DNA of 64,000 nucleotides from a virus, in the IMG/VR virus record IMGVR_UViG_3300027733_000040, positions 1 to 64,000 of that record; one strand, written 5' to 3'. Position 1 is the stretch's first letter. Every line of letters starts with the position of its first letter. The notes beneath the pieces were generated by a model that was not told the DNA's origin, made no database searches, and saw only the letters and a list, made by a program, of their open reading frames with translations. This document shows positions 1-64,000 of this stretch, piece by piece. The translations under genes and the position numbers were made by a program.

Positions 1-649
1 CGTGGATAATGCCACACTCGGTCTCAGCGCCTTCCTTTAAAAATTTACCTCTGCAGACTGATATGCCATTTTCTGGTAAATCATCAGCGTGCTCTGGTAA
101 TTGTGTGGTCGTTCTTTCAGCATCAAATCTAGACATTATTCCGAGAGCCACAGAGACATCAATTATCGCGGATTTGAATTTATAAGTTTGCCATGTACCA
201 ACACTGCACACAGAACCATAACTATCCTCTGATTTTTGGCCGTATTTTGAAATAACGTATTCTTTTAGATGATCTCTGGCCCCTGGCAAGCAATCTATGT
301 CGATATCCGGCATGTCGGAATCTCTGTAGATTCCTGTCGGCATTTTACCGTTGTTTTTGTCTTTGTATTTAAGAACATCATTAGCTGATATGCTTGTCAT
401 TATATCACTATGGTCTGTAGAAATCGGGTCTACAGCCACAAGATTTAAAAGATATGGTAGCAATAAACGATTCGGATTTTTTTCAAAAGATGTACCGTCG
501 GTCACTAATTCTAGCCAGTAACGTTCTGCTCCTTGCTTTTCAATCTCATAAATTTCGAATTTTAGCCTGTCTTTATATATTTGTGGTTTGTCTGAAACGA
601 TTTCACTAGCCTTTTCGACAATTTCTTCCCAAGATTTAATGTTTTGCAT
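1..649 (-). CDS. dnaE: DNA polymerase III alpha subunit, C-terminal piece (partial, runs off the left edge)
   Basis: Second half of a DnaE-family replicative polymerase; only the first 216 residues are in the window. The catalytic palm motif of family C polymerases (PDFDID) is present as PDIDID at residues 114-119, so D115 and D117 are the expected metal-binding aspartates. The region after it (RDHLKEYV, then YGSVCSVGTWQ) matches the DnaE stretch following the catalytic motif. The first 110 residues are not typical of this point in DnaE. The ATG lies inside the end of the upstream zinc-finger gene (14-base overlap). The PHP domain and first palm part are in a separate gene at 1904-3304. The two products probably assemble into one polymerase (inference). 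Confidence 0.88.
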   Translation of the reverse strand, partial: MQNIKSWEEIVEKASEIVSDKPQIYKDRLKFEIYEIEKQGAERYWLELVTDGTSFEKNPNRLLLPYLLNLVAVDPISTDHSDIMTSISANDVLKYKDKNNGKMPTGIYRDSDMPDIDIDCLPGARDHLKEYVISKYGQKSEDSYGSVCSVGTWQTYKFKSAIIDVSVALGIMSRFDAERTTTQLPEHADDLPENGISVCRGKFLKEGAETECGIIH

Positions 650-980
650 TTAAATGGTTCGTAAGCCCAGAAGTAGAGGTAAAGCTTTTACCGCATTTTT
701 TGCAGCTAAGCTTCTTTATATCATTTTCAATACATTTTGACTCTTCAGCTGACGGAACAGAATCAAAATCGACGACGAAAGGTCTTTTAACGGTTATTTT
801 TTTGGTTTTTTCGTCTTGGTGCGTTATGGCATAGTATAAATACTGCCCCTTAGAACGTATATCTTTTATCGTTTTAAGTCTTTCTTCGTTAGACTTTAGT
901 CTTACTATATTGATAATATTTTCAGTATGCGCTTCCATAATGATGAAAGCATATTTATCGTACTCACCTTTATGGTCCAT
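636..980 (-). CDS. Small protein with C-terminal C2H2 zinc finger
   Basis: A 114-aa protein. Its last 24 residues form a classical C2H2 finger: CKKC, then F, L and a final HLNAKH, with Cys-X2-Cys and His-X4-His spacing. The first 80 residues are not recognised. The start has a good ribosome site (AAGAGG close before the ATG). The gene sits between the two halves of the split DnaE gene and overlaps the start of the C-terminal half by 14 bases, so the two are likely translationally coupled. A nucleic-acid-binding role is inferred from the finger only. Confidence 0.75.
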   Translation of the reverse strand: MDHKGEYDKYAFIIMEAHTENIINIVRLKSNEERLKTIKDIRSKGQYLYYAITHQDEKTKKITVKRPFVVDFDSVPSAEESKCIENDIKKLSCKKCGKSFTSTSGLTNHLNAKH

Positions 981-1042
981 AACTTCCTCTTAATATATAT
1001 AGAAGATCTCAACTATACTGCCAACTGCTAGTAGTTAAGCAT

Positions 1043-1477
1043 TTAATCGATTAAAACTGTGCCGGTATCGTGATACTCTGATTTTGACATTAAATATTTC
1101 TTGATTTTAGTAACATAATCATTGTCTAAAGCTAGCATGTTTGCATCAAAAAGCACACTGTTATGGCGTTGACATATTTTGATAATACGTTTCTTTAAAT
1201 CATCATAATATAATTGCTTATCGTTTGACACGCCATATAAATCGTTTGACTCAAACCCCAACATACTTATTCTGATTGTCTGATTAACATCTTTAATCGC
1301 AGATAAACCTACTAGAATAGCTTGATACTTATATATAGTATCATCAGTCATTTTTAATTTAAATGCGATATCACGCCGTTGTGTCTTCTTTTTTTTGCCA
1401 TTCTTCTTAATTAATGTAACGACAATCTTGGAATTTATTTTAGAATTATCTAATCTGTTTATTTGCATTTCTAACAT
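1043..1477 (-). CDS. Hypothetical protein within the split dnaE locus
   Basis: A 144-aa lysine-rich protein of unknown function. The middle (KYQAILVGLSAIK) resembles the helix of RNase H-like folds that carries the second acidic residue. However, the expected first Asp and the later TDS motif are not visible, so an active RNase H is not supported. The first ATG overlaps the stop of the preceding gene by 7 bases; a second ATG at 1468 just clears it. It is one of three genes lying between the DnaE halves. Confidence 0.6.
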   Translation of the reverse strand: MLEMQINRLDNSKINSKIVVTLIKKNGKKKKTQRRDIAFKLKMTDDTIYKYQAILVGLSAIKDVNQTIRISMLGFESNDLYGVSNDKQLYYDDLKKRIIKICQRHNSVLFDANMLALDNDYVTKIKKYLMSKSEYHDTGTVLID

Positions 1478-1902
1478 ATCTGGTTCCCATTTACATCTTT
1501 TATTTTAATTTCTTCAGAGAGACCACAGAAATTAAATAATGTCATCGCTTTAGCGACCTCAACTATAGCTTTGTCATATTTATCTTCTAGCTTAGTTACA
1601 CCCACTGACTTAACATCTATCGTATGAGAATTAAGAGAATTTCTGGTATTAAGCATTGCTGATCCTAGTACTTTAGCTGAATCGGTGGCCTCTTTTTCTA
1701 GACGATCGATGGTCTCGACAATACTGGAAATGATATTGTTTATAATGTTTATTAGCAAATCGAAAGATTCTTTTTCTATCCTGACTTTATCGTCATCTAC
1801 AAGAATATCGATGAATTTTAGTGAAAAGCAACATAATGTTTCTGTTGGTTTTTGCATAACTTTTAAATGTGTTTTTAAAGCGTGTAATAAATACTTCTGC
1901 AA
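1471..1902 (-). CDS. Hypothetical protein within the split dnaE locus
   Basis: A 143-aa protein, not recognised. Residues about 40-75 are helical and rich in Ile, Leu and acidic residues, with no clear membrane segment or known motif. It begins one base after the stop of the DnaE N-terminal gene and overlaps the next gene by 7 bases, so it is part of one tight minus-strand operon. Its position suggests it arrived with the elements that separated the polymerase halves, but this is inference. Confidence 0.6.
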   Translation of the reverse strand: MQKYLLHALKTHLKVMQKPTETLCCFSLKFIDILVDDDKVRIEKESFDLLINIINNIISSIVETIDRLEKEATDSAKVLGSAMLNTRNSLNSHTIDVKSVGVTKLEDKYDKAIVEVAKAMTLFNFCGLSEEIKIKDVNGNQIC

Positions 1903-1903
1903 A

Positions 1904-3304
1904 CTAATCTCCTTTTGTCATCTTGACATTAAGCATATAGCCACCGCGGCTCGGTGCCAAAAACCTATCAAACGAAAGACCCCAAGAAAGCGGGTCAACA
2001 GATGTAATATTTAATAGGTAGCATATCAAAGAACCACCAGCGCTGCCTCTAGCTGTGAAAGGCCAGCCTTGTTCTTTGCCATATTCGATAATATTCTTAG
2101 TAATCAGGAAGTAACTAGCAAAACCTTTCTCTATGAAGCGATTTAATTCGATCTTGGCTTGGTCTAAGTACGTGACTTCTCGTCCATCGATCAAATATTT
2201 AAGTTCGTTTTTATGAAGTCCTAGTGATATAAGCTTGGATGCGACCAAACGCCGTAATTCATTATCAGCGTCTACAATGGTCGGTATTTTTGGGTCCGTA
2301 TCGAATTCGATATTTTCGCATTTATCAGCTATTTCAAGAGTATGGTCACACATTAATTCGAATTCTCTAGCAGTATATCCTTTTGAATATTCAGTGCCAT
2401 TATATCTACTCCACAGTTCGCTTCGCTGTTTGAAGTATTGTTCGTCACTGTTTGTGTGGAATAGATCAGGAGAGTCAACAGTTACGTCTTGAGCTATCGC
2501 CATCATGATCTTCTGGATTTGAAAATCTTTTCTTTCCATGTAATGTGAATCGTTTGCCAACACAGTCTTAATTTTGAAATGCTCGGCTAACATGATCGAT
2601 GTCTGAAATACAAACATATCGCCTTCTACTCCAGGCATTTGTAATTCTATGTAATAGTCTTCTCCGAACGCTTCCTTAAATTTTTTAATGTTGGCGATAG
2701 CGTTCTCTAGTCTTTCTTTACGGCTAATTTCCCTAATAACATCGCCGGCTTTATTAACTATCGATTTAGTACGCAACTCATGACTCACAGGGCCATTAAG
2801 GCAACCAGACAGAATGATGAGTCCTTCGCGATATTCGCACAGCTTTTCGAACCATATGCGATTATACTGTTTGATAGATACGCCAAAAAGGCCTGTCTCA
2901 TATGCTTGAGTGGTTAACTTTAAGAGATTTTCGAATCCGGTCTTGTTTTTACAAATTACTGTGAGATGTCTATTTCTGATAATTCTTCCTGCTAGCTCTG
3001 GATTCTCTTTTCTCCATTCTTGTGATCTAACATTAATTCCGCTTGCTAAAAGCTCTTGCCTTTTTAGTTCGAAATCATTGTAGTATATCTCACACCCGGG
3101 AATGTATTTAATACCATATTGTTTAAAAGCAGCGTAGGCTTCAGGAACACTAGCCATATGACCGTGTTCGGTAATAGCCATCGCTTGATACTTCCTTTTA
3201 TAACAAGCTTCGGCATATTGGGCCGGAGAGGCCACACCATCGAGCATACTGTAAAGTGTGTGTGAGTGAAGATGAACAAAATCGGATGAGCCCTGATATT
3301 CCAT
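1904..3304 (-). CDS. dnaE: DNA polymerase III alpha subunit, N-terminal piece (PHP and first palm part)
   Basis: A 466-aa protein covering the PHP domain and the first part of the family C polymerase core. PHP metal-binding motifs are visible: HLHSHTLYS near residue 11, AITEHGHM near 42, GCEIYY near 70 and NDSHY near 252. The end carries the nucleotide-binding motif ARGSAGGSL followed by ITSVDPLSWGLSFDRFL, which is DnaE just before its catalytic aspartates. The protein then stops 16 residues after RFLAPS, exactly where PDFDID should follow. The catalytic motif is in the separate gene at 1-649. Intact PHP ligands leave open a metal-dependent proofreading activity. Confidence 0.92.
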   Translation of the reverse strand: MEYQGSSDFVHLHSHTLYSMLDGVASPAQYAEACYKRKYQAMAITEHGHMASVPEAYAAFKQYGIKYIPGCEIYYNDFELKRQELLASGINVRSQEWRKENPELAGRIIRNRHLTVICKNKTGFENLLKLTTQAYETGLFGVSIKQYNRIWFEKLCEYREGLIILSGCLNGPVSHELRTKSIVNKAGDVIREISRKERLENAIANIKKFKEAFGEDYYIELQMPGVEGDMFVFQTSIMLAEHFKIKTVLANDSHYMERKDFQIQKIMMAIAQDVTVDSPDLFHTNSDEQYFKQRSELWSRYNGTEYSKGYTAREFELMCDHTLEIADKCENIEFDTDPKIPTIVDADNELRRLVASKLISLGLHKNELKYLIDGREVTYLDQAKIELNRFIEKGFASYFLITKNIIEYGKEQGWPFTARGSAGGSLICYLLNITSVDPLSWGLSFDRFLAPSRGGYMLNVKMTKGD

Positions 3305-3317
3305 ATTATCTCCTATA

Positions 3318-3998
3318 CTATGAAGATAATACGGTTTCTAATCCATTTCTCTTACCTTTTGGAGCTTTGATCTTCTCGAAAGATGCCATGATATTTGGAT
3401 ATCTTATGTTAGAAGTGTAGACTTCTTGTGTATTCAGAAACATGGTGGCGAGATTTATGAGGTCGTCAGGCGTTGCCATCTTTATATCCACATGCTGCTC
3501 TTTTAACCGACCAAGAAAGCTATCAATAACTCTAGTTTCATTAGGGTTCAATATAGCGATCCGATCTCTAAGTCTTCTTAGAAAAAGTTCTAGACCTAAT
3601 TCACCATTTTTTTGGCGATGTACTTCGAAATTATCTCTAAGATTTGGCAAAACTACTCTGTCGATTGTTTCTAAATCGAGTAATTCAACATCATATACTT
3701 TTAATAGTCCGCCAATATGATCGTTTTTAAATAGATGAGCGACGAATTCTGATAAAAGAGTGGTAAGGTCCTTTATTACTATCGATTCTCGTCCTTGTAG
3801 GAAGAAATTTACAAAAAGTTTCAAATTAAAAATGCCATGAGCCCATAAGGTGTTCTTAAACAACCAATCATCGATATTTTGAATAGCAAGCCGAGCTCCG
3901 GTTTGGTCATGTACTGTAAAATTATCCATGTCAATGATATATATAGTCTCTTTTAATAGAATCGCTACCAGACTACCATCGACATGGATTATATTCAT
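3318..3998 (-). CDS. Hypothetical protein between dnaE and the actin-like gene
   Basis: About 226 aa, not recognised. The ATG at 3998 overlaps the stop codon of the actin-like gene (TAATG), which argues for translational coupling. A longer reading from 4028 would run 31 bases into that gene and is less likely. The sequence begins with a beta-rich stretch (MNIIHVDGSLVAIL) and has an Arg-rich helical middle (LFLRRLRDR). The start faintly recalls 3'-5' exonuclease folds, but no DEDD motif set can be traced. Confidence 0.6.
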   Translation of the reverse strand: MNIIHVDGSLVAILLKETIYIIDMDNFTVHDQTGARLAIQNIDDWLFKNTLWAHGIFNLKLFVNFFLQGRESIVIKDLTTLLSEFVAHLFKNDHIGGLLKVYDVELLDLETIDRVVLPNLRDNFEVHRQKNGELGLELFLRRLRDRIAILNPNETRVIDSFLGRLKEQHVDIKMATPDDLINLATMFLNTQEVYTSNIRYPNIMASFEKIKAPKGKRNGLETVLSS

Positions 3999-5506
3999 TA
4001 TTCGAACATCTCTGCTGCTGTCAAGCACCCAGCCGCAACTGTAAAGAGCGGTTTGTCTGCCACAGATACTTTATTTAAAACGAAAGGTAATTCATTATTA
4101 TTAAATATCAAAGCCACGCGCTCAGCAAAACCCTTCGGGCTGCTAGTACCGCCAGCCATGTAAACATTAATGCCATTTTCGATTCTTGCCTGAGCCTCAT
4201 TTTCCTTAAAACCGGCAACGATACCAGACACGACTTGATTTATAAGCACATCGTAGTGCAGCGATATGTCTAATTGAAGTCTATCTGCATATTGTATACC
4301 TGGGGTAAGATCTATATCCATTTTAACCTTAGATACTGTTGTGGGGGTTTCTTTACTACTCTTCTTCATGCTCTTCATGGCATGTGCATCATATCCATGC
4401 CTAATCGCTACATTCTCGTCTATCCAGTCTCCTGCCCCAACCCAGCAAAAGCTATAAACTTCTAAACCATACTTAACATATGTCACGGTAACTGTGCCGG
4501 CCCCCCAACTGATGCCGATACCAGAGCCATCTGGACTCTGATTAAGAACTATAGCATGACTCTCTTTTATTTTTTGAAGCTTTATGGCGCTCTGAGAATT
4601 ATAGCTTTTAAGTATAATATCGATAACTCTTTCATGATATTCGATATTATTTGTTTTATTTAAAGCAGGAGCTGTTGTGCAATAACACAATGTTAGATTG
4701 TTATCGAACTTACCAACATCTCTCTCTGCTGTTTCTAAAATACCATGTATTATACTACTTAACACAGTCATCGACATTTCGTCGGGGGTGATGCCGCCTT
4801 CAGCCATCGGTCTTTTCATTGTGTCATTTTTAGAATAAGCAAGTTCTTCGGCGTCTCGTCCTAGTACGATCAGCTGATTCGATTCTTCATGTTTAAAATA
4901 ATGTGCTGGTCTGCTGGTGCCATCGGATCGGACTTTTGTCGGATCTTTAAGCATGTTTTCTATAAATGCTGTAGCTCTTTCAAAAGGCCAAAACCCATTA
5001 ATCTCGGAAATATAATTTATATCGCCGTTCTTGTTTTTAAACGAAGCAACGATAGTTTTTGTACCAATATCAAGCCCAAGATGCGGCATAGTAGGTTTCC
5101 TTTCGAGAGAAATTAAATCGCCCATTCTATATACTTCACCATCTTTAGGTAAAGATTTTATCCTAGGTGGGGTCTCAAATATCCCCAACACTAAGTCTTC
5201 TTTTGTCTTAACAGCTTCGTAATATTTCTTATCATATATGGTTTTGTGATACTCAGCATATTTCTCATCTGGTATTATTTCTCCAGAATATAATTGTTTT
5301 ATTATTTCTGGTTTTTCAATCGGCTCTTCTTGTTGCGGTTTAGGTATAATCTTTTCTATTCTTTGAGGTTTTTCTTCGATTCTAATTGATGCTATAGCAG
5401 GCATGACATGAACAGGCGCTTTGATTATTAACTCTGGAACTTTTGGTTTCTGAGTAATCAATTTCGAATCATTTACAAGTTTTTTTATCGAAAAATCATG
5501 GATCAT
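3998..5506 (-). CDS. Actin/Hsp70-fold ATPase, possible phage cytoskeletal or segregation protein
   Basis: About 502 aa. The first 130 residues are Pro-, Lys- and Glu-rich and probably disordered. The rest shows the three nucleotide-binding elements of the actin/Hsp70/ParM superfamily in order: phosphate-1 loop LGLDIGTKT (near residue 145), phosphate-2 loop GIGISWGAGTVT (near 330) and adenosine loop VYMAGGTSSP (near 460). The ATG at 5506 is preferred over an upstream TTG at 5527; both overlap the preceding gene. The upstream gene encodes a small membrane-anchored protein, hinting at a membrane-linked filament (inference). Phage actins have been linked to plasmid-like segregation or positioning. 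Confidence 0.72.
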   Translation of the reverse strand: MIHDFSIKKLVNDSKLITQKPKVPELIIKAPVHVMPAIASIRIEEKPQRIEKIIPKPQQEEPIEKPEIIKQLYSGEIIPDEKYAEYHKTIYDKKYYEAVKTKEDLVLGIFETPPRIKSLPKDGEVYRMGDLISLERKPTMPHLGLDIGTKTIVASFKNKNGDINYISEINGFWPFERATAFIENMLKDPTKVRSDGTSRPAHYFKHEESNQLIVLGRDAEELAYSKNDTMKRPMAEGGITPDEMSMTVLSSIIHGILETAERDVGKFDNNLTLCYCTTAPALNKTNNIEYHERVIDIILKSYNSQSAIKLQKIKESHAIVLNQSPDGSGIGISWGAGTVTVTYVKYGLEVYSFCWVGAGDWIDENVAIRHGYDAHAMKSMKKSSKETPTTVSKVKMDIDLTPGIQYADRLQLDISLHYDVLINQVVSGIVAGFKENEAQARIENGINVYMAGGTSSPKGFAERVALIFNNNELPFVLNKVSVADKPLFTVAAGCLTAAEMFE

Positions 5507-5804
5507 TTTGATCGGTTTTATTTCCAAAACCGCCAGCTGACTTAGGCGGTTTCTTTAGATTTGGCGCTATAGAGAATGGATCTAGATCGGGAACTTTTAG
5601 TGTTTCGAATTTTTTTACGGATTCTTTTTCATTAGATACTTGCTGATAACCGATAGTGTGTTGGTCGTTGTGTTTCGATGGTTCATTTTTATCTGTATTT
5701 ATAATCTTGTTTAGTAATATGGTCGATTGCACCAATAATATCATAATAAGCGACATCATAATCATTAGCATTGATACGATTATTAAAATAGTAATATCAG
5801 ACAT
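5496..5804 (-). CDS. Small single-span membrane protein
   Basis: A 102-aa protein with one strongly hydrophobic N-terminal helix (residues about 4-32, rich in Ile, Met and Leu), followed by a polar Lys-, Pro- and Asp-rich tail. There is no lipobox or signal-peptidase site. The likely topology is a short N-terminal anchor with a cytoplasmic tail. It overlaps both neighbours: 8 bases with the glycosyltransferase upstream and 11 or more with the actin-like gene downstream. It could recruit the actin-like protein to the membrane, but that is only inferred from position. Confidence 0.65.
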   Translation of the reverse strand: MSDITILIIVSMLMIMMSLIMILLVQSTILLNKIINTDKNEPSKHNDQHTIGYQQVSNEKESVKKFETLKVPDLDPFSIAPNLKKPPKSAGGFGNKTDQNDP

Positions 5805-7179
5805 AATGATTCCTCATCAATGCTACACCGAGCGATTCTGCTAACTCGCCAAGATTCCCTAATAAATTTAATGAATTCACATAGTCTTCACGATGGTATT
5901 CATTTTCCGCAATATAATACCCATTATTGTAATAGCTGCTGGTGATATGGCTTTTACCCTTCGACCATTTGAAGTCCGCCCCTAATATTTGGATCCTCTT
6001 GGGTTTAGCTGATATTAACATATGAGTCAAACAGATAAGAGGGTTATTGTCAAGAAAATAAAGACCTGTGGTCATTATGCTGTTTTTATCTGTAGTAGTG
6101 TCGATAGCGGCTACCTTATTCGTAACATCTCTTAATAAAACGAATTTATTTTGCATTTTATCATATATATAATCAGGTGCTATCAAAGACTGCTTATTAT
6201 ATGTGCTCAGGAGATCTGATAATATGTGTAACTCCTGAGTATAAACGAAGTCACATTTAAAAATCCTGCCAGCGAAATCGATGCCTATAACATAATCATA
6301 GTGAAAAATATTTATTGGCGCTATATCTTCTAGAGAGACGCCCGGATACAAAACCACGACGTTTTTGTCGCGGAATTTTCTTTTTAAGTCTCTGTTTATT
6401 ATAAAATTAGGAAAAAAACGAGCATAATAATCATCCAAAAGCATATAGTTTCCTACAATGCGTTTTCTCTCTGCCATTGGCTGCGATAAAATATCACCAG
6501 CCATGTCAAAGCCATATTGTGATTTTAAGTATTTTACATTTTCTTCGTTTTTAGAAAATGCCTTAGAATCTGTTTTTATAGGTAAAGCATCATAAAAATA
6601 AATCTTGCTTCCTCTTCTAACTAGATCTATCGATAATGCTATAGCAGTTTCTGCCCCTAATACTAGAGGAATGTCGAAGCCTTCAGCACGTCTAAAAATA
6701 TTTATATCAAAAATAAAAGCTGATGGGTTTAAGATGGTTAAGTCGGAAGTGCTATCTTTCTCTCTGATTATCTTAAAGTCGGGATCAAAGGTTAATCTTC
6801 CAGTTTTAGTGTTGTCGATATCACAGTTTAGGTCTATATCAATTATAGTAGAGTCGATAGAAACTATGTCTGATTTATTAGTAGCGATAAAATTTAATAT
6901 GCTTTCATAAAACCCTGGTAAAAAATATGCTGAACCGTTTATGAAGAGCACAAAATTCGATGCTCGGCTATTTATGATATGATTTAATGATGCAGCATTG
7001 GTCGCTGCATTTTCTCTTAGTTCCATAAACTGTATACCATCTAAAACCATATTAGGTTTATGGTCAGTTTTATGGATTACAATTATTTCTTGGCGTTGTT
7101 CTTGGCCGAACACTGATAGTATGTTAAAGATGCTTGTATAGTCTATTTTACCATCGAAATATTGAATTATGGTTAGCAC
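5797..7179 (-). CDS. Two-domain glycosyltransferase (GT-A-like plus DUF115-like)
   Basis: A 460-aa protein. Residues 1-210 look like a GT-A glycosyltransferase: a beta-strand start, a central FVLFINGSAYFLPGFYES segment in the position of the nucleotide-sugar DXD region, and an IFRRAEGFD motif typical of GT2 enzymes. Residues about 260-450 resemble the DUF115/MptE-like domain, with VVVLYPGVSLEDI near the start and IQILGADF near the end; the protein at 43766-44755 shares this domain type. It probably transfers a sugar to a phage or host surface molecule; the acceptor is unknown. It begins 8 bases from the 642-aa virion-like gene. Confidence 0.6.
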   Translation of the reverse strand: MLTIIQYFDGKIDYTSIFNILSVFGQEQRQEIIVIHKTDHKPNMVLDGIQFMELRENAATNAASLNHIINSRASNFVLFINGSAYFLPGFYESILNFIATNKSDIVSIDSTIIDIDLNCDIDNTKTGRLTFDPDFKIIREKDSTSDLTILNPSAFIFDINIFRRAEGFDIPLVLGAETAIALSIDLVRRGSKIYFYDALPIKTDSKAFSKNEENVKYLKSQYGFDMAGDILSQPMAERKRIVGNYMLLDDYYARFFPNFIINRDLKRKFRDKNVVVLYPGVSLEDIAPINIFHYDYVIGIDFAGRIFKCDFVYTQELHILSDLLSTYNKQSLIAPDYIYDKMQNKFVLLRDVTNKVAAIDTTTDKNSIMTTGLYFLDNNPLICLTHMLISAKPKRIQILGADFKWSKGKSHITSSYYNNGYYIAENEYHREDYVNSLNLLGNLGELAESLGVALMRNHYV

Positions 7180-7187
7180 TGTTCAAC

Positions 7188-9116
7188 CTAGTAGTAAGCT
7201 ACTTTAAATGTTATAGTCGGTATGGCGAAAGCGCCTGTGAAATCCGAACTATTTACCCCATTAGGATTATATCTTGACCACAATCTCCAATCAAAAACGA
7301 CACCGATGCGATATTCGCCATATATTCTTGGTATTTCTACTGTGCTTATTTGAGCTGGGTCGGTGTTGCATGATTTATTTCTAGATCTAATATATTGTAA
7401 GCATTCTGTATTACCATCCCAAGAGGGTAAAACATTATTAGATGAATCAGCCCCAAAATCTCTACATTGTATTCCGCTTTGAGTAAAATAAATCGTATCG
7501 GCATTCTTAAGAGGCTGGACTTTACAATATGTACTGGTGTTTAAGACAAGCGCCCAGTTATAAAAGGGATAAGTAATGTAGGCTCCGGCTATATGACCGA
7601 AATAATTCCACGAAGCCTTAATAGATGCGGATACTGACAACACCTTTATAATATTCTTATTATGGCCAATAACGGCCTTTATATCTTCTTCATTTAAACT
7701 GACGGTTGTCCAGAATTCAGCGTATTGAGAATTGCTTATATATTGGTTAGCTGTCCATTGCGCAGAAGATATAGAAGTCGAATTATTACCTAATGTATAT
7801 GCGCTATTAGACAAAGGCCCAGTGAGCGTTGGCGCCAAAGCGTAGCTTATACCTCGACTGGTGTAGTCGCTTATTTTTTCGACAATCGCTTCAGGAGTAT
7901 AATCATAAACGTCATATTGAAAATTAGCAGCTCTAGCTTTTTTCGTTTCTACTATTGATTTAATTTCTGCTTCTGTTTTAGCCTCGCTTATATTAGACAT
8001 AGCGCAGCCTTTTGGAATATCCGATAACACATATCCAGCTTTAACTTTACATGTCTGGTTTTCTTCGATTTTATCGAATGAGAATATATAGTCGAGATAA
8101 CTATTCGAACCGCTTATGGATAGTTCATAAAATGATTGGCAAATTAGAATCCTTCCGTCTGGGCTGACAGTAGCTTTAAAAGGAATAGTGCCATCCGCTG
8201 TAGAACAGGCCTGCTTATAGTTAAAAAATCCATTGCAAGGAGAAATCTCACTTAAAGCTATATTTATGGTGTAGGCTATTTCTTCAGATGTGTATTTTTT
8301 GTTGGTAAATTTAACAGCAAGAATACCAGAGTAGACAGGTATAACTAAGCCATCTGGCGCATCACTGTTATAGATGATAGTGCTTCTATTATACATCTTT
8401 ATGAAGATGATAGGGTTTGTCTGACCTCCTAAGTCCCATACCCCCCTTTGGTGGATTGTATTTGGAGTATAACCATCACAACACGTGATGTAACCTAAAG
8501 TGTTTAATGTCTGAGACCTTGAAGCATTATTTGGGAAAATACTCGGGCACATCGCATTACCCAAGATCGAAGTTGAAAAGCCAAACCCAGAATTACAAAT
8601 GTTCTGGTTTCCGAAATCGGTATTGCCAACTCTAGCCAGCGGAAAGATAGAAGCTGACGTGATGGCATTCGAAGACAAATTAGATCGCTGAGCATCAAAT
8701 TGCCTTGTATCACCGCCAACTACTAAAAAGTCTACTGCAGCTTCTTCGTCTGGATTCGACGTGCATCTATCGGCAGTTAATACGAGTCTTTGATCAGAAC
8801 CCACTGAAGCCCTAACAAATACTAATTGTGAATTTATAAATTCCGCGATTTGTGAAACGGTTGTCACTTTACCTGCTAAGAATGAGAAATTAAGCTCTTG
8901 CCATCGGCCATTTGCGACGTCCCCGAGCAATGGGCCATTGCTCCTAGTTTGCAATTTTACCGACATTTTAAAATATGGTAAAGAAAAACCAGCGGAGTAA
9001 TTGCTGAAATCGAAAACACCGGCTTTTGACGTAATGAGAGGATAATCATTTCCAGCATAAGATGAGGTCTGATATCCAAGTATCGAGGCATAGTATTTGT
9101 GTGGTCCATACTTCAT
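7188..9116 (-). CDS. Large secreted-type or virion protein of unknown function
   Basis: A 642-aa protein rich in Ser, Asn, Thr and Tyr with low Lys, typical of tail fibre or decoration proteins. It carries scattered cysteines, some paired (CCDGY near residue 235). No named domain was recognised and there is no signal peptide or membrane segment. It directly follows the two giant Pro-Thr-linked proteins on the same strand (14-base gap), so the three probably belong to one adhesion or virion-surface module. Confidence 0.6.
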   Translation of the reverse strand: MKYGPHKYYASILGYQTSSYAGNDYPLITSKAGVFDFSNYSAGFSLPYFKMSVKLQTRSNGPLLGDVANGRWQELNFSFLAGKVTTVSQIAEFINSQLVFVRASVGSDQRLVLTADRCTSNPDEEAAVDFLVVGGDTRQFDAQRSNLSSNAITSASIFPLARVGNTDFGNQNICNSGFGFSTSILGNAMCPSIFPNNASRSQTLNTLGYITCCDGYTPNTIHQRGVWDLGGQTNPIIFIKMYNRSTIIYNSDAPDGLVIPVYSGILAVKFTNKKYTSEEIAYTINIALSEISPCNGFFNYKQACSTADGTIPFKATVSPDGRILICQSFYELSISGSNSYLDYIFSFDKIEENQTCKVKAGYVLSDIPKGCAMSNISEAKTEAEIKSIVETKKARAANFQYDVYDYTPEAIVEKISDYTSRGISYALAPTLTGPLSNSAYTLGNNSTSISSAQWTANQYISNSQYAEFWTTVSLNEEDIKAVIGHNKNIIKVLSVSASIKASWNYFGHIAGAYITYPFYNWALVLNTSTYCKVQPLKNADTIYFTQSGIQCRDFGADSSNNVLPSWDGNTECLQYIRSRNKSCNTDPAQISTVEIPRIYGEYRIGVVFDWRLWSRYNPNGVNSSDFTGAFAIPTITFKVAYY

Positions 9117-9130
9117 AAATTTAAGCTCTT

Positions 9131-12100
9131 TTAAGGATAAGGATCATCGAAAGTGATTTCTATCTGGCCGCTGCCATTATTTCGACCAGGCGAACCAATA
9201 GCTGTAATCGTCTTATAACCGTATTTAGTAACACCACTTGTCGTAAAGAATCTGTCGCTAGCTCTATCGCCTGTCTGGTCATTATTCTGCGGCGATTCAG
9301 GCCTATATGTTTTTAGCAATGTTGTGCCGTCTGATGAATAAACATATATTGCACCAACTAGTTCTTTAGTACCTTGGTATGGCGACAGTGGCGCCGTAAT
9401 TACGATATTAGCCAATCCATCTCTAGTCGTTTTAATTTCTCTACCGAAGCCAGAAGCCTTGCCGTCGGGCGCCACAATTATACCAGTAGCTTCAAATGGT
9501 GTGGTGCTAGGCCCGGTTTTAGCGTACATTTTAACCAGCCCTGTGTCTGTGCCGACAGCTAATGTCATATATAATGTGTCTGGATTAATGTAGATTTTTA
9601 CTGCCGTACCAAAGCCCTCGGTAACATTTTCTCCCATTAAGATATATGTGTCTGGTGTCGCTGGGTCACGCTCATCTACACGCCAGATCCATACCAATCC
9701 TTTACCATCGTAAGCTTTAGGAGCTCCTACAGCGATCCATCTGTTTCCAACAGTGCCTAGTATAGACACAGAATATCCAAATAATGGATATTTTAATTTA
9801 GCCTTATCGACAGTTGCTGCCAAAAAGTCAGCGCCCATGAAGATCGAGGCTTTTGTGTTATCCCAGCCAGTATAACTGTTATAATCCTTTGTCACATCTC
9901 TGGTATAAAGCTCTATCGCGCCAGTCCCATTGTTGGAGAATAGCGAGCCAACCACAAATGAAACGCCGTCTTCACTAATTGCAACGCTAGCTTTCCCTGT
10001 TACTGGGCCATTTGTCCCTGTGGCGTTCGATGAAAATATTACGCTTCTATCATATGGTGGACCGGCGAGCCACGCTTCGTGCCATTGGCCTGGTCCGCTA
10101 TTTTGCAATCCTTCATCTAGCTGCCTAAATATACCAAGTAAATTGGCGTCCGTTCCGTAAATGTTAGTAATTTGGCCTAAACATTTCGTATCTGTAACGT
10201 ATGATCCAGGTATCGTAAGGTTAGTGATAGGATAAATCACGGCTGGAACGTTATTATAGAGACTTCGTTGTTCCATCTGAATAAAAAATCGTTTGCCTGT
10301 TCTTGCATATGTGCATTTGCCAAGCACGACACTGCCGCCAAGGCTAGCATCTAAACGCTTACCCCAAGTAGCAGTAAAAAATCTACCGTCTGGGTTCATT
10401 TCAACTTGGCCACCAAACCAACTTGTACCAGCCGGCGCAGTTATTATTTGCTTATTACTCTGGTTAAACAATACTGATCTTAACCCGCCATTTATAAAAG
10501 ATCTTATAAATACACTACCATCTCTACTAACTGATTGATCGTTACCAACAAAGAAGGTTAAAGAGTCCCTATAAACGGAAGTAGAACGGTACTTTTGATC
10601 TGCGACAGGGATACCGTCATATCGTAAATCATAATAAAAGGTTTCGTTATTACGATAATTATTCGGGGCGTCGCTTTGGTCGGAAACTATTTGGTATCTA
10701 TCGGCTGCGCCTTTTGTTAAATAGTTAGCACCTGCAGCAAGTGATTCTACCCCATTAAGTGTTTCATTCTTTAATATCGCGCTCGGGGTTGTGATGATAT
10801 AGTATGGGACAGATAAAGATTCTAAATAATATAAGCCATAGTCTAACATTGCTACTTTACCATCGCCGCTTAGGCCAAAAATTGATTTATTAGTTATGGC
10901 GCCAGCCGCTAAGGCTAAATAGTTAGTCGCGACAAAATTAGTCGATAGATTCGGTCTTTTAAATAAAAATGAGGATAAAGCGTTATAGCCATAGCTCGCT
11001 AATAATCTAAGGCCGTCATCGCTGATAGATAATGAAGTACCGTAGTCGCCGCTATTATTTGACAATTCTGGGAATGTACAAGACATTAAACCTGTCTTAA
11101 CCCATGTTTCACCAGTACCAGTGTCATTATATTGATAAACAGCAATATTACCACCATACGTGCTTATTGGATCGTTAGTCGTTCTAAAACCGTCACTCCC
11201 TATCGGTTGTACTTGAATGTAAGGAGTATTGTTTCCAGGTATAAGATCACCACTTCTATAGAAGCCATTCAACCACGGAGCTAAATTAGAATAGTCTTCT
11301 ATATAAATTACGCCGCCTGTAATCGTGCCATTAATTAACTTCGGATCTATTAGCAACTCTATTGCGCCGTTTTGGTAGCGACGCATGAGTGTTGAACCCG
11401 CAAGGTATGTTCCTCCGGTTGTATAGATATTGATTTTCAATATGTCAGCGCCAGTGTGTACGCCAGTATAAAATGGATAGGTCCAATCATCAAACTGTTT
11501 TGTATGGTCTCCGGGCACGATGTGGTTGGGAGAAACAGTCGCTACAGTGAGACCGTCTGGGGTACAACATAATCTGTAGCCCCAATTTGGCACCTTTGAG
11601 GCTGTAGGACGTATCCGCATGTCTGGCGTGATAACCAACTCGCTATCGTAGACATATTTGCTATCTATTCTTTTAAAGACCATCACTGAGCCAACGCCAT
11701 AATTTGGTTGGCCAATAAATACTGTACTTCCATCATGCGATATCGCTAACCCTTCTCCGAAATTAGCATTCGCTACAGGATAAGGTGCGTATACTTTTTG
11801 TACCCCCACCCAAATATCATTTGCATCACGTTTATAGATATAAACAGCACCACATTGTTTGATGGTCGTGTTTTGGAATACCGTCGAGGCGATTGGTGCG
11901 CTTACTATTAAGACTTTACCATCTCCACTAACAGCTAATGTTTTTCCAAAATTCTCTTCGGCATAACTTACTTTTACTATTCCGCCAGAAGCTGGAAAAG
12001 AAGGTATGGTGCCGACTGGTGGTGGGTCTATAACACAAGGCGTCCTGTCCCAAATTTTCATGCCTCCGCTTAACACAGTATTTGTAGTGTTAAGATTGTC

Positions 12101-15055
12101 TTTTCCTTGGTAGACCTTTTTTGAATTCGGATGAATAAGTAAATTCTGGGCAGAGGTGTTGGCTACGATGTTTATTGTAGAAGATTCACCAAAATATGTT
12201 GGGATAGGATTAAAATAGAATTTTGTAGGATCAGCATTATATTCAAAACACGCGAGTTGCCCAGCTAGGCCAGACACATAAAGCGATTGACCATCTTCAG
12301 ACCATGCCATTTTTATGGGTTTAAAATATGTTAGAATAGTAGTCGAGCTTAGCTGGCCGGGAAAACGAACTCTATCGGCAATATTTATAGATCCATAATT
12401 ATTATATACAGGGGACGGGTCACTAGCGAACGACACGATAAATCTATCGTCAGGAGATAAGAGGCAATCAGTGAAAATATCTCCAGTTTTAGTACTGCCA
12501 GTACCTACACCATATGAGATCACTGATATTATTGATCCGCTTCCCGGATCCATACTTAAAGCTTTTGTGCCTTTGTCTGTTATGACAATTAAAACACGTT
12601 GATCTTTGGTCATAGCTAAAGGATAAGCTTGCGTTGCTAACAGATCGAAGTTCTCCGCCGGTCTGACAAGATCTAGAGCATTGCTATATGCACTACTCCT
12701 GTAAGTAAAAAAGTATCCGCTTGCAATTCTAACTCTATAAACGTATTCAGAAAGATAACCAGAGTAATATACACCATCCATCCCTGGCATACTAGTATCG
12801 AACGTTAGCATGCCTGTCGAAATATCTCGTTTATACGAATACATCGTAGCAGCCGTATCATTTACCAAAAAATGAAGATAAGAGCCATCACCTGACAAAA
12901 AGCATTGAAGCGTTTTAGTCCATTTCTTGGCGGGGTTTGTGAGTTGAGAATTAATATTAAAATCCCAATCTATCGCATTTACATATGTTAAATCGCCAGC
13001 GTTGTCTACTGAGAACCAGACAATTATTAGCTTGCCGTCTGATGTCCTGTCTGCAAAACTATACAAATATTTCTTGTCTTGAGTCAGAACGTAAGGATCA
13101 GTTCTAAGTGTGTATGTAGGTTCCTTGTATATTGTTCTATTTAAGTTTAATGTGCAGCACGAAATGATAGCTGTTGGTGTTGGTGTCGGTGTTGGCGTTG
13201 GCGTTGGTGTCGGTGTTGGCGCAACAGGCGAACAAACTATGGTATGGTAACCATTCAAAATCTTAGAAATATAGTATGTGCCTTTATAACTTAAATCACC
13301 AGGTTGGGTAATCGATATCATTTCTCCGACAGAAAATGGAGAATAAGTGCTAATTACATTAAGAGCATTGTATTGGTAGAATTCCCTATAAACATCTTGA
13401 AGCGGTTTATAATACAAGTTGCCTGTTAAGACCAGATATACACCATTGACGGCGCTGGCTTTTATCGTTTTGCCAGTATTTATGCTAGCGATAGTCATGT
13501 CAGAGCTAGTAGTAGACACCATTTGCGGCCAAGAAGAAAAACAAGTTGGCGTTGGAGTAGCGGTAGGCGTTGGAGTAGCGGTAGGCGTTGGAGTAGCGGT
13601 TGGTGTTGGAGTAGCGGTTGGTGTTGGGGTGGCGGTTGGTGTTGGGGTGGCGGTTGGTGTTGGGGTGGCGGTTGGCGTTGGGGTGGCGGTTGGTGTTGGA
13701 GTGGCGGTTGGTGTTGGAGTATTAGTTTGAACTATAGTAAATCCAGCCTGATAATATGGCGTACCATTTACCGTTATGATGGCTTGGCTTGCTCTTGGAT
13801 CGGTATAATCTATAGTAAATGTGTCTGGGACTGCAACGGTTGTCGTATGAAAACTTTTATACGATTCGATCTTCAGCTCTTGCGCTACTCTGTCGATTCT
13901 GCATGCGTAAGCAGTAGTTGGGCTGCCAGCAAATGCTATGCCTATTATTTTTTCCACTCCACCGATCACAGCTATCATCGGAGATCCAGAATCACCGCCG
14001 GCTATCGGCCAATACGATGCATCAGCATTTTGAAATACGATAAGATCGCCCCAGCTATTTGTTGTATTATTATTATTTCCAACTGTAACGGTAGCACCTA
14101 TACCTGTTATGATTAACTTACAGGCGGCGCTTTGGGTAAATCCTTTTGGCCCAGTCGTTCTGCCTGTGCTATAAATCGGCGTTGTGGCGGCATTTATTAA
14201 AAGGTTATTTATTTCGCTTGATGTAGCAAATGGTGGTATCGGTTTCGCTGTATAATTATCGCTGCCGATCGGATGCCAAGTGTTATAAGATGAAGCAACA
14301 TCGATATAAGAATCACTAGGGATATAGATTGCAGCATCGACATAATTAATACCCGATGTTACAGGGGTATACCTTTTTAATCTGCCGACCAAATTAAGGC
14401 CATTAGAGCCATTTAAGGCTGTGACGCCTGGCGGGTATTTTTTCCCATCTACTACCCAAGATAAACTTTCATATATATTATAAGGATTTTGGGTTTCTAA
14501 TGCAATGTCTCTGTCTGTAGCTATGTTTCTTCTGTCAATTGCAACGTGACTATTCGTGAGGCCTACGATTCTAAAATCTATGCTATCGATACAAAACATG
14601 CCCAAGGTCCCTAAATCAAATGAATAGCCTGTCTGGCCGTTACTGGTAACAGCTGTCCAACCCGTAGGAAATTGAATTATTTCTTGTCCACCTTTCATTG
14701 GCGTAAGAAGTGGAGTATCATGTCCCTGTAGCCGTAATATATTAGGATCGGTGCCTACATATGAAGTCAGAGGTGTCGAACTCATGTTGGGATAGCAAGA
14801 CATTAACTTAATGGGCTGAGCCTCGACGACATCAGTAATAATATCGACGCCATCCACTGTTATCGTAGAAGGCAATACATCTGATGGTTTAAGCTCATTT
14901 TTGTTTATCTTCTTTAGCACATTAAAAACAACACCTATTTGGCCGGTGTTATTTCCGCCTTTATGCTTATATCCCAGACTAACACCATGAACGTCATCAG
15001 GTGTTATGTCATAGAGTTCTTCTAATTTTATTCTTATACTATCAGTAAGCCTCAT
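9131..15055 (-). CDS. Giant modular virion/adhesin protein with N-terminal trypsin-like protease domain
   Basis: A 1974-aa protein. Residues about 15-400 look like a Nal1-type trypsin-like peptidase: an N-terminal GYKHKGG...GVVFNVLKK segment, then a His in LTNSHVA (near 170), an Asp in YVDAAIY (near 239) and the Ser in GGDSGSP (near 355). A linker of about ten PTPTAT units follows (DNA 13545-13722). Next comes a CFSSWP domain of about 100 aa that recurs in the neighbouring 3575-aa protein, a second short PT linker, and a long C-terminal half of propeller-like repeats (SXDG motifs such as AISHDGSTVFIG and SISDDGLRLLAS). Likely a tail-associated adhesin. Confidence 0.7.
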   Translation of the reverse strand: MRLTDSIRIKLEELYDITPDDVHGVSLGYKHKGGNNTGQIGVVFNVLKKINKNELKPSDVLPSTITVDGVDIITDVVEAQPIKLMSCYPNMSSTPLTSYVGTDPNILRLQGHDTPLLTPMKGGQEIIQFPTGWTAVTSNGQTGYSFDLGTLGMFCIDSIDFRIVGLTNSHVAIDRRNIATDRDIALETQNPYNIYESLSWVVDGKKYPPGVTALNGSNGLNLVGRLKRYTPVTSGINYVDAAIYIPSDSYIDVASSYNTWHPIGSDNYTAKPIPPFATSSEINNLLINAATTPIYSTGRTTGPKGFTQSAACKLIITGIGATVTVGNNNNTTNSWGDLIVFQNADASYWPIAGGDSGSPMIAVIGGVEKIIGIAFAGSPTTAYACRIDRVAQELKIESYKSFHTTTVAVPDTFTIDYTDPRASQAIITVNGTPYYQAGFTIVQTNTPTPTATPTPTATPTPTATPTPTATPTPTATPTPTATPTPTATPTPTATPTPTATPTPTCFSSWPQMVSTTSSDMTIASINTGKTIKASAVNGVYLVLTGNLYYKPLQDVYREFYQYNALNVISTYSPFSVGEMISITQPGDLSYKGTYYISKILNGYHTIVCSPVAPTPTPTPTPTPTPTPTAIISCCTLNLNRTIYKEPTYTLRTDPYVLTQDKKYLYSFADRTSDGKLIIVWFSVDNAGDLTYVNAIDWDFNINSQLTNPAKKWTKTLQCFLSGDGSYLHFLVNDTAATMYSYKRDISTGMLTFDTSMPGMDGVYYSGYLSEYVYRVRIASGYFFTYRSSAYSNALDLVRPAENFDLLATQAYPLAMTKDQRVLIVITDKGTKALSMDPGSGSIISVISYGVGTGSTKTGDIFTDCLLSPDDRFIVSFASDPSPVYNNYGSINIADRVRFPGQLSSTTILTYFKPIKMAWSEDGQSLYVSGLAGQLACFEYNADPTKFYFNPIPTYFGESSTINIVANTSAQNLLIHPNSKKVYQGKDNLNTTNTVLSGGMKIWDRTPCVIDPPPVGTIPSFPASGGIVKVSYAEENFGKTLAVSGDGKVLIVSAPIASTVFQNTTIKQCGAVYIYKRDANDIWVGVQKVYAPYPVANANFGEGLAISHDGSTVFIGQPNYGVGSVMVFKRIDSKYVYDSELVITPDMRIRPTASKVPNWGYRLCCTPDGLTVATVSPNHIVPGDHTKQFDDWTYPFYTGVHTGADILKINIYTTGGTYLAGSTLMRRYQNGAIELLIDPKLINGTITGGVIYIEDYSNLAPWLNGFYRSGDLIPGNNTPYIQVQPIGSDGFRTTNDPISTYGGNIAVYQYNDTGTGETWVKTGLMSCTFPELSNNSGDYGTSLSISDDGLRLLASYGYNALSSFLFKRPNLSTNFVATNYLALAAGAITNKSIFGLSGDGKVAMLDYGLYYLESLSVPYYIITTPSAILKNETLNGVESLAAGANYLTKGAADRYQIVSDQSDAPNNYRNNETFYYDLRYDGIPVADQKYRSTSVYRDSLTFFVGNDQSVSRDGSVFIRSFINGGLRSVLFNQSNKQIITAPAGTSWFGGQVEMNPDGRFFTATWGKRLDASLGGSVVLGKCTYARTGKRFFIQMEQRSLYNNVPAVIYPITNLTIPGSYVTDTKCLGQITNIYGTDANLLGIFRQLDEGLQNSGPGQWHEAWLAGPPYDRSVIFSSNATGTNGPVTGKASVAISEDGVSFVVGSLFSNNGTGAIELYTRDVTKDYNSYTGWDNTKASIFMGADFLAATVDKAKLKYPLFGYSVSILGTVGNRWIAVGAPKAYDGKGLVWIWRVDERDPATPDTYILMGENVTEGFGTAVKIYINPDTLYMTLAVGTDTGLVKMYAKTGPSTTPFEATGIIVAPDGKASGFGREIKTTRDGLANIVITAPLSPYQGTKELVGAIYVYSSDGTTLLKTYRPESPQNNDQTGDRASDRFFTTSGVTKYGYKTITAIGSPGRNNGSGQIEITFDDPYP
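13545..13722. repeat. Hexanucleotide-type tandem repeat encoding Pro-Thr-Ala-Thr linker
   Basis: A run of GTTGGNGTNGCG-like units on the plus strand encodes the PTPTAT linker of the 1974-aa protein on the minus strand. Because the units are multiples of three bases, gain or loss changes linker length without a frameshift. Confidence 0.85.
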
Positions 15056-15067
15056 AGTTCTCCTTCT

Positions 15068-18000
15068 TTATTTCCACGCTGTATAAAGTACTTTTAATTT
15101 TGATGTAGTTGGCGTCGGCGTTGGAGTAGCGGTTGGCGTTGGAGTAGCGGTTGGCGTTGGTGTCGGCGTTGGCGTTGGCGTTGGCGTCGGTGTCGGCGTT
15201 GGCCCAGAACCGCAATTAGGATCAAATGTGACAGTATATATAGCAGTCGATCCTGTCGGTAATGGCATTATCGATGCACCACCGGTCGATGTTATACTCC
15301 TAAGATAAGGAAGAACAGCAGGAACAGTTATTAACCCAGGAGATGCACTAACTAAACAAATGCCATCTAGACATTTTAATCTCATCCTCTTAATGGTTTT
15401 AGATCCGCTAACTAACTTTTCGATATTCGTGATTAAATACTTACCATTAAAGGGGTCTGTGGCACTATCTAGCTTTACCTCTATCGTATCACCGATATAA
15501 AATTGGATACCTTTACCATCGGTTATAGTATCGATCTTAGCAACATTATCGAATATAGTCATACATAAACCAGGGCCAACTGGTATTTGCGGTTTAACGA
15601 AGTCCTTCGCCAGTACGTATCCATTTCTTTCTGGCGACCCATGAGCTAATACAAAGGCACCATTGATAGACCCAAATCCGATCTGAACAAAACTAGATGA
15701 AAAAGTATCTGAAGCATTATTATTATCGATAATGCTATAACCATAACCATAAACATTTCCGCTCTTAAATACGACCAGACAACCTGAAGTATTAGGTTGA
15801 TAATCTATCACACCAGATTCTGGTAAATCTAATTTAATTGGTACGTAAGAGTTTCGCGGTAAACCGGTCTGACCAACAAAACCGCCCCAGAATAGCAAAT
15901 CACCGTCACGAGTTAAAGCCATGACATTCGTTTTGGAAGTACGTACACCAAACCCAACACCAGCTCCCAAGCCTATACCAGATACTCCAGGTCCAGCACC
16001 AGATCCTATGGTCTGCACTGGAATCGGATTATACATTGGGATTACTTTATTGGTTGTATAGCCCTCTTTCTGGTTGATGCCTAGTACACCACATTTGTTC
16101 TCACCAATAACATGCAGGCCGCCGGAAGCATCGACGATAATCAGCGCGGAATCACAAGCATATATCTGCTTGTACGATGGGTCGCTAGCTATCAGCGTGG
16201 GCTTATATAGGTAGGCGATGCCATTAGCATCTGTTCTTTCATAAGTAGTATCCGAAGTCCACTTGAGGCTTACTCCAAGATACGCCTCCATGCTGTTTTT
16301 ACCAACGTAGTATATCTCACCTTGATTAGTTAGGAACGCTGTAAATCCGTTACCAGGGGCGATTTGGTTATAGCTGACTTTTGATAATTTAGGTAAAAAC
16401 TCGGCAGTGACTCTAGTAGGCTCAGCGATAATTTCGCCTTTTTTATCATGGCATGCCTCGCTAAATGTGTCTATACCCCAAGTATACAGATCGCTATTCC
16501 CATCGATAGCGTAAGCCATGCTTCCGAATGTATTGACATATCGCCACATTCCAGGCGCAGCGACTAAAGAATTAACCTTACCATCGATTCTTAACATTTG
16601 GGTAGAATTATTTGGTCTTCCAGCCCAATAGCCTGAGCCATAAAGATAACCGTCAAAATTAGGCGTGCCGCTGCTAGGTGGATTTATAAGTAACATACCG
16701 CTTGAGCCAGATACTAAATGATTAATGCCATAATTCGATAATGTGTCCCCGTACCAGACAAAGCATTTACCATCTGGCACAGATGTGGGTGTGGGTGTGG
16801 GTGTGGGTGTGGGTGTTGGTGTTGGTGTTGGTGTTGGTGTTGGTGTTGGTGTTGGTGTTGGTGTTGGTGTTGGTGTTGGGGTAGGAGTCGGCGTAGGAGT
16901 TGGTGTAGGTGTTGGTGTTGGCGTTGGTGACCCCAATCGCGCAGCTGCTAAACTCATCCTTGCAGTGCCGACACCAGCTGTGTCAGTTGCTACAACACCA
17001 GATGAAGATACCAGATTTGTTATTGATAGTGCCGAACCTCCAGATGTCGAACCATATCCGAAAATGGCCCTATCACCGCCATAGCCAGCAGCCGCCAAGC
17101 GTGTTCTTGTAGTGCCTATTCCTGCGGTGTCTGTCGCTACAACACCAGATGAGGATACTAAATTAGTTAACGATACAGTCCCAGCTCCGGTATCACCATA
17201 TCCAAATATTGCTTTATCGGTCCCATATCCAGCCGCTGCCAGCCAGACTCTAGCAGTTCCTACTCCCGCCGTGTCCGTAGCCACGACACCGGTTGATGAT
17301 ACTAAATTAGTGAGAGAAATATATACTGAACCATTTGCAAAACCATAGCCAAATATGGCCTTATCACCACCATACCCAGCAGCCGCTAAAGCCTGTCTCG
17401 GTGTTCCTACTCCAGCCGTGTCGGTTGCTACAACACCGGTCGAAGTGACTAAATTGGTTATAGAATTATAAAATCCTGCGCCAGCTCCTGTGCCGCCGCC
17501 ATATCCAAAAATAGCCTTGTCGCCACCATATTCAGCCGCCGCTAATGTATGTCTAGCTGTGCCGACACCAGCTGTGTCAGTCGCAACAACACCAGTAGAA
17601 GAGACTAAATTCGATAGCGATAATACGACATTATTACTACCAAACGCAAATATAGCCTTGTTTCCACCATAGCCTGCGGCTGCTAGGTCGAACCTCTTAG
17701 TACCGACGCCAGTAGTGTCAGTCGCAACAACGCCAGTAGGTGATACTAAATTTGTTATCGATAAAGATCCCGCATTCTGTAAGAAGCCATAGCCAAATAT
17801 CGCTGAGGCCGCGCCGGGTGTAGGTGTTGGTGTCGTCGAAGGATCAAGACTTGCGGTGTTACATGTTATTAATTGCGCAATGCCATTTATAAGCAGCTCT
17901 GTTTGGCCGGCCGGCAAAGGCGCCACTCTATCCACCACAGCGCTTAATGTCGATTTGTTTATTGCATAAATCGTTCGGTTTAGATAGGTCGTCATATATA

Positions 18001-21000
18001 TCTGGCTGTTATAAACGAATAAACCAGAGTACGAATTATTTGCACTTATGCTCGGCAATTGTTTTACGTTCCATAACGTACCATCTAATTTATATTCTGC
18101 TATATAAAAATCATGATTATCATTAGCAATAATCGTGGTAAATCTGTTAGTTATTGGATTATATAATATTTCGTTAAAATTATCAGTCTTCCAAGCACCA
18201 GAATAACTTAAATCGAACAATTTAGTCACTACTATTTGACTTGTCGTGATATCAAGCTCAAATAAAGATTTAGAACCCAATAATAATTTATTGTTAGATT
18301 TATAACAAAATCCATCATGATTCCATGTCCCACCTGCAGCAGAAAAATCTAGACCAGGAATAGTCCCAGCAGTCCCTAACATAAAAACTCTAGCCGGCGT
18401 AGTATTAATCGAGAATGGAGTCGTGGTAATGTTATATTCGTCGATCCTATAGTTAGCTGGTGACGCATTCAGCTGTATGCTTAAAGTCCAAAATTTAGTG
18501 TCCGACATTGTGCTATCGGTTACTTCATAACCACCAATGGTTAAATCAGATAAAAGAATAGTGGTGTTTGGGCTATAATCATAATTCGTTAGTCTTCCTC
18601 TACCGTTAGCTGAGAAGATGATTTGGCAAGTGATATTTGGTGTTGGTGTTGGTGTTGGTGTGGCAACGGGGTCGCAAACTATTTTATGAACACCACCGTT
18701 GATTTCTGATATGTAATAATCCTTGTCTTCATAACCTCGGGTAGGGGTAAATATAGCGTTAAATCTTATCTTATCGCCGACAAAAAACGGCGTAGTAGGA
18801 ACAATCTGGACTGAATTATTATAAACTTGCCAAAATTCCCTATAATTATTTTGGATAGGATTATAGCCGTTAGTTAATATTAAAATTACTTGGTAGCCAT
18901 TCTTAAAAGTGTCAATAACTGCGCCAGTTTTAACACAAACAATTGTCTGATGCCCAGTATCTCTCAAACCTATTTTGGGCCATGAATCGAAGCAATTCGT
19001 CGGTGTTGGTGTTGGTGTTGGTGTTGGTGTCGGAGCGACAGTCACTTGATCGCAAATTATCTTGTGTACTCCGCCCGAGATCTCAGATATCATGTAATTT
19101 TTATTTTCATAACCTTGTAGCGGGCTATTAACCGCAGTAAACATTATAACATCGCCGACAGAGAATGGCGTTGTAGTAACGAGACCTAAATCATTATACT
19201 GCCAAAATTCTCTATAATTAAATTGGTTTGGGTTATAATGGCCAACTAGAGTTAACACTACTTGGGTATTATTTTTAAGCGTATCTATAACCGCGCCAGA
19301 TTTTACGCATACTATAAGTTGTTTTCCAGTAATTCTATAATATGGCGGCCATGAAGAAAAACAATTCGTAGGTATAGGTGTAGTGGCAAAAGTAGCGCAA
19401 GAACCCCCCCACACATTTGTAAATGCTGATATAACATTATTTGGCCAAGATCTACCATTCGCAATAGTACTCATGGTAGTATCGATATAGGCTAAGGTAT
19501 ATATCTGACATTCAACATCGGTGTAACCAATATAACCATTTAATGGCTGACATCTCGACCCTGCAGAACCTGGGCGAGTGTGTGGTAATTTAACTTGATC
19601 CCAATTGGTCACTAATTCAAGTGTCCACGGACCAAGCGGGCTAGAACTCGGAATACTAAACATATGCTTTGATTGTTTACCACAATCTGTGTTAGAATAT
19701 AATAACGGAACAGCGTAACTTGCCAAAACGCCATTTCTTGATGCAGTAATTGTATAGCTAAACTTATCGGGCGAACTACCTAGAAATGTTATATCCACAC
19801 AAATATTACGAACTTGTATTGTTGGTGTTGGTGCGCTTGGTATTGGTGTCGGTGTTGGGGTTGGCGCTTTTGGTGTAGGCGTAGGCGTTGGGGTCGGCAC
19901 TGGTGTCGGTGTTGGAGTCGGTGTCGGTGTTGGAGTCGGCACTGGTGTTGCAACAGGTGCTGGTAAACAACTTGTATTTGCGAATACCCACCTCAATACC
20001 CCATTAACGACCGAAGCATAATATGAACAAGCGCCAATACAGCCCGGCGAGCAAGGGCCATCGTATAGATCGCCTGACTTCACATTAGGATTAGTGACTG
20101 GGCCTAGGTCATAGGGGCAACTAGCGCAAGTGACCGGTGAGCCAGGCAGCGGAACAGGTGTGGCTAAGTAACTGGTACCATCAAACGTAACAGGATTTGC
20201 TATTAAAACAACATCAGGATCACTCACAAATAATTCTTTAGATCCTGTACCCAGCTGATATTCTATACCATTATAGCCCCACGCTAATAATTTAGCGCAA
20301 ATCGTTTTAGTAGTATAAGTAGGAGTAGGCGTCGGAGTAGGGGTAGGGGTAGGTGTCGGTGTTATGAAAGGACAAGCCAAAGTAATTTCATAGCCTTCCC
20401 ATAAAGGATTAAGTAAGGTCCCCTTCTTAGTGGCAATAGCTGTGACAACGTAGTCAGCAGTATTCGATACACCACCAACCATAGTGATGGTTTCGTTTTG
20501 TATAAAATTACGGCCGTTAGATAAGCCGCCATAAAACGAATTCTTTTTTGTCAAGAAGACACTGAAGTCAGTTATAACAGGAGCGCAAGCTGCTATATGC
20601 AAAACGTTGCCGTTCGCATCAACTTGAGTACCTTTATAAAATAGATCTACACTACCAGTGTTGGTGCTGTCTGGGATTCCAATGGTAACTGGTCCTGAAC
20701 TCTGTTTAACGTTTCTTACTCTTATCAATTCATTTATCGTAAACGCATAGCTATTATTCAGCGCCACGCCATTATTAAAATAGAATGTAGAATCGTCTGG
20801 ACATATTACATAAATTGGCGTGCCGCTAACGCTTGAAACTATTACACCGGAAGAAGCGCCTTTAATTTCACCACCAACATCGACTGTAAATTGAGTGCTG
20901 GTACCACGTGGTGGTGGTGGTGCGGTAGTGTTACCAGAGATATACCAACCAATAGAACACGGTGTAGTAGTGCTTGTGCTGGTTACTACAGCACCAGAAG

Positions 21001-24000
21001 TCTTACCAGTAGCCACAATATTGACGTATGGCACATCACTGCCACTTGGCCATTTCTGAAAACAAGTTAAATCTGGATTTACAAATGGTGGTGGTGATGC
21101 ATCGCAAAGAGATACAGCAATATTTGCTAGATTACCACGTTCGGCCGTCGAGGAAAAAGCCAGAAAACGATTATTTCCGAAAGCCACATCAGCATTACTT
21201 ATTATTAGCTGAGTGCCGGCATTACGAATATACCAATTATAGCCATCCGCAGAAACTGCTTCTATAGTGTCTGAAGATGTTACAAGGAAAATACTAGCCC
21301 CATAAACAATCCGCTTCCATTGCACGGGCGGTGTCGCTCTCGTGGTAGGTAGCGAAACTTTTGTCCATTTTTTAGCATCTAAAGAGACAGCCACATAATT
21401 AGCATCAAGAGCACTTGGTATCGCTATGAAAACACCATTTCCATAAGTGATGTCTACCCAAGGGTCTATCTTTACAGGCAGATTAAAAGTATTCCAATTA
21501 ACACCATCGAATGAAACCATCGTATAGCCAGCGTTAACTAAAACGCCATTTGCCAATTCTTGTGATGCTATAGCCACAAATACGCCATTGGCGTAAATCA
21601 GCTCTGACCACGCAGCAAAAGCTGGAAGCGTCATTTGGGACCATGTCGCGCCATCATCTACAGAGTAAGCACCAATGTTAGAAAAGCTTAGAGCTACATA
21701 TCTCCCAGCACCATAACATATTTGGATCCAATTTTTGTTAGCAGGGCTAGGTAATGCTGGTAAGGTAGAAAATATCTGCCATGTTTTTCCGCCATCAATG
21801 GACTTAGCGATTTCTTTTTCTTCTGATAATAACAGGTATGTTTTATCAGGGCCGACAGCAATATCCTTCCATACAGTAGTTCCAGCAGTAACACCACCAT
21901 AAACATTGTAAGGAGACCAAGTAGTACCATCGTCACTTATCTGGAGAGCAGAAGTTGTGGCGTTAAGCAGTAAAAAATTAGAACCATACGTAAAGAGCAT
22001 GTCTGTATAAGGCGACATACCACTAATAGCACTAACAAAGTCTGGAGCTTTACTTGCAGTCCAAGTAGTAAGGCAGCTAATAGCATTGCAATTAGATATG
22101 GAAGCCTTTGCGCCAGTAATATCACCACTAAAGGCCGCTATAAATGTGTTGTTACCTCTGAAGAAAGTTAAAAAACTTATGCCTGGCGCTACAGTATTAT
22201 AAGTCAGCGATGATATCGACCAATTTATACCATCGGTAGAGTGAATAATGTCTGAATCATCAACACGAACGGGTACTTTTTTAGCAGCGACGAAAGCAGG
22301 CCCTAAGTAAGTAGCCGAAGCAGTCGATGCACTTTTTATAATGCTAAGGGCTGTGACGTTATTAGGGAGTTTTATGTCTTCCCATTTAGATGGAGAGCCG
22401 GTCTTAACAGCGGCGCCGTTATCTAAGGTAATAGCAACAAGTATACCGCTGTTACCTTCAATGCCGATCCATTTATCAGATCGCGAGAATTTTTCTATTA
22501 TCCATGTAACACCATCTATTGATGTCAAATACGAGTCATAAGAAGAGCCGGTTGTATTTTTTCCAATCAGATAAAACTTATCACTGTAGCTGACAGTTAA
22601 CCACACATTGTTAGTGATTACTGGCAGATTAATGAGTGTAAATGTAAGCATGGTAGCATCGACAGGATGGGTAGCATGTTTATACACTTTACCATCAGAA
22701 TGGATGGCGATTATCACTTTTGAGGTAGCATTAGAACATATTGAAGTAATATTAAGATTTATTCCAACTTGTGTTGAGTCGAAAGGTTTAGCCCAAGTAG
22801 TACCATCATTGGTAGAAAGACGCACAACGCCAGACGTACTATAGATCACTAGTGCTGGAAGTGTAGCGTCAGCTAGAGACGCGATTTTGTTCCAATATCC
22901 TGTTGTTAATGCTGGGAGTGTAAAAGTGGACCACGTTTTTCCGGAGGTGCTTTTATATCCGATATCATTTGCAAGTGTATTTCCATAAATGTCATTATGT
23001 GTGATCGCAAAATAATATAGACCAAATGATAAGGTATCAACAATCACCCGATCTGGCGGAATGTCAGATCGTTCCCAAATATATCCGCATATGTTGGTTG
23101 CAGGTGTTGGCGTTGGAGTGGGTGTTGGTGTGGGCGTTGGCGTTGGCGTTGGCGTTGGTGTCGGTGTTGGGGTCGGTGTGGGTGTGGGGTTTCCACCAAC
23201 ACTAGCCGCGGCTAGACCGTACCTCTCAGAGCCGATACCGGCTGTGTCTGTGGCTACAATACCGGTGTTATTAACAAGATTAGTTATACTAACAGCAGTT
23301 GTAGAAGTGGTTCTGCCATATCCAAATATGGCTTTATCACCACCATATCCGGCTGACGCCGATCCCATTCTAGGAGTGCCAATTCCAGTAGCATCAGAAG
23401 CTACTACACCAGTATTGTTAACAAGATTAGTTAGAGAGATATAAAGACCAGCGCTAAACCCATAACCAAAGATTGCTTTGTCATTGCCATAGCCTGCTGC
23501 TGAAGGGCCTGATCTACTACTTCCAACGCTAGTGTTGTCTGATGCGACGACACCGATATTGCTAACAAGATTAGTCGTCGAATAAAGGCTACTATTGTCT
23601 TGCCCGAAGCCAAATATCGCCTTATCGCCTCCATAACTTGCTGCAGCTAAATAGTTTCTTTGCTTACCAACACCCGCTGTGTCGGAAGCTACAATACCAG
23701 TGTTGTTAACAAGGTTAGTTAGGGCGACATAAGCTGTAGAATAACCATAGCCGAATATGGCTTTGTCTAAGCCGTATCCTGCCGCAGCTAAGCCTATTCT
23801 CGCAGTTCCTACTCCAGACGTGTCGGACGCCACTATTCCCAAATTACTAACTAGATTAGTAGTGGAGACCTTTACATCTACACTATAAGTAACCCCATAT
23901 CCGAATATTGCTTTATCGCCGCCATATCCTGCTGCGGCCAAATAAAATCTTGCAGTTCCAACGCCAGTAGTGTCAGTTGCGACTACACCTGTATTAGAAA

Positions 24001-25795
24001 CTAGGTTTGTAACGCTCGATGTAGCCAAGCTGTCACCGAGACCAAATCCAAATATAGCTCGGCCGGTTGTGCTGGGCGTCGGTGTTGGAGTGGGTGTTGG
24101 TGTGGGCGTTGGAGTAGGAGTAGGCGTTGGAGTAGGCGTTGGAGTAGGCGTTGGAGTAGGCGTTGGAGTAGGTGAAGCTGTAGGCGTAGCTGTAGGCGTA
24201 GCAGTAGGCGTAGTCGGAGAAGGCGTTCCAGTACCACCACCAATATCAGTACAAGCACCCATCTGCACATTAGGACAATAAAAGAAAGGTTCTTGACAAC
24301 AATTATCGACTTCAGGAGACGCAGGAATTAGAATCTGCCAAGGAAACTGAGCGTTTTTTGGGCCGTCAGCACCATACCACGTTACACCACCAGTCTCGCA
24401 AGGTTCCTTGTTAGTTAAAGGTACCCAATCGAACGCATTCTTCTCATAATTATGCTTAGTAACACAATTAGGCAAAGGCTGCCAAACAAAAAAATTAGTC
24501 TTAGGCGTTTCAGAGCCGATAATATTGGTTTCATGTACCCTTAGAGACTTATATCTATTGGCAGTAGTTTCGACACTCGCTAAAACGCTTTTAATCGGGC
24601 TTTCAAAAGCCAAATTTGTTGATCCTGGCACCAAAGAGATATTATCGACATTAGTTTCTAAACTTATATCGCCAAACGATGATAATAAAGTCGAAGAACT
24701 CTTATCATATCTTAAGCCGATGAGAGGTTTTTTAGCTAGGACCGAACCGCCAGCTTCAATAGCGACTTCACTAACACTAAGTTTAGAAGATCCGATATCG
24801 CCCCTAGCTCCATCTGGGCCGCATTGCCTAGACTTTACAGCATAATTGGTATTCCAAGCACCGACTTTAAGGACGATTTTACCGTAAGCGATATGATATT
24901 CTTTATTATAACCTATAAGAGCGGCTGACGCAGCTTCATCGATCAAAGCTGAAAGCTCACCGGAAAAACGAACCGGAATCTCGCCAGTTGGATCAATTTT
25001 TATTTCTAGTACACTTTGCGCATTTATAGAATCTAAGTCAAGATTTTTAATGACATCATTTAAACAGAAGTAAAATTGATCATTGCCGGCAGCGCATTTA
25101 TTTCTAATATCGGCTTGAAGCCGCATATATTCTTCGTATTCATTATTAATAGTTAATAAATAAATCGGCAATTCGACATAAGATGGAAGAAGAGAAGGAG
25201 CAAAAGAAGGATCAAGTTCATCTAATCTTACACTAATATCTGGTACATGGCCATTGGGAAGATATATTTTTCCGCCGGCGGCAAGCGGTTGAGGAGTATA
25301 GACGGCAAACGACAGGGTATTATTGTCGAAAGTCGGATTAAATGAGAGTTCTGCGGGGGCTGCTAGGCCATCGACCCCAGCAGCACCGATTAATCCTCGC
25401 TGGCCGGTTGGGCCTTTGCATCGCTCATTATATAACAGACGATAAAGCCGCTGCATATTAATTTCTATGCGCAATTGGCTTTTAGATTCTGCTTTAAACT
25501 TGATTAATCGGTTGTTAGATCTGAAATAATAATAATAAGCACCTCTGCCTGGTAATATCTTTAAAGGCGCTTGGTTAAGGGCTTCTTTAAAATTTTTATA
25601 ATATTGTATTCGTTTATAGATTTCTGGGGAAACGAAGCCATCATTCTTTTCATCGACTATTATAGGTGGTTGAAGATAGCCGATTGAGACCCAAGTATCA
25701 GTAGAAGAGTAATATCTCCAAACATTTCCATACTTATCTGCGACTTCTTGACCGTCTTTAGCGTTTCTTGGGAAACGAGGTGTAAATTTAGCCAT
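15068..25795 (-). CDS. Giant modular adhesin with Pro-Thr linkers and propeller repeats (3575 aa)
   Basis: One uninterrupted 10.7-kb gene. The start has short collagen-like GXY runs (GPTGQRGLIGAAG near residue 130, GPDGARGDIG near 330). PT-repeat linkers then separate the modules. There are two arrays of six repeats of about 48 aa (KAIFGYG...TNLVSNTGVVATDT...LAAAGYGGD), BNR/sialidase-like repeats with DGXXW motifs (mid-protein), two or three CFXSWP domains shared with the 1974-aa protein, and an RCC1-like region near residue 3100 (LYTWGID, IYYVGKN). The ATG has an AGGA ribosome site. It is probably a long tail fibre or surface adhesin; the receptor is unknown. Confidence 0.7.
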   Translation of the reverse strand: MAKFTPRFPRNAKDGQEVADKYGNVWRYYSSTDTWVSIGYLQPPIIVDEKNDGFVSPEIYKRIQYYKNFKEALNQAPLKILPGRGAYYYYFRSNNRLIKFKAESKSQLRIEINMQRLYRLLYNERCKGPTGQRGLIGAAGVDGLAAPAELSFNPTFDNNTLSFAVYTPQPLAAGGKIYLPNGHVPDISVRLDELDPSFAPSLLPSYVELPIYLLTINNEYEEYMRLQADIRNKCAAGNDQFYFCLNDVIKNLDLDSINAQSVLEIKIDPTGEIPVRFSGELSALIDEAASAALIGYNKEYHIAYGKIVLKVGAWNTNYAVKSRQCGPDGARGDIGSSKLSVSEVAIEAGGSVLAKKPLIGLRYDKSSSTLLSSFGDISLETNVDNISLVPGSTNLAFESPIKSVLASVETTANRYKSLRVHETNIIGSETPKTNFFVWQPLPNCVTKHNYEKNAFDWVPLTNKEPCETGGVTWYGADGPKNAQFPWQILIPASPEVDNCCQEPFFYCPNVQMGACTDIGGGTGTPSPTTPTATPTATPTASPTPTPTPTPTPTPTPTPTPTPTPTPTPTPTPTPSTTGRAIFGFGLGDSLATSSVTNLVSNTGVVATDTTGVGTARFYLAAAGYGGDKAIFGYGVTYSVDVKVSTTNLVSNLGIVASDTSGVGTARIGLAAAGYGLDKAIFGYGYSTAYVALTNLVNNTGIVASDTAGVGKQRNYLAAASYGGDKAIFGFGQDNSSLYSTTNLVSNIGVVASDNTSVGSSRSGPSAAGYGNDKAIFGYGFSAGLYISLTNLVNNTGVVASDATGIGTPRMGSASAGYGGDKAIFGYGRTTSTTAVSITNLVNNTGIVATDTAGIGSERYGLAAASVGGNPTPTPTPTPTPTPTPTPTPTPTPTPTPTPATNICGYIWERSDIPPDRVIVDTLSFGLYYFAITHNDIYGNTLANDIGYKSTSGKTWSTFTLPALTTGYWNKIASLADATLPALVIYSTSGVVRLSTNDGTTWAKPFDSTQVGINLNITSICSNATSKVIIAIHSDGKVYKHATHPVDATMLTFTLINLPVITNNVWLTVSYSDKFYLIGKNTTGSSYDSYLTSIDGVTWIIEKFSRSDKWIGIEGNSGILVAITLDNGAAVKTGSPSKWEDIKLPNNVTALSIIKSASTASATYLGPAFVAAKKVPVRVDDSDIIHSTDGINWSISSLTYNTVAPGISFLTFFRGNNTFIAAFSGDITGAKASISNCNAISCLTTWTASKAPDFVSAISGMSPYTDMLFTYGSNFLLLNATTSALQISDDGTTWSPYNVYGGVTAGTTVWKDIAVGPDKTYLLLSEEKEIAKSIDGGKTWQIFSTLPALPSPANKNWIQICYGAGRYVALSFSNIGAYSVDDGATWSQMTLPAFAAWSELIYANGVFVAIASQELANGVLVNAGYTMVSFDGVNWNTFNLPVKIDPWVDITYGNGVFIAIPSALDANYVAVSLDAKKWTKVSLPTTRATPPVQWKRIVYGASIFLVTSSDTIEAVSADGYNWYIRNAGTQLIISNADVAFGNNRFLAFSSTAERGNLANIAVSLCDASPPPFVNPDLTCFQKWPSGSDVPYVNIVATGKTSGAVVTSTSTTTPCSIGWYISGNTTAPPPPRGTSTQFTVDVGGEIKGASSGVIVSSVSGTPIYVICPDDSTFYFNNGVALNNSYAFTINELIRVRNVKQSSGPVTIGIPDSTNTGSVDLFYKGTQVDANGNVLHIAACAPVITDFSVFLTKKNSFYGGLSNGRNFIQNETITMVGGVSNTADYVVTAIATKKGTLLNPLWEGYEITLACPFITPTPTPTPTPTPTPTYTTKTICAKLLAWGYNGIEYQLGTGSKELFVSDPDVVLIANPVTFDGTSYLATPVPLPGSPVTCASCPYDLGPVTNPNVKSGDLYDGPCSPGCIGACSYYASVVNGVLRWVFANTSCLPAPVATPVPTPTPTPTPTPTPVPTPTPTPTPKAPTPTPTPIPSAPTPTIQVRNICVDITFLGSSPDKFSYTITASRNGVLASYAVPLLYSNTDCGKQSKHMFSIPSSSPLGPWTLELVTNWDQVKLPHTRPGSAGSRCQPLNGYIGYTDVECQIYTLAYIDTTMSTIANGRSWPNNVISAFTNVWGGSCATFATTPIPTNCFSSWPPYYRITGKQLIVCVKSGAVIDTLKNNTQVVLTLVGHYNPNQFNYREFWQYNDLGLVTTTPFSVGDVIMFTAVNSPLQGYENKNYMISEISGGVHKIICDQVTVAPTPTPTPTPTPTNCFDSWPKIGLRDTGHQTIVCVKTGAVIDTFKNGYQVILILTNGYNPIQNNYREFWQVYNNSVQIVPTTPFFVGDKIRFNAIFTPTRGYEDKDYYISEINGGVHKIVCDPVATPTPTPTPNITCQIIFSANGRGRLTNYDYSPNTTILLSDLTIGGYEVTDSTMSDTKFWTLSIQLNASPANYRIDEYNITTTPFSINTTPARVFMLGTAGTIPGLDFSAAGGTWNHDGFCYKSNNKLLLGSKSLFELDITTSQIVVTKLFDLSYSGAWKTDNFNEILYNPITNRFTTIIANDNHDFYIAEYKLDGTLWNVKQLPSISANNSYSGLFVYNSQIYMTTYLNRTIYAINKSTLSAVVDRVAPLPAGQTELLINGIAQLITCNTASLDPSTTPTPTPGAASAIFGYGFLQNAGSLSITNLVSPTGVVATDTTGVGTKRFDLAAAGYGGNKAIFAFGSNNVVLSLSNLVSSTGVVATDTAGVGTARHTLAAAEYGGDKAIFGYGGGTGAGAGFYNSITNLVTSTGVVATDTAGVGTPRQALAAAGYGGDKAIFGYGFANGSVYISLTNLVSSTGVVATDTAGVGTARVWLAAAGYGTDKAIFGYGDTGAGTVSLTNLVSSSGVVATDTAGIGTTRTRLAAAGYGGDRAIFGYGSTSGGSALSITNLVSSSGVVATDTAGVGTARMSLAAARLGSPTPTPTPTPTPTPTPTPTPTPTPTPTPTPTPTPTPTPTPTPTPTPTPTSVPDGKCFVWYGDTLSNYGINHLVSGSSGMLLINPPSSGTPNFDGYLYGSGYWAGRPNNSTQMLRIDGKVNSLVAAPGMWRYVNTFGSMAYAIDGNSDLYTWGIDTFSEACHDKKGEIIAEPTRVTAEFLPKLSKVSYNQIAPGNGFTAFLTNQGEIYYVGKNSMEAYLGVSLKWTSDTTYERTDANGIAYLYKPTLIASDPSYKQIYACDSALIIVDASGGLHVIGENKCGVLGINQKEGYTTNKVIPMYNPIPVQTIGSGAGPGVSGIGLGAGVGFGVRTSKTNVMALTRDGDLLFWGGFVGQTGLPRNSYVPIKLDLPESGVIDYQPNTSGCLVVFKSGNVYGYGYSIIDNNNASDTFSSSFVQIGFGSINGAFVLAHGSPERNGYVLAKDFVKPQIPVGPGLCMTIFDNVAKIDTITDGKGIQFYIGDTIEVKLDSATDPFNGKYLITNIEKLVSGSKTIKRMRLKCLDGICLVSASPGLITVPAVLPYLRSITSTGGASIMPLPTGSTAIYTVTFDPNCGSGPTPTPTPTPTPTPTPTPTATPTPTATPTPTPTTSKLKVLYTAWK
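15104..15202. repeat. Pro-Thr linker repeat at the C-terminus of the 3575-aa protein
   Basis: A short GTTGGC/GTAGCG repeat encoding PTPTPTATPT just before the last residues of the giant protein. It uses the same design as the internal linkers. Confidence 0.8.
16784..16929. repeat. Long near-perfect hexanucleotide repeat (Pro-Thr linker)
   Basis: About 24 units of GTGGGT and GTTGGT in a row, the purest repeat in the window, encoding a PTPT linker between the second propeller-repeat array and the RCC1-like region of the 3575-aa protein. A strong candidate for slippage. Confidence 0.9.
16930..17820 (-). repeat. Second array of six 48-aa propeller-type repeats
   Basis: Six tandem units of about 145 bases within the 3575-aa gene. 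Each unit encodes KAIFGYG, a variable stretch, TNLVSSTGVVATDT, GVGTAR, and LAAAGYGGD. Copies are very alike in the constant part and differ mostly in the 8-15 residues after KAIFGYG. Confidence 0.88.
19820..19955. repeat. Pro-Thr linker repeat in the middle of the 3575-aa protein
   Basis: An imperfect PTPTP-encoding repeat interrupted by Ala, Lys, Val and Ser codons. Similar shorter linkers lie at about 18638-18660, 19003-19032 and 20318-20364, each marking a domain boundary. Confidence 0.75.
23103..23190. repeat. Pro-Thr linker repeat after the first propeller array
   Basis: Tandem GTTGGCGTTGGN-type units encoding PTPTP between the first array of six 48-aa repeats and the BNR-like region of the 3575-aa protein. 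Confidence 0.85.
23194..24060 (-). repeat. First array of six 48-aa propeller-type repeats
   Basis: Six tandem units with the same consensus as the array at 16930-17820 (KAIFGYG, TNLVNNTGIVASDT, GVGTAR, LAAAGYG). The copies here have diverged more than those of the second array. The two arrays are about 6 kb apart in one gene and are natural substrates for recombination. Confidence 0.88.
24075..24216. repeat. Pro-Thr linker repeat before the first propeller array
   Basis: Units of GGAGTAGGCGTT and GTAGGCGTAGCT encode a PTPTP/TATPTA linker between the N-terminal region and the first repeat array of the 3575-aa protein. Confidence 0.85.
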
Positions 25796-25899
25796 TTGTT
25801 TTCCTGTCGGTGGACCTTTATCTTTTAATTTTTATTTTAAATGGCGCATTTATTATGTACCAAGCTCCTCCCCGCCCGCCCTAAAAGCCTTTAAAAAAA

Positions 25900-26345
25900 A
25901 GACCAAAGGTGGCCGGAGGTGCAAATGGTTTATTAAATGCCTCGGTTTTACTATTTAACACTACCAGTCCGGCTCACCAAGTCGCTTATGGTTTGCGGGG
26001 TTTAGAGCCAGCTAATAGTCAACAATAATAATGGGATCTGCCGCCGTCGGTGAGGTTCAGTCACCCGTACACTCTATCAGGTTTGGTGTCTCAGATCTTT
26101 GAGTTAGGAACTATATATGGGGCTGCTGATGGCTCGCAGACATTCCGTCCTCTGTTAAGCCACGCCTTCTCTAGTGATATAGCTCATCGCCGAGTTGGGG
26201 AGTTACAGGCATTTATTTATACAAACCAGATCATTGGAGATAACTTGCCTGAAAAGACCGAATCTGGTTTCCCAACTGCTTTAAAACTTACGACAAACGT
26301 GGTCGCTATGTTGTCAACACTAGACTGTTGACTGTGTGATAATAC
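25900..26345 (+). ncRNA. Candidate large structured non-coding RNA of unknown class
   Basis: The 552-base gap between two minus-strand genes has no convincing protein gene but many helices. A 10-bp helix pairs 26015-26024 with 26326-26335 and closes a 310-base domain. Inside it lie: 26033-26040 with 26092-26099 (8 bp), enclosing hairpins 26049-26065 and 26069-26089; 26131-26140 with 26151-26161; and 26193-26199 with 26271-26277 (7 bp) stacked on 26223-26231 with 26262-26270 (9 bp, perfect). Bases 26206-26211 can pair into that hairpin loop at 26246-26251 as a 6-bp pseudoknot. Before the domain, 25908-25917 pairs with 25968-25978. The G-U pairs work only on the plus strand. Ends are approximate. 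I do not recognise tmRNA or RNase P; phage large RNA classes such as GOLLD and ROOL are possible relatives. Confidence 0.62.
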
Positions 26346-26347
26346 AC

Positions 26348-27436
26348 TTATTCTATTTCTTGGGATTCTGATAGGTATTGTTCATCGCCGAGTTGTATGA
26401 TTTCCTGATTTAGTTTTAATATCAGTTTGTCATCAAGCTCTTTAAAATTTTTATCTTTTTTAATCCATCTGTCGAAGTAATCGCTGATGCCGTAAGTTTT
26501 TATTTCTTTTCTGCCAGCAGTTATCTTTTCGACCGGGGTGATGAACTTTATGCTTTTAGGATTGTAGTTTTCTAGTAGTAGTCTAATCGATTCTTTCTCA
26601 TTCTCCGCGATGGTTTCACCCAACACGACACGAATGTGGTTATTCTTAATTACTTCTTCAGATGTCGAATTAACATCTGTGTGAATGATGGTATAAAAAT
26701 TTGGGGGCGGAGCTTCAGTTGGGTAGAACTTTTGGCCAGCTTTCTGGATATTGACGAACTTCTGTTCTAAAGTGTCAGTATCTAATACTAAGAATCCATG
26801 GGGAATACCTCCCTCGTCATGCTTAAAAGGTATTGGTGACCCTGGGTAATATACCCTATCGCCTATAGATTGTCTATTATGATAATGGCCAGTGAAGATC
26901 TTTCTATATGGTGTATTGTTAAATGTAATAGAAGAATTCGAAGCTTGGGTAAAGCAGGTGTTATAGGTGGCGCCATTTACACCAATGTGCGTTAGAAGTA
27001 TAGTTTCGGCATCAGCTTTTTGTGAAAGTAATTCTAAGACTTTGCGATATGTGCTTTCTTTGGTCATATACGGCAAGATATGGAAATGTCTTCCTTCTAT
27101 TACAAGATCTTTTATATCGTTAATAACCACTAATTTATCATTTATCGGATCTAAACTATTACATTTCCAGCTGTGCCTGAGATACATGTCGTGGTTGCCA
27201 GGAAATACGATCCATGTCTGCTTTAGCTCTCTGCATTCGTTAAAGAATTCTGTCGCTTTGTTTAAAACATCTATCTCTAGATATTTTCTATCATGGAAGA
27301 GGTCGCCGAGGATCAGGACGATGTCGATGTTAGCTACTTGACAATATGAACGTATTGTTTTTAGTGCATAAATGGTATCATTTAATCTGCCCGTGAGTCC
27401 TAAATGAATGTCTGCCGTTATTGCGATGTTTGCCAT
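26348..27436 (-). CDS. sbcD: SbcD/Mre11-like nuclease subunit (T4 gp47-like)
   Basis: A 362-aa metallophosphoesterase. The five phosphodiesterase motifs are in order: ADIHLG near residue 8, GDLFHD near 44, GNHD near 79, LLTHIGVNG near 150 and TGHYHNR near 186. It is the nuclease partner of SbcC/Rad50, which opens blocked or hairpin DNA ends for recombination-dependent replication. The partner gene is about 8.5 kb away at 35894-37708, whereas sbcC and sbcD are usually adjacent. The start is only 23 bases from the start of the divergent helicase gene, so promoters for both must lie within or across this short gap. Confidence 0.9.
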   Translation of the reverse strand: MANIAITADIHLGLTGRLNDTIYALKTIRSYCQVANIDIVLILGDLFHDRKYLEIDVLNKATEFFNECRELKQTWIVFPGNHDMYLRHSWKCNSLDPINDKLVVINDIKDLVIEGRHFHILPYMTKESTYRKVLELLSQKADAETILLTHIGVNGATYNTCFTQASNSSITFNNTPYRKIFTGHYHNRQSIGDRVYYPGSPIPFKHDEGGIPHGFLVLDTDTLEQKFVNIQKAGQKFYPTEAPPPNFYTIIHTDVNSTSEEVIKNNHIRVVLGETIAENEKESIRLLLENYNPKSIKFITPVEKITAGRKEIKTYGISDYFDRWIKKDKNFKELDDKLILKLNQEIIQLGDEQYLSESQEIE

Positions 27437-27459
27437 ATTTTGTTCCTTAATGGTGATAA

Positions 27460-29193
27460 ATGTATAATACGGATGATATAGATAAATTCTTTGTTAAATC
27501 TGCTTACCGCGATGGACAGAGGGAAGCTATCAAGTTCGTGCTTGATTCTTTTAATTCTGGTAAAAAGATCGTTATAATCGAAGCTCCCACTGGCTCTGGT
27601 AAGACTGCCATCGGGATGACGGTTGCTAAATTTTTCGATAATATGTATTGGCTAACTGCTACTAAGCAACTGCAAGACCAGTTAGTATCTGAATACGGCT
27701 CTATCGTGACGGAGCTTAAAGGCAGGAATGCTTATGAATGCGACGTCTGGGAAAGAATGAAAGGCAAAAAGAAATGGAGTCTTACCCTTGCCGCTTCGGA
27801 TATTAACAAGCTCGACAATGGTTTTAGGAATTGCTCCGTTGGTGTCTGTAAGACCAATTTGCTTGGCTCTGGCGTTAAGTGCCGCTTTTGCTTCGAGAAC
27901 GCAGAGGAGAATATTTTCTTGCCCCCTGGACGCACTTTCAGCGCCTGTGCCTATTATGAGCAACTTCATAAGGCGATCAATTCTAGATTTCTGTGTATGA
28001 ATTTTAGCTCTTTCCTCTATCAGACCACTTTTACCAAAGATCGTTTCGTTGATCCCCGCAGTCTACTTATTACCGATGAGGCACATAATCTTGGTCAAGA
28101 AATACTTTCTTTTGTTAACGTTACGATTAGCGATATCGATTTAAAAGAACGTGGCTATGCCCTTCCGGTTTTCGATAGTCCTAATCAGTATAAGCAATGG
28201 TTTTTAAATGAGAATATTATTGGTGTTTTTAAGGAGCTTGAGGAGATCGCAATTGCAGATGAGGACCATATAGCCGCTAGAGACTTTCTGGGTGTTGCCG
28301 GCAAGATCGAAATGTTTGTGGATAATGATTTCGATGATTGCGAATGGGTTATGGATCACGAAATTAAGTTTTCTCCTTCTGTCGGTGAATACCGTGTGCT
28401 TAACTTGAGACCAGTTATCGTTGGTGATTTTGCCGAGCGTTTCATTTTTAGGCATGGTAACAAGGTGCTTCTGATGAGTGCTACTATTCTTGATGTCGAC
28501 ACTTTTTGTAACACCGTTGGTGTCGATAGGTCTGACGTTGCTGCTCTTAGGATGAAGAATCGCTTTCCTGTCGAGAATAGGCCGATTTACTATTGGCCGG
28601 CTGCTCAAATGACCGGTGGTAAGGATAAGATGGTCGATTGGGGTCCACCTTTGGTTAGGTCAGTCGAAGCTATCGTTAATAAATTTGGCCACCAAAGGGG
28701 AATTATTCATACTCATAATAACGCTATTATGGAGTATCTTAGCCTGAATTGTGAATCTAGTGTTTCGAAGCGTTTTAGATCTTCTAAGGATTATCCTAAT
28801 AGGTCTGACCTTTTAGACTCTCATGCTTTATCCCATGATAGCATCATTATTTCTCCTTCTCTTTATGAGGGCGTTGATCTTAAGGATGATTTGAGCCGTT
28901 TTCAGATCGTTTGCAAGATGCCTTTTGCTAATTTCTATGATGATAAGCAGTTGGCGGCGAGGATGAAATTAGATGATAAATATTATGACTGGATTACTGT
29001 TTTAAGGCTTGTGCAATCCGTTGGTAGAAGTGTTAGGTCTCACGCAGATCATGCCGACACATTTATTATAGATGGGTCTTTCGAGAGATTATTTAAAAAA
29101 GCCAAGGCGATGTTTCCGGCGTGGTTTAAAGAAGCGGTGGTCGATATTTCTAGTTTGAGGCAGGTTCATTTACACCAACCTTTAAATATATAA
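27460..29193 (+). CDS. XPD/Rad3/DinG-like superfamily 2 DNA helicase
   Basis: A 577-aa helicase. Walker A APTGSGKTA is near residue 42 and the DEAH box (ITDEAH) near 204. Between them lie cysteines spaced like the XPD/DinG iron-sulfur cluster (YECDV, CSVGVC, CRFC, ACAYY). The C-terminal half has LLMSATI, YEGVDLKDD and the arginine-finger motif QSVGRSVR near residue 527. It is expected to be a 5'-3' helicase for repair or fork restart. It is the first gene of the long rightward block, divergent from sbcD. Confidence 0.9.
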   Translation: MYNTDDIDKFFVKSAYRDGQREAIKFVLDSFNSGKKIVIIEAPTGSGKTAIGMTVAKFFDNMYWLTATKQLQDQLVSEYGSIVTELKGRNAYECDVWERMKGKKKWSLTLAASDINKLDNGFRNCSVGVCKTNLLGSGVKCRFCFENAEENIFLPPGRTFSACAYYEQLHKAINSRFLCMNFSSFLYQTTFTKDRFVDPRSLLITDEAHNLGQEILSFVNVTISDIDLKERGYALPVFDSPNQYKQWFLNENIIGVFKELEEIAIADEDHIAARDFLGVAGKIEMFVDNDFDDCEWVMDHEIKFSPSVGEYRVLNLRPVIVGDFAERFIFRHGNKVLLMSATILDVDTFCNTVGVDRSDVAALRMKNRFPVENRPIYYWPAAQMTGGKDKMVDWGPPLVRSVEAIVNKFGHQRGIIHTHNNAIMEYLSLNCESSVSKRFRSSKDYPNRSDLLDSHALSHDSIIISPSLYEGVDLKDDLSRFQIVCKMPFANFYDDKQLAARMKLDDKYYDWITVLRLVQSVGRSVRSHADHADTFIIDGSFERLFKKAKAMFPAWFKEAVVDISSLRQVHLHQPLNI

Positions 29194-29218
29194 TATACTT
29201 TATCTTATGAGGTATACT

Positions 29219-29821
29219 ATGACTAATTATTTTAACGATCTTGTTGGTGTTGGCGCTGCGCAAATGCCTGGTACTGATTTAGTATTCTCGGTGGTTATTA
29301 AAGATTTCGATCTTATTATAGAGATCGGAACTGATAACGGCGGATTTTCTGTATGGCTTTATAAAAATAAGCGGCCTGAGGCTTTATTTCTTACCTATGA
29401 ACTAGAACCTTCGCATGTCAAAATCCCTAAAAACCATGAAGTGAATGATAGTATCAGATATTGTGATTGCTTTTCTCCTGATATTATCGATTCTATTTCA
29501 TCTTTAATTGCTTCGAGAGATAAAACTTTGATATTATGTGATGGTGGAGCAAAGACTAAAGAATTCGATATATTTTCGAAATTTCTTAAGATAGGCGATG
29601 TTATTATGTTACACGACTTCGCTGATTCGCCTAATGAATCTGAAAATTATTCAGCAGTTAAATCAAGATTATTATCGACTGGACTTTGGGATGGTATTGG
29701 GTTCGAAGTGCACGAGTCTTCTTTAAACATGGTTCAATCTAGCATAGATTCAGTAGGTCTTGAAAAGTATAAATATCTAGATTTTTTAAGTGTTTTATGG
29801 GGCTCTTTCATAAAACTTTAA
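29219..29821 (+). CDS. Cephalosporin hydroxylase/methyltransferase-like (Rossmann fold) protein
   Basis: About 200 aa. Residues 25-45 (DLIIEIGTDNGGFSVWLY) form a Rossmann-type glycine motif I, followed by LILCDGGAKTKEFDIF and IGDVIMLHDFAD, which match the CmcI-like and class I methyltransferase pattern with the D and HDF motifs. The start at 29219 is chosen because GAGG lies six bases before it; an ATG at 29207 is possible. It begins the glycan and small-molecule modification block. The target is unknown. Confidence 0.65.
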   Translation: MTNYFNDLVGVGAAQMPGTDLVFSVVIKDFDLIIEIGTDNGGFSVWLYKNKRPEALFLTYELEPSHVKIPKNHEVNDSIRYCDCFSPDIIDSISSLIASRDKTLILCDGGAKTKEFDIFSKFLKIGDVIMLHDFADSPNESENYSAVKSRLLSTGLWDGIGFEVHESSLNMVQSSIDSVGLEKYKYLDFLSVLWGSFIKL

Positions 29822-29841
29822 CACTGCATTTCTTGTGTTAA
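29818..29841 (+). terminator. Hairpin after the methyltransferase-like gene, possible weak terminator
   Basis: A 7-bp perfect inverted repeat (TTAACAC and GTGTTAA, loop about 10 bases) overlaps the stop codon. It is not followed by a clear T run, so it may be a processing or stability hairpin. Confidence 0.35.
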
Positions 29842-29863
29842 TTCGCGGTTATCTGATTATTTT

Positions 29864-29896
29864 TTATAGTTATGTAGATATCGTGTCTAACTATAA
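29864..29896 (+). promoter_or_regulatory. 9-bp leader hairpin directly before the ribosome site of the nucleotidyltransferase gene
   Basis: TTATAGTTA (29864-29872) is perfectly complementary to TAACTATAA (29888-29896), with a 15-base loop. The AGGA ribosome site begins at the very next base, followed by the ATG at 29906. In this position it could shape translation or mark an RNA-processing site. Confidence 0.5.
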
Positions 29897-29905
29897 AGGA
29901 TAATA

Positions 29906-30529
29906 ATGAAAGCCGTGATATGTGCCGCAGGCTTTGGGGCTAGATTAAAGCAAAATATTCCAAAAGCAATGGCCATGGTGAATGGCAAAAGAATTATAGA
30001 TTACCAAATTAAAGCCCTAAAGAATTATGAAGAAATATATGTGGTAGTTGGATTCAGATCTAATCTCATAATAGCTCATTTAAAAAAGCTAGATAATATT
30101 AAATTTATATTAAACAATGATCCTGACCTAGGCATAATGCACACTATGCGGCTGATTTCTAAGGAAATAAACGAATTGGCTCTAATTTTAGATGGCGATA
30201 TTATAATTAATGACGAAATTCCTTTGTTTAATCATGAATTTATAGGTATAAGTGCCCCGATCTACCATAATCAGGCCGACACTAAAGCCGATAAAAAGCT
30301 TGTTTATGTTGGTACGAAAGAGTCCGAGCAAGACTCTGCAAATATTTTCTGTACTAACCCTGGTAAACACGATTGGAACACCTTATCCATTCATGAAACT
30401 TTATCAAGATCCTTACCTAAGCCGTTTTTGCGTTTTGATTCTTTTAAGATTAAAACGCCAGATGATAAGAACGCTGCATATACTTGGTTAACTAAATTCA
30501 GCAATAGTAACCTCAAAAATAATCAGTAA
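29906..30529 (+). CDS. Sugar-phosphate or choline-phosphate nucleotidyltransferase
   Basis: A 207-aa protein with the nucleotidyltransferase signature AAGFGARL...PKAM at residues 6-22, then YQIKALKNY, and LILDGDIIIND near residue 90 with the catalytic metal-binding Asp. The fold matches LicC/GlmU/MobA-type enzymes that activate a sugar or choline phosphate as an NDP derivative. It sits in a block of glycosyl- and methyltransferases and probably supplies an activated precursor to them. The substrate cannot be read from the sequence. Confidence 0.8.
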   Translation: MKAVICAAGFGARLKQNIPKAMAMVNGKRIIDYQIKALKNYEEIYVVVGFRSNLIIAHLKKLDNIKFILNNDPDLGIMHTMRLISKEINELALILDGDIIINDEIPLFNHEFIGISAPIYHNQADTKADKKLVYVGTKESEQDSANIFCTNPGKHDWNTLSIHETLSRSLPKPFLRFDSFKIKTPDDKNAAYTWLTKFSNSNLKNNQ

Positions 30530-30561
30530 TTATAATTTATTCCATTCATTTAGGTATCATT

Positions 30562-31212
30562 ATGCTCCGATTAAAAAATGTTACATTGTTTATGGCTGAT
30601 GGGCGCACGGATAAAAAATCTTTTGAAAGCTCGCTTTTTGCTGTTAGGCAATGCATTGATAAAGTCGATTTTGGTGAAGTGATATTTCAATCGGCTTACG
30701 ATTCAGATATCACAGGTGTCGGCTATAAAAAAATAAAGCCAATGGTTATCGGTGAGTATAGTAAATTAATCAGTGGTAGTCTTACTGACCACATCAATAC
30801 TAAATTTGTTCTTGTTGTTCAACATGATGGTTTTATTCTTAACACTGCTAATTGGAATCCTGATTTTTTAAATTATGATTATATAGGCGCACCGTGGCTT
30901 TTGGAAGCTACCAAAAGACCCAACTGCCGAGTAGGTAATGGAGGGTTTAGCCTGCGTAGTAAAAAGCTTTTAGATGTTTGTAAAAAGCATTACGGCGGTA
31001 CCTGGGATAATGAGGATTGGCAAATTTGCCTTGTCAATAAGCCATTATTTGAATCACACGGTATAGTGTTTGCGCCTTTAGATGTAGCAACGTGGTTTTC
31101 GATAGAATCACACATACCTGAATATGATCATGATATTAAAAAGCGCTTTGGGTTTCATGGGCCGCGCCAATATGAGGCTGTGAATGCAGCTTATGGGTTT
31201 GATCTTAAATAA
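30562..31212 (+). CDS. DUF5672-like putative glycosyltransferase
   Basis: A 216-aa protein with the features of DUF5672 proteins found in glycan clusters: FVLVVQHDGFIL near residue 92, YDYIGAPW near 109 and VGNGGFSLRSKKLLDV near 127, then NEDWQIC. The HDG and NGGFSLRS segments resemble donor-binding and catalytic parts of GT-A enzymes. Same operon direction as its neighbours, with a gap of 32 bases before and 9 after. Confidence 0.75.
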   Translation: MLRLKNVTLFMADGRTDKKSFESSLFAVRQCIDKVDFGEVIFQSAYDSDITGVGYKKIKPMVIGEYSKLISGSLTDHINTKFVLVVQHDGFILNTANWNPDFLNYDYIGAPWLLEATKRPNCRVGNGGFSLRSKKLLDVCKKHYGGTWDNEDWQICLVNKPLFESHGIVFAPLDVATWFSIESHIPEYDHDIKKRFGFHGPRQYEAVNAAYGFDLK

Positions 31213-31221
31213 AAATACAGT

Positions 31222-31863
31222 ATGAGAAAATTATTAGTCGGTATACCTGTAATTTATGACGTGGCTTGTGTTAAGAGATGCTTAGCCCATGTTATTGGTG
31301 CCGACGGTATCCTTATAATCGACAATAATGCCACACCTGACATAAAAAAATTAATAGAGCCTTACAATAAAATAATTAATGCTAAGAATGTTTATGTTAA
31401 TCCAGCTTGGAATCAATTAATGGAGTATTTCTTAGCACATCCAGAGTTCGATACCTTAATTATCCTAAATAGCGATATTTATCTTAAAAATGACGTTTGT
31501 GCTAAGATAAAATTAATAGATCTTGATACTCAGAAGGTAATTCCGCTTGTGACTGGCGTTAGTGCCTTTTCCGATTCTCCCAACCCGACAACACAAGTAG
31601 TGCAGGATGGCGTCCCTGGCGTCTTCATCTGCTTGTCGCGCAAGATGGTTGAGTTAGTTTATCCGATACCTGGGGAGATAAAGTTATGGTTCGGCGATAA
31701 TTGGATATTTGATAAACTTAAATTGTTAGATTATAAAATGACCGTTTATAGCGACCTTCAAGCCATCATGGACTGGAGTCGTAGTATAGGTCTGCTACCT
31801 GAAGCAAACACAATAATAGAGGAGGATAAAAAAGCATGGAGCCTAATTTCAAAGAAGATATAA
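31222..31863 (+). CDS. GT-A family glycosyltransferase
   Basis: A 213-aa protein. It begins with a typical GT2 start (LLVGIPVIYDVACVKRCL), followed by ILIIDNNATPD and TLIILNSDIYLKND, where NSD takes the place of the DXD metal-binding motif. A FGDNWIFDKL segment near residue 152 fits the acceptor or catalytic acid region. No ribosome site is evident; the leader is AT-rich. Its end overlaps the next methyltransferase gene by 28 bases. Confidence 0.75.
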   Translation: MRKLLVGIPVIYDVACVKRCLAHVIGADGILIIDNNATPDIKKLIEPYNKIINAKNVYVNPAWNQLMEYFLAHPEFDTLIILNSDIYLKNDVCAKIKLIDLDTQKVIPLVTGVSAFSDSPNPTTQVVQDGVPGVFICLSRKMVELVYPIPGEIKLWFGDNWIFDKLKLLDYKMTVYSDLQAIMDWSRSIGLLPEANTIIEEDKKAWSLISKKI

Positions 31864-32444
31864 CTCACGTTGATATTATAAACCATCTGATCAGAGCATA
31901 TAATTTTAAATCTTATTTAGAGATAGGTGTTCAAGGTAAAGTATGCTGGGATAAAATCGTATGCGCAGATAAAGTAGGTGTCGAGCCGGTCGGGGAAATG
32001 TTCGATGATAGGATCAAGTCGATGAATAGTGATCAATTCTTTGATCAGAATGGTCAGAATTTCGATTTGATTTTTATAGATGGTGACCATGATGAAGCGC
32101 AAGTCACAAAAGATATCTTAAATTCCTTGAAATATATAAACCCAAATGGCGCAATAGTTCTCCACGATGCCTATCCGCCTAGCGAGGATTTTGCTGTATC
32201 TTATAGGTGTGGAACAGTGTTTAGGTCGATATGGCACATTAGACATATAGCAAATATTGGGATTGTAACTTATACTGGCGATTTCGGGGTAGCTGTAATA
32301 AGAAAAAAACCTAGCATAAATAAGTACCACGCTAGCGTCGGATCTTATAAGGAATATATGGCTGCTTCTGACAATCTGATAAACAAGTGTGATTATTATT
32401 CTGAATTTAAAGAAAAGATAATCGCATTATTTAATAATGATTAA
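31836..32444 (+). CDS. Class I SAM-dependent methyltransferase (Methyltransf_24-like)
   Basis: A 202-aa protein with motif I as YLEIGVQGK near residue 28, an acidic ribose-binding position in VGVEPVG, and FDLIFIDGDHDEAQVTKDI near residue 78, which is characteristic of the Methyltransf_24 group. IVLHDAYPP follows. AGAGGA before the ATG gives a good ribosome site inside the preceding gene. Probably methylates a sugar or small molecule made by this cluster. Confidence 0.78.
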   Translation: MEPNFKEDITHVDIINHLIRAYNFKSYLEIGVQGKVCWDKIVCADKVGVEPVGEMFDDRIKSMNSDQFFDQNGQNFDLIFIDGDHDEAQVTKDILNSLKYINPNGAIVLHDAYPPSEDFAVSYRCGTVFRSIWHIRHIANIGIVTYTGDFGVAVIRKKPSINKYHASVGSYKEYMAASDNLINKCDYYSEFKEKIIALFNND

Positions 32445-32461
32445 TTAACTCGCTTTAGGTT

Positions 32462-33022
32462 TTAGTTATCGAATACCACGAGTCCAGTCCCAGACCAATG
32501 GCCTATATGAGATATGTCATACTTCTCTTCTGGCAATTTATTGAATAAGACTCTCAGTGCAGGGAATTCATTTATATCATCCATTATTAGTAAACCTGTC
32601 CACTTGATAGATCTGAGATGGTTTATAAATACTTCTTCGTAAACTCCATCATGAAAAGTATCTAATAAAATAATTGAGGTATTTTTGAAATCTTCGAATT
32701 TGAGTGCTTCACCGATTCTATATTCGGTGTTACTTGTGTCTTCTTGTATGTGGTGTTTCTGGATGTCATAAGAAATAATTTTGTTATTTAAGTTATTGCT
32801 TAGTGCTATCGCTGAATACCCTCTGTATGTTCCTACATCTAATATTAGGCTGTCGCTGACCTGCCTACCAATATATGATAATAATCTATAGTGTTCTACC
32901 CCTGCTGGTGCCTGATATACTGCAGTGAATGTTGCGTCGATTTTATCTAGATCTCTAGATATGTCGGTATTAGACATTGCATTCTTAGTCATCGCTAATA
33001 GATTTGTTACGATTTGCTTCAT
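32462..33022 (-). CDS. Class I SAM-dependent methyltransferase
   Basis: A 186-aa protein with motif I LILDVGTYRGYSAIAL near residue 57, IISYDIQKHH as motif II, and IILLDTFHDGVYEEVFI near residue 114. Similar in type to the plus-strand methyltransferase that ends 17 bases away, but clearly divergent in sequence. It is the last gene of a four-gene minus-strand operon (34950 to 32462) of surface-glycan type genes. Confidence 0.78.
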   Translation of the reverse strand: MKQIVTNLLAMTKNAMSNTDISRDLDKIDATFTAVYQAPAGVEHYRLLSYIGRQVSDSLILDVGTYRGYSAIALSNNLNNKIISYDIQKHHIQEDTSNTEYRIGEALKFEDFKNTSIILLDTFHDGVYEEVFINHLRSIKWTGLLIMDDINEFPALRVLFNKLPEEKYDISHIGHWSGTGLVVFDN

Positions 33023-33031
33023 TTTTTTCCT

Positions 33032-33538
33032 TTATGAGTGCGCTGCTATAAAATTGTCAATATTTTCGCTCATCAATTGATGAGCATTGTCGATTATCTT
33101 TTGTTCATTCCAATTCCACCATTTAATATTTAACAGTTTTTTGATCTGTTCGTCTGTAAATCTTTTCCTAATTATTTTAGCTGGTGATCCAACTGCTATG
33201 GTGTATGGCGGTATGTCCTTTGTTACTATTGATCTAGCCCCGATCACGGCACCATCGCCTATTGTCACTCCGCTCATTATCATACATCCTTCGCCTATCC
33301 ACACATCGTTTCCGATGTGTATATCTCCTCTACATACTGGGTGACCGGCTAGATGAGCACAATTCTTTAGCTTTTCATTTAATGGATAAGTCGTGATAAA
33401 CTTAGTGTTATGGCCAAAACCACCATCGCAGATACAGCCATCGGCTATAGAGCTATAATTTCCTATCGTTATGCTATTAAGGGTCCCACGTCTAATAATG
33501 CTTTCATATGATCCTTGCCCTATTTTTAAATCGCCCAC
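33032..33538 (-). CDS. Hexapeptide-repeat (left-handed beta-helix) acyltransferase
   Basis: A 168-aa protein built of hexapeptide repeats: SITIGNYSSIADGC near the start and IHIGNDVWIGEGCMIMSGVT, then IGDGAVIGARSIVTKDIPPY and AVGSPAKIIRKRF. This is the signature of CatB/WbbJ/LacA-like O- or N-acetyltransferases. A His (HLAGHPVCRGDIHIG region) is placed like the catalytic His. It likely acylates a sugar in the glycan pathway encoded here. Confidence 0.88.
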   Translation of the reverse strand: MGDLKIGQGSYESIIRRGTLNSITIGNYSSIADGCICDGGFGHNTKFITTYPLNEKLKNCAHLAGHPVCRGDIHIGNDVWIGEGCMIMSGVTIGDGAVIGARSIVTKDIPPYTIAVGSPAKIIRKRFTDEQIKKLLNIKWWNWNEQKIIDNAHQLMSENIDNFIAAHS

Positions 33539-33568
33539 TTCTTTTCCCCATATTTATGATAAAGATAA

Positions 33569-34375
33569 TTACTTACAAAAATCTTCTTTCAATATATCGA
33601 CTGTCGCTTTCCAGTCTTCGACTAAACCGAAATCTTCAATCACCGTATACCATTCGGCATCGACTTCTTTATTTAATAACCCAAAGCAGCCGACTAATTT
33701 TTTTACGTATTTGCTATATTTAAGGATGAATTCAAGTTTATTACTATCGTCATATTTTATTGCGTCTGCCAGTGCGCTTGGCGACCCCCACGTTTTAGCA
33801 TGCTGCTTTAATTTCTTTGCCCATATCTGTGGCGATAAATAGCCTATATCATGGCACGCGATATTGTCATGGTGTTTATAATTCTCGTTGTTATGGGGGT
33901 CTGCAGACAAATAGGCACCATCCTGCACAAACCTTTCTTTACAATCCCTATTTAGCAAAACAGCACCAAAGTGGGAAATGCCGCATTTAATATATAGTTT
34001 AACGTGTTGGATTTTAAAACAGAGGCTGCTCGCCGTTGGATTAGAAATATATTCATGGATCTGTCTAATACCTTCAATACTAAACAAGATGTCGGCCTGT
34101 AATGATAGTATGAAATCTGGTTTGAGCATATTAAAAGTATTTTCCAGACATTTATTCTGGGCTGCTGCTATATCTTGAGGATTCTTAATCTTTTTATCGA
34201 TGTTTATAATTTGCACTTTAGGCGTATTACTTAGAGTATCTTTTAGAATATTGTAACTGATATCGTCACCACCATATACCATGAATTGGTCTACAAAAGT
34301 TAGATTACGCATAATATATGATACAGGGTATTCTATAACTTGTTGGTTGTCGACATAGATATTACATGCTAACAT
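33569..34375 (-). CDS. Putative GT-A glycosyltransferase
   Basis: A 268-aa protein beginning with LACNIYVDNQQVIEYPVSY, followed by VDQFMVYGGDDIS and a central FILSLQADILFSIEGI, in the position of the DXD metal site (QAD). HHDNIACHDIGYL follows. The overall order matches GT2-like transferases, but it lacks a perfect DXD. Its start overlaps the stop of the FkbM gene upstream by 7 bases, so translation is coupled. Confidence 0.62.
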   Translation of the reverse strand: MLACNIYVDNQQVIEYPVSYIMRNLTFVDQFMVYGGDDISYNILKDTLSNTPKVQIINIDKKIKNPQDIAAAQNKCLENTFNMLKPDFILSLQADILFSIEGIRQIHEYISNPTASSLCFKIQHVKLYIKCGISHFGAVLLNRDCKERFVQDGAYLSADPHNNENYKHHDNIACHDIGYLSPQIWAKKLKQHAKTWGSPSALADAIKYDDSNKLEFILKYSKYVKKLVGCFGLLNKEVDAEWYTVIEDFGLVEDWKATVDILKEDFCK

Positions 34376-34950
34376 GTGATTGCCTTTTTTGCTGTTAGAT
34401 CGGTATCGGTTATTGCAAGCTCATAGCCTAAGTTTTTTAAATATGCACAGACACCATCAAATTTAGGCCCACGCTTAAAAACACCGTCTGAATGTGCAAT
34501 TTCGAAGTGGATATGATCCACAGGTGTCAGAGAGAGATCAAGGCTCATAACAATATCGATGTCTTGCCCCTCAGCATCGATGAAGAGATAATTTAGATCG
34601 TGGATATTATGTTTAGATAATAATTCGGTTAGTGTCATATTCGGTACTTCATTAGACACTATTCTATCTTCCGGACAACCGTGATCAATTAAATGCTTAC
34701 TATTTAGTGTGCTAGTCTCATAATCATAGCCGTGATGAAAGTAGATGGTTTCGGTTTTTTTTAGCGAGTTACTTATAATGCAGTTTTCAATAATAACATT
34801 TTGTATGTCTTTGTAGCAGTTCGACAGTCTTTCTAAAACATATATTATAGGTTCGACTAATATTATTTTATCGAATTGCTCAGCATGTTCCTTAATTAGC
34901 TCAGTAACGTGGTCGTTTCCGCGGTTAGCGCCAATCTGTACAAGATTCAT
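34369..34950 (-). CDS. FkbM-family SAM-dependent methyltransferase
   Basis: A 193-aa protein with the FkbM pattern: VQIGANRGNDHVTELI near residue 4 as motif I, IILVEPI as motif II, and the family-typical NYLFIDAEGQDIDIVMSLDL near residue 118. FkbM enzymes O-methylate sugars or polyketides. It is the first gene of the minus-strand glycan operon and reads divergently from the glycosyltransferase at 35141. Confidence 0.85.
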   Translation of the reverse strand: MNLVQIGANRGNDHVTELIKEHAEQFDKIILVEPIIYVLERLSNCYKDIQNVIIENCIISNSLKKTETIYFHHGYDYETSTLNSKHLIDHGCPEDRIVSNEVPNMTLTELLSKHNIHDLNYLFIDAEGQDIDIVMSLDLSLTPVDHIHFEIAHSDGVFKRGPKFDGVCAYLKNLGYELAITDTDLTAKKAITC

Positions 34951-35140
34951 AGTACAAATTCCTTTTTAAAAGCAGACGATACTATAACTTAATATATTTG
35001 AGCAATTTCAGACAAACGGCTTAATACCGCCGATGGTTAAACGACGATCGAATGGTAATTATTATATGTCCAGCGATGACTTATAATTCATATGGGCGTA
35101 TTGTTATTAATGGAGTCTATTCTTCTTTCTAAGGATCATC
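34951..35140. promoter_or_regulatory. Divergent intergenic region, probable promoters in both directions
   Basis: These 190 non-coding bases separate two divergent operons, so each strand needs its own promoter here. On the plus strand TTGAGC (34998-35003) and TTAATA (35021-35026) are 17 bases apart, a weak sigma-70-like arrangement. On the minus strand TATAGT (34981-34986) could be a -10 box without a good -35. AAGGA precedes the plus-strand ATG. Confidence 0.4.
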
Positions 35141-35893
35141 ATGAAAATACTCGGCTTTGTACCGCTGCACTATGGCGCAGAATATTTAGACTTATGTTTA
35201 GATTCTTTAAAGCCTTTTTGCGACAAGGTTTATGTATCATATTCAAAGAAAGCCTCACATGGCCACACACCTCTTCTTAATGGCAAATTGGCACAATGCC
35301 CAGATTCTAGAGATACTATTTTCAATATTGCTCATAAAAATCTTGGCGATAAACTAATCTGGGAAGAAGCAGATTCTTATCCTAGGGAAGCTTCCCATAG
35401 ACATTCTGTTTATAATCATGTGGCCGGTTACGACATGATCGTTACTGCTGATTCTGATGAAGTAATAGATAAAGACACCTTTATGGAAGGTGTTAAAATG
35501 GCTTACGATGGCCCACACCGACTTTACGGGACATCTAATTATATTAATTTTTGGAGATCTTTTAACCACGTTGTAAAGGACGGTTTCAGCCCTATTAGGA
35601 TGTTTAATCTCAGGCGGTCTGGGGGCCAAGGTCATGGTTTACCGACTAAGATATACCATTTTGGCACTTGCCAACGCAAAGAAATTATGGAGTATAAATA
35701 TTTGTGTCATGGCCATAAAGACGAATTGCGGCCTAATTGGTTAAAAGAAGTCTATTATGGCTGGACGCCAGATAATCAAATCCAAAATCTCCATCCAGTT
35801 GCAAATGGTATTTGGAATGCTGAAGCAATCGATAAGAATGCTCTTCCTGATTATATTAAATCACATCCGAATTTTATGAAAGATCTCGTTTAA
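35141..35893 (+). CDS. Putative glycosyltransferase (GT2-like)
   Basis: A 250-aa protein starting ILGFVPLHYGAEYLDLCLDSLKPF, a GT2-like start, with a central YDMIVTADSDEVIDKDTF where DSD serves as the DXD metal site. HRLYGTSNYINFWRSF and HGHKDE follow. It is transcribed away from the FkbM operon and touches the SbcC gene downstream (stop and start adjacent). AAGGATC gives a ribosome site. It probably acts with the other sugar enzymes here. Confidence 0.72.
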   Translation: MKILGFVPLHYGAEYLDLCLDSLKPFCDKVYVSYSKKASHGHTPLLNGKLAQCPDSRDTIFNIAHKNLGDKLIWEEADSYPREASHRHSVYNHVAGYDMIVTADSDEVIDKDTFMEGVKMAYDGPHRLYGTSNYINFWRSFNHVVKDGFSPIRMFNLRRSGGQGHGLPTKIYHFGTCQRKEIMEYKYLCHGHKDELRPNWLKEVYYGWTPDNQIQNLHPVANGIWNAEAIDKNALPDYIKSHPNFMKDLV

Positions 35894-37708
35894 ATGTTAG
35901 AAATCAAATCGGTTAAGTGGCGTAATTTTCTTTCATATGGTGATTATGAATCGGTATTATCTCTTGAGGATCCTGGGAGCTGCTTAATAACAGGTGAAAT
36001 AGATTCTGGCAATTCGCCCCAAGTCGGCTCAGAAGATATTCGCAAATCTAATGGTTCTGGTAAGAGTTCTATTCCAAATGTCGTATTGTGGGGCCTATTT
36101 GGCCGTACCATGCACGCTTCGTCAGCTGGTGATTCGATCATTAATCACTTTACTGGCAAGACTTGCGAAGTTATAATCGATTTTAAAAACGGTGATCAAA
36201 TTATCAGGCGTCGTCAAAAAGGCGGCACTACGGAAGTGTTGTTTAGTAGAGATGGCGATGAAACTAGGATTTCAGCCGACACCGTTTCTACATCTAAAGC
36301 CATGCAATCGCAGCTTAATAAGACCTTCAATCTCGACTATGATATATTTTGTGGTAGTGTTTTCTTTAATCAATATGGCCGTTCGTGGATGGAAATGAGC
36401 GAAGTCGCGAGGAAAAAGGCTTTAGAAAAAATTCTAAGAGTCGATAGGTTTAGCTTCTATGCCAAAATTGCTAAAGCTAAATCTGACAATGCTCAATTTC
36501 TTTTTACAAATTTTAAATCTAAAATTATAGACCTTGAAGCCAACAGAGATAGGACGATAAGTGATATCCAGTCTTATCGCGAAGAAAGTGGCGCCTATGA
36601 AATCAAGAGAGCCAAAAGGATATCTGATATAGATGCTATGATCGCTACTGTCAATGAAAAGATGAATAAGATAACCATACCAGATATAGATAAGTTAACC
36701 GAAAAGTGGAAGTTAATAGAAAAGATTAAAGCTGAAATCGATAGATTAAAATCTGAAGATGCTGGACATTTTAGAACTATCGCTACCATAGAATCGAATA
36801 TAGCCGTCTTAAAAAAGCGACGCGATGAGGTTAACAAGCTACAGGGCAAGAGTTGTGTCGCTTGCCAACAATCTATACCATCAAGCATGATAACAAATAA
36901 TCTTGACAAGATTGAAAAAGAGTTAACTACATTTGGTGTGCAATTAGCCGATGCTACCGCCGCTAGAGAAGAGAGCAATAAGGTTATTAAGAAGTACGAG
37001 ACTATGTTATCGGCTAAAATACCTAACATCACCATTATGGAAGCTAATAACCTATCAACCATAGTTTTAAATTATAAAGCTGAAATCAAAAGATTAATGG
37101 CGCTACGGGCAGAGACCGAGACCGACAGCGACCCTAATCAGACAATCATAGAGAGGCTAGAAAGTAGGTTAAAAGATATCCTCGACAATATTTTAAAACA
37201 CAAAAGCGATTTAGAAGATATTACGGTGTTAGATAAGCATTATACTTATTTATATAAATCTTATAATGACAGAAATAAAGTAAAAAGCTTTATGTGTGAA
37301 GAGCATCTTCCTTATATTAATTCTCGCCTAGAACATTATTTAGGCATTTTAGGTCTAGATATTAAGATAAAGATCGAGAACGATCTTAGAATCACAAGTA
37401 ACATGTGGGGCTATGAATATCAGTCAGGCGGCGAAAGAAAAAGGACAGATCTTGCATTTATGCTTGCGTCTTATGATTTTTATGAAGTAATGTATGGTAG
37501 GCAATGTAATTTGATGGTTTTAGATGAGGTCGATGGCAGGATGGATGAGGATGGGATAGAAGGTCTGATAAGTATCATAAGAAATGATTTATCATCAAGA
37601 ATAGACAACATATTAATTATCTCACACCGTAACCAAATGTTTGATGTTTTTGACAGAGAACTAAAGGTAAAAAGGATTAACAGATTTTCTATACTATCTG
37701 GAAATTAA
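35894..37708 (+). CDS. sbcC: SbcC/Rad50-like ATPase (T4 gp46-like)
   Basis: A 604-aa SMC-type ATPase. The N-terminus WRNFLSYGDYE and Walker A NGSGKSS (near residue 54) are followed by a Q-loop region (FFNQYGRSW) and coiled-coil arms. The zinc hook is CVAC near residue 321. The second arm leads to the ABC signature YQSGGERKRTDLAFML near 512 and Walker B LMVLDEVDGRMDEDG near 538. The arms are short, as in phage gp46 proteins. It forms the end-processing complex with the SbcD gene at 26348-27436. It begins directly after the glycosyltransferase stop. Confidence 0.93.
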   Translation: MLEIKSVKWRNFLSYGDYESVLSLEDPGSCLITGEIDSGNSPQVGSEDIRKSNGSGKSSIPNVVLWGLFGRTMHASSAGDSIINHFTGKTCEVIIDFKNGDQIIRRRQKGGTTEVLFSRDGDETRISADTVSTSKAMQSQLNKTFNLDYDIFCGSVFFNQYGRSWMEMSEVARKKALEKILRVDRFSFYAKIAKAKSDNAQFLFTNFKSKIIDLEANRDRTISDIQSYREESGAYEIKRAKRISDIDAMIATVNEKMNKITIPDIDKLTEKWKLIEKIKAEIDRLKSEDAGHFRTIATIESNIAVLKKRRDEVNKLQGKSCVACQQSIPSSMITNNLDKIEKELTTFGVQLADATAAREESNKVIKKYETMLSAKIPNITIMEANNLSTIVLNYKAEIKRLMALRAETETDSDPNQTIIERLESRLKDILDNILKHKSDLEDITVLDKHYTYLYKSYNDRNKVKSFMCEEHLPYINSRLEHYLGILGLDIKIKIENDLRITSNMWGYEYQSGGERKRTDLAFMLASYDFYEVMYGRQCNLMVLDEVDGRMDEDGIEGLISIIRNDLSSRIDNILIISHRNQMFDVFDRELKVKRINRFSILSGN

Positions 37709-37718
37709 ATATAATTAT

Positions 37719-38270
37719 ATGGACACACAAGACATAGATCTGATCAAGCATTTTGCGAATACCGAAACGGTTAGGCGCAAATTAATTCGCTATTTTATCG
37801 GAAAAGGGTTCGTCGATTCATTCGACAGATTAGTATATCCTCCGCTTTTGCAGGATCTTGCATTCGATCCAGATATTTGTTTAATTAATAAAGTCGAAGT
37901 GGTGCCCTATGCCGCCGAGATCGATACATCTTTAGGCAGAGCCGTAATTGGCTGGAATCTATTTGTTCTTGGTAACAAGAGAATGTTTCTAGGTGAGACT
38001 TTCCATAACAATTTAAACGATTTAGCAAGACAAATAAAATCAGGTATTATCACAAAGTCGGCAAATGGTATGTCTGGCGCAAGACGTCAAACAACCGTTT
38101 TTAAGATCATTAAGTTTATCACCGACGTGCTTGCAGCCCATGAATCCGGCTACGTCGTTCTTGGGGCACCCAACAGGATGCCAAAACAACCTGGTGAACC
38201 ATATGCCGCACGGCAAACTATGATGGGCATGCCCAATCAGTTCTTTGGCCGCACGGCTATGGGTATTTAA
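37719..38270 (+). CDS. Hypothetical protein downstream of sbcC
   Basis: A 183-aa protein, not recognised. It has a charged helical N-terminus, a beta-rich middle (INKVEVVPYAAEIDTSLGRAVIGWNLFVLG) and a Met-, Gly- and Pro-rich tail. No catalytic motif can be seen. The ATG has no Shine-Dalgarno sequence; an AT-only leader precedes it, 10 bases after sbcC, so it may be coupled to sbcC translation. Confidence 0.65.
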   Translation: MDTQDIDLIKHFANTETVRRKLIRYFIGKGFVDSFDRLVYPPLLQDLAFDPDICLINKVEVVPYAAEIDTSLGRAVIGWNLFVLGNKRMFLGETFHNNLNDLARQIKSGIITKSANGMSGARRQTTVFKIIKFITDVLAAHESGYVVLGAPNRMPKQPGEPYAARQTMMGMPNQFFGRTAMGI

Positions 38271-38636
38271 TTATTTTAAAAATTTTAATTTATAAATGGT
38301 TTTATACATCAGGGAACTTATCTCCTGCATAATATTTCCGAGATGCCCGCATCCTTCCGGCATTTTCTCTGAAATTTTTGATACTTCTGATGCAAAAGAT
38401 TCGAGGTATTCTACAATGTCCGTGTACTCTAGAAATAATTTATCTATTGGTTCTATTAATCCGAATTGTCCTTGATAGGTTTCAATTAATTCGTCTGTTA
38501 ATCCTAGCAATCCGTCATATAGTTCATTCAATGCTATATGTGCTGAAAACATATCTGTCTTTAAATGTTCATTATGCGCGATCTGCCTTGTCGAAAACAA
38601 TTTAATGAACATCTTTTGCATTAAACCCTTGTCCAC
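38271..38636 (-). CDS. DUF5856/Dps-like four-helix protein
   Basis: A 121-aa helical protein. Residues 14-60 (QIAHNEHLKTDMFSAHIAL, then NELYDGLLGLTDELIETYQG) carry His, His, Asp and Glu residues spaced like the di-iron ferroxidase site of Dps/ferritin proteins and like phage DUF5856. The start is GTG at 38636 with AAGGAG seven bases before it. It lies tail to tail with the preceding gene and head to head with the nucS gene. A role in iron or DNA protection is inferred only. Confidence 0.65.
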   Translation of the reverse strand: MDKGLMQKMFIKLFSTRQIAHNEHLKTDMFSAHIALNELYDGLLGLTDELIETYQGQFGLIEPIDKLFLEYTDIVEYLESFASEVSKISEKMPEGCGHLGNIMQEISSLMYKTIYKLKFLK

Positions 38637-38685
38637 AGTATTCTCCTTATTAGTAGTAAATAATGTTATTTACCGAGGGCTGATA

Positions 38686-39300
38686 TTGGTAAGTCACATT
38701 ATTTTGGCAAATTGTTCTGTAGAGTATGACGGTAGAGGCCTAAGCAATTTATCGAGCGGTGTCTACCTAATTGTTATTAAAGCCGATGCGTCGTTGCAGA
38801 TACACACATCGAGGCTTATAAAGCCTATTAACTATATGGCGGCTGGGTCTAGAATCGATTTCGATGGCGATAATATAATAGCGAGGAATCGATCAGAAAC
38901 GATAAAAATCAAGATAAGCAATACGATTCATTCATTTAGCCCTGCCGAGTGGCACGATAATAAGATACAGATGCTAAGGACTGAAGCTGAATTAGTCCAG
39001 AAGTTACTTGTCGAACTTAATGCCGATTATCCAAACGATGAATATATTCAAGAGTATGACACAAAATCGCTTGGTTTAATCGATCTTGTTAGAATCGATT
39101 CTTTTTCAGTTTATCATTCTTATGAAGTTAAAAGGAAAAAGGCATCTATAGCTAATGTTTCACAGGCCATAAGATACGTAGAATATTTATCAGCTATTAA
39201 TAAGAAATGTGTAGGATATATAGTGGCTCCAAGTATTACTGAGAATGCTTTGGAATACGCCGAAAGTAAACATATAATAGTCAAGATAATTGACTTCTGA
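38686..39300 (+). CDS. nucS: NucS/EndoMS-like mismatch-specific endonuclease
   Basis: A 204-aa protein when started at TTG 38686, which has GAGGG six bases before it; this gives the family-like start VSHIILANCSVEYDGR. The N-terminal beta-barrel part (VYLIVIKADASLQIH and KPINYM) matches the NucS DNA-binding domain. The C-terminal RecB-like nuclease has D133, E147, K149 and Q160, with the same spacing (14, 2, 11) as the catalytic residues of archaeal NucS. NucS cuts both strands at mismatches or branched DNA and partners the sliding clamp. An ATG at 38605 would overlap the divergent gene and has no ribosome site. Confidence 0.88.
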   Translation: MVSHIILANCSVEYDGRGLSNLSSGVYLIVIKADASLQIHTSRLIKPINYMAAGSRIDFDGDNIIARNRSETIKIKISNTIHSFSPAEWHDNKIQMLRTEAELVQKLLVELNADYPNDEYIQEYDTKSLGLIDLVRIDSFSVYHSYEVKRKKASIANVSQAIRYVEYLSAINKKCVGYIVAPSITENALEYAESKHIIVKIIDF

Positions 39301-39316
39301 AGAACACGGTGAAGTC

Positions 39317-39511
39317 ATGAAAGGCAAAAAAGTAAAATGTCTGGGATGGTGTGGCGGGACACTTGTTAGTAATGACCCTGGCGTTAGATATTGCAAACAG
39401 TGCAGAAAAAAAAGAGACCACACAGAGTTATCAGCCAGAGACGAACGCAGATTCATCGGCGATGATAATATAATCATCCCTGATGGCCATGATGATCATT
39501 GGTTTAAATAA
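39317..39511 (+). CDS. Small zinc-ribbon-like protein
   Basis: A 64-aa protein with Cys pairs CLGWC and CKQC separated by about 16 residues, a likely zinc-binding knuckle, followed by a basic KKR stretch and an acidic His-rich tail. The ATG at 39317 is preferred over a TTG at 39290 inside nucS. It is 16 bases downstream of nucS and probably in the same transcript. A nucleic-acid or protein-binding role is possible; nothing more can be said. Confidence 0.6.
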   Translation: MKGKKVKCLGWCGGTLVSNDPGVRYCKQCRKKRDHTELSARDERRFIGDDNIIIPDGHDDHWFK

Positions 39512-39522
39512 GGTGTAATAAT

Positions 39523-40461
39523 ATGGCAAGTTCAGGTGTATGTGCCGCTGCTTATTGTAATGAGAGCCCAGCTACCACTCCTAAAGATTTCGAAAGAAAA
39601 TATGGGTTTAAAATAGCTCTTTGCCAGACTCATTTCGACGAATTCTTTACTAAATTCTCCAAAAAGGGTAATAATTTTTTATCGACTGGCGCAGCTAATA
39701 ATCCTTTTGGAGGCAATCTAAATATATTTGGGATACTTGCAAATGCTTTATCACACTTTACGACTGAGGATAAATCAGAAAAATTAGTCTGCATTTTGTC
39801 TATGAAGTTTAAAAAGAATTTAGGACCACAGATAAAGACCCTTATCTCCAGCGCTACTCAATCGCAAGAAGATTTAGCTCCAGGGACCACATCCGTGCAT
39901 TCTTCTGCCTCTCTTAATAGCCAATGGTGGCAGGCTTTCTTTAAAACTGTGGGTATTACTCAGCCGAACAACCAGAAATGGATTATTCAATATGCTGCTA
40001 ATAATAGTAAAAGCATTAAAGAATCAATAAATGAAGCCACAGATGTAGATGAAGACGTAGATGAAGACGAAACGGAACAAAAGCCTAAAAGATCTTGGTC
40101 CGATTGGGCTAAAGAAAAAGCCAAAGGGGCTAAGGACCTCCTTGATGCTGGTCCTAGCGGTAAATTCGGTAGAAGTAAAAATGAATTGGTCGCAAAATTG
40201 GCTATTGATGGTGCTGTACAGGTTTATGACAAGGTAATTAATTCTATTTTAGGGACCGTAGATCTTCAAGAAAAGGATATTCCGGCACTGTATAAGATAT
40301 ATAATGATTATATATTGCCTACTCTTCAAAAGAATAAAAAATTTGGTAAAGCCGACGCAAGTGCTTTGGCTGGCGGCGATAAAAAATTAGAGGCAGACAT
40401 TATAAAATCTTATAAAGGCATTACCCAACTGGCTACTCATCTTAGATTAGAGCCTATCTAA
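39523..40461 (+). CDS. Hypothetical protein with acidic middle region
   Basis: A 312-aa protein, not recognised. The N-terminus has Cys and His residues (CAAAYC, then CQTHFDEFF) that could bind zinc. An acidic stretch (EATDVDEDVDEDETE) near residue 180 splits two helical halves; the C-terminal half has the low-complexity KEKAKGAKDLLDAG. No membrane segment. It lies 11 bases after the zinc-ribbon gene, in the same direction. Confidence 0.6.
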   Translation: MASSGVCAAAYCNESPATTPKDFERKYGFKIALCQTHFDEFFTKFSKKGNNFLSTGAANNPFGGNLNIFGILANALSHFTTEDKSEKLVCILSMKFKKNLGPQIKTLISSATQSQEDLAPGTTSVHSSASLNSQWWQAFFKTVGITQPNNQKWIIQYAANNSKSIKESINEATDVDEDVDEDETEQKPKRSWSDWAKEKAKGAKDLLDAGPSGKFGRSKNELVAKLAIDGAVQVYDKVINSILGTVDLQEKDIPALYKIYNDYILPTLQKNKKFGKADASALAGGDKKLEADIIKSYKGITQLATHLRLEPI

Positions 40462-40527
40462 TACTATTCTATTTTCCTTTTTTAGTCTATTCAAAATTAC
40501 TTAAATAGGCCCTAAGAGGATATGTCA

Positions 40528-40941
40528 ATGGATATCATTTCGATCTTTTCCATGGCTGATACAGATTGGGTTAGTATAGTCGAGAAGTTTGGTATTCCAA
40601 TGGGTATTTTAGCGGCTTTTGCGTATTTTGTTGCGCAAGGCATAAGATGGTTCGGTGGCAATGTAGTGCTGCCTATGAAGGATAGGCACATGAGTTTTTT
40701 GGATAACATGGAACACTGCTTAGATAAGATAACGGACTTGCAGACGAAAATATTCGGCGACACTTCCTCTATAAAAGCCGACATAGACAGAGTCGAACGT
40801 AAGACTTCAGCTTTGGCAAAAGACAGTGGCATTCTTAGGGAAAAAGTAGAAGGTCTTATCATTCAGACTATGGCGCAGAATGGTAAATATGAAAGTAAGA
40901 TTGTTAATAGTTTGCAATCTGACACAATCAAGGAGAAATAA
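40528..40941 (+). CDS. Membrane protein with coiled coil, possible holin-like
   Basis: A 137-aa protein with one N-terminal membrane helix (about residues 22-45, GIPMGILAAFAYFVAQGI) and a long polar coiled-coil tail (ITDLQTKIFG...IKADIDRVERKTSAL). The start at 40528 is chosen because AGAGG is nine bases upstream; an ATG at 40522 is too close to it. The layout (short helix, helical tail, small hydrophobic partner next door) resembles some phage holins or tail-tube lysis helpers, but no family match is claimed. Confidence 0.55.
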   Translation: MDIISIFSMADTDWVSIVEKFGIPMGILAAFAYFVAQGIRWFGGNVVLPMKDRHMSFLDNMEHCLDKITDLQTKIFGDTSSIKADIDRVERKTSALAKDSGILREKVEGLIIQTMAQNGKYESKIVNSLQSDTIKEK

Positions 40942-40944
40942 AAA

Positions 40945-41274
40945 ATGGCTATGACCCCGTTCCCAGTCGGTTTACCGACCGAAGCTATCATGATCATTAT
41001 CGATAAATTGCGTGGTAGCGAAGTTCAGAATAATGATCTTATTTTAGCAGCTTGGAATTTAGCTGGTTATTCACTTCAGCAAGTCGTTCCAATTGCGCCT
41101 AAAGCGATGGCTTTGTCAGACGTTAAATTGGACGAATTAGCTTTTTCTAATGAAGAAGCAATTGCTAGTTTAGAATCGCTTTTACCTAAAGGCGATGGAG
41201 AGGAAGTCGGTAAATTGCCATGGGGAAAAATCTTAAGAGTAGCGATAAAGGTAATCTTAGGTTTAATTATTTAA
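40945..41274 (+). CDS. Small protein with C-terminal membrane helix
   Basis: A 109-aa protein with a strong ribosome site (AAGGAG). The N-terminal part is amphipathic and the last 20 residues are hydrophobic (ILRVAIKVILGLII), so it is probably a C-terminal tail anchor. It begins three bases after the preceding membrane gene, so both are likely co-translated. Together they may form a holin pair, which is inference. Confidence 0.55.
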   Translation: MAMTPFPVGLPTEAIMIIIDKLRGSEVQNNDLILAAWNLAGYSLQQVVPIAPKAMALSDVKLDELAFSNEEAIASLESLLPKGDGEEVGKLPWGKILRVAIKVILGLII

Positions 41275-41609
41275 ATAAACCAAGGCTTTTATTTGCGAAA
41301 CCAGTTTTCGCCTCTAAGCCTAGATCTTCAAAGTGGAAAAAAGCAAGAGCGGTTCATCTCGAATTAAATGGAATGTGTTTGGCGTGTGGTGGTAGAGTTT
41401 CGCTTGAAGTTCACCACCTCATGCCTTACCATCTAGCCCCCGAGCTAGAATTAGATCCAAATAATCTTATTACACTATGCGAATCTGCTAGCCATTGCCA
41501 TTGGACTTTCGGCCACTTGCTTAATTGGCGTAGCTATAATCCCGACGCAAAAGCAGATGCAATTGCGTTTTTCCAAAAAGTCGTAAACCGACCAAAGATC
41601 CTAGCCTAA
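41220..41609 (+). CDS. HNH endonuclease
   Basis: A 129-aa protein with the HNH core: CLACGGRVSLEVHHLMPYH near residue 53, then NNLITLC and the final CHWTFGH. Zinc-binding CXXC and Cys/His pairs are present, as is the catalytic first His (EVHHL). The gene overlaps the previous one by 55 bases, which suggests late insertion or a tight overlap. It may be a homing nuclease, a free-standing DNA nuclease or a packaging-associated HNH; the context does not decide. Confidence 0.85.
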   Translation: MGKNLKSSDKGNLRFNYLNKPRLLFAKPVFASKPRSSKWKKARAVHLELNGMCLACGGRVSLEVHHLMPYHLAPELELDPNNLITLCESASHCHWTFGHLLNWRSYNPDAKADAIAFFQKVVNRPKILA

Positions 41610-42947
41610 ACCGTGGAAGAAACACTGTGTTTCGATTTCTTCTTTGCATCTCTTGACTATCCTTGTGCTTACGCCAAGATAGTCAGCGAGATCGGTATTA
41701 TTAAGTTTAGCGCCTGGATATTTTGTAGCATATTCGTGGAAACGATCGAGCTCGCCGTCGATCATAAAGCCAGAACTTTGCACTTGCAAAATCCACACTA
41801 TTCTACTTAAATCATTTAAGTTATCAGCGACTTTATGGATTATTTCTTTAATTTCCACTTGAGTCTCATGGTCATCACCGAATCCAAGCATAGCCAATCC
41901 TCCCTGAACTAAATTGTCCAATCCTTCAGAATCATCCCCGTTTGTGTTCACACCGGTTCTACCAGTAGTGAATTTGATTTTTTCTTTAAATGTCTTCTTC
42001 ATACTAACACTGTGGTTTTTGTTACTGGTTATTACGATCTTATCATCGTGCAATTCGTGTATTATACCACAGTCTGAGTGATTTTGCAATATTAGCATGA
42101 TAGAGATAATATCGTCAGTACCGCAAAAGAAAGTGTCGAATATTATGTGATATTCATTATAATCGCTATTTATATCCCTTAACATTCTATTAAGGATATC
42201 TTCTTTGTTGTCTAAATCATGAAAGAGATTAGTCGATATTAGTTGACCATTTGGTGCTTTATACTTAACTTCGAAATTAGTGCCTGATTTCATCAAGACC
42301 GCAGCGAAAGCGCTGATTATACTAAGTGAAGCAGGTACTTGGACCGTCTTTTCAGTCAAGTATTTCTGCTGTTGGTTTTCCTTAATCACTTGCTGTTGAT
42401 AATTCGAGATGTGTTTACTAACGAACTTTATAAGACTTTGGCGGTCGGCTAGTATCTCGTCGCTATACTTCCTTTCGCCCTTATTAGCGAATATTGGTGA
42501 TCTTGAAGATTCAATGATCGGTAATTCGCATTCGTCAGGATTTTTGAATTCTTGGCCGACCATGATTCGGTTGCAGCACGGCGAAATGTGGTAGCATTGA
42601 TTAAATTGTATAGTCAGACCGATCTTATTCTGGTAGCTGGTAGCTTTGCAATTTTGGCATGTGAAGCCGTTGATTTTGCGGCTCACGAGCAGATCTACTA
42701 ATGCTCTCCATAATGCCACTAAGTAATCTTGCTCTGATGTAGTAACATCATCTTTATAGTCAGCACGTATTGTTCTATTAAACCTTTTTATAAATTTGGT
42801 TTTTGAGCGTTCTAATTCTGGTTCGTTGATGAGATTAGAAAATGTTAACTCGACTAATTGCTTTTCCTGTGGGTCGATTTCTTTCATCGATACGTTCACT
42901 AAAGAACCTCGCAGGTAAAGCTTCGACAGTTGGCGTTCATAACTCAT
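41601..42947 (-). CDS. Zinc-ribbon and HTH-containing protein, possible transcription factor
   Basis: A 448-aa protein. Residues about 70-130 contain a helix (TTSEQDYLVALWRALVDLL) followed by a Cys-rich segment with CQNC and CC pairs, possibly one zinc ribbon. The C-terminus has a helix-turn-helix-like segment (NNTDLADYLGVSTRIVKRC). This order loosely recalls sigma factors, but I could not confirm sigma regions 2 and 4. It lies opposite the gp55-like gene with a 46-base gap. Its tail overlaps the HNH gene by 9 bases. Confidence 0.5.
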   Translation of the reverse strand: MSYERQLSKLYLRGSLVNVSMKEIDPQEKQLVELTFSNLINEPELERSKTKFIKRFNRTIRADYKDDVTTSEQDYLVALWRALVDLLVSRKINGFTCQNCKATSYQNKIGLTIQFNQCYHISPCCNRIMVGQEFKNPDECELPIIESSRSPIFANKGERKYSDEILADRQSLIKFVSKHISNYQQQVIKENQQQKYLTEKTVQVPASLSIISAFAAVLMKSGTNFEVKYKAPNGQLISTNLFHDLDNKEDILNRMLRDINSDYNEYHIIFDTFFCGTDDIISIMLILQNHSDCGIIHELHDDKIVITSNKNHSVSMKKTFKEKIKFTTGRTGVNTNGDDSEGLDNLVQGGLAMLGFGDDHETQVEIKEIIHKVADNLNDLSRIVWILQVQSSGFMIDGELDRFHEYATKYPGAKLNNTDLADYLGVSTRIVKRCKEEIETQCFFHGLG

Positions 42948-42993
42948 TTGTAAATTCCTTTCATTTTGACAAACTTTTTTAGGAGTCCTCTCT

Positions 42994-43764
42994 ATGGCAA
43001 ACTATTGTGATAGCGCCGTTTTGGAGAAAACCTGGTACCTTTGGATACTGGGTTCGTCACACCCAGATCTTGAACAATACAGGGCCTACAATTTATTGTA
43101 TACAAAACCCTGTTCGCCGGCAATGGTTGACGGGAAAATTCTTAAAAAACATGGGAAGGAATTGCTTGACCCTAGATCTGAGTATAAAATACATTGCTTA
43201 GCCCTTCCTATCCCCGTTTTTTTCAAATCCCGTAATAACATTGTAACAGGTCGATATCGTCTTTGCAATATCTCTTCTAAGACTCCTTTCACACTAGATA
43301 GACGTTTGTTCACTATGGATAATATGTTTATGGGAAATGCGCTTAAGAACAACATATTTAAGCAGAAGTTAGAAGTGATCCCTAAGCTTTTAGAAGAAGG
43401 GTATATCAAAGAGCAACCGACTTCGGCATCATGGCATGACCTTCTTGCTGATATTGGTAAGATGTGCACAGGGATTAGTATGCGTTTTAATCTCTTGAAT
43501 GACGACGAATATAGTGATCTCTCAAATGATGCACTATTACAAGTGATAAATAAATTAGTTAACAATAGGTTAGTATATACCCCCGGAAGAGCACCGGTAT
43601 TTAATTTACTTACCACTACCATACATCGTTGTATGTTTAGTCTGCTTAATAAAAAGAATAGTCAGAAAGCTGGTTTAAATAAATTATTGTCAGATTCTCA
43701 ATATAATCTTATACCAAAAATTAATAGGAGTCTTAAGACCCTGACACATAACCCGAGAAAATGA
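42994..43764 (+). CDS. gp55-like late transcription sigma factor
   Basis: A 256-aa protein. Residues about 150-225 (LLADIGKMCTGISMRFN, then SNDALLQVINKL and FNLLTTTIHRCMFSLLNKK) line up with the conserved core of T4 gp55, in which AEGLSKRFN, an ALIL-type helix and a final helix ending in basic KK residues appear in the same order. This is the sigma region 2-like part that reads late promoters. The first 140 residues are not recognised. It has an AGGAG ribosome site. Confidence 0.65.
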   Translation: MANYCDSAVLEKTWYLWILGSSHPDLEQYRAYNLLYTKPCSPAMVDGKILKKHGKELLDPRSEYKIHCLALPIPVFFKSRNNIVTGRYRLCNISSKTPFTLDRRLFTMDNMFMGNALKNNIFKQKLEVIPKLLEEGYIKEQPTSASWHDLLADIGKMCTGISMRFNLLNDDEYSDLSNDALLQVINKLVNNRLVYTPGRAPVFNLLTTTIHRCMFSLLNKKNSQKAGLNKLLSDSQYNLIPKINRSLKTLTHNPRK

Positions 43765-43765
43765 C

Positions 43766-44755
43766 ATGAGATATAATAGGGCCATTTCGCCTAATGCTGT
43801 ACACAGCTCCCATCTGCTGACAAGATTAAAAGCTCAAGCTGTTAAAGTGTCTATTGTAAATGGTCCTCAGCCAGGTGTGCGCCACCAGCAGCGTTCTGCT
43901 CCTTTACCTCCTAAGCCCGAAAAGCCACCCACGAAGATCCAAGATAGTGCAAGAGTTGCGCCCAAGAAGGCGGGGGCAGTCGAAGTTCGCCAGCAGCAGG
44001 CGATGCAAAGACAGGATATAAAGAAAAAGCGAGAGCCACGTGTTACTTATGTATCACGGACAGTTGACCCGATCTACCTAGAAAAGACAAAAGCCTTAAA
44101 AGATACCGGCCGAGGAAAAACGCTTATAATAATAGGCAATGGGCCGACGCTTAATGAGGTTGATTTAAGGGGCCTTAAACATAAACCAGGTATAGAATTT
44201 CTATCTGTGAATTATCCTGATCCTAGATTATGGCCAACTGACTATTGGGCTTTCTTTGATTCATCTCAGATTCAGCGACACGCTGCTCTTTGGGATGAAT
44301 TCAATGGAACCATCTTTAATTCTTCGTCGATACAAAGACGAAAGACAGGGACCATCCAATTCAGAAATATAGGTGTTAAATCATTTAGTAAGGATTTAGT
44401 AGATGGTTTATGCATAGGCAGAAGTAGCGTATTCGCTAGCATGCAAATCGCGCTTTGGATGAATTTCGATAAGATATACATTTTTGGCGTCGATATGAAC
44501 CCATCGACAGATTTAAAGAAATTACATTTTTACGGAACAAATCCTGACGTATTACCAGAAAATAGGGCAAAAAGGTTTGAAAAGGAAGCGGAATACTATG
44601 TTACAGCTTTTGAATCGATGTCAGAGAAGGAGAGAAGTAAGTTTACTTTCTGCAGCTCTGTTAACCCATGGCCCTTTATGTCTATGTTTAATAAACTAGA
44701 TCATAAGGTCGCTGCGTCCGAAATTTTACGTGATTATTTAAACCCCAAGGAGTAG
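43766..44755 (+). CDS. DUF115/MptE-like protein with basic Pro-rich N-terminus
   Basis: A 329-aa protein. The first 90 residues are basic, Pro- and Gln-rich and probably disordered. The rest has LIIIGNGPTLNEVDLRGL near residue 115, a nucleotide-sugar-like glycine motif, and KIYIFGVDMNPS near 235, which together match DUF115-type domains also seen in the protein at 5797-7179. These domains occur in glycan modification enzymes. It begins two bases after the sigma gene and is followed by the nucleotide operon. Confidence 0.6.
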   Translation: MRYNRAISPNAVHSSHLLTRLKAQAVKVSIVNGPQPGVRHQQRSAPLPPKPEKPPTKIQDSARVAPKKAGAVEVRQQQAMQRQDIKKKREPRVTYVSRTVDPIYLEKTKALKDTGRGKTLIIIGNGPTLNEVDLRGLKHKPGIEFLSVNYPDPRLWPTDYWAFFDSSQIQRHAALWDEFNGTIFNSSSIQRRKTGTIQFRNIGVKSFSKDLVDGLCIGRSSVFASMQIALWMNFDKIYIFGVDMNPSTDLKKLHFYGTNPDVLPENRAKRFEKEAEYYVTAFESMSEKERSKFTFCSSVNPWPFMSMFNKLDHKVAASEILRDYLNPKE

Positions 44756-44762
44756 AAGGTCG

Positions 44763-45152
44763 ATGACTAAGATTTACGTTGCATCAAGTTTATATAACAA
44801 AACCAATGTTAAGGCACTCTATAAATATCTTGCTTATTTACAATGTACTATTACTTATGATTGGACCACTCATGGTGGTGTAAATGATGAGGCTTCGCTT
44901 AAAGAGATCGGGCTCAAAGAATACCAAGGTGTTGTCGATTGTGATGTTTTGGTTATGTTAATGCCTGCGAGGCTTGGTTCGCATGTCGAGCTTGGTATAG
45001 CTTTAGCGCTCTGTAAACCGGTCATTATTATTACTAACGGTGAAGATTTCGAGAAAAAGTCATTTTATTTCTTAGACCATGTAAATATTATCAGAGATAT
45101 TGATGCTCTAAAAGGCGCACTTGATAAAATCACGGAACAAGAAAATGACTAA
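44763..45152 (+). CDS. Nucleoside 2-deoxyribosyltransferase-like protein
   Basis: A 129-aa protein with the family's order: MTKIYVASSLYN (first strand and loop), a DWTTHGG-type segment, the acidic VVDCDVLVMLMPARLGSHVELGIAL with the catalytic Glu region near residue 78, and a final PVIII strand. The family swaps bases on deoxyribose or cleaves deoxynucleoside monophosphates. AAGGAG precedes the start. It heads an operon leading to PurZ, so a part in deoxynucleotide exchange is plausible. Confidence 0.8.
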   Translation: MTKIYVASSLYNKTNVKALYKYLAYLQCTITYDWTTHGGVNDEASLKEIGLKEYQGVVDCDVLVMLMPARLGSHVELGIALALCKPVIIITNGEDFEKKSFYFLDHVNIIRDIDALKGALDKITEQEND

Positions 45153-45822
45153 TGGCGAACTGCTCACCAGAATAGAAATAGATGTTTTCCAAGGAAACGA
45201 AATCCTAGAATCCTTTGAATTAGCTCATAAGTACCGTCTGCCTGCGATCATAGTACATCCTTCATTAAGCTCTGATGCTTTGGTTTGTAGAGGCAGATCA
45301 AAAGGGAAGTATAAGATCATCACGCCGGTAGATTGGCCTAGGGGTGAAGTCTTCTCTACAGATAAGTTCAAGGGTCTAAGCTTAGATTCTTTAGAGACCG
45401 ATGGTTTTGAGATATACATATCGCCAAAAAAGCAAAAGGGCGATATCAGAAAAGAAATAATTTCGTGTACAGAGTTTTTAAAGAAGTTTATTGGCGAGCT
45501 TTGTGAAATAAGATTCGTCATAGGCACAAGGACTAAGGATGAAGCTGATCTAGCGAGTGCTTATGAGGCCTTTCGTGATCTAAAGACACCGACTTTAATT
45601 CGAGACGATATCTCCTTGAAGACTCAGAATTACAAGGCCAATCCAGCTATACACAGCGCTTTTATCACCAACATGTCGCAATTCTTAAAATGCCCGATAA
45701 AAGTAAGTGGTAATCTTGACTGTATTGAAGATTTACTGGCCTGCGAACCTGCAAAGCGATTTGGTGCCAGTCTTCAGCAGACCAAAGGCATAATTAGAAG
45801 TATTAATACGGTGAAAAAATGA
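45145..45822 (+). CDS. DeoC-like TIM-barrel protein
   Basis: A 225-aa protein started at 45145, overlapping the deoxyribosyltransferase-like gene by 8 bases. VDWPRGEVFSTDKF near residue 66 resembles the phosphate-binding part of deoxyribose-phosphate aldolase, and AKRFGASLQQTKGI at the end matches the late RXG(T/S) segment. The usual active Lys in a KTSTG motif is not evident, so activity is uncertain. It sits between the deoxyribosyltransferase-like gene and PurZ, which favours a nucleoside-related role. Confidence 0.5.
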   Translation: MTNGELLTRIEIDVFQGNEILESFELAHKYRLPAIIVHPSLSSDALVCRGRSKGKYKIITPVDWPRGEVFSTDKFKGLSLDSLETDGFEIYISPKKQKGDIRKEIISCTEFLKKFIGELCEIRFVIGTRTKDEADLASAYEAFRDLKTPTLIRDDISLKTQNYKANPAIHSAFITNMSQFLKCPIKVSGNLDCIEDLLACEPAKRFGASLQQTKGIIRSINTVKK

Positions 45823-46115
45823 ACATTATTGAAATATTAGACCAGTTAGATGATGATATCGGTCTTTTATTTAAGACCGAGCAATGGTTACATTCAGAAA
45901 AATCGCGTGTGTCAGCTGAAGCTTCTGACATACTAAACAGATTAAAAGCAATTGACAATGCTATAAATCTGAAGAAGGTATTGAATAACATAGACATTGG
46001 GGCTTTAAGGCATGCCTACGATGATGGTTTCCACGGAAAAGAAAATTTAATGCTTGAATTGATCAAATCCTATCTGAATAATTCTTCGGCGGAGGCTCAA
46101 GATGCAACGCGGTAA
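45819..46115 (+). CDS. Small helical protein upstream of purZ
   Basis: A 98-aa acidic helical protein with coiled-coil character. The start overlaps the previous stop as ATGA (4 bases) and its end overlaps purZ by 14 bases, so it is firmly embedded in the operon. No known motif. It could be a partner or regulator of its neighbours; this is only suggested by the tight spacing. Confidence 0.6.
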   Translation: MNIIEILDQLDDDIGLLFKTEQWLHSEKSRVSAEASDILNRLKAIDNAINLKKVLNNIDIGALRHAYDDGFHGKENLMLELIKSYLNNSSAEAQDATR

Positions 46116-47301
46116 GTTCAATGTGGTTACTGATGGTCAGTTCGGTAGCACCGGAAAAGGGCTGATCACTTCTTACCTTGCACAAAAACACAGACCCGAA
46201 TTTTTATCAAACACCAATATGGCCAATGCTGGACACACAGCCGTTAATGTAGATGGCACTGCTTATATCGCTAAAGCAATGCCATCGGCTGCGATATTAA
46301 GAAAATGGCTACCTGATTACAATCCTTGGATAATAATGGGTTCTTCTTCTGCATTTACGCTACCGCAGCTAATGAAAGAAGTCGAAATAACTGGAAGTGT
46401 CGATAGGCTTATTATTCACCAAAGAGCTATGGTGATCACAGAAGAGCACAGGCAAAGGGAAAACGAAGGCAAGGATAGCACAAAGCATTTAGCGAGCACG
46501 ATGCAGGGCTGTGGGGCCGCCATAGCAGACAAGATCCAAAGATTGCCAGGGACCAAGCTTGCAGTTGATTACGAAGAATTAAGTCGATTTGTATTTTGCA
46601 AAACGTGGACACGACCTTCTTCTATATTAGAGGATATGTCTCTTTTTGATCCATTTAATGTGATGTGTAAACACCATTGTGAAGCCCTACACGAATACAT
46701 TGACTGTGTACTCAGGGCTACGTTCACTTTTCTCCACGAAGGCGCTCAGGGATTTTCGCTTGATATCAATCATGGCCACTCATATCCTACTTGCACTAGC
46801 CGCGGTACATCGGCAATTCAGAATTTAGCCGATATGGGTATTTCGCCCAAGTTCCTTGGTGATGTATATCTGGTACTTCGACCATATCCAATAAGAGTTG
46901 GCAATGTGATCGAAGATGGTGTTCAGCAAGGGTATTCTGGTGGTGGTTACGATGACCAAGTCGAAATCGATTGGGAAGAAATAGCAAGAAAATCTGGGAT
47001 GCCGCTAGAGTACGCTACGATATTAAGAGAGAAAGAGAAAACCACCGTTACAAAAAGGGTTAGAAGGGTGTTTTCTTTTTCTAAAAGGCAACTGCGTGAG
47101 GCCGTGATGGTGAATGGTGCCACTAAATTAGCTCTTAATTTTGCTAATTATATCGACTGGGCTTGCTTTGCATCATCATCAAAAGACAAACTTACCCCAA
47201 AGATCCTTGATTTTATAAAAATGCTCGAGGATGTCGCCGGAATACCTGTAACGCTTGTTGGAACTGGCCCACAATATGACCACGTCATTGACCTATCGTA
47301 A
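46102..47301 (+). CDS. purZ: PurZ-type adenylosuccinate synthetase (2-aminoadenylosuccinate synthetase)
   Basis: A 399-aa protein of the PurA/PurZ family. In PurA the P-loop is GDEGKG with a catalytic Asp; here it is GSTGKG at residues 15-20, so Ser16 replaces that Asp, the hallmark of phage PurZ. The other family elements are present: NAGHT with His45, EGAQGFSLDINHG near 215, YPTCTSRGT near 229, PYPIRVGN near 261 and TTVTKRVRRVFSFS near 315. PurZ joins dGMP and aspartate on the way to 2-aminoadenine (Z) nucleotides. An AGGAGG-like ribosome site lies inside the preceding gene. Function is inferred; no MazZ or DatZ partner was seen in this window. Confidence 0.87.
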   Translation: MQRGKFNVVTDGQFGSTGKGLITSYLAQKHRPEFLSNTNMANAGHTAVNVDGTAYIAKAMPSAAILRKWLPDYNPWIIMGSSSAFTLPQLMKEVEITGSVDRLIIHQRAMVITEEHRQRENEGKDSTKHLASTMQGCGAAIADKIQRLPGTKLAVDYEELSRFVFCKTWTRPSSILEDMSLFDPFNVMCKHHCEALHEYIDCVLRATFTFLHEGAQGFSLDINHGHSYPTCTSRGTSAIQNLADMGISPKFLGDVYLVLRPYPIRVGNVIEDGVQQGYSGGGYDDQVEIDWEEIARKSGMPLEYATILREKEKTTVTKRVRRVFSFSKRQLREAVMVNGATKLALNFANYIDWACFASSSKDKLTPKILDFIKMLEDVAGIPVTLVGTGPQYDHVIDLS

Positions 47302-48067
47302 TAATCTAGAAGTCTCGGCTTGCATCGACGAACATCATGATAATATTGATGAATCTATAGATCTAATTAGAGCTACTGGATTTAAATCAGCGTCTATACT
47401 TAATATAAATGGATTGTCGCTCACTTCTTTACCAGACATTACTATAGAGAGAATTAAGAAAAGACTATCGGATATGCCGATAAATGTCATAAGGATAGAG
47501 TTAGGTCATGGAAAAACAATAGCTCCAAAAGATATAGACAAAGAATTATCGATAGCTTCTTATTTTAAAGCTAAGGCGATCCAAATCGGCATCGAAAAAT
47601 CATCATTTCTCGATAAGGCGAGTTTCGATGATTTTATCAGTAGATTATCATCATTTGCTGTGTCGATGTCATTAGTACCGATATTAGAAATGACTGATCA
47701 TATGTTTATTGACACACCAGCCGATCTCGATAAATTCTTATCGTCACATAAAAGAATTAAGTTATCTTATGATCCATGCCGTTTTATGGAAAGAAGCAAT
47801 AAAAATCCACACGAACGCTGGTTTGAACCTCTTAAGACGAGTGTTTACAGTATAATAGCAAGAGATTTTAAAACAGGCTCCGGTTTTTATCCTATTGGCC
47901 AAGGCGCTACCAATATTGTTAAAGCTATAGATGAGCATATTTTAAACGGTGGTAGATACGCTATATTTAGACCGTCACTTGGAAGACGGTATGGTAGCAC
48001 AGTCGGAAAGAAAGAAACATTTAAGTTAGCTTTGGAAGTGTTTAATAATCTATTCAGGAGTATTTAG
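47276..48067 (+). CDS. TIM-barrel sugar isomerase/AP-endonuclease-like protein
   Basis: A 263-aa protein resembling the xylose isomerase-like TIM barrel (AP_endonuc_2 type): VSACIDEHHDNIDESIDLI at the start, INVIRIELGHGKTIAPKDI, a metal-binding-like ILEMTDHMFI near residue 143, ISYDPCRF-like KLSYDPCRFME near 165 and a late FKTGSGFYPIGQG. Such barrels include endonuclease IV and sugar epimerases; which applies is not clear. Started at ATG 47276, overlapping purZ by 26 bases; an in-frame TTG at 47255 is less likely. Confidence 0.62.
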   Translation: MTTSLTYRNNLEVSACIDEHHDNIDESIDLIRATGFKSASILNINGLSLTSLPDITIERIKKRLSDMPINVIRIELGHGKTIAPKDIDKELSIASYFKAKAIQIGIEKSSFLDKASFDDFISRLSSFAVSMSLVPILEMTDHMFIDTPADLDKFLSSHKRIKLSYDPCRFMERSNKNPHERWFEPLKTSVYSIIARDFKTGSGFYPIGQGATNIVKAIDEHILNGGRYAIFRPSLGRRYGSTVGKKETFKLALEVFNNLFRSI

Positions 48068-48280
48068 ATGCTTAATGTCAACGAAGCAATTCAGAAGATA
48101 AAATCTATCGGAGCCAGCAACGTTAGAATAGTTCCGATGGCTGGTCAGCCGATCAATAATGGTGATCATCAGATCGAGATTAAATCCGGAGCTAGTTGGG
48201 AATCGATTGTGTCTGGTGTAAAAAAGAAAATGGCAGAAGACATTGTAAATCAAGCTATAAACAAGGTTATCCTTGGTTAA
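48068..48280 (+). CDS. Small hypothetical protein in the purZ operon
   Basis: A 70-aa protein with a strong CAGGAG ribosome site, starting right after the previous stop. It has a short alpha/beta pattern (AIQKIKSIGASNVRIV) and no known motif. Its stop overlaps the next start (TAATGA). It probably shares the purZ transcript. Confidence 0.6.
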   Translation: MLNVNEAIQKIKSIGASNVRIVPMAGQPINNGDHQIEIKSGASWESIVSGVKKKMAEDIVNQAINKVILG

Positions 48281-48720
48281 TGATAAAGAAAATAAAATCC
48301 GTAATAGAATTGTCCAAATATAAAATAGGTAATAAATTATATTTCATAGATTTATACACAGATTCAGACAGGGATTTAATACAAAGCGATTTAAATTGGA
48401 TGTTGGCTTGTCACCCTAAAATTTTCTTTGTCAAAAAGATATATAAATACAATACTAAATCGAAATATATATGTCCTAGACTTCCTAGTGCTGTTTTTAG
48501 TATATTATCATCTCTGTTAGTAGGTCAATTTAATATAATATGCTTTGAAGTTTCAGCGATTAAACGCTGTGCCAATACCGGCGAATTCTATTATTTCGAT
48601 GGTAGTGGCGACTGGCACCCAGAATCGATATTATTCACCACAGAGCGCAAAGCGCTTAACGAAAAGAAGCGAATTTTATCGCTGGTTGATGATTGGGCTT
48701 CGCACAATCGTGGCGATTAA
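48280..48720 (+). CDS. Hypothetical protein
   Basis: A 146-aa protein started at 48280, where the ATG overlaps the previous stop. The sequence is lysine- and tyrosine-rich at the N-terminus, with a possible hydrophobic helix (LPSAVFSILSSLLVGQFNIICF) in the middle and a WHPESILF segment near residue 106. Not recognised. An earlier in-frame start at 48196 would fully overlap its neighbour and is rejected. Confidence 0.55.
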   Translation: MIKKIKSVIELSKYKIGNKLYFIDLYTDSDRDLIQSDLNWMLACHPKIFFVKKIYKYNTKSKYICPRLPSAVFSILSSLLVGQFNIICFEVSAIKRCANTGEFYYFDGSGDWHPESILFTTERKALNEKKRILSLVDDWASHNRGD

Positions 48721-48729
48721 ATATATTAT

Positions 48730-49254
48730 ATGAAGATAACTAAAGTTAATATATCCTTACCAAAGGTCGCTCAAAAGCACGATTATGACTGCGGAGCTGC
48801 AGCTTTAAAGTCGATATATGAATATGAACACCCAGAAGACAAAAACGACTTATCAAAGTATACCAGATTATTAGGTAGCACTAAAAATAAAGGGACAAGC
48901 ACGCAAGAATTAGTTGCAGCTTGTAAGTTATTAGGTCTTAACTTTAAAGAATACCATGGCATGTCACTTTCTAGGCTGCATAAAGAAATTAAGATCGGAA
49001 ACCCGATACTTTGTCTCATAAGATCGAATGATCATGGCCACTTCGTAGTGGCTTTGGGATGTGATGATGATAATATCTATTTCGAAGATCCTTTTAAAAA
49101 GAAAAATAACGGCTATTTGCCTAAAAAAGAATTTTTCGAAAGATGGACAGATGGCGATAACCATAGCGATCTTAAACGGTTTGGATTGATTTTTAAGGTA
49201 TCGCGTCCAAAAACAAAAAAGAAAATTACAGCCTATAAGATTTTAGGAAATTAA
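48730..49254 (+). CDS. C39-like cysteine peptidase
   Basis: A 174-aa protein with a papain-like C39 core: Q and Cys in the AQKHDYDCGAAALKSI segment near residue 15-26 (catalytic Cys21 region), the His in HGHFVVALG near 100 and the Asp in YFEDPF near 115. C39 peptidases cut leader sequences, often at double-Gly sites. The leader is TATATTATATG without a Shine-Dalgarno. It stands one base before the 1982-aa virion-type gene, suggesting it may process that protein (inference). Confidence 0.8.
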   Translation: MKITKVNISLPKVAQKHDYDCGAAALKSIYEYEHPEDKNDLSKYTRLLGSTKNKGTSTQELVAACKLLGLNFKEYHGMSLSRLHKEIKIGNPILCLIRSNDHGHFVVALGCDDDNIYFEDPFKKKNNGYLPKKEFFERWTDGDNHSDLKRFGLIFKVSRPKTKKKITAYKILGN

Positions 49255-49255
49255 T

Positions 49256-52200
49256 ATGGCAGATAATACAGATATAACGAGATCTAATTATGTCGAATTA
49301 ATCTCTGTAGATGTCGATTCAATGCTAATGGTGTGCAATGATAAGTACAAGACCGTTGAGAGCAGCTTGCCTAGGATTTTGAACGGTATAGATTATCAGG
49401 CTTGTGATGCGCTTGCTGTTGTTGCGCCGCCAACAAATAAATTTGTGACAAATGTAGAAAATGTTCCAGGGTCTTTAAGAGAATTAGTAAGACGACCCAA
49501 TGTTATTCTCACATCGTTTAACGCTATTAGTTTTTTAGGTCAGGATATTAATTTAGACACCACCGATAATATACCAACTATCACGTCGACTATTCCGACT
49601 CTGCCTGATATTAATTGCCAAAAATTTGGCACTTCGGTCTCTTGCAAGAAGAATAGTGACAAATGTTCCATCGATTTGCATTTTATAGATGCTTCGAGTT
49701 TAAATACCGGCATTGCCCCAGGCAGAGCGTTACTCCAGACCAACAAGGCCCTGCTTAGCGGTGGGTATGATTATCGATTGGCTATATCTAAAGTCAGAGG
49801 CACACCAGAATATATCGGGTTTTTCGCTGGTAAACAATACTATAAGCTTTCACTAAATACATTAAAGGGTTTTTGGGATAATTCTTGTGAGAATGACAGG
49901 ATGATGGTCGATAAGTATGCCGCAATGGTTTCGGAGCCTGTTAATTCTTCTACAGTAAATCTAATCGGTGTTTCAACTGCTAACGCTTTTACATATGGTT
50001 TTAATAGTCAGTCATATGGTAGTCTTAGTAATATTGCAGTCTCATCCATAGTGAGATCTGTCGGGTTTAAGATGGAGCTGGCATTAACCAGTTCAGGTAA
50101 GGCGTTAGATGGAAGCTGGCGGTTTGATCTTGCGCCGGCCAGTGGCCTTAACCTTAACCCTATGTTTAACACTAGCGGTCGCACGGGGCCATTAAATTAT
50201 CAAATATTAATCGATTCGACTAAAAATCTATCGGGAATGGCCGATAATGATTTTTCTTTAAACGGTGCTGATCTTAAAAAAGTAGAGCCTTCGGATTATC
50301 TGCGATTTAGATCCTTAGCGACTAAGATCTTTTGCATTTATGTAGATCATCGTACTACTGGATTAGCATTAGACGATAACTTTAATTTTATAGATTCTGC
50401 GGTCGGCGGCTCAGACCAATTTGAGGCATTTAGGCAAGCCATACAATGTGGCCATAAGTTTTTGTTTATTTTAAATGACGAAACGATAAGCGCGTCCCAA
50501 GATTACTATAATTTTGTAGCGTCAGTCGGTATTGCTAGCGCAGCGGTTGTGCTAATAGATAGTCAGACCGCAGCGGGCGGTGAATACTTTGACCAGATAT
50601 TTAGCTCTATAAATACTTTGTGCGGTTATGTTGGTCCTAACACGACACCAGGTGTATCGGCTTTTGGCTCTGTTAAGGAATTATGGCAGGGAGGATCGCT
50701 TTTTAAAGGTTCTAATCTTAAATCATTAACTCACTTCAAGATAAATAGTAGCTACACGTCACCAGACACGACTCCGCGGATACCTGAAGTATTAACTAAC
50801 AATGAATCTTTAATTAGTTATGATTCTGTATTCGATAGGATTCTTTATATTGAGCAATCAGACGATTCCGTCTATAGATTATTTGCCATGAATATGAAAA
50901 CACGTGAACGTTCTGCAATTGCACCTTTACCTTTTTTGTTCGATATTGTGATAGGTTTAGACAGCAATGTTCCTTCAGTCCAAATGTATGACCCTGGAAT
51001 GCGGTTATTTTTCATTGGTACTAGTTCTGGACATCTATATTCGGTCGATGTTACGACCGGAAAATCGTCAGAGATCGTAATAAACTCGATAGACTTTGTG
51101 CCAAGGCCAGAGCGGCGATATCCATCTATTACAGGGATTGGTATAGGGTATGTTCCATCTTACGATTACAATGGGGTTACTGATTTTTCTGGCCATCGTG
51201 CACTGTTTGTAGGATTCAATGCCGCAGGTTCGAATGATATCAAGCGTTATAGTATCTTGCGATCTTATGTTTATGATGTGTTGGTCTTTAATAAAACAGG
51301 GATAGCATCAAAAATAACACCATTAGTAAGTCTTGATTTGCCTTTGGCTGGAATGGCGAATCTGCGCAGTTTTAGTTTTATGTGTGCTCCAGTTTTTAAT
51401 TATCTTATTAAGAATTTGCCTGCCACACCGGTCTCAGAATTTGTTTCAAACCAGAAATTGCCTGGTCTTTTGTTATGTTATGATATTATGGACACCAACC
51501 AGAATCAAATAACACCGGAATCTGGACGTTGTGTTGCGATAAATCCGTTGATTCTCAATAAAGTGTTTGCGAGTCAAGCAAGCATCCAATATAACATATT
51601 AGATACTTTTATTATACCGGCTTATTATCCTGTTACCAATCGTGCCGATTGGGTTACGATTGACGATTTTGGCGGCTCGGTTATCTGGTCCTCATTAGAC
51701 ATTACGCCCACGAAAACAGTCCTCGATTATTATTATGTGCCGGTACCTCCTGCTGGCGTTGACAATAAAGGCATCGAATTTTTCCCTTCTCTTGCTGTTT
51801 TATTAAATAGCTATGAGGCTGGCGGCAATGTTAGTAGTATTTTCTTCAGAGATTCTTTAGAATGTTCCGTTGGTGTAAAGGGTGTCGAGAGGCATGACTT
51901 TGGGCCTAAGAATATGAATTGTTGGGACCTTAGTAATAGTGCTTCAGCCCCTGTGTCTGATTCTTTTGTCGGTAATGAATTAGTTCTTAGATACGGAGAA
52001 TCTGTTAGTAAAAATTATAACCTCGAGGCCGGAAAATACTTTGTCACTATAACCACTTCCGATTATCGCATAGGTACTGACGATGCTGGGCAAAATCTTA
52101 CTGGTCTGGTTGATATTATTACTTCTGGAGGTAGCAGGTTCCATTATCTGCCAGCGCGACTAGATTCGACACCATTGGAAAAATTAAAGGTGCAATCGGT

Positions 52201-55200
52201 CCCTTTTCAAGGCGTTAACCCAACAGCTATAACCACAGCTGGATCATTAACCTACTTATTTGATATGCCAGCAGCGTTTAATATTACACTTAAGAATAAT
52301 TTAAAACCAGGGGCGATTACTTCTGAATTCGATAACACTAAATTCATTCCTCGTGGCGTTGGTGTCTACGGTATTAAGTTATGCAAGCTTCTTGATCAAA
52401 CAGTTATATTAGATGGTATAAAGGATGTAAAATTAAACATCTCAGTTACTGGTATACCACGCCAAGAAGTGAACATTTTTTCGGCATTTGTTAAGGTGAC
52501 TTACAGAGATTATGGAAGGCCAAATGTTAAAAAGGTCGCTTATCGCGAAGTCATTACGGACGGGCGTTCATCGCCGTATGCTGGTAACAGCGTGCCTGTC
52601 GATTGTGACTATAGCGACACATGCAATTATTGGAAACAAAACGGCAATGGCGGCATACCCTCACAGTATGTGCTAAATCAGATTAGACACAGCGATTCAC
52701 AGATGGAATCGACTACCAATTTTAAAATAGTCGATGTTACGTTATATAATAATTGCATCTGGTGTATACCAGCTGGATCGAGCAGGTTTGATCAAGCTAC
52801 TGGAAAATATGTTCCGACAGATACCGCAGATACTTATACCATATTCTTTGGTGATTTTAAAACAGATATGATTGTAGAATCTATAGAGTATTTCTTCTTA
52901 GTTAATAAGATAGTCGATACTTCGAGTACCCCGCCAACTTGTGTCGACAATAAATCAAATTGCAAACCTGACCCAGCAACAGATATTGTAGTCCACTTAG
53001 ATTACACTAATTGTAACAAAGAAATTAAGAGATTAACTCGAACTATAAATATCGGTTCTATAGTAGCAATAGAGCATGATCTTAGTAAAGTATTTCCTAG
53101 CAGTAGATGGGATTATATTAGACCACCATCTTCAAACGGAACGGCTTTGGGGCCACCAATTGGAAATGCTATTAACGGCAAAATAGGTGAATGGATATCA
53201 TTTAAAGAGATTCTAGATAATACGACCGGTACTGGCGCTGACCAGTGTTCCGCCCCTATTTCTAATCAGTTGATATATAATGGTACTTCTTTAACTTCCG
53301 ATCGCCCTACTGGCTGCGATATTCCAAATCCAAAAATCGGTGCTATAAGCCTTTTTGCTAAAAAAGTAAAACCTGCATTTGTCATAACTGACATATCTGA
53401 GACTTCTCTAACAAATGAAATTCAATATATTACAATACCGCAAGCCGATGGTGGCATCTTTAAGCTTACTTTTGCTAAAAATGGTGTAACCCAGACGGTG
53501 ACTGTTCCTTATAATGTAACAGCCGCTCAGCTAAAGACTATTTTAGAAGCGAACACGCTAATTGGTCCTAACAATGTTCTAGTTACAGCGGTCGGCACAA
53601 AAAGTTATAAGATTGAATTCGTTGGAGCATTAAAAGGTTTAGCTATTCCGATTATGAAACCCATAAGCGATGGTCTTATTGGAACGTATTTTGCTTATAC
53701 AAGTCGTTCAGTGGTTGGCACCAAAAACGAGAGGCAAACCATAAGCAATGTTTCTGCTTCTAACAGAGCTTTTACCATTTTTTTTGCCGGCCAACAAACG
53801 GTAACAATTCCATACGATGCTAGTTTGAATACTGTCAGGGCCGCTTTGTCTGCATTGCCTTCAATCGGCGGCGGGAATGTTGCTGTTTCTGGCCAGACTA
53901 CTAATTATGATGCCCCTTATACTGGCCCATGGAACATTGATTTTATAGGCACTTTTGCAGGAAAGAATGCATCTAGGCTCTCCACATCTAACAAGGACTA
54001 TGTTGTTTATGTCGATTGGGTCGGTGGTATAGGTGTTAATGAAGTGCAAAAATTCAGCTACAAGGCCAATTCCGGTAGATTTAGTCTATCATTGTATGGA
54101 CCGACTGGTGCTTTTTGTACAACAGCGCCGATCGAGGCCACAGCTACCAATAGCGATATAGTTAAGAGTATAGTAGCAAATTGTAGTTTTTATGCTGCTG
54201 AAGACATTGGGTTAACGTTAGTCCAAAACGGAAATGTTTACGACTGGACTATAGAGTACAAAGGCAAGGCGACAGCCCAACCTGTTAAGCAGATAGGTAT
54301 ACAATCAGTCGATCTTGTCGGTGACGAAGTCACTGTTGTTAGAGTAGAAAAAGGTGGCGGTAAGCCACAAAAGATTAGATGGTCGTATACAAATGCCACA
54401 GCAGGTTTTTATATTTTAAGATTCGAATCAATCGATAAGCATATTTATTTTTCAGACAGGATATATTATAACGCTACGGCGGCAGAGATACAGACGATCA
54501 TAGAGAGTATGACTTTATTTGCGCCTGGTGACGTGACGGTTGTCCAATTAGACATAGGTGTTGTTGGGTCATACGAATATGTGCTTACTATTAAAAAGAA
54601 AATAAGTGCACTACAAGTTACAGCCATTTTTGAGACCACGTTATTTGGAAGCCCAATTTCATATTATATCGTGCCTGATGGGCCATATCCTTACCCATTG
54701 CCTTATTGTCCGTCTTTGACGCCTAAGATACATGGTGTTGATGGGTTGGTCTGCGTGCCTTTTCCTCCCGAGGAGGGCGATCCTTTTGCAGATGAGATAT
54801 GCTGTACCCCAGAGACCATATCTAGCGCTGCAAATAAATCGACATTCTTTAAGATCGAAAGAGATCTTTTCAGTCCTAGTTTTCAGATTAATGGTAAGTT
54901 AGCCACTGTGGGTTCGCTTATGGCGGCTAGGAATTTTAAGAAAAGCATTTATAAACCTTACTATTTAGTATCTAATACCTGTGTCGACCTTGTCGAGGCG
55001 AAATACACAGATGAAATTAAGAGCCGGACCATTATCGTGATTATTAATAAGAAGGTCGATCTTGAAGTCCCTAAGATCAGAATTATAAACCGCATCAAGA
55101 GTAATTATCCTAAGCTTGATTATTGTAGAGCTTTATCTTTTGAGAAAAACAAGGGTGGTCAGGATTTTCCAGATATATTGCCAGATAAAAACTATAATAT

Positions 55201-55204
55201 ATAA
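49256..55204 (+). CDS. Large virion-type protein with four tandem Ig-like repeats (1982 aa)
   Basis: A 1982-aa protein rich in Ser, Asn, Val and Tyr. The N-terminal 1300 residues have propeller-like stretches (LYSVDVTTGKSSEIV, YDSVFDRILYIEQ) with many Cys. Residues about 1385-1785 hold four copies of a 105-aa repeat, each starting NEXQ and containing a TVPYNVTAAQLKTILE-type helix then a VNVTAVG...YKIEFVG strand pair; this beta-sandwich repeat type is common in tail and surface proteins. The tail ends in a PSYPKLDYC region. Probably a structural or tail fibre protein. Confidence 0.65.
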   Translation: MADNTDITRSNYVELISVDVDSMLMVCNDKYKTVESSLPRILNGIDYQACDALAVVAPPTNKFVTNVENVPGSLRELVRRPNVILTSFNAISFLGQDINLDTTDNIPTITSTIPTLPDINCQKFGTSVSCKKNSDKCSIDLHFIDASSLNTGIAPGRALLQTNKALLSGGYDYRLAISKVRGTPEYIGFFAGKQYYKLSLNTLKGFWDNSCENDRMMVDKYAAMVSEPVNSSTVNLIGVSTANAFTYGFNSQSYGSLSNIAVSSIVRSVGFKMELALTSSGKALDGSWRFDLAPASGLNLNPMFNTSGRTGPLNYQILIDSTKNLSGMADNDFSLNGADLKKVEPSDYLRFRSLATKIFCIYVDHRTTGLALDDNFNFIDSAVGGSDQFEAFRQAIQCGHKFLFILNDETISASQDYYNFVASVGIASAAVVLIDSQTAAGGEYFDQIFSSINTLCGYVGPNTTPGVSAFGSVKELWQGGSLFKGSNLKSLTHFKINSSYTSPDTTPRIPEVLTNNESLISYDSVFDRILYIEQSDDSVYRLFAMNMKTRERSAIAPLPFLFDIVIGLDSNVPSVQMYDPGMRLFFIGTSSGHLYSVDVTTGKSSEIVINSIDFVPRPERRYPSITGIGIGYVPSYDYNGVTDFSGHRALFVGFNAAGSNDIKRYSILRSYVYDVLVFNKTGIASKITPLVSLDLPLAGMANLRSFSFMCAPVFNYLIKNLPATPVSEFVSNQKLPGLLLCYDIMDTNQNQITPESGRCVAINPLILNKVFASQASIQYNILDTFIIPAYYPVTNRADWVTIDDFGGSVIWSSLDITPTKTVLDYYYVPVPPAGVDNKGIEFFPSLAVLLNSYEAGGNVSSIFFRDSLECSVGVKGVERHDFGPKNMNCWDLSNSASAPVSDSFVGNELVLRYGESVSKNYNLEAGKYFVTITTSDYRIGTDDAGQNLTGLVDIITSGGSRFHYLPARLDSTPLEKLKVQSVPFQGVNPTAITTAGSLTYLFDMPAAFNITLKNNLKPGAITSEFDNTKFIPRGVGVYGIKLCKLLDQTVILDGIKDVKLNISVTGIPRQEVNIFSAFVKVTYRDYGRPNVKKVAYREVITDGRSSPYAGNSVPVDCDYSDTCNYWKQNGNGGIPSQYVLNQIRHSDSQMESTTNFKIVDVTLYNNCIWCIPAGSSRFDQATGKYVPTDTADTYTIFFGDFKTDMIVESIEYFFLVNKIVDTSSTPPTCVDNKSNCKPDPATDIVVHLDYTNCNKEIKRLTRTINIGSIVAIEHDLSKVFPSSRWDYIRPPSSNGTALGPPIGNAINGKIGEWISFKEILDNTTGTGADQCSAPISNQLIYNGTSLTSDRPTGCDIPNPKIGAISLFAKKVKPAFVITDISETSLTNEIQYITIPQADGGIFKLTFAKNGVTQTVTVPYNVTAAQLKTILEANTLIGPNNVLVTAVGTKSYKIEFVGALKGLAIPIMKPISDGLIGTYFAYTSRSVVGTKNERQTISNVSASNRAFTIFFAGQQTVTIPYDASLNTVRAALSALPSIGGGNVAVSGQTTNYDAPYTGPWNIDFIGTFAGKNASRLSTSNKDYVVYVDWVGGIGVNEVQKFSYKANSGRFSLSLYGPTGAFCTTAPIEATATNSDIVKSIVANCSFYAAEDIGLTLVQNGNVYDWTIEYKGKATAQPVKQIGIQSVDLVGDEVTVVRVEKGGGKPQKIRWSYTNATAGFYILRFESIDKHIYFSDRIYYNATAAEIQTIIESMTLFAPGDVTVVQLDIGVVGSYEYVLTIKKKISALQVTAIFETTLFGSPISYYIVPDGPYPYPLPYCPSLTPKIHGVDGLVCVPFPPEEGDPFADEICCTPETISSAANKSTFFKIERDLFSPSFQINGKLATVGSLMAARNFKKSIYKPYYLVSNTCVDLVEAKYTDEIKSRTIIVIINKKVDLEVPKIRIINRIKSNYPKLDYCRALSFEKNKGGQDFPDILPDKNYNI

Positions 55205-55220
55205 TATGGAGGAAAGTTTT

Positions 55221-55445
55221 ATGTCTTTTGAAAGCATTAAAATTTATCGTGACTATCAGATCGTTAATGGTTTCGTCCAAGTACCGCCAAATCTCGAAAA
55301 GGACCGCACCACTTTTACGACCAGTCAGGTGTTGTCTGATATTTCTGGGTCTGAAATATATGAAATGAATTCTGTCGGCTCTGGCGCTACAACTGGTTCT
55401 GGTTTTGGCCGCCCAAGCACTATCAGATTCGAAGTAACCTTTTAG
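55221..55445 (+). CDS. Small hypothetical protein after the giant virion gene
   Basis: A 74-aa protein started at 55221, where GGAGG is 7-8 bases upstream. It is beta-rich and Ser/Gly-rich at the end (SGSEIYEMNSVGSGATTGSGFG). Its tail meets the tail of the minus-strand nuclease gene by 4 bases. An alternative start at 55206 adds five residues. Possibly a small virion or accessory fibre protein. Confidence 0.6.
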   Translation: MSFESIKIYRDYQIVNGFVQVPPNLEKDRTTFTTSQVLSDISGSEIYEMNSVGSGATTGSGFGRPSTIRFEVTF

Positions 55446-56158
55446 GAAAACAATAGTGTTTTTAATGTCGGCCTGAAATCCCTCGATTTGATTATTTTAG
55501 CTGGCCCAGATTCAGGCAGATTTATCAATATGCCATGGCTCAATTTGATGTTTAAATTGCGCTCCAATATTAGTCTATATAAACTTAGCTGTATGCTATA
55601 GTGGTTTAATGAACAGTCTTCAAGTCCGTTAAATGGGCTTTTCATCTTTTCATATTTGTTATCTAATTTTACGGTGCCGGTCTTCCAGTCTAGCAATGAA
55701 GTTACTAACTTGCCATTATATTCTAATTGTATAAGAGCGTCTATTCTACCAGCGACTTTTGCGGTAGTGTCACCGATGACCCATTCAGTTTTAAGAGTAG
55801 TAGCGTTATACTTTTTCTTTAAATCGTCCCAGAGTTCTTTGGCTGCTTTAACTTCATGTGGTAAACCTGTGATGTCTATATCTTCGCCTTTTATTATCAT
55901 TTCGGCGGCATTGTGGACTATCGTGCCCTTTTCTAAGCTTACTTTTCCTTTCGCATCCCATCGTTCTAAGATTGTCTGCTGACTAACCCCTTCTTTTTTT
56001 GCGCTGTGTTTGCTCCATCTTTCAGTATCAAAAGGCTGTTTATATTTTGATAGATATTGGGTCACAGACACTAATCTTTCGTCACCAAACCAATATGAAT
56101 GATTTTCGTCGATATATGTTATTTCGTCGAATTTGGTGGTTTCGAAGATCTCTTTCAT
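55442..56158 (-). CDS. PD-(D/E)XK exonuclease (RecB-like)
   Basis: A 238-aa nuclease. The RecB-type motifs are present: GTIVHNAAEMI near residue 79 (motif with His), VAGRIDALI near 135 (Asp), SLLDWKTGT near 152 (the D/E-X-K set) and a Q/Y in NHYSIQLSLYRLILE near 188. The order matches the Cas4/RecB/phage exonuclease group. It stands alone on the minus strand in a rightward block, so it is likely controlled separately. Likely single-stranded or double-stranded DNA exonuclease in replication or host DNA breakdown. Confidence 0.85.
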   Translation of the reverse strand: MKEIFETTKFDEITYIDENHSYWFGDERLVSVTQYLSKYKQPFDTERWSKHSAKKEGVSQQTILERWDAKGKVSLEKGTIVHNAAEMIIKGEDIDITGLPHEVKAAKELWDDLKKKYNATTLKTEWVIGDTTAKVAGRIDALIQLEYNGKLVTSLLDWKTGTVKLDNKYEKMKSPFNGLEDCSLNHYSIQLSLYRLILERNLNIKLSHGILINLPESGPAKIIKSRDFRPTLKTLLFS

Positions 56159-56184
56159 GGTTGAATACTCTATGTATATATTAT

Positions 56185-56322
56185 ATGGAAGAAGAGGTAG
56201 ATTTAACCATTGTTGATCGCGAGCCGACTAAGCAGACCAAAAAGGTCAAAGAGGTACCGCCTTATTATGAGGATACAGATGAAGATGCTGGTGGGTTTAT
56301 TCAGGATCTTGATTATAAGTAA
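56185..56322 (+). CDS. Short acidic protein
   Basis: A 45-aa protein rich in Glu, Asp and Lys (MEEEVDLTIVDREPTKQT to IQDLDYK). The ATG at 56185 starts after an AT-only leader (TATATTATATG). Its end overlaps the tail of the next minus-strand gene by 26 bases. Codon use looks like a real gene, but a short length and the acidic content leave doubt. Confidence 0.45.
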   Translation: MEEEVDLTIVDREPTKQTKKVKEVPPYYEDTDEDAGGFIQDLDYK

Positions 56323-56677
56323 CCTCATTTTCTAATTTTTCGATGTAATCAGTGATTACATGTTCTTCATCGATTAGATTGATATTTCCCTTTGTGTCGC
56401 CAGACACAATATTTGGATTTATCGTTACGTAAATTAGTTCTTGGTGTAAACTAGCTATGGTCTTTAGCATTTCTATCAGATGTTTTTTATTAGTACAGAG
56501 ATTTGCATGTATGTTTAGATCGTCTTTATATGTCGCTTCGATCGCTGATTGGAATGCATTTGCCATTTCGCTGTCTGTATAAATCGGAAGATAATATCTA
56601 GCATCTTTTTCATATGAAAAAATCTTATGATACTTTTCGAATAATCCACAGCTAAATATTATGTAATATTCTTTCAT
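56297..56677 (-). CDS. Hypothetical protein
   Basis: A 126-aa alpha/beta protein, not recognised. It has a YYIIFSCGLFEKYHKIFSYEKDARY start and a strand-rich IYVTINPNIVSG segment near residue 82. It lies tail to tail with the preceding short gene (26-base overlap) and divergent from the gene at 56726. AGATAGG precedes the ATG as a ribosome site. Confidence 0.55.
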   Translation of the reverse strand: MKEYYIIFSCGLFEKYHKIFSYEKDARYYLPIYTDSEMANAFQSAIEATYKDDLNIHANLCTNKKHLIEMLKTIASLHQELIYVTINPNIVSGDTKGNINLIDEEHVITDYIEKLENEVTYNQDPE

Positions 56678-56725
56678 TAGCCTATCTCCTGTGGGTATAT
56701 ACTTTACGCTTAAAAGGAGTGCAAA

Positions 56726-56995
56726 ATGGATAAGAAAACACCATATCCTGGTTTCAACCCTAGTTTTAAGAATGTTAAGAAGAGAAATGGTAATTTTAGA
56801 ACTGTGTTGGTATTAGAGGTGCTTAGTAAGAAACAATTGACACAGACCATAAAGGCTTTGATAGGAGAGCAGGTTGAAGCTAAGCTTGAACAGCTTATGG
56901 GCCGAAATGGCCTTATCGATTACGATGTGGTTTCAGATGATCGTTTTGATGTATTATTGCAAGAAGGGCTACGTATGGTCACTGAAGGGTATTGA
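56726..56995 (+). CDS. Hypothetical protein
   Basis: An 89-aa protein with an excellent AAAAGGAG ribosome site. The sequence is basic at the start (NPSFKNVKKRNGNFR) and has a helical middle (KQLTQTIKALIGEQVEAKLEQL). No known motif. Divergent promoters probably sit in the 48 bases between it and the minus-strand gene. Confidence 0.6.
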   Translation: MDKKTPYPGFNPSFKNVKKRNGNFRTVLVLEVLSKKQLTQTIKALIGEQVEAKLEQLMGRNGLIDYDVVSDDRFDVLLQEGLRMVTEGY

Positions 56996-57053
56996 CAGAG
57001 TTGTTGGGATCTGTTACAGTAAAAACAGACACAATTACTTTACTGGAGGATTC

Positions 57054-57710
57054 ATGGAAGGTAAATACAGAATATTAAACATCGATGGTTCGATTAGTTC
57101 TAAACTTTATGATCTGATTGAGGAAACATCAACCCAAAGGGCGACTCTACGGTCGGTTGGTGAAAGTAAAGAGATCTTAGTTCATAAAAACCGAATGATA
57201 CCCGTAGATAAAGTTGATAGTGCGGTGTGTATCGTGTCAGGCGGAGTCGAGTTAGCCATTTGTCCAAAATGTTTAACTATCAGCAAGAAGACGCTTGGCC
57301 TTGAGAATTTTTTATGTGAACGCGGTTGTGGTAATTATCCTTACCATAACCTTGGTTCTAACGGCCTAGCTTTAAGGAGTAGAAAGATAATGGAATTGAA
57401 GAATAAAAATGTTTTTAACTTAGAAGATGTTAAAAAGTATCCTGACTTTCGTGTTTGGAGCAAATTAAACAAATTTAATCATCCAAATATTGACTCTAGA
57501 TCTATAATTATCTTGCATTCTTCTGATAAGCCCAGAAAATTGCAATTTAACACTTATAATGGCTCTTTGGGCAAAAAATCACCGCCACTACCACTGGAAG
57601 CTTTCGATAAAAATGAAGCTCCGCAGGGAAAATGCCCTTGGTCGATTATCGCCAGTGTTGATGCTGAAGAAAATCGATTGAAAGAGTCAGGATATGAGCG
57701 CTCTATCTAG
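57054..57710 (+). CDS. Hypothetical protein with zinc-ribbon-like Cys cluster
   Basis: A 218-aa protein started at 57054, where GGAGG is 4-5 bases upstream; earlier in-frame starts run into the previous gene. Residues about 73-95 hold CPKC and CERGC pairs, a likely zinc ribbon. The rest is not recognised. It is probably cotranscribed with the small coiled-coil gene that follows. Confidence 0.55.
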   Translation: MEGKYRILNIDGSISSKLYDLIEETSTQRATLRSVGESKEILVHKNRMIPVDKVDSAVCIVSGGVELAICPKCLTISKKTLGLENFLCERGCGNYPYHNLGSNGLALRSRKIMELKNKNVFNLEDVKKYPDFRVWSKLNKFNHPNIDSRSIIILHSSDKPRKLQFNTYNGSLGKKSPPLPLEAFDKNEAPQGKCPWSIIASVDAEENRLKESGYERSI

Positions 57711-57719
57711 GAGTTCGCA

Positions 57720-58004
57720 ATTTCTGAAGATGAATTATCAGAAATCAATAAGAAGTATTCCGCCATCCTTGATGACATTAAAATGTTAGAGGAAATGATA
57801 TCTATATTGCCTTCAAGAACAGCACTCGAACTTAGGAGTGTGTTTGGCAAAATTATGCGCGATATTGCCGTTTGCCACAAGGGTTTAGCAATTCTTGCTA
57901 AAGAAAAAGTGGATTCATTAGTATCAGATTTGAATTATATGTCATTTGATCTTGAAGCCACAAGGAGAGAGCGGGATGAATATAAAAGAAAACTTGGCGA
58001 ATAA
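57720..58004 (+). CDS. Small coiled-coil protein, probable AUU start
   Basis: About 94 aa from ATT 57720, or 73 aa from the first ATG at 57783. AGGAG at 57709-57713 sits six bases before the ATT, and the extra residues (ISEDELSEINKKYSAILDD) continue the coiled-coil pattern of the rest. No ribosome site exists before the ATG at 57783. The preceding gene's stop overlaps the AGGAG, so initiation may be coupled. It overlaps the GDP-fucose synthase start. Function unknown. Confidence 0.5.
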   Translation: MSEDELSEINKKYSAILDDIKMLEEMISILPSRTALELRSVFGKIMRDIAVCHKGLAILAKEKVDSLVSDLNYMSFDLEATRRERDEYKRKLGE

Positions 58005-58992
58005 TTTAAAAAGAGAATCGATATTAATCACAGGTGGTGCTGGTTTTTTAGGTAACAAAGTCGTCCAATGTTTCATGGAAAACGGTTTTGGCTCAGAATG
58101 TGTAAGAGGCCAGAAAGCCAGACCTAATAATGTTTATATTAATCGATCAGTATTATTCGATCTTACTATTGAGTCACATGTTTCAGAATTGTTCAGCCGT
58201 CTATCGCCTACCATAGTTATACATCTAGCTGCTGCTGTCGGTGGTATCGGTGCTAATCAAAAAACACCAGGTTCTTTTTTTTACAAAAATGCCATGATGG
58301 GGATACTTCTACAAGAGTATGCTAGAAGGCATAATGTTAAAAAGTTCGTTACTATCGGCACAGTTTGTTCATATCCTAAATTCACGCCATCACCTTTTAA
58401 AGAATCAGATTTATGGAATGGCTATCCGGAAGAGACAAATGCGGCCTACGGCATCGCAAAAAAAGCCTTGCTTGTGCAGAGCCAAGCCTATCGCCAAGAG
58501 TATGGCTTTAATGGGATTCATCTGTTGCCCGCCAACTTGTATGGTCCGCTTGACAATTTTGATGATAGCACATCACATGTTGTCCCAGCGATCATCAAAA
58601 GAATCTACGAGGCCAAAAGAGACAAATTAGATCATGTAACCGTTTGGGGCGATGGTTCACCCACTAGAGAATTTCTATATGTGGATGATGCAGCGAGAGG
58701 TATAGTGCAAGCTACCTCGACATATGATAGTCCTGAACCAATAAATTTGGGATCAGGGAGAGAGATTAGCATAAAAGATTTAACGACCAAGATAGCTCAA
58801 ATAATTGGATATGATGGTCTAATAAAATATGATCATTCAAAGCCCAACGGGCAGCCTAGGAGGAGCCTCGATAGTACGCAGGCAGCACTAAAATTTAATT
58901 TTCAGACGACCACTGATCTTGACACAGGGCTAAAAACTACTATTGATTGGTATATTGATCACATTTCTTCTATTGGAGCAGTTAGAAAATAA
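57976..58992 (+). CDS. fcl: GDP-L-fucose synthase (GDP-4-keto-6-deoxymannose epimerase/reductase)
   Basis: A 338-aa SDR-type sugar-nucleotide enzyme. The NADP motif ITGGAGFLGNKV is near residue 15, AAAVGGIGANQKTPG near 86, FVTIGTVCSYPK near 125 with the Ser/Thr region, and the catalytic YGIAKK near 156. LLPANLYGPLDNF and SPTREFLYVDD follow, both strong Fcl features. It makes GDP-fucose from GDP-4-keto-6-deoxymannose; a GMD-type dehydratase was not seen in this window. The start is chosen from AAGGAG eight bases upstream; the reading from 57946 is not needed. Confidence 0.9.
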   Translation: MNIKENLANNLKRESILITGGAGFLGNKVVQCFMENGFGSECVRGQKARPNNVYINRSVLFDLTIESHVSELFSRLSPTIVIHLAAAVGGIGANQKTPGSFFYKNAMMGILLQEYARRHNVKKFVTIGTVCSYPKFTPSPFKESDLWNGYPEETNAAYGIAKKALLVQSQAYRQEYGFNGIHLLPANLYGPLDNFDDSTSHVVPAIIKRIYEAKRDKLDHVTVWGDGSPTREFLYVDDAARGIVQATSTYDSPEPINLGSGREISIKDLTTKIAQIIGYDGLIKYDHSKPNGQPRRSLDSTQAALKFNFQTTTDLDTGLKTTIDWYIDHISSIGAVRK

Positions 58993-58993
58993 A

Positions 58994-59791
58994 ATGAAAA
59001 GTCGTATTGAACGTGTTCTTCCAACCGCTTATCTTATAGGTCAAACGACACTTGATTTAGATCAATTAACCAAATATCTCGAAGATACTGACGCCAAGCC
59101 ATTCGTTAGAGAAGTAGAAGAAGCAAGATTTTCTGGTGTGTCTGATATGGAGATTATTTGTTCCGTATATGCTAAATTATGCTATAAATCTTTTGTCGTT
59201 GGTACGAATAAAAACATAACAAGAACGAGATCTATAAAGGATAACATCAAAGGATGTTTCGATGTTAAGCATGGCAGCATATTCGAGCATGTTTTCTTTA
59301 ATTTTATCATTAAAGATTGTTCAAGGATTTTTACACATGAGCTTGTACGACACAGGGTCGGCACAGCCTTTAGCCAAAATTCTGGGCGCTATATTAGAGA
59401 AGATGTGATACGTGTTGTTCTTAGCCCAGACATAGAGCATTCAAAAAAGATCGACGCTATCTTAGAGAATATCTGCGCCGGTTATGATGAGTTAGATTAT
59501 GAATTAGATATCGATTCTACTATAAGGTTCGACGAAAAGAAAAAATTAACCAGTTCTATCAGACGAATCCTGCCTAATATGTGCGCTAATGACATAGGTT
59601 TTACTGTCAATGTCCGAGAATTAAGACACATACTTTTGATGCGTACTTCCCGCCATGCCGAATGGGAAATGCGGTATGTTTTTGACAAGATTTATAAATT
59701 ATTACTACCAAAATATGGTGCCTTTTTCCATGGTTTGCATGTAGGGTCACATGAAGGATATGTAGAGATTACTGAGGAGCCTTATGTATAA
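58994..59791 (+). CDS. thyX: Flavin-dependent thymidylate synthase
   Basis: A 265-aa protein started at ATG 58994, one base after the fcl stop. The ThyX motif is RHRVGTAFSQNSGRY near residue 119, matching RHRX(7-8)S; upstream IFEHVFFNFII carries the preceding His. The enzyme makes dTMP from dUMP with FAD and methylene-folate. With dUTPase directly after it (8-base overlap) it forms a compact dTTP supply pair, useful for an AT-rich phage. Confidence 0.93.
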   Translation: MKSRIERVLPTAYLIGQTTLDLDQLTKYLEDTDAKPFVREVEEARFSGVSDMEIICSVYAKLCYKSFVVGTNKNITRTRSIKDNIKGCFDVKHGSIFEHVFFNFIIKDCSRIFTHELVRHRVGTAFSQNSGRYIREDVIRVVLSPDIEHSKKIDAILENICAGYDELDYELDIDSTIRFDEKKKLTSSIRRILPNMCANDIGFTVNVRELRHILLMRTSRHAEWEMRYVFDKIYKLLLPKYGAFFHGLHVGSHEGYVEITEEPYV

Positions 59792-60344
59792 AATAACTTT
59801 AGAAAGGCTCAATGGTAACGATTTGCCGCTACCTAAATTCGAGACAAGTGGTTCTGCGTGTTTTGACATATCAGCATGTTTAACACGTCGGATGTCTGAA
59901 TGCTTACTAAATGGAAGAAAAAAGCATTTTTTATATAAATGGCATGCTACGAATTTAAGGAAGTATGTTGAAGGACTAGAAGATGTATTTTCTGAAGAAT
60001 CAGAAATGTCACGGTTATACATTCATCCTAACGAAACCATTTTGATACCAACTGGATATAAAGCATCATTTGCTTCAGATTTAGTGTTAAAATTATACAT
60101 CAGGTCTTCTATCGGTTTAAATGGTCTCAATCTAGCTAACCAAGTAGGGATTATTGATTCTGATTATCGTGGTGAGATCTTTATAGCTATAAAAAACAAT
60201 TCTGACATCGCCCAGACTATAAACCACGGTGACCGTATCGCCCAAGCAATGCTTGAATGTATAGTTAAACCAGAGATCATTGCTGGTGTCGTTGATCCCA
60301 CAGCGCGCAATGATGGTGGTTTTGGCTCTACTGGAAGAAAATGA
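59784..60344 (+). CDS. dut: dUTP diphosphatase
   Basis: A 186-aa protein with all five dUTPase motifs: SGSACFDISA (I), RSSIGLNGL (II), GIIDSDYRGEI (III, with Asp), GDRIAQAML (IV) and RNDGGFGSTGR (V). About 50 extra residues between motifs I and II (LTRRMSEC to VFSEESEM) make it longer than the usual 140-150 aa. It overlaps thyX by 8 bases, so they are translated together. It produces dUMP for ThyX and keeps uracil out of DNA. Confidence 0.95.
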   Translation: MYKITLERLNGNDLPLPKFETSGSACFDISACLTRRMSECLLNGRKKHFLYKWHATNLRKYVEGLEDVFSEESEMSRLYIHPNETILIPTGYKASFASDLVLKLYIRSSIGLNGLNLANQVGIIDSDYRGEIFIAIKNNSDIAQTINHGDRIAQAMLECIVKPEIIAGVVDPTARNDGGFGSTGRK

Positions 60345-60667
60345 CAATGAGGGGCACATATAAAACAGTAAAACCGGCGTATAGTGCTCTACTTGAAGCA
60401 AACAATTTAACATTAAATCAATATTGTAATCTGAAACCCAAAAATATACAAGAGATCATAGACAAAATACCTGGTACCGGTGATCGTACCGTCAGGCATA
60501 TGTTAAATGTCGGCCCTCGTAATGCTACTGAAACAGATATACTAAATTACTATGTTTGGAATGTCGCTACGCCAAGAATTAGAGCAGAGAATGATTTGGC
60601 TAAGTTACACAGCACTAAAAGGAATTCTATTTATAGTCAGACAGATGACATTATCGATTTTGATTAG
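60341..60667 (+). CDS. Small protein with helix-hairpin-helix-like segment
   Basis: A 108-aa basic protein. IDKIPGTGDRTVRHML near residue 43 has the GXG pattern of helix-hairpin-helix DNA binding. The first ATG overlaps the dut stop by 4 bases. A DNA-binding role in replication or repair is possible. Its end overlaps the short minus-strand gene at 60651-60830. Confidence 0.5.
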   Translation: MTMRGTYKTVKPAYSALLEANNLTLNQYCNLKPKNIQEIIDKIPGTGDRTVRHMLNVGPRNATETDILNYYVWNVATPRIRAENDLAKLHSTKRNSIYSQTDDIIDFD

Positions 60668-60830
60668 CCTTTTTCGGTCGTTTTTGTTTCGTTTTTTTCT
60701 TTTGGCCGTTGTTGTGCCACTCATAGGGATCGCCAATACTACTAATATCATATTCACTAGGGTTCTGACGGTCCAGAAACGTGGTTGGTGATTTGTATTG
60801 AATTTCACTAATTATTTCTTTAATTTTCAT
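60651..60830 (-). CDS. Short basic protein on the minus strand
   Basis: A 59-aa protein beginning MKIKEIISEIQYKSP and ending in a highly basic tail (KKKTKQKRPKKANQNR). It fills most of the 177-base gap between two plus-strand genes. It has no clear ribosome site. Phage proteins beginning MKIXEI are common, and the amino-acid pattern is protein-like, but evidence is limited. Confidence 0.4.
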   Translation of the reverse strand: MKIKEIISEIQYKSPTTFLDRQNPSEYDISSIGDPYEWHNNGQKKKTKQKRPKKANQNR

Positions 60831-60844
60831 GGAGTATATTTGAT

Positions 60845-61072
60845 ATGATTGAAAATTCTCAAGCTTCTTTTTCCGTGTGGACTTTAGACGGAAAAGACTA
60901 TTTTGAATTCAATAATGATGGGATTATAATTCATAGATTAGATACTGAACAGGCGGCCGTTGATGTGGCTAAGGATAAGACAGCCCACCACTGGTTATTG
61001 CTAGATGATGATAAAGATAAATATACTGCAGGAGGCACTAATGACTCAAAAAAGATTTTCAAGCGTAGATGA
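60845..61072 (+). CDS. Small hypothetical protein before the neck genes
   Basis: A 75-aa alpha/beta protein (ENSQASFSVWTLDGKDYFEFNNDG, then EQAAVDVAKDK), not recognised. It overlaps the next gene by 32 bases, so it is probably cotranscribed with the neck/tail block. Upstream GGAG sits near the ATG. Confidence 0.55.
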   Translation: MIENSQASFSVWTLDGKDYFEFNNDGIIIHRLDTEQAAVDVAKDKTAHHWLLLDDDKDKYTAGGTNDSKKIFKRR

Positions 61073-61667
61073 TATTCCTGATTTTATGACGGCGGCTAAG
61101 GATTTTAGGAGTGATATAGAACAAACCAATTCACCGCTTTCATTGTTCGACAATGAAGCGCCTGATTTAAAGATGGCAAGAAAATTAGTCGATGAAAGTA
61201 TAAATATAGTCGGCGCTGAAGTAAACATCTTTTTAAGAACCAACAATGATGATATTAGTGAAGTATGGGAAGAGGACGCTGACCCTACATATTGGAATCC
61301 CTTTAAGATAAAAGCATTTTTTAAGCCTTCTCCGATCGAACTGGAATTAAAGAAATCTGGCGTTGATGTAGAAAATAAAATGGAGATTTCGCTAAGTCAC
61401 CGACAAATCTATATGGTCTGTCGCGAGAGGATGCTGCGGGCTGGTGATGTAATCAGAATACCATATAATAGCGCTCAAGTCGATTTAGCGCCTCGTTTCT
61501 TTAGAGTAACCAACGCTGCGCCATCAGGTAATTTCCGCTATAATTGGCTATATCTTTCATGTAAGTTAGAATCTATTACTGCCGATATTACTGTAAGGCC
61601 TATGAAAGACATAATAGGTGACATAGAAATAATTAAGACAAATGGAGTGTACCGTGAGTCTCTCTGA
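61041..61667 (+). CDS. Putative neck or head-tail connector protein
   Basis: A 208-aa protein started at 61041 where AGGAGG is seven bases upstream. Sequence features: SHRQIYMVCRERMLRAGDVIRIPYN near residue 115 and RFFRVTNAAPSG near 152, with a charged N-terminal helix. Position just before gp15-like and sheath genes suggests a T4 gp13/gp14-type neck role, but the family was not recognised. Confidence 0.45.
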   Translation: MTQKRFSSVDDIPDFMTAAKDFRSDIEQTNSPLSLFDNEAPDLKMARKLVDESINIVGAEVNIFLRTNNDDISEVWEEDADPTYWNPFKIKAFFKPSPIELELKKSGVDVENKMEISLSHRQIYMVCRERMLRAGDVIRIPYNSAQVDLAPRFFRVTNAAPSGNFRYNWLYLSCKLESITADITVRPMKDIIGDIEIIKTNGVYRESL

Positions 61668-61950
61668 TGATATAAGGAAAATGAAGTTATTGGCTATAGC
61701 TAAAATAAAAGAGATTATTCCGGCAGTATCTGAAGGTATCAAGGACGATATTAAATCCCAAATGGATATTAAACTCGAGGTTTCTGATTTAACAGATAAT
61801 GCTGGCGTAGTCGAATCAGTGTTGGTAGGGAAAAAAGAATATCCTACTATCGATGAGCTTAAAGCCGAAAAGACCGATGCTGAAGATTATATAAAAGATT
61901 TAGATGCCGCAAAAATCACAGAAATGGTGAAATCCTATGGCGCTCTATGA
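61654..61950 (+). CDS. Small acidic helical protein
   Basis: A 98-aa protein started at GTG 61654 with GGAG 6-7 bases before it; an ATG at 61642 is possible. It is helical and acidic, with a SYGAL end. It overlaps the preceding gene by 14 bases and the following gene by 14. It may be an assembly factor or minor neck component. Confidence 0.5.
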   Translation: MSLSDDIRKMKLLAIAKIKEIIPAVSEGIKDDIKSQMDIKLEVSDLTDNAGVVESVLVGKKEYPTIDELKAEKTDAEDYIKDLDAAKITEMVKSYGAL

Positions 61951-62713
61951 TTTTAATCATGACACTTCTATAAATCCGGTAACGTTGCAGAACGTTCCTT
62001 TCGGACTGCCAAGGGATGCAGCTGTTAGTCAGCTTAGCGACAACCAAGGCGGCCGTAAAACTCTTACTGGAGATGAGTATAATACCTACCCCCAGTATGT
62101 TGAGGATTTCATCACTCCGGGTTTTAGAGCGCTGGATGAAGCTGTAAAGCAGTATTGGACTGGCATTAGAGTACCGACAAAAGACGCCTATAGGTTTATG
62201 AAGGTCAGAATAGCTGGCGGAAGCAAATCGATATTAGTTTGGCGAGGAGATTTAAAAGACGGTAGAACTAAACTACCTGTCGCCGCCATAAGCCGAACAT
62301 CACACGAATTCAATAAGGATAAATTTAGCCCGACTTATCTATCGATGGGCCATAGATATTTAAATACTGCTGGTTCTTTGGTCGCGAAGCAATATCGCCC
62401 AGTTCCTTATAATGTCACTTATGAAATGGGAGTTTGGGCCGAACACAAACGAGATGCAGAGTATATATTATATCAAGTGCTAACTAGATTTAATCCTTTG
62501 GCGGAATTACGGATGTTCGATGGAAAGCTTGTAGGCAATGTTCAGATGAAGCTTAACAGTGCCGCGGACAATAGCGATAAAGAAATAAGTAATGATTCTA
62601 TGGCCAAGGTTAAATATGACTTCAGCTTTACAGCTGAAGCATGGTTGCCGCTGCCTCAAGTAGTGGTACCAGCTATCGTCGGCCAAGTGACAGCATATTA
62701 TACACCTTCTTAA
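61937..62713 (+). CDS. Putative tail completion/sheath stabiliser protein (gp15-like)
   Basis: A 258-aa protein with a beta-rich core (GSKSILVWRGDLKDGRTKLPVAAISRTS) and the segment EYILYQVLTRFNPLAELRMF near residue 183 that recalls tail terminator/sheath stabiliser proteins. Length is close to T4 gp15 (272 aa), and the gene order neck, tail-completion, sheath is the one seen in T4-like phages. The match rests on position and length, so confidence is moderate. Confidence 0.5.
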   Translation: MALYDFNHDTSINPVTLQNVPFGLPRDAAVSQLSDNQGGRKTLTGDEYNTYPQYVEDFITPGFRALDEAVKQYWTGIRVPTKDAYRFMKVRIAGGSKSILVWRGDLKDGRTKLPVAAISRTSHEFNKDKFSPTYLSMGHRYLNTAGSLVAKQYRPVPYNVTYEMGVWAEHKRDAEYILYQVLTRFNPLAELRMFDGKLVGNVQMKLNSAADNSDKEISNDSMAKVKYDFSFTAEAWLPLPQVVVPAIVGQVTAYYTPS

Positions 62714-62721
62714 GAGATTAT

Positions 62722-63039
62722 ATGATGGAAGATAGAAAGAAAAAGCTTAAATCTAATAAAATCATCAGACGCCCTTCTGTACAAGACGCAGTCGTAGAAG
62801 ATATTAAATCTACTAGAATGGTAAGAGTGTTTAATAGTTGCAAACAGATGATACCACTTCAAATGCGCCCTCCGGGTACTAGTTTTTATCGCTACGAGCA
62901 ACAAATCCGACTAAATCCCGGACAACATGCTTTATTACCTTTAGACCATCTCAGAGAAGACCAGATTGAAAATCTCCAGAAAAAGGGATTTATCAAGATA
63001 ATCTATGATTCTGGTTCGAAAAATTCTAAGCAAAATTAA
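62722..63039 (+). CDS. Small basic protein before the sheath gene
   Basis: A 105-aa protein rich in Lys and Arg at the start (RKKKLKSNKIIRRP), then a beta-rich part (MIPLQMRPPGTSFYRYEQQIRLNPGQ). The ATG at 62722 (or 62725) begins nine bases after the preceding stop; a longer reading from 62641 would overlap it. Virion role suspected because of its position just before the sheath. Confidence 0.55.
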   Translation: MMEDRKKKLKSNKIIRRPSVQDAVVEDIKSTRMVRVFNSCKQMIPLQMRPPGTSFYRYEQQIRLNPGQHALLPLDHLREDQIENLQKKGFIKIIYDSGSKNSKQN

Positions 63040-63077
63040 TATAAGTTGGAACAGCATTAAAAAAAGAGGAGTTAAAT

Positions 63078-64000
63078 ATGGCCGTATATCTATCACCTGG
63101 TGTATATCCTCGTGAAATAGACCTATCTCTGGTCGCTTCTGCCGCCGGGCCCCTTCGCCCCGCATTTATTGGTACTGCTCAAAGAGGCCCCATAAATACC
63201 CCAACGTTTATTTCTGGCGCTGAATCTGCAATTAACACTTTTGGAACACCTTTTGTAGAAAGCTATTTGATGTATGCTGTATTGGCATACATGGAAGATG
63301 GCGATTCGTGCTATATTATGCGAGTAGGTGTTGAATATTCTTCAGCTTTACCAGATAGATTACTCGACGTATGTATTGACAATACTCCTAATATGACATA
63401 TGGTTGGGGACGTATTCCAGTATTTACTGGCATCGATTACGGTAGAATTAACTTACGAAAGCCGACAGTTGCCGACCCAGTAGTATTTCACAATGCTAGC
63501 ATCTCGACACCAGTCTTTCAGAACGCTGGTGCAGAATCTACAGCCCCAGATACTGAGGCTAGTCTTGCGATTGCTGGGACATATACTGGAACATTATCTG
63601 CTACTTACGTTTTAGAAATAACTAGCGATACTAGCATTAACCTTTCGACAGACTTGTACTATATGATAAATGGTGCGACCTATCGTGTGATCGATACTTC
63701 TTATGATAGTGCTGAAGATGGTTATGTGGTCGCTTCCGGCACTTTAGCGGACGCTTCAAACACAGGCACTTCGAGTTCTTTCGTCGTGCAGGGAGCGATT
63801 TTGACTGGTGTGATTACTGTCAGTTCTGGTAGGCTAAGCACTGGAGATATGTTCCAATTCGAATTGACACCAAATAATCGAAAATTCCGAATATCAGTAG
63901 AAGGTGTAGCTCATTCCTATGATGACACAGTCGCTGTTGGAGAGTATGATAACACTGCTGATCTAGTCGATGCTTTAAATGATGCGCTTATTTCTACTGG
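63078..64000 (+). CDS. Contractile tail sheath protein, N-terminal part (runs off the right edge)
   Basis: The first 307 residues of a tail sheath protein are in the window. The start VYLSPGVYPREIDLSLV is the sheath signature, followed by RPAFIGTAQRGPINTPTFIS and a SYLMYAVLAYMEDGDSCYIMRVG segment typical of gp18-like N-terminal domains. GAGGAG precedes the ATG. No stop occurs before 64000. This is the strongest evidence that the phage has a contractile tail. Confidence 0.95.
   Translation, partial: MAVYLSPGVYPREIDLSLVASAAGPLRPAFIGTAQRGPINTPTFISGAESAINTFGTPFVESYLMYAVLAYMEDGDSCYIMRVGVEYSSALPDRLLDVCIDNTPNMTYGWGRIPVFTGIDYGRINLRKPTVADPVVFHNASISTPVFQNAGAESTAPDTEASLAIAGTYTGTLSATYVLEITSDTSINLSTDLYYMINGATYRVIDTSYDSAEDGYVVASGTLADASNTGTSSSFVVQGAILTGVITVSSGRLSTGDMFQFELTPNNRKFRISVEGVAHSYDDTVAVGEYDNTADLVDALNDALIST

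Follow-up and report, generated by a model that had tools for sequence, protein, structure and literature searches.

Two minus-strand genes of the window (the whole 64,000-nucleotide stretch of viral DNA analysed here) are separated by a gap of 552 bp, and it is on the plus strand of this gap that an RNA gene is predicted. The main features of the locus are as follows:

15068-25795, minus strand: gene for a 3575-aa repeat-rich protein, divergent from the RNA, with PT-rich linkers and an N-terminus kept in relatives
25851-25856, plus strand: -10-like element TATTAT, 8 nt before a conserved CUCC, with counterparts in nine other lineages
25862-26345, plus strand: predicted large structured non-coding RNA gene, located by the window-free model R2 on its core and, over the full length, by conserved blocks that keep their order in nine relatives
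26348-27436, minus strand: SbcD/MRE11-like nuclease gene (PHROG 100, E 5e-50; Pfam Metallophos), convergent with the RNA

The minus-strand placement of both neighbours agrees with the first-pass annotation, which had started the structured region at 25900; the RNA would begin ~40 nt further left. Its 5' end is placed at ~25862-25870 by the conserved CYCCCC just past the -10-like element, and its 3' end at ~26345 by the homologue of the terminal ..UAAAUAC/AUAAUAC, i.e., a length of about 480-486 nt in the window. Across 10 lineages the summed TATAAT score is 43, versus 33.6±2.4 at control positions (P 0.0002), and the accompanying -35 signal is weak (P 0.009). The RNA would be transcribed independently, from its own sigma70-like promoter.

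Several further observations concern the surrounding DNA. Many (PT)n linkers separate the repeated domains of the 3575-aa protein (15068-25795, minus strand), and these tracts, repeated along the giant gene, are likely recombination-prone. A 14-bp repeat, TCATCGCCGAGTTG, occurs at 26186-26199 in the RNA gene and again at 26382-26395 in the 3' end of the MRE11 gene, where it codes for QLGDE. The window also carries an adenylosuccinate-synthetase-like gene (46102-47301, plus strand; PHROG 1211, '2-aminooxy adenylosuccinate synthetase', PurZ-like, E 3e-64) and a DNA polymerase gene (1904-3304, minus strand), a pairing that possibly points to a modified-base (2-aminoadenine) genome.

Comparative evidence for a conserved fold

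The large structured non-coding RNA of the first-pass annotation had been proposed from helices drawn in this one sequence. All those that could be reconstructed exist and pair, yet as single-sequence evidence they do not go beyond chance: MFE z-scores against shuffled sequence are at chance level for the plus (0.06, -0.17) and minus (0.44) strands, and stem counts exceed those of shuffles marginally (P 0.04-0.27). Drawn helices and folding energy alone thus leave a structured RNA undecided, and it is comparison that settles the question.

Among close relatives, three records have a gap in the same place, at 95-96% identity. The window and the 95%-identical relative L011 differ at 25971 (G>A) and at 26009 (C>T), which together make one compensatory pair, and of the ~35 columns that vary among close relatives, two lie within the 120 paired positions, these being the partners 25971/26009. 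In L002 the plus-strand ORF at 26050-26331 is frameshifted and most changes are non-synonymous; the indels and frameshift among close relatives thus exclude a conserved plus-strand protein. Conservation at this range is otherwise difficult to interpret in recombinant genomes such as these: compared with L011, 49% of fourfold sites differ in the repeat-protein gene as against 0% in the flanking helicase gene, and the window-L002 conservation alone was rejected as evidence since it is confounded by recombination. Over 24086-30747, divergence from L011 is mosaic, with breakpoints in or near the MRE11 gene (26700-26950 is divergent, and both sides are nearly identical).

Distant relatives were gathered by a search with an MRE11 alignment, and six of the records so obtained have a block resembling 26066-26106 (78-86% identity) in the same gap and orientation. 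In all, nine distantly related large-phage records share the conserved core, with the RNA mostly in the same slot beside an MRE11/SbcD-like gene; the MRE11 proteins of window and distant carriers are 41-46% identical. From eight relatives, with the window left out, RNAalifold found 27 pairs unaided, 20 of which show compensatory double changes. For the same eight, the named structure has a covariation score of 0.587 versus 0.238±0.028 for shuffled data (0/500), within a homologue set that is modest in number (nine distant homologues). Displacing a strand by 1-3 columns lowers the score to ≤0.127, and with the window group added the core scores 0.567 versus 0.221±0.030 when shuffled.

The models carry this to sequences beyond their alignments. 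R1 found two members outside its training set (L114, E 2e-16; record of L115, E 4e-18), both in MRE11-relative records, and R2 found a third in the record of L117 (L185, E 5e-12). Applied to the window, R2, a covariance model built without it, has a sole significant match in 64 kb, at plus-strand 26011-26106 (E 6e-12; the next has E 8). The proposed large structured non-coding RNA is thus borne out by the compensatory changes in distant relatives, which the first-pass annotation had named as a check, by the R2 match and by the lack of a conserved protein. Since the folds persist through matched mutations across nine large phages that are distant relatives, this is very probably a real, working RNA.

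Architecture and spread of the RNA family

The helices of the window RNA, all on the plus strand, are:

25870-25875 with 25995-26000: H1, pseudoknot of CCCCGC with GCGGGG in the H3 loop; pairs in the window
25960-25963/26016-26019: H2; covariation of the homologous helix in alignment A7
25969-25975/26005-26011: H3 hairpin; covariation of the homologous helix in A7, and G-C to A-U at 25971/26009 versus L011
26033-26040/26092-26099: H4, outer core helix; 8 bp including two G-U
26049-26065: H5 hairpin, GGUGA/UCACC; covariation
26070-26073/26085-26088: H6 hairpin, CACU/GGUG; 11-nt conserved loop
26206-26211/26246-26251: H11, 6-bp pseudoknot helix CAGGCA/UGCCUG; crosses H9
26223-26231/26262-26270: H9, 9-bp helix AAACCAGAU/AUCUGGUUU; pairs in the window
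26291-26310: H7 hairpin, CGAC-AAACGTG-GTCG, then CTATG; shared motif
26313-26319/26326-26332: H8 hairpin, GUCAACA/UGUUGAC; positional homologues

Of these, H2, H3, H4, H5 and H6 were tool-tested, and H1, H9, H11, H7 and H8 were matched by eye. Double changes occur in 6/7 pairs homologous to H4 (9 distinct sequences) and in 7/9 of the helix homologous to H5. H6, which holds the best-conserved sequence block, ACTCTAYCAGKTTYGGTG, varies as CAC/GUG, CGC/GCG and UAC/GUA among relatives, with its U-G pair (26073/26085) being U-G in 8/8 of them. For H1, whose strands were chosen by eye, 58/58 positions pair over 9 lineages with 8 distinct strand pairs, versus 81% when strands are swapped. Positional homologues of H9 are present in seven relatives, where the strands (compared by eye) differ yet remain complementary; for H11, GGUGUU..CUU of the relatives pairs with AAGAACACC in the same order, and the window sequence differs. 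The H7 motif, N4-AAACNNN-N4'-YUAU, recurs in nine relatives including L118 and L185, always with a 7-nt loop, and at the place of H8 the relatives have a hairpin of other sequence. The family thus has two pseudoknots, partly matched by eye: H1, and H9 crossed by H11.

Much of the earlier drawing survives this comparison. Its helix with G-U pairs at 26033-26034/26098-26099 is H4, which has comparative support; its U-G pair at 26073/26085 belongs to the conserved small hairpin H6; its 9-bp helix is H9, supported by position and by the same crossed topology with the pseudoknot; and its 6-bp pseudoknot, given without coordinates and presumed to be H11, is probably right, as the relatives have the crossed topology. 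The closing 10-bp helix (26015-26024/26326-26335), in contrast, pairs in the window yet is not supported, because it clashes with the conserved H2 and with H8 and has no counterpart among relatives. The suggested shape switch is not supported either: of the two alternative helices, the 'rival', H8, has positional homologues and the closing helix is not conserved.

Along the family, the conserved blocks follow one order from the 5' end: CYCCCC..; GCUCC..GGUCGAA; CUGCCGYCGUC; ACUCUAYCAGKUUYGGUG..CUCAG..UUCGAGUUA; YUUUUAR; AAGAACACCCUAAGAACC; GC-AAACNNN-GC-CUAUG; and UAAAUAC. CYCCCC-to-UAAAUAC lengths are about 486 nt in the window and 589, 618, 603, 793, 673, 694, 773 and 740 nt in others, so that eight relatives span ~590-790 nt; the member in the L117 record is longer, with core and H7 about 1 kb apart. 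The window RNA is the most reduced member, being without hairpin H10, much of the middle and much of the H9 loop, and its 3' half appears homologous mainly via order and shape. On the strength of these alignments, we consider it likely, with considerable confidence, that the plus strand encodes a previously uncatalogued family of intricately folded non-coding RNA, of which the window has a short member.

In nearly all carriers the RNA is antisense to MRE11; the exception, L185, lies on MRE11's own strand and on its other side. The distant relatives L007-L009 have no gap and no RNA, with the MRE11 stop overlapping the next start (in L007/L008, at about 5078-5110, the start of the repeat-protein gene; ATTGATGG / ATTAATGG). 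In the MRE11 tree, a single branch separates the carriers from the rest (1 change versus 8.6 when shuffled; support 55/88), so a single origin of the RNA followed by vertical inheritance would be the simplest reading. A marginal match of both RNA models, R1 and R2 (E 0.04-0.08; G007; L182/L187, record of L130, 75164-75281), in a phage outside the carrier branch was not accepted; it is possibly a very divergent member.

Exact-pattern scans with right-end and middle segments returned nothing beyond syntenic copies. Five extra matches to a degenerate core pattern were judged chance, as were 20-mer matches in Bdellovibrio, Pseudomonas and Leptolyngbya genomes, in which R2 finds nothing. Cultured phages and plasmids searched with the window and relative RNAs gave no match, nor does a cultured relative of even L113's MRE11 protein appear at E 1e-20; the lineage is one of uncultured large phages.

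Alternative readings of the locus

The antisense position of the RNA to MRE11 in nearly all carriers could suggest that it exists to dampen the mRNAs of the MRE11 or repeat-protein gene next to it. Such a role is improbable, however, as the window RNA overlaps neither flanking coding sequence, the L185 RNA has the opposite arrangement, and an antisense role requires no covarying structure. A cis-acting leader of a same-strand gene (riboswitch, attenuator or 5' UTR) would suit L113, where a same-strand 445-aa ORF starts about 35 nt past the RNA; in the window and most relatives, however, the gene that follows runs the other way, and no expression platform is conserved, making this reading very unlikely. 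Even less can be said for the idea that the conserved DNA controls the giant gene from the minus strand (T4-late-type TATAAATA and leader). That octamer does occur on the minus strand at 26214-26221, but there are 17 such octamers in the window versus 11.3 expected, i.e., its presence is not specific, and a control region leaves the compensatory changes unexplained; we regard it as exceedingly improbable.

A mobile or self-splicing element (intron or IS-associated RNA) might be suspected from the gapless relatives L007-L009 and from L010, in which window 26019-26069 abuts an unrelated phage gene, five contigs identical over that gene lacking the segment. The L010 match (contig 3300042339_000019, 9731-9781; 50/51) begins mid-RNA and occupies the last 51 bases, where a chimeric end would lie; the five contigs that lack the RNA segment have the neighbouring gene at 100% identity. 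The junction is probably such a chimeric contig end, the alternative being a recombinant insertion, and it was rejected as proof of mobility. With no intron or omega-RNA family matching at E 10, and with common synteny and a common branch among carriers, mobility is highly unlikely. The notion of a decayed protein gene, or of other non-functional filler, draws on the 93-aa plus-strand ORF at 26050-26331 with its collar-like GTIYGAADGSQTF, 15 residues of which match a collar consensus. Pfam and PHROGs return nothing significant, however, none of the ten records is matched by the collar model, and the relatives, beyond the L002 changes described above, preserve helices and not frames. No conserved protein from the region, which the first-pass annotation had named as a refuting outcome, was thus found; a decayed collar-domain gene as the main reading is refuted by the covariation, and this whole line of explanation is scarcely credible.

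Comparison with known large RNAs

To our knowledge, bacteria and phages have so far yielded just a few non-coding RNAs that are both large and structured. The present RNA matches none of the catalogued classes searched, in keeping with the first-pass statement that no known class was recognized. Rfam 15 gave no match at gathering score for the window or 12 relative loci; at E up to 10 the window yielded nothing above chance and no match to introns or omega-RNAs, and L113 and L179 gave chance microRNA/snoRNA scores only (E up to 5). ARAGORN detected no tRNA or tmRNA in the 64-kb window or eight relative loci, nor the tRNA-like domain and tag ORF of a tmRNA. Group I and group II intron models did not match, and the RNA sits between genes, interrupting none. 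No account of the family turned up in the literature searched. OLE, RNase P, tmRNA and group I/II introns are like the present RNA in size and compactness, but without an Rfam match.

The comparison with GOLLD and ROOL drawn in the first-pass annotation is apt as to kind, but these RNAs are not relatives. The GOLLD model (RF02032; E up to 1) and the ROOL model (RF03087) were silent in 17 whole records, the built-in control genomes being silent as well. ROOL resembles the present RNA as a ~500-600 nt ornate phage or prophage RNA of unknown function, but differs in the lack of a model match and in that no tRNA neighbours were found for the present RNA. GOLLD differs likewise in model match and in its conserved sequences, and the window RNA adjoins SbcD/MRE11 rather than a tRNA island; tRNA neighbours are common, though not universal, for GOLLD. 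The likeness to GOLLD lies in a large, pseudoknot-rich, ORF-less phage RNA with conserved and variable domains, found in lake/aquatic phages (PMC12286853). GOLLD, ROOL and OLE form RNA-only complexes (homo-oligomeric assemblies; 2025; PMC12286853), those of GOLLD and ROOL being RNA-only cages (PMC12286853).

Between carriers of the present RNA, homology, synteny, compensatory changes and pseudoknots (the last partly by eye) are observed, with no protein conservation. As in large ornate RNAs, there is extensive covariation-backed secondary structure with pseudoknots, and no conserved reading frame (indels, frameshift; Pfam/PHROGs). Our best reading is that of a new, trans-acting family of large ornate phage RNA, one that parallels GOLLD and ROOL and belongs to neither. 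During infection, the RNA would act in trans as a folded molecule. Because a stand-alone, ORF-less, pseudoknotted phage RNA with a promoter-like element resembles both GOLLD and ROOL, we tentatively prefer, by analogy, a rigid fold of their type that would assemble with itself or with the ribosome or proteins. That the family is a large phage RNA class that is new, has no sequence relationship to GOLLD, ROOL or any Rfam family and serves as a pseudoknotted infection-time scaffold, possibly a self-assembling particle, has in our judgement somewhat less than an even chance. That the RNA keeps its position next to the gene of a DNA-repair nuclease would be a first clue to its job. An unrelated family with a minimal member of ~480 nt and relatives of up to ~790 nt would allow a direct test of whether RNA particles, as formed by GOLLD and ROOL, are general in phages.
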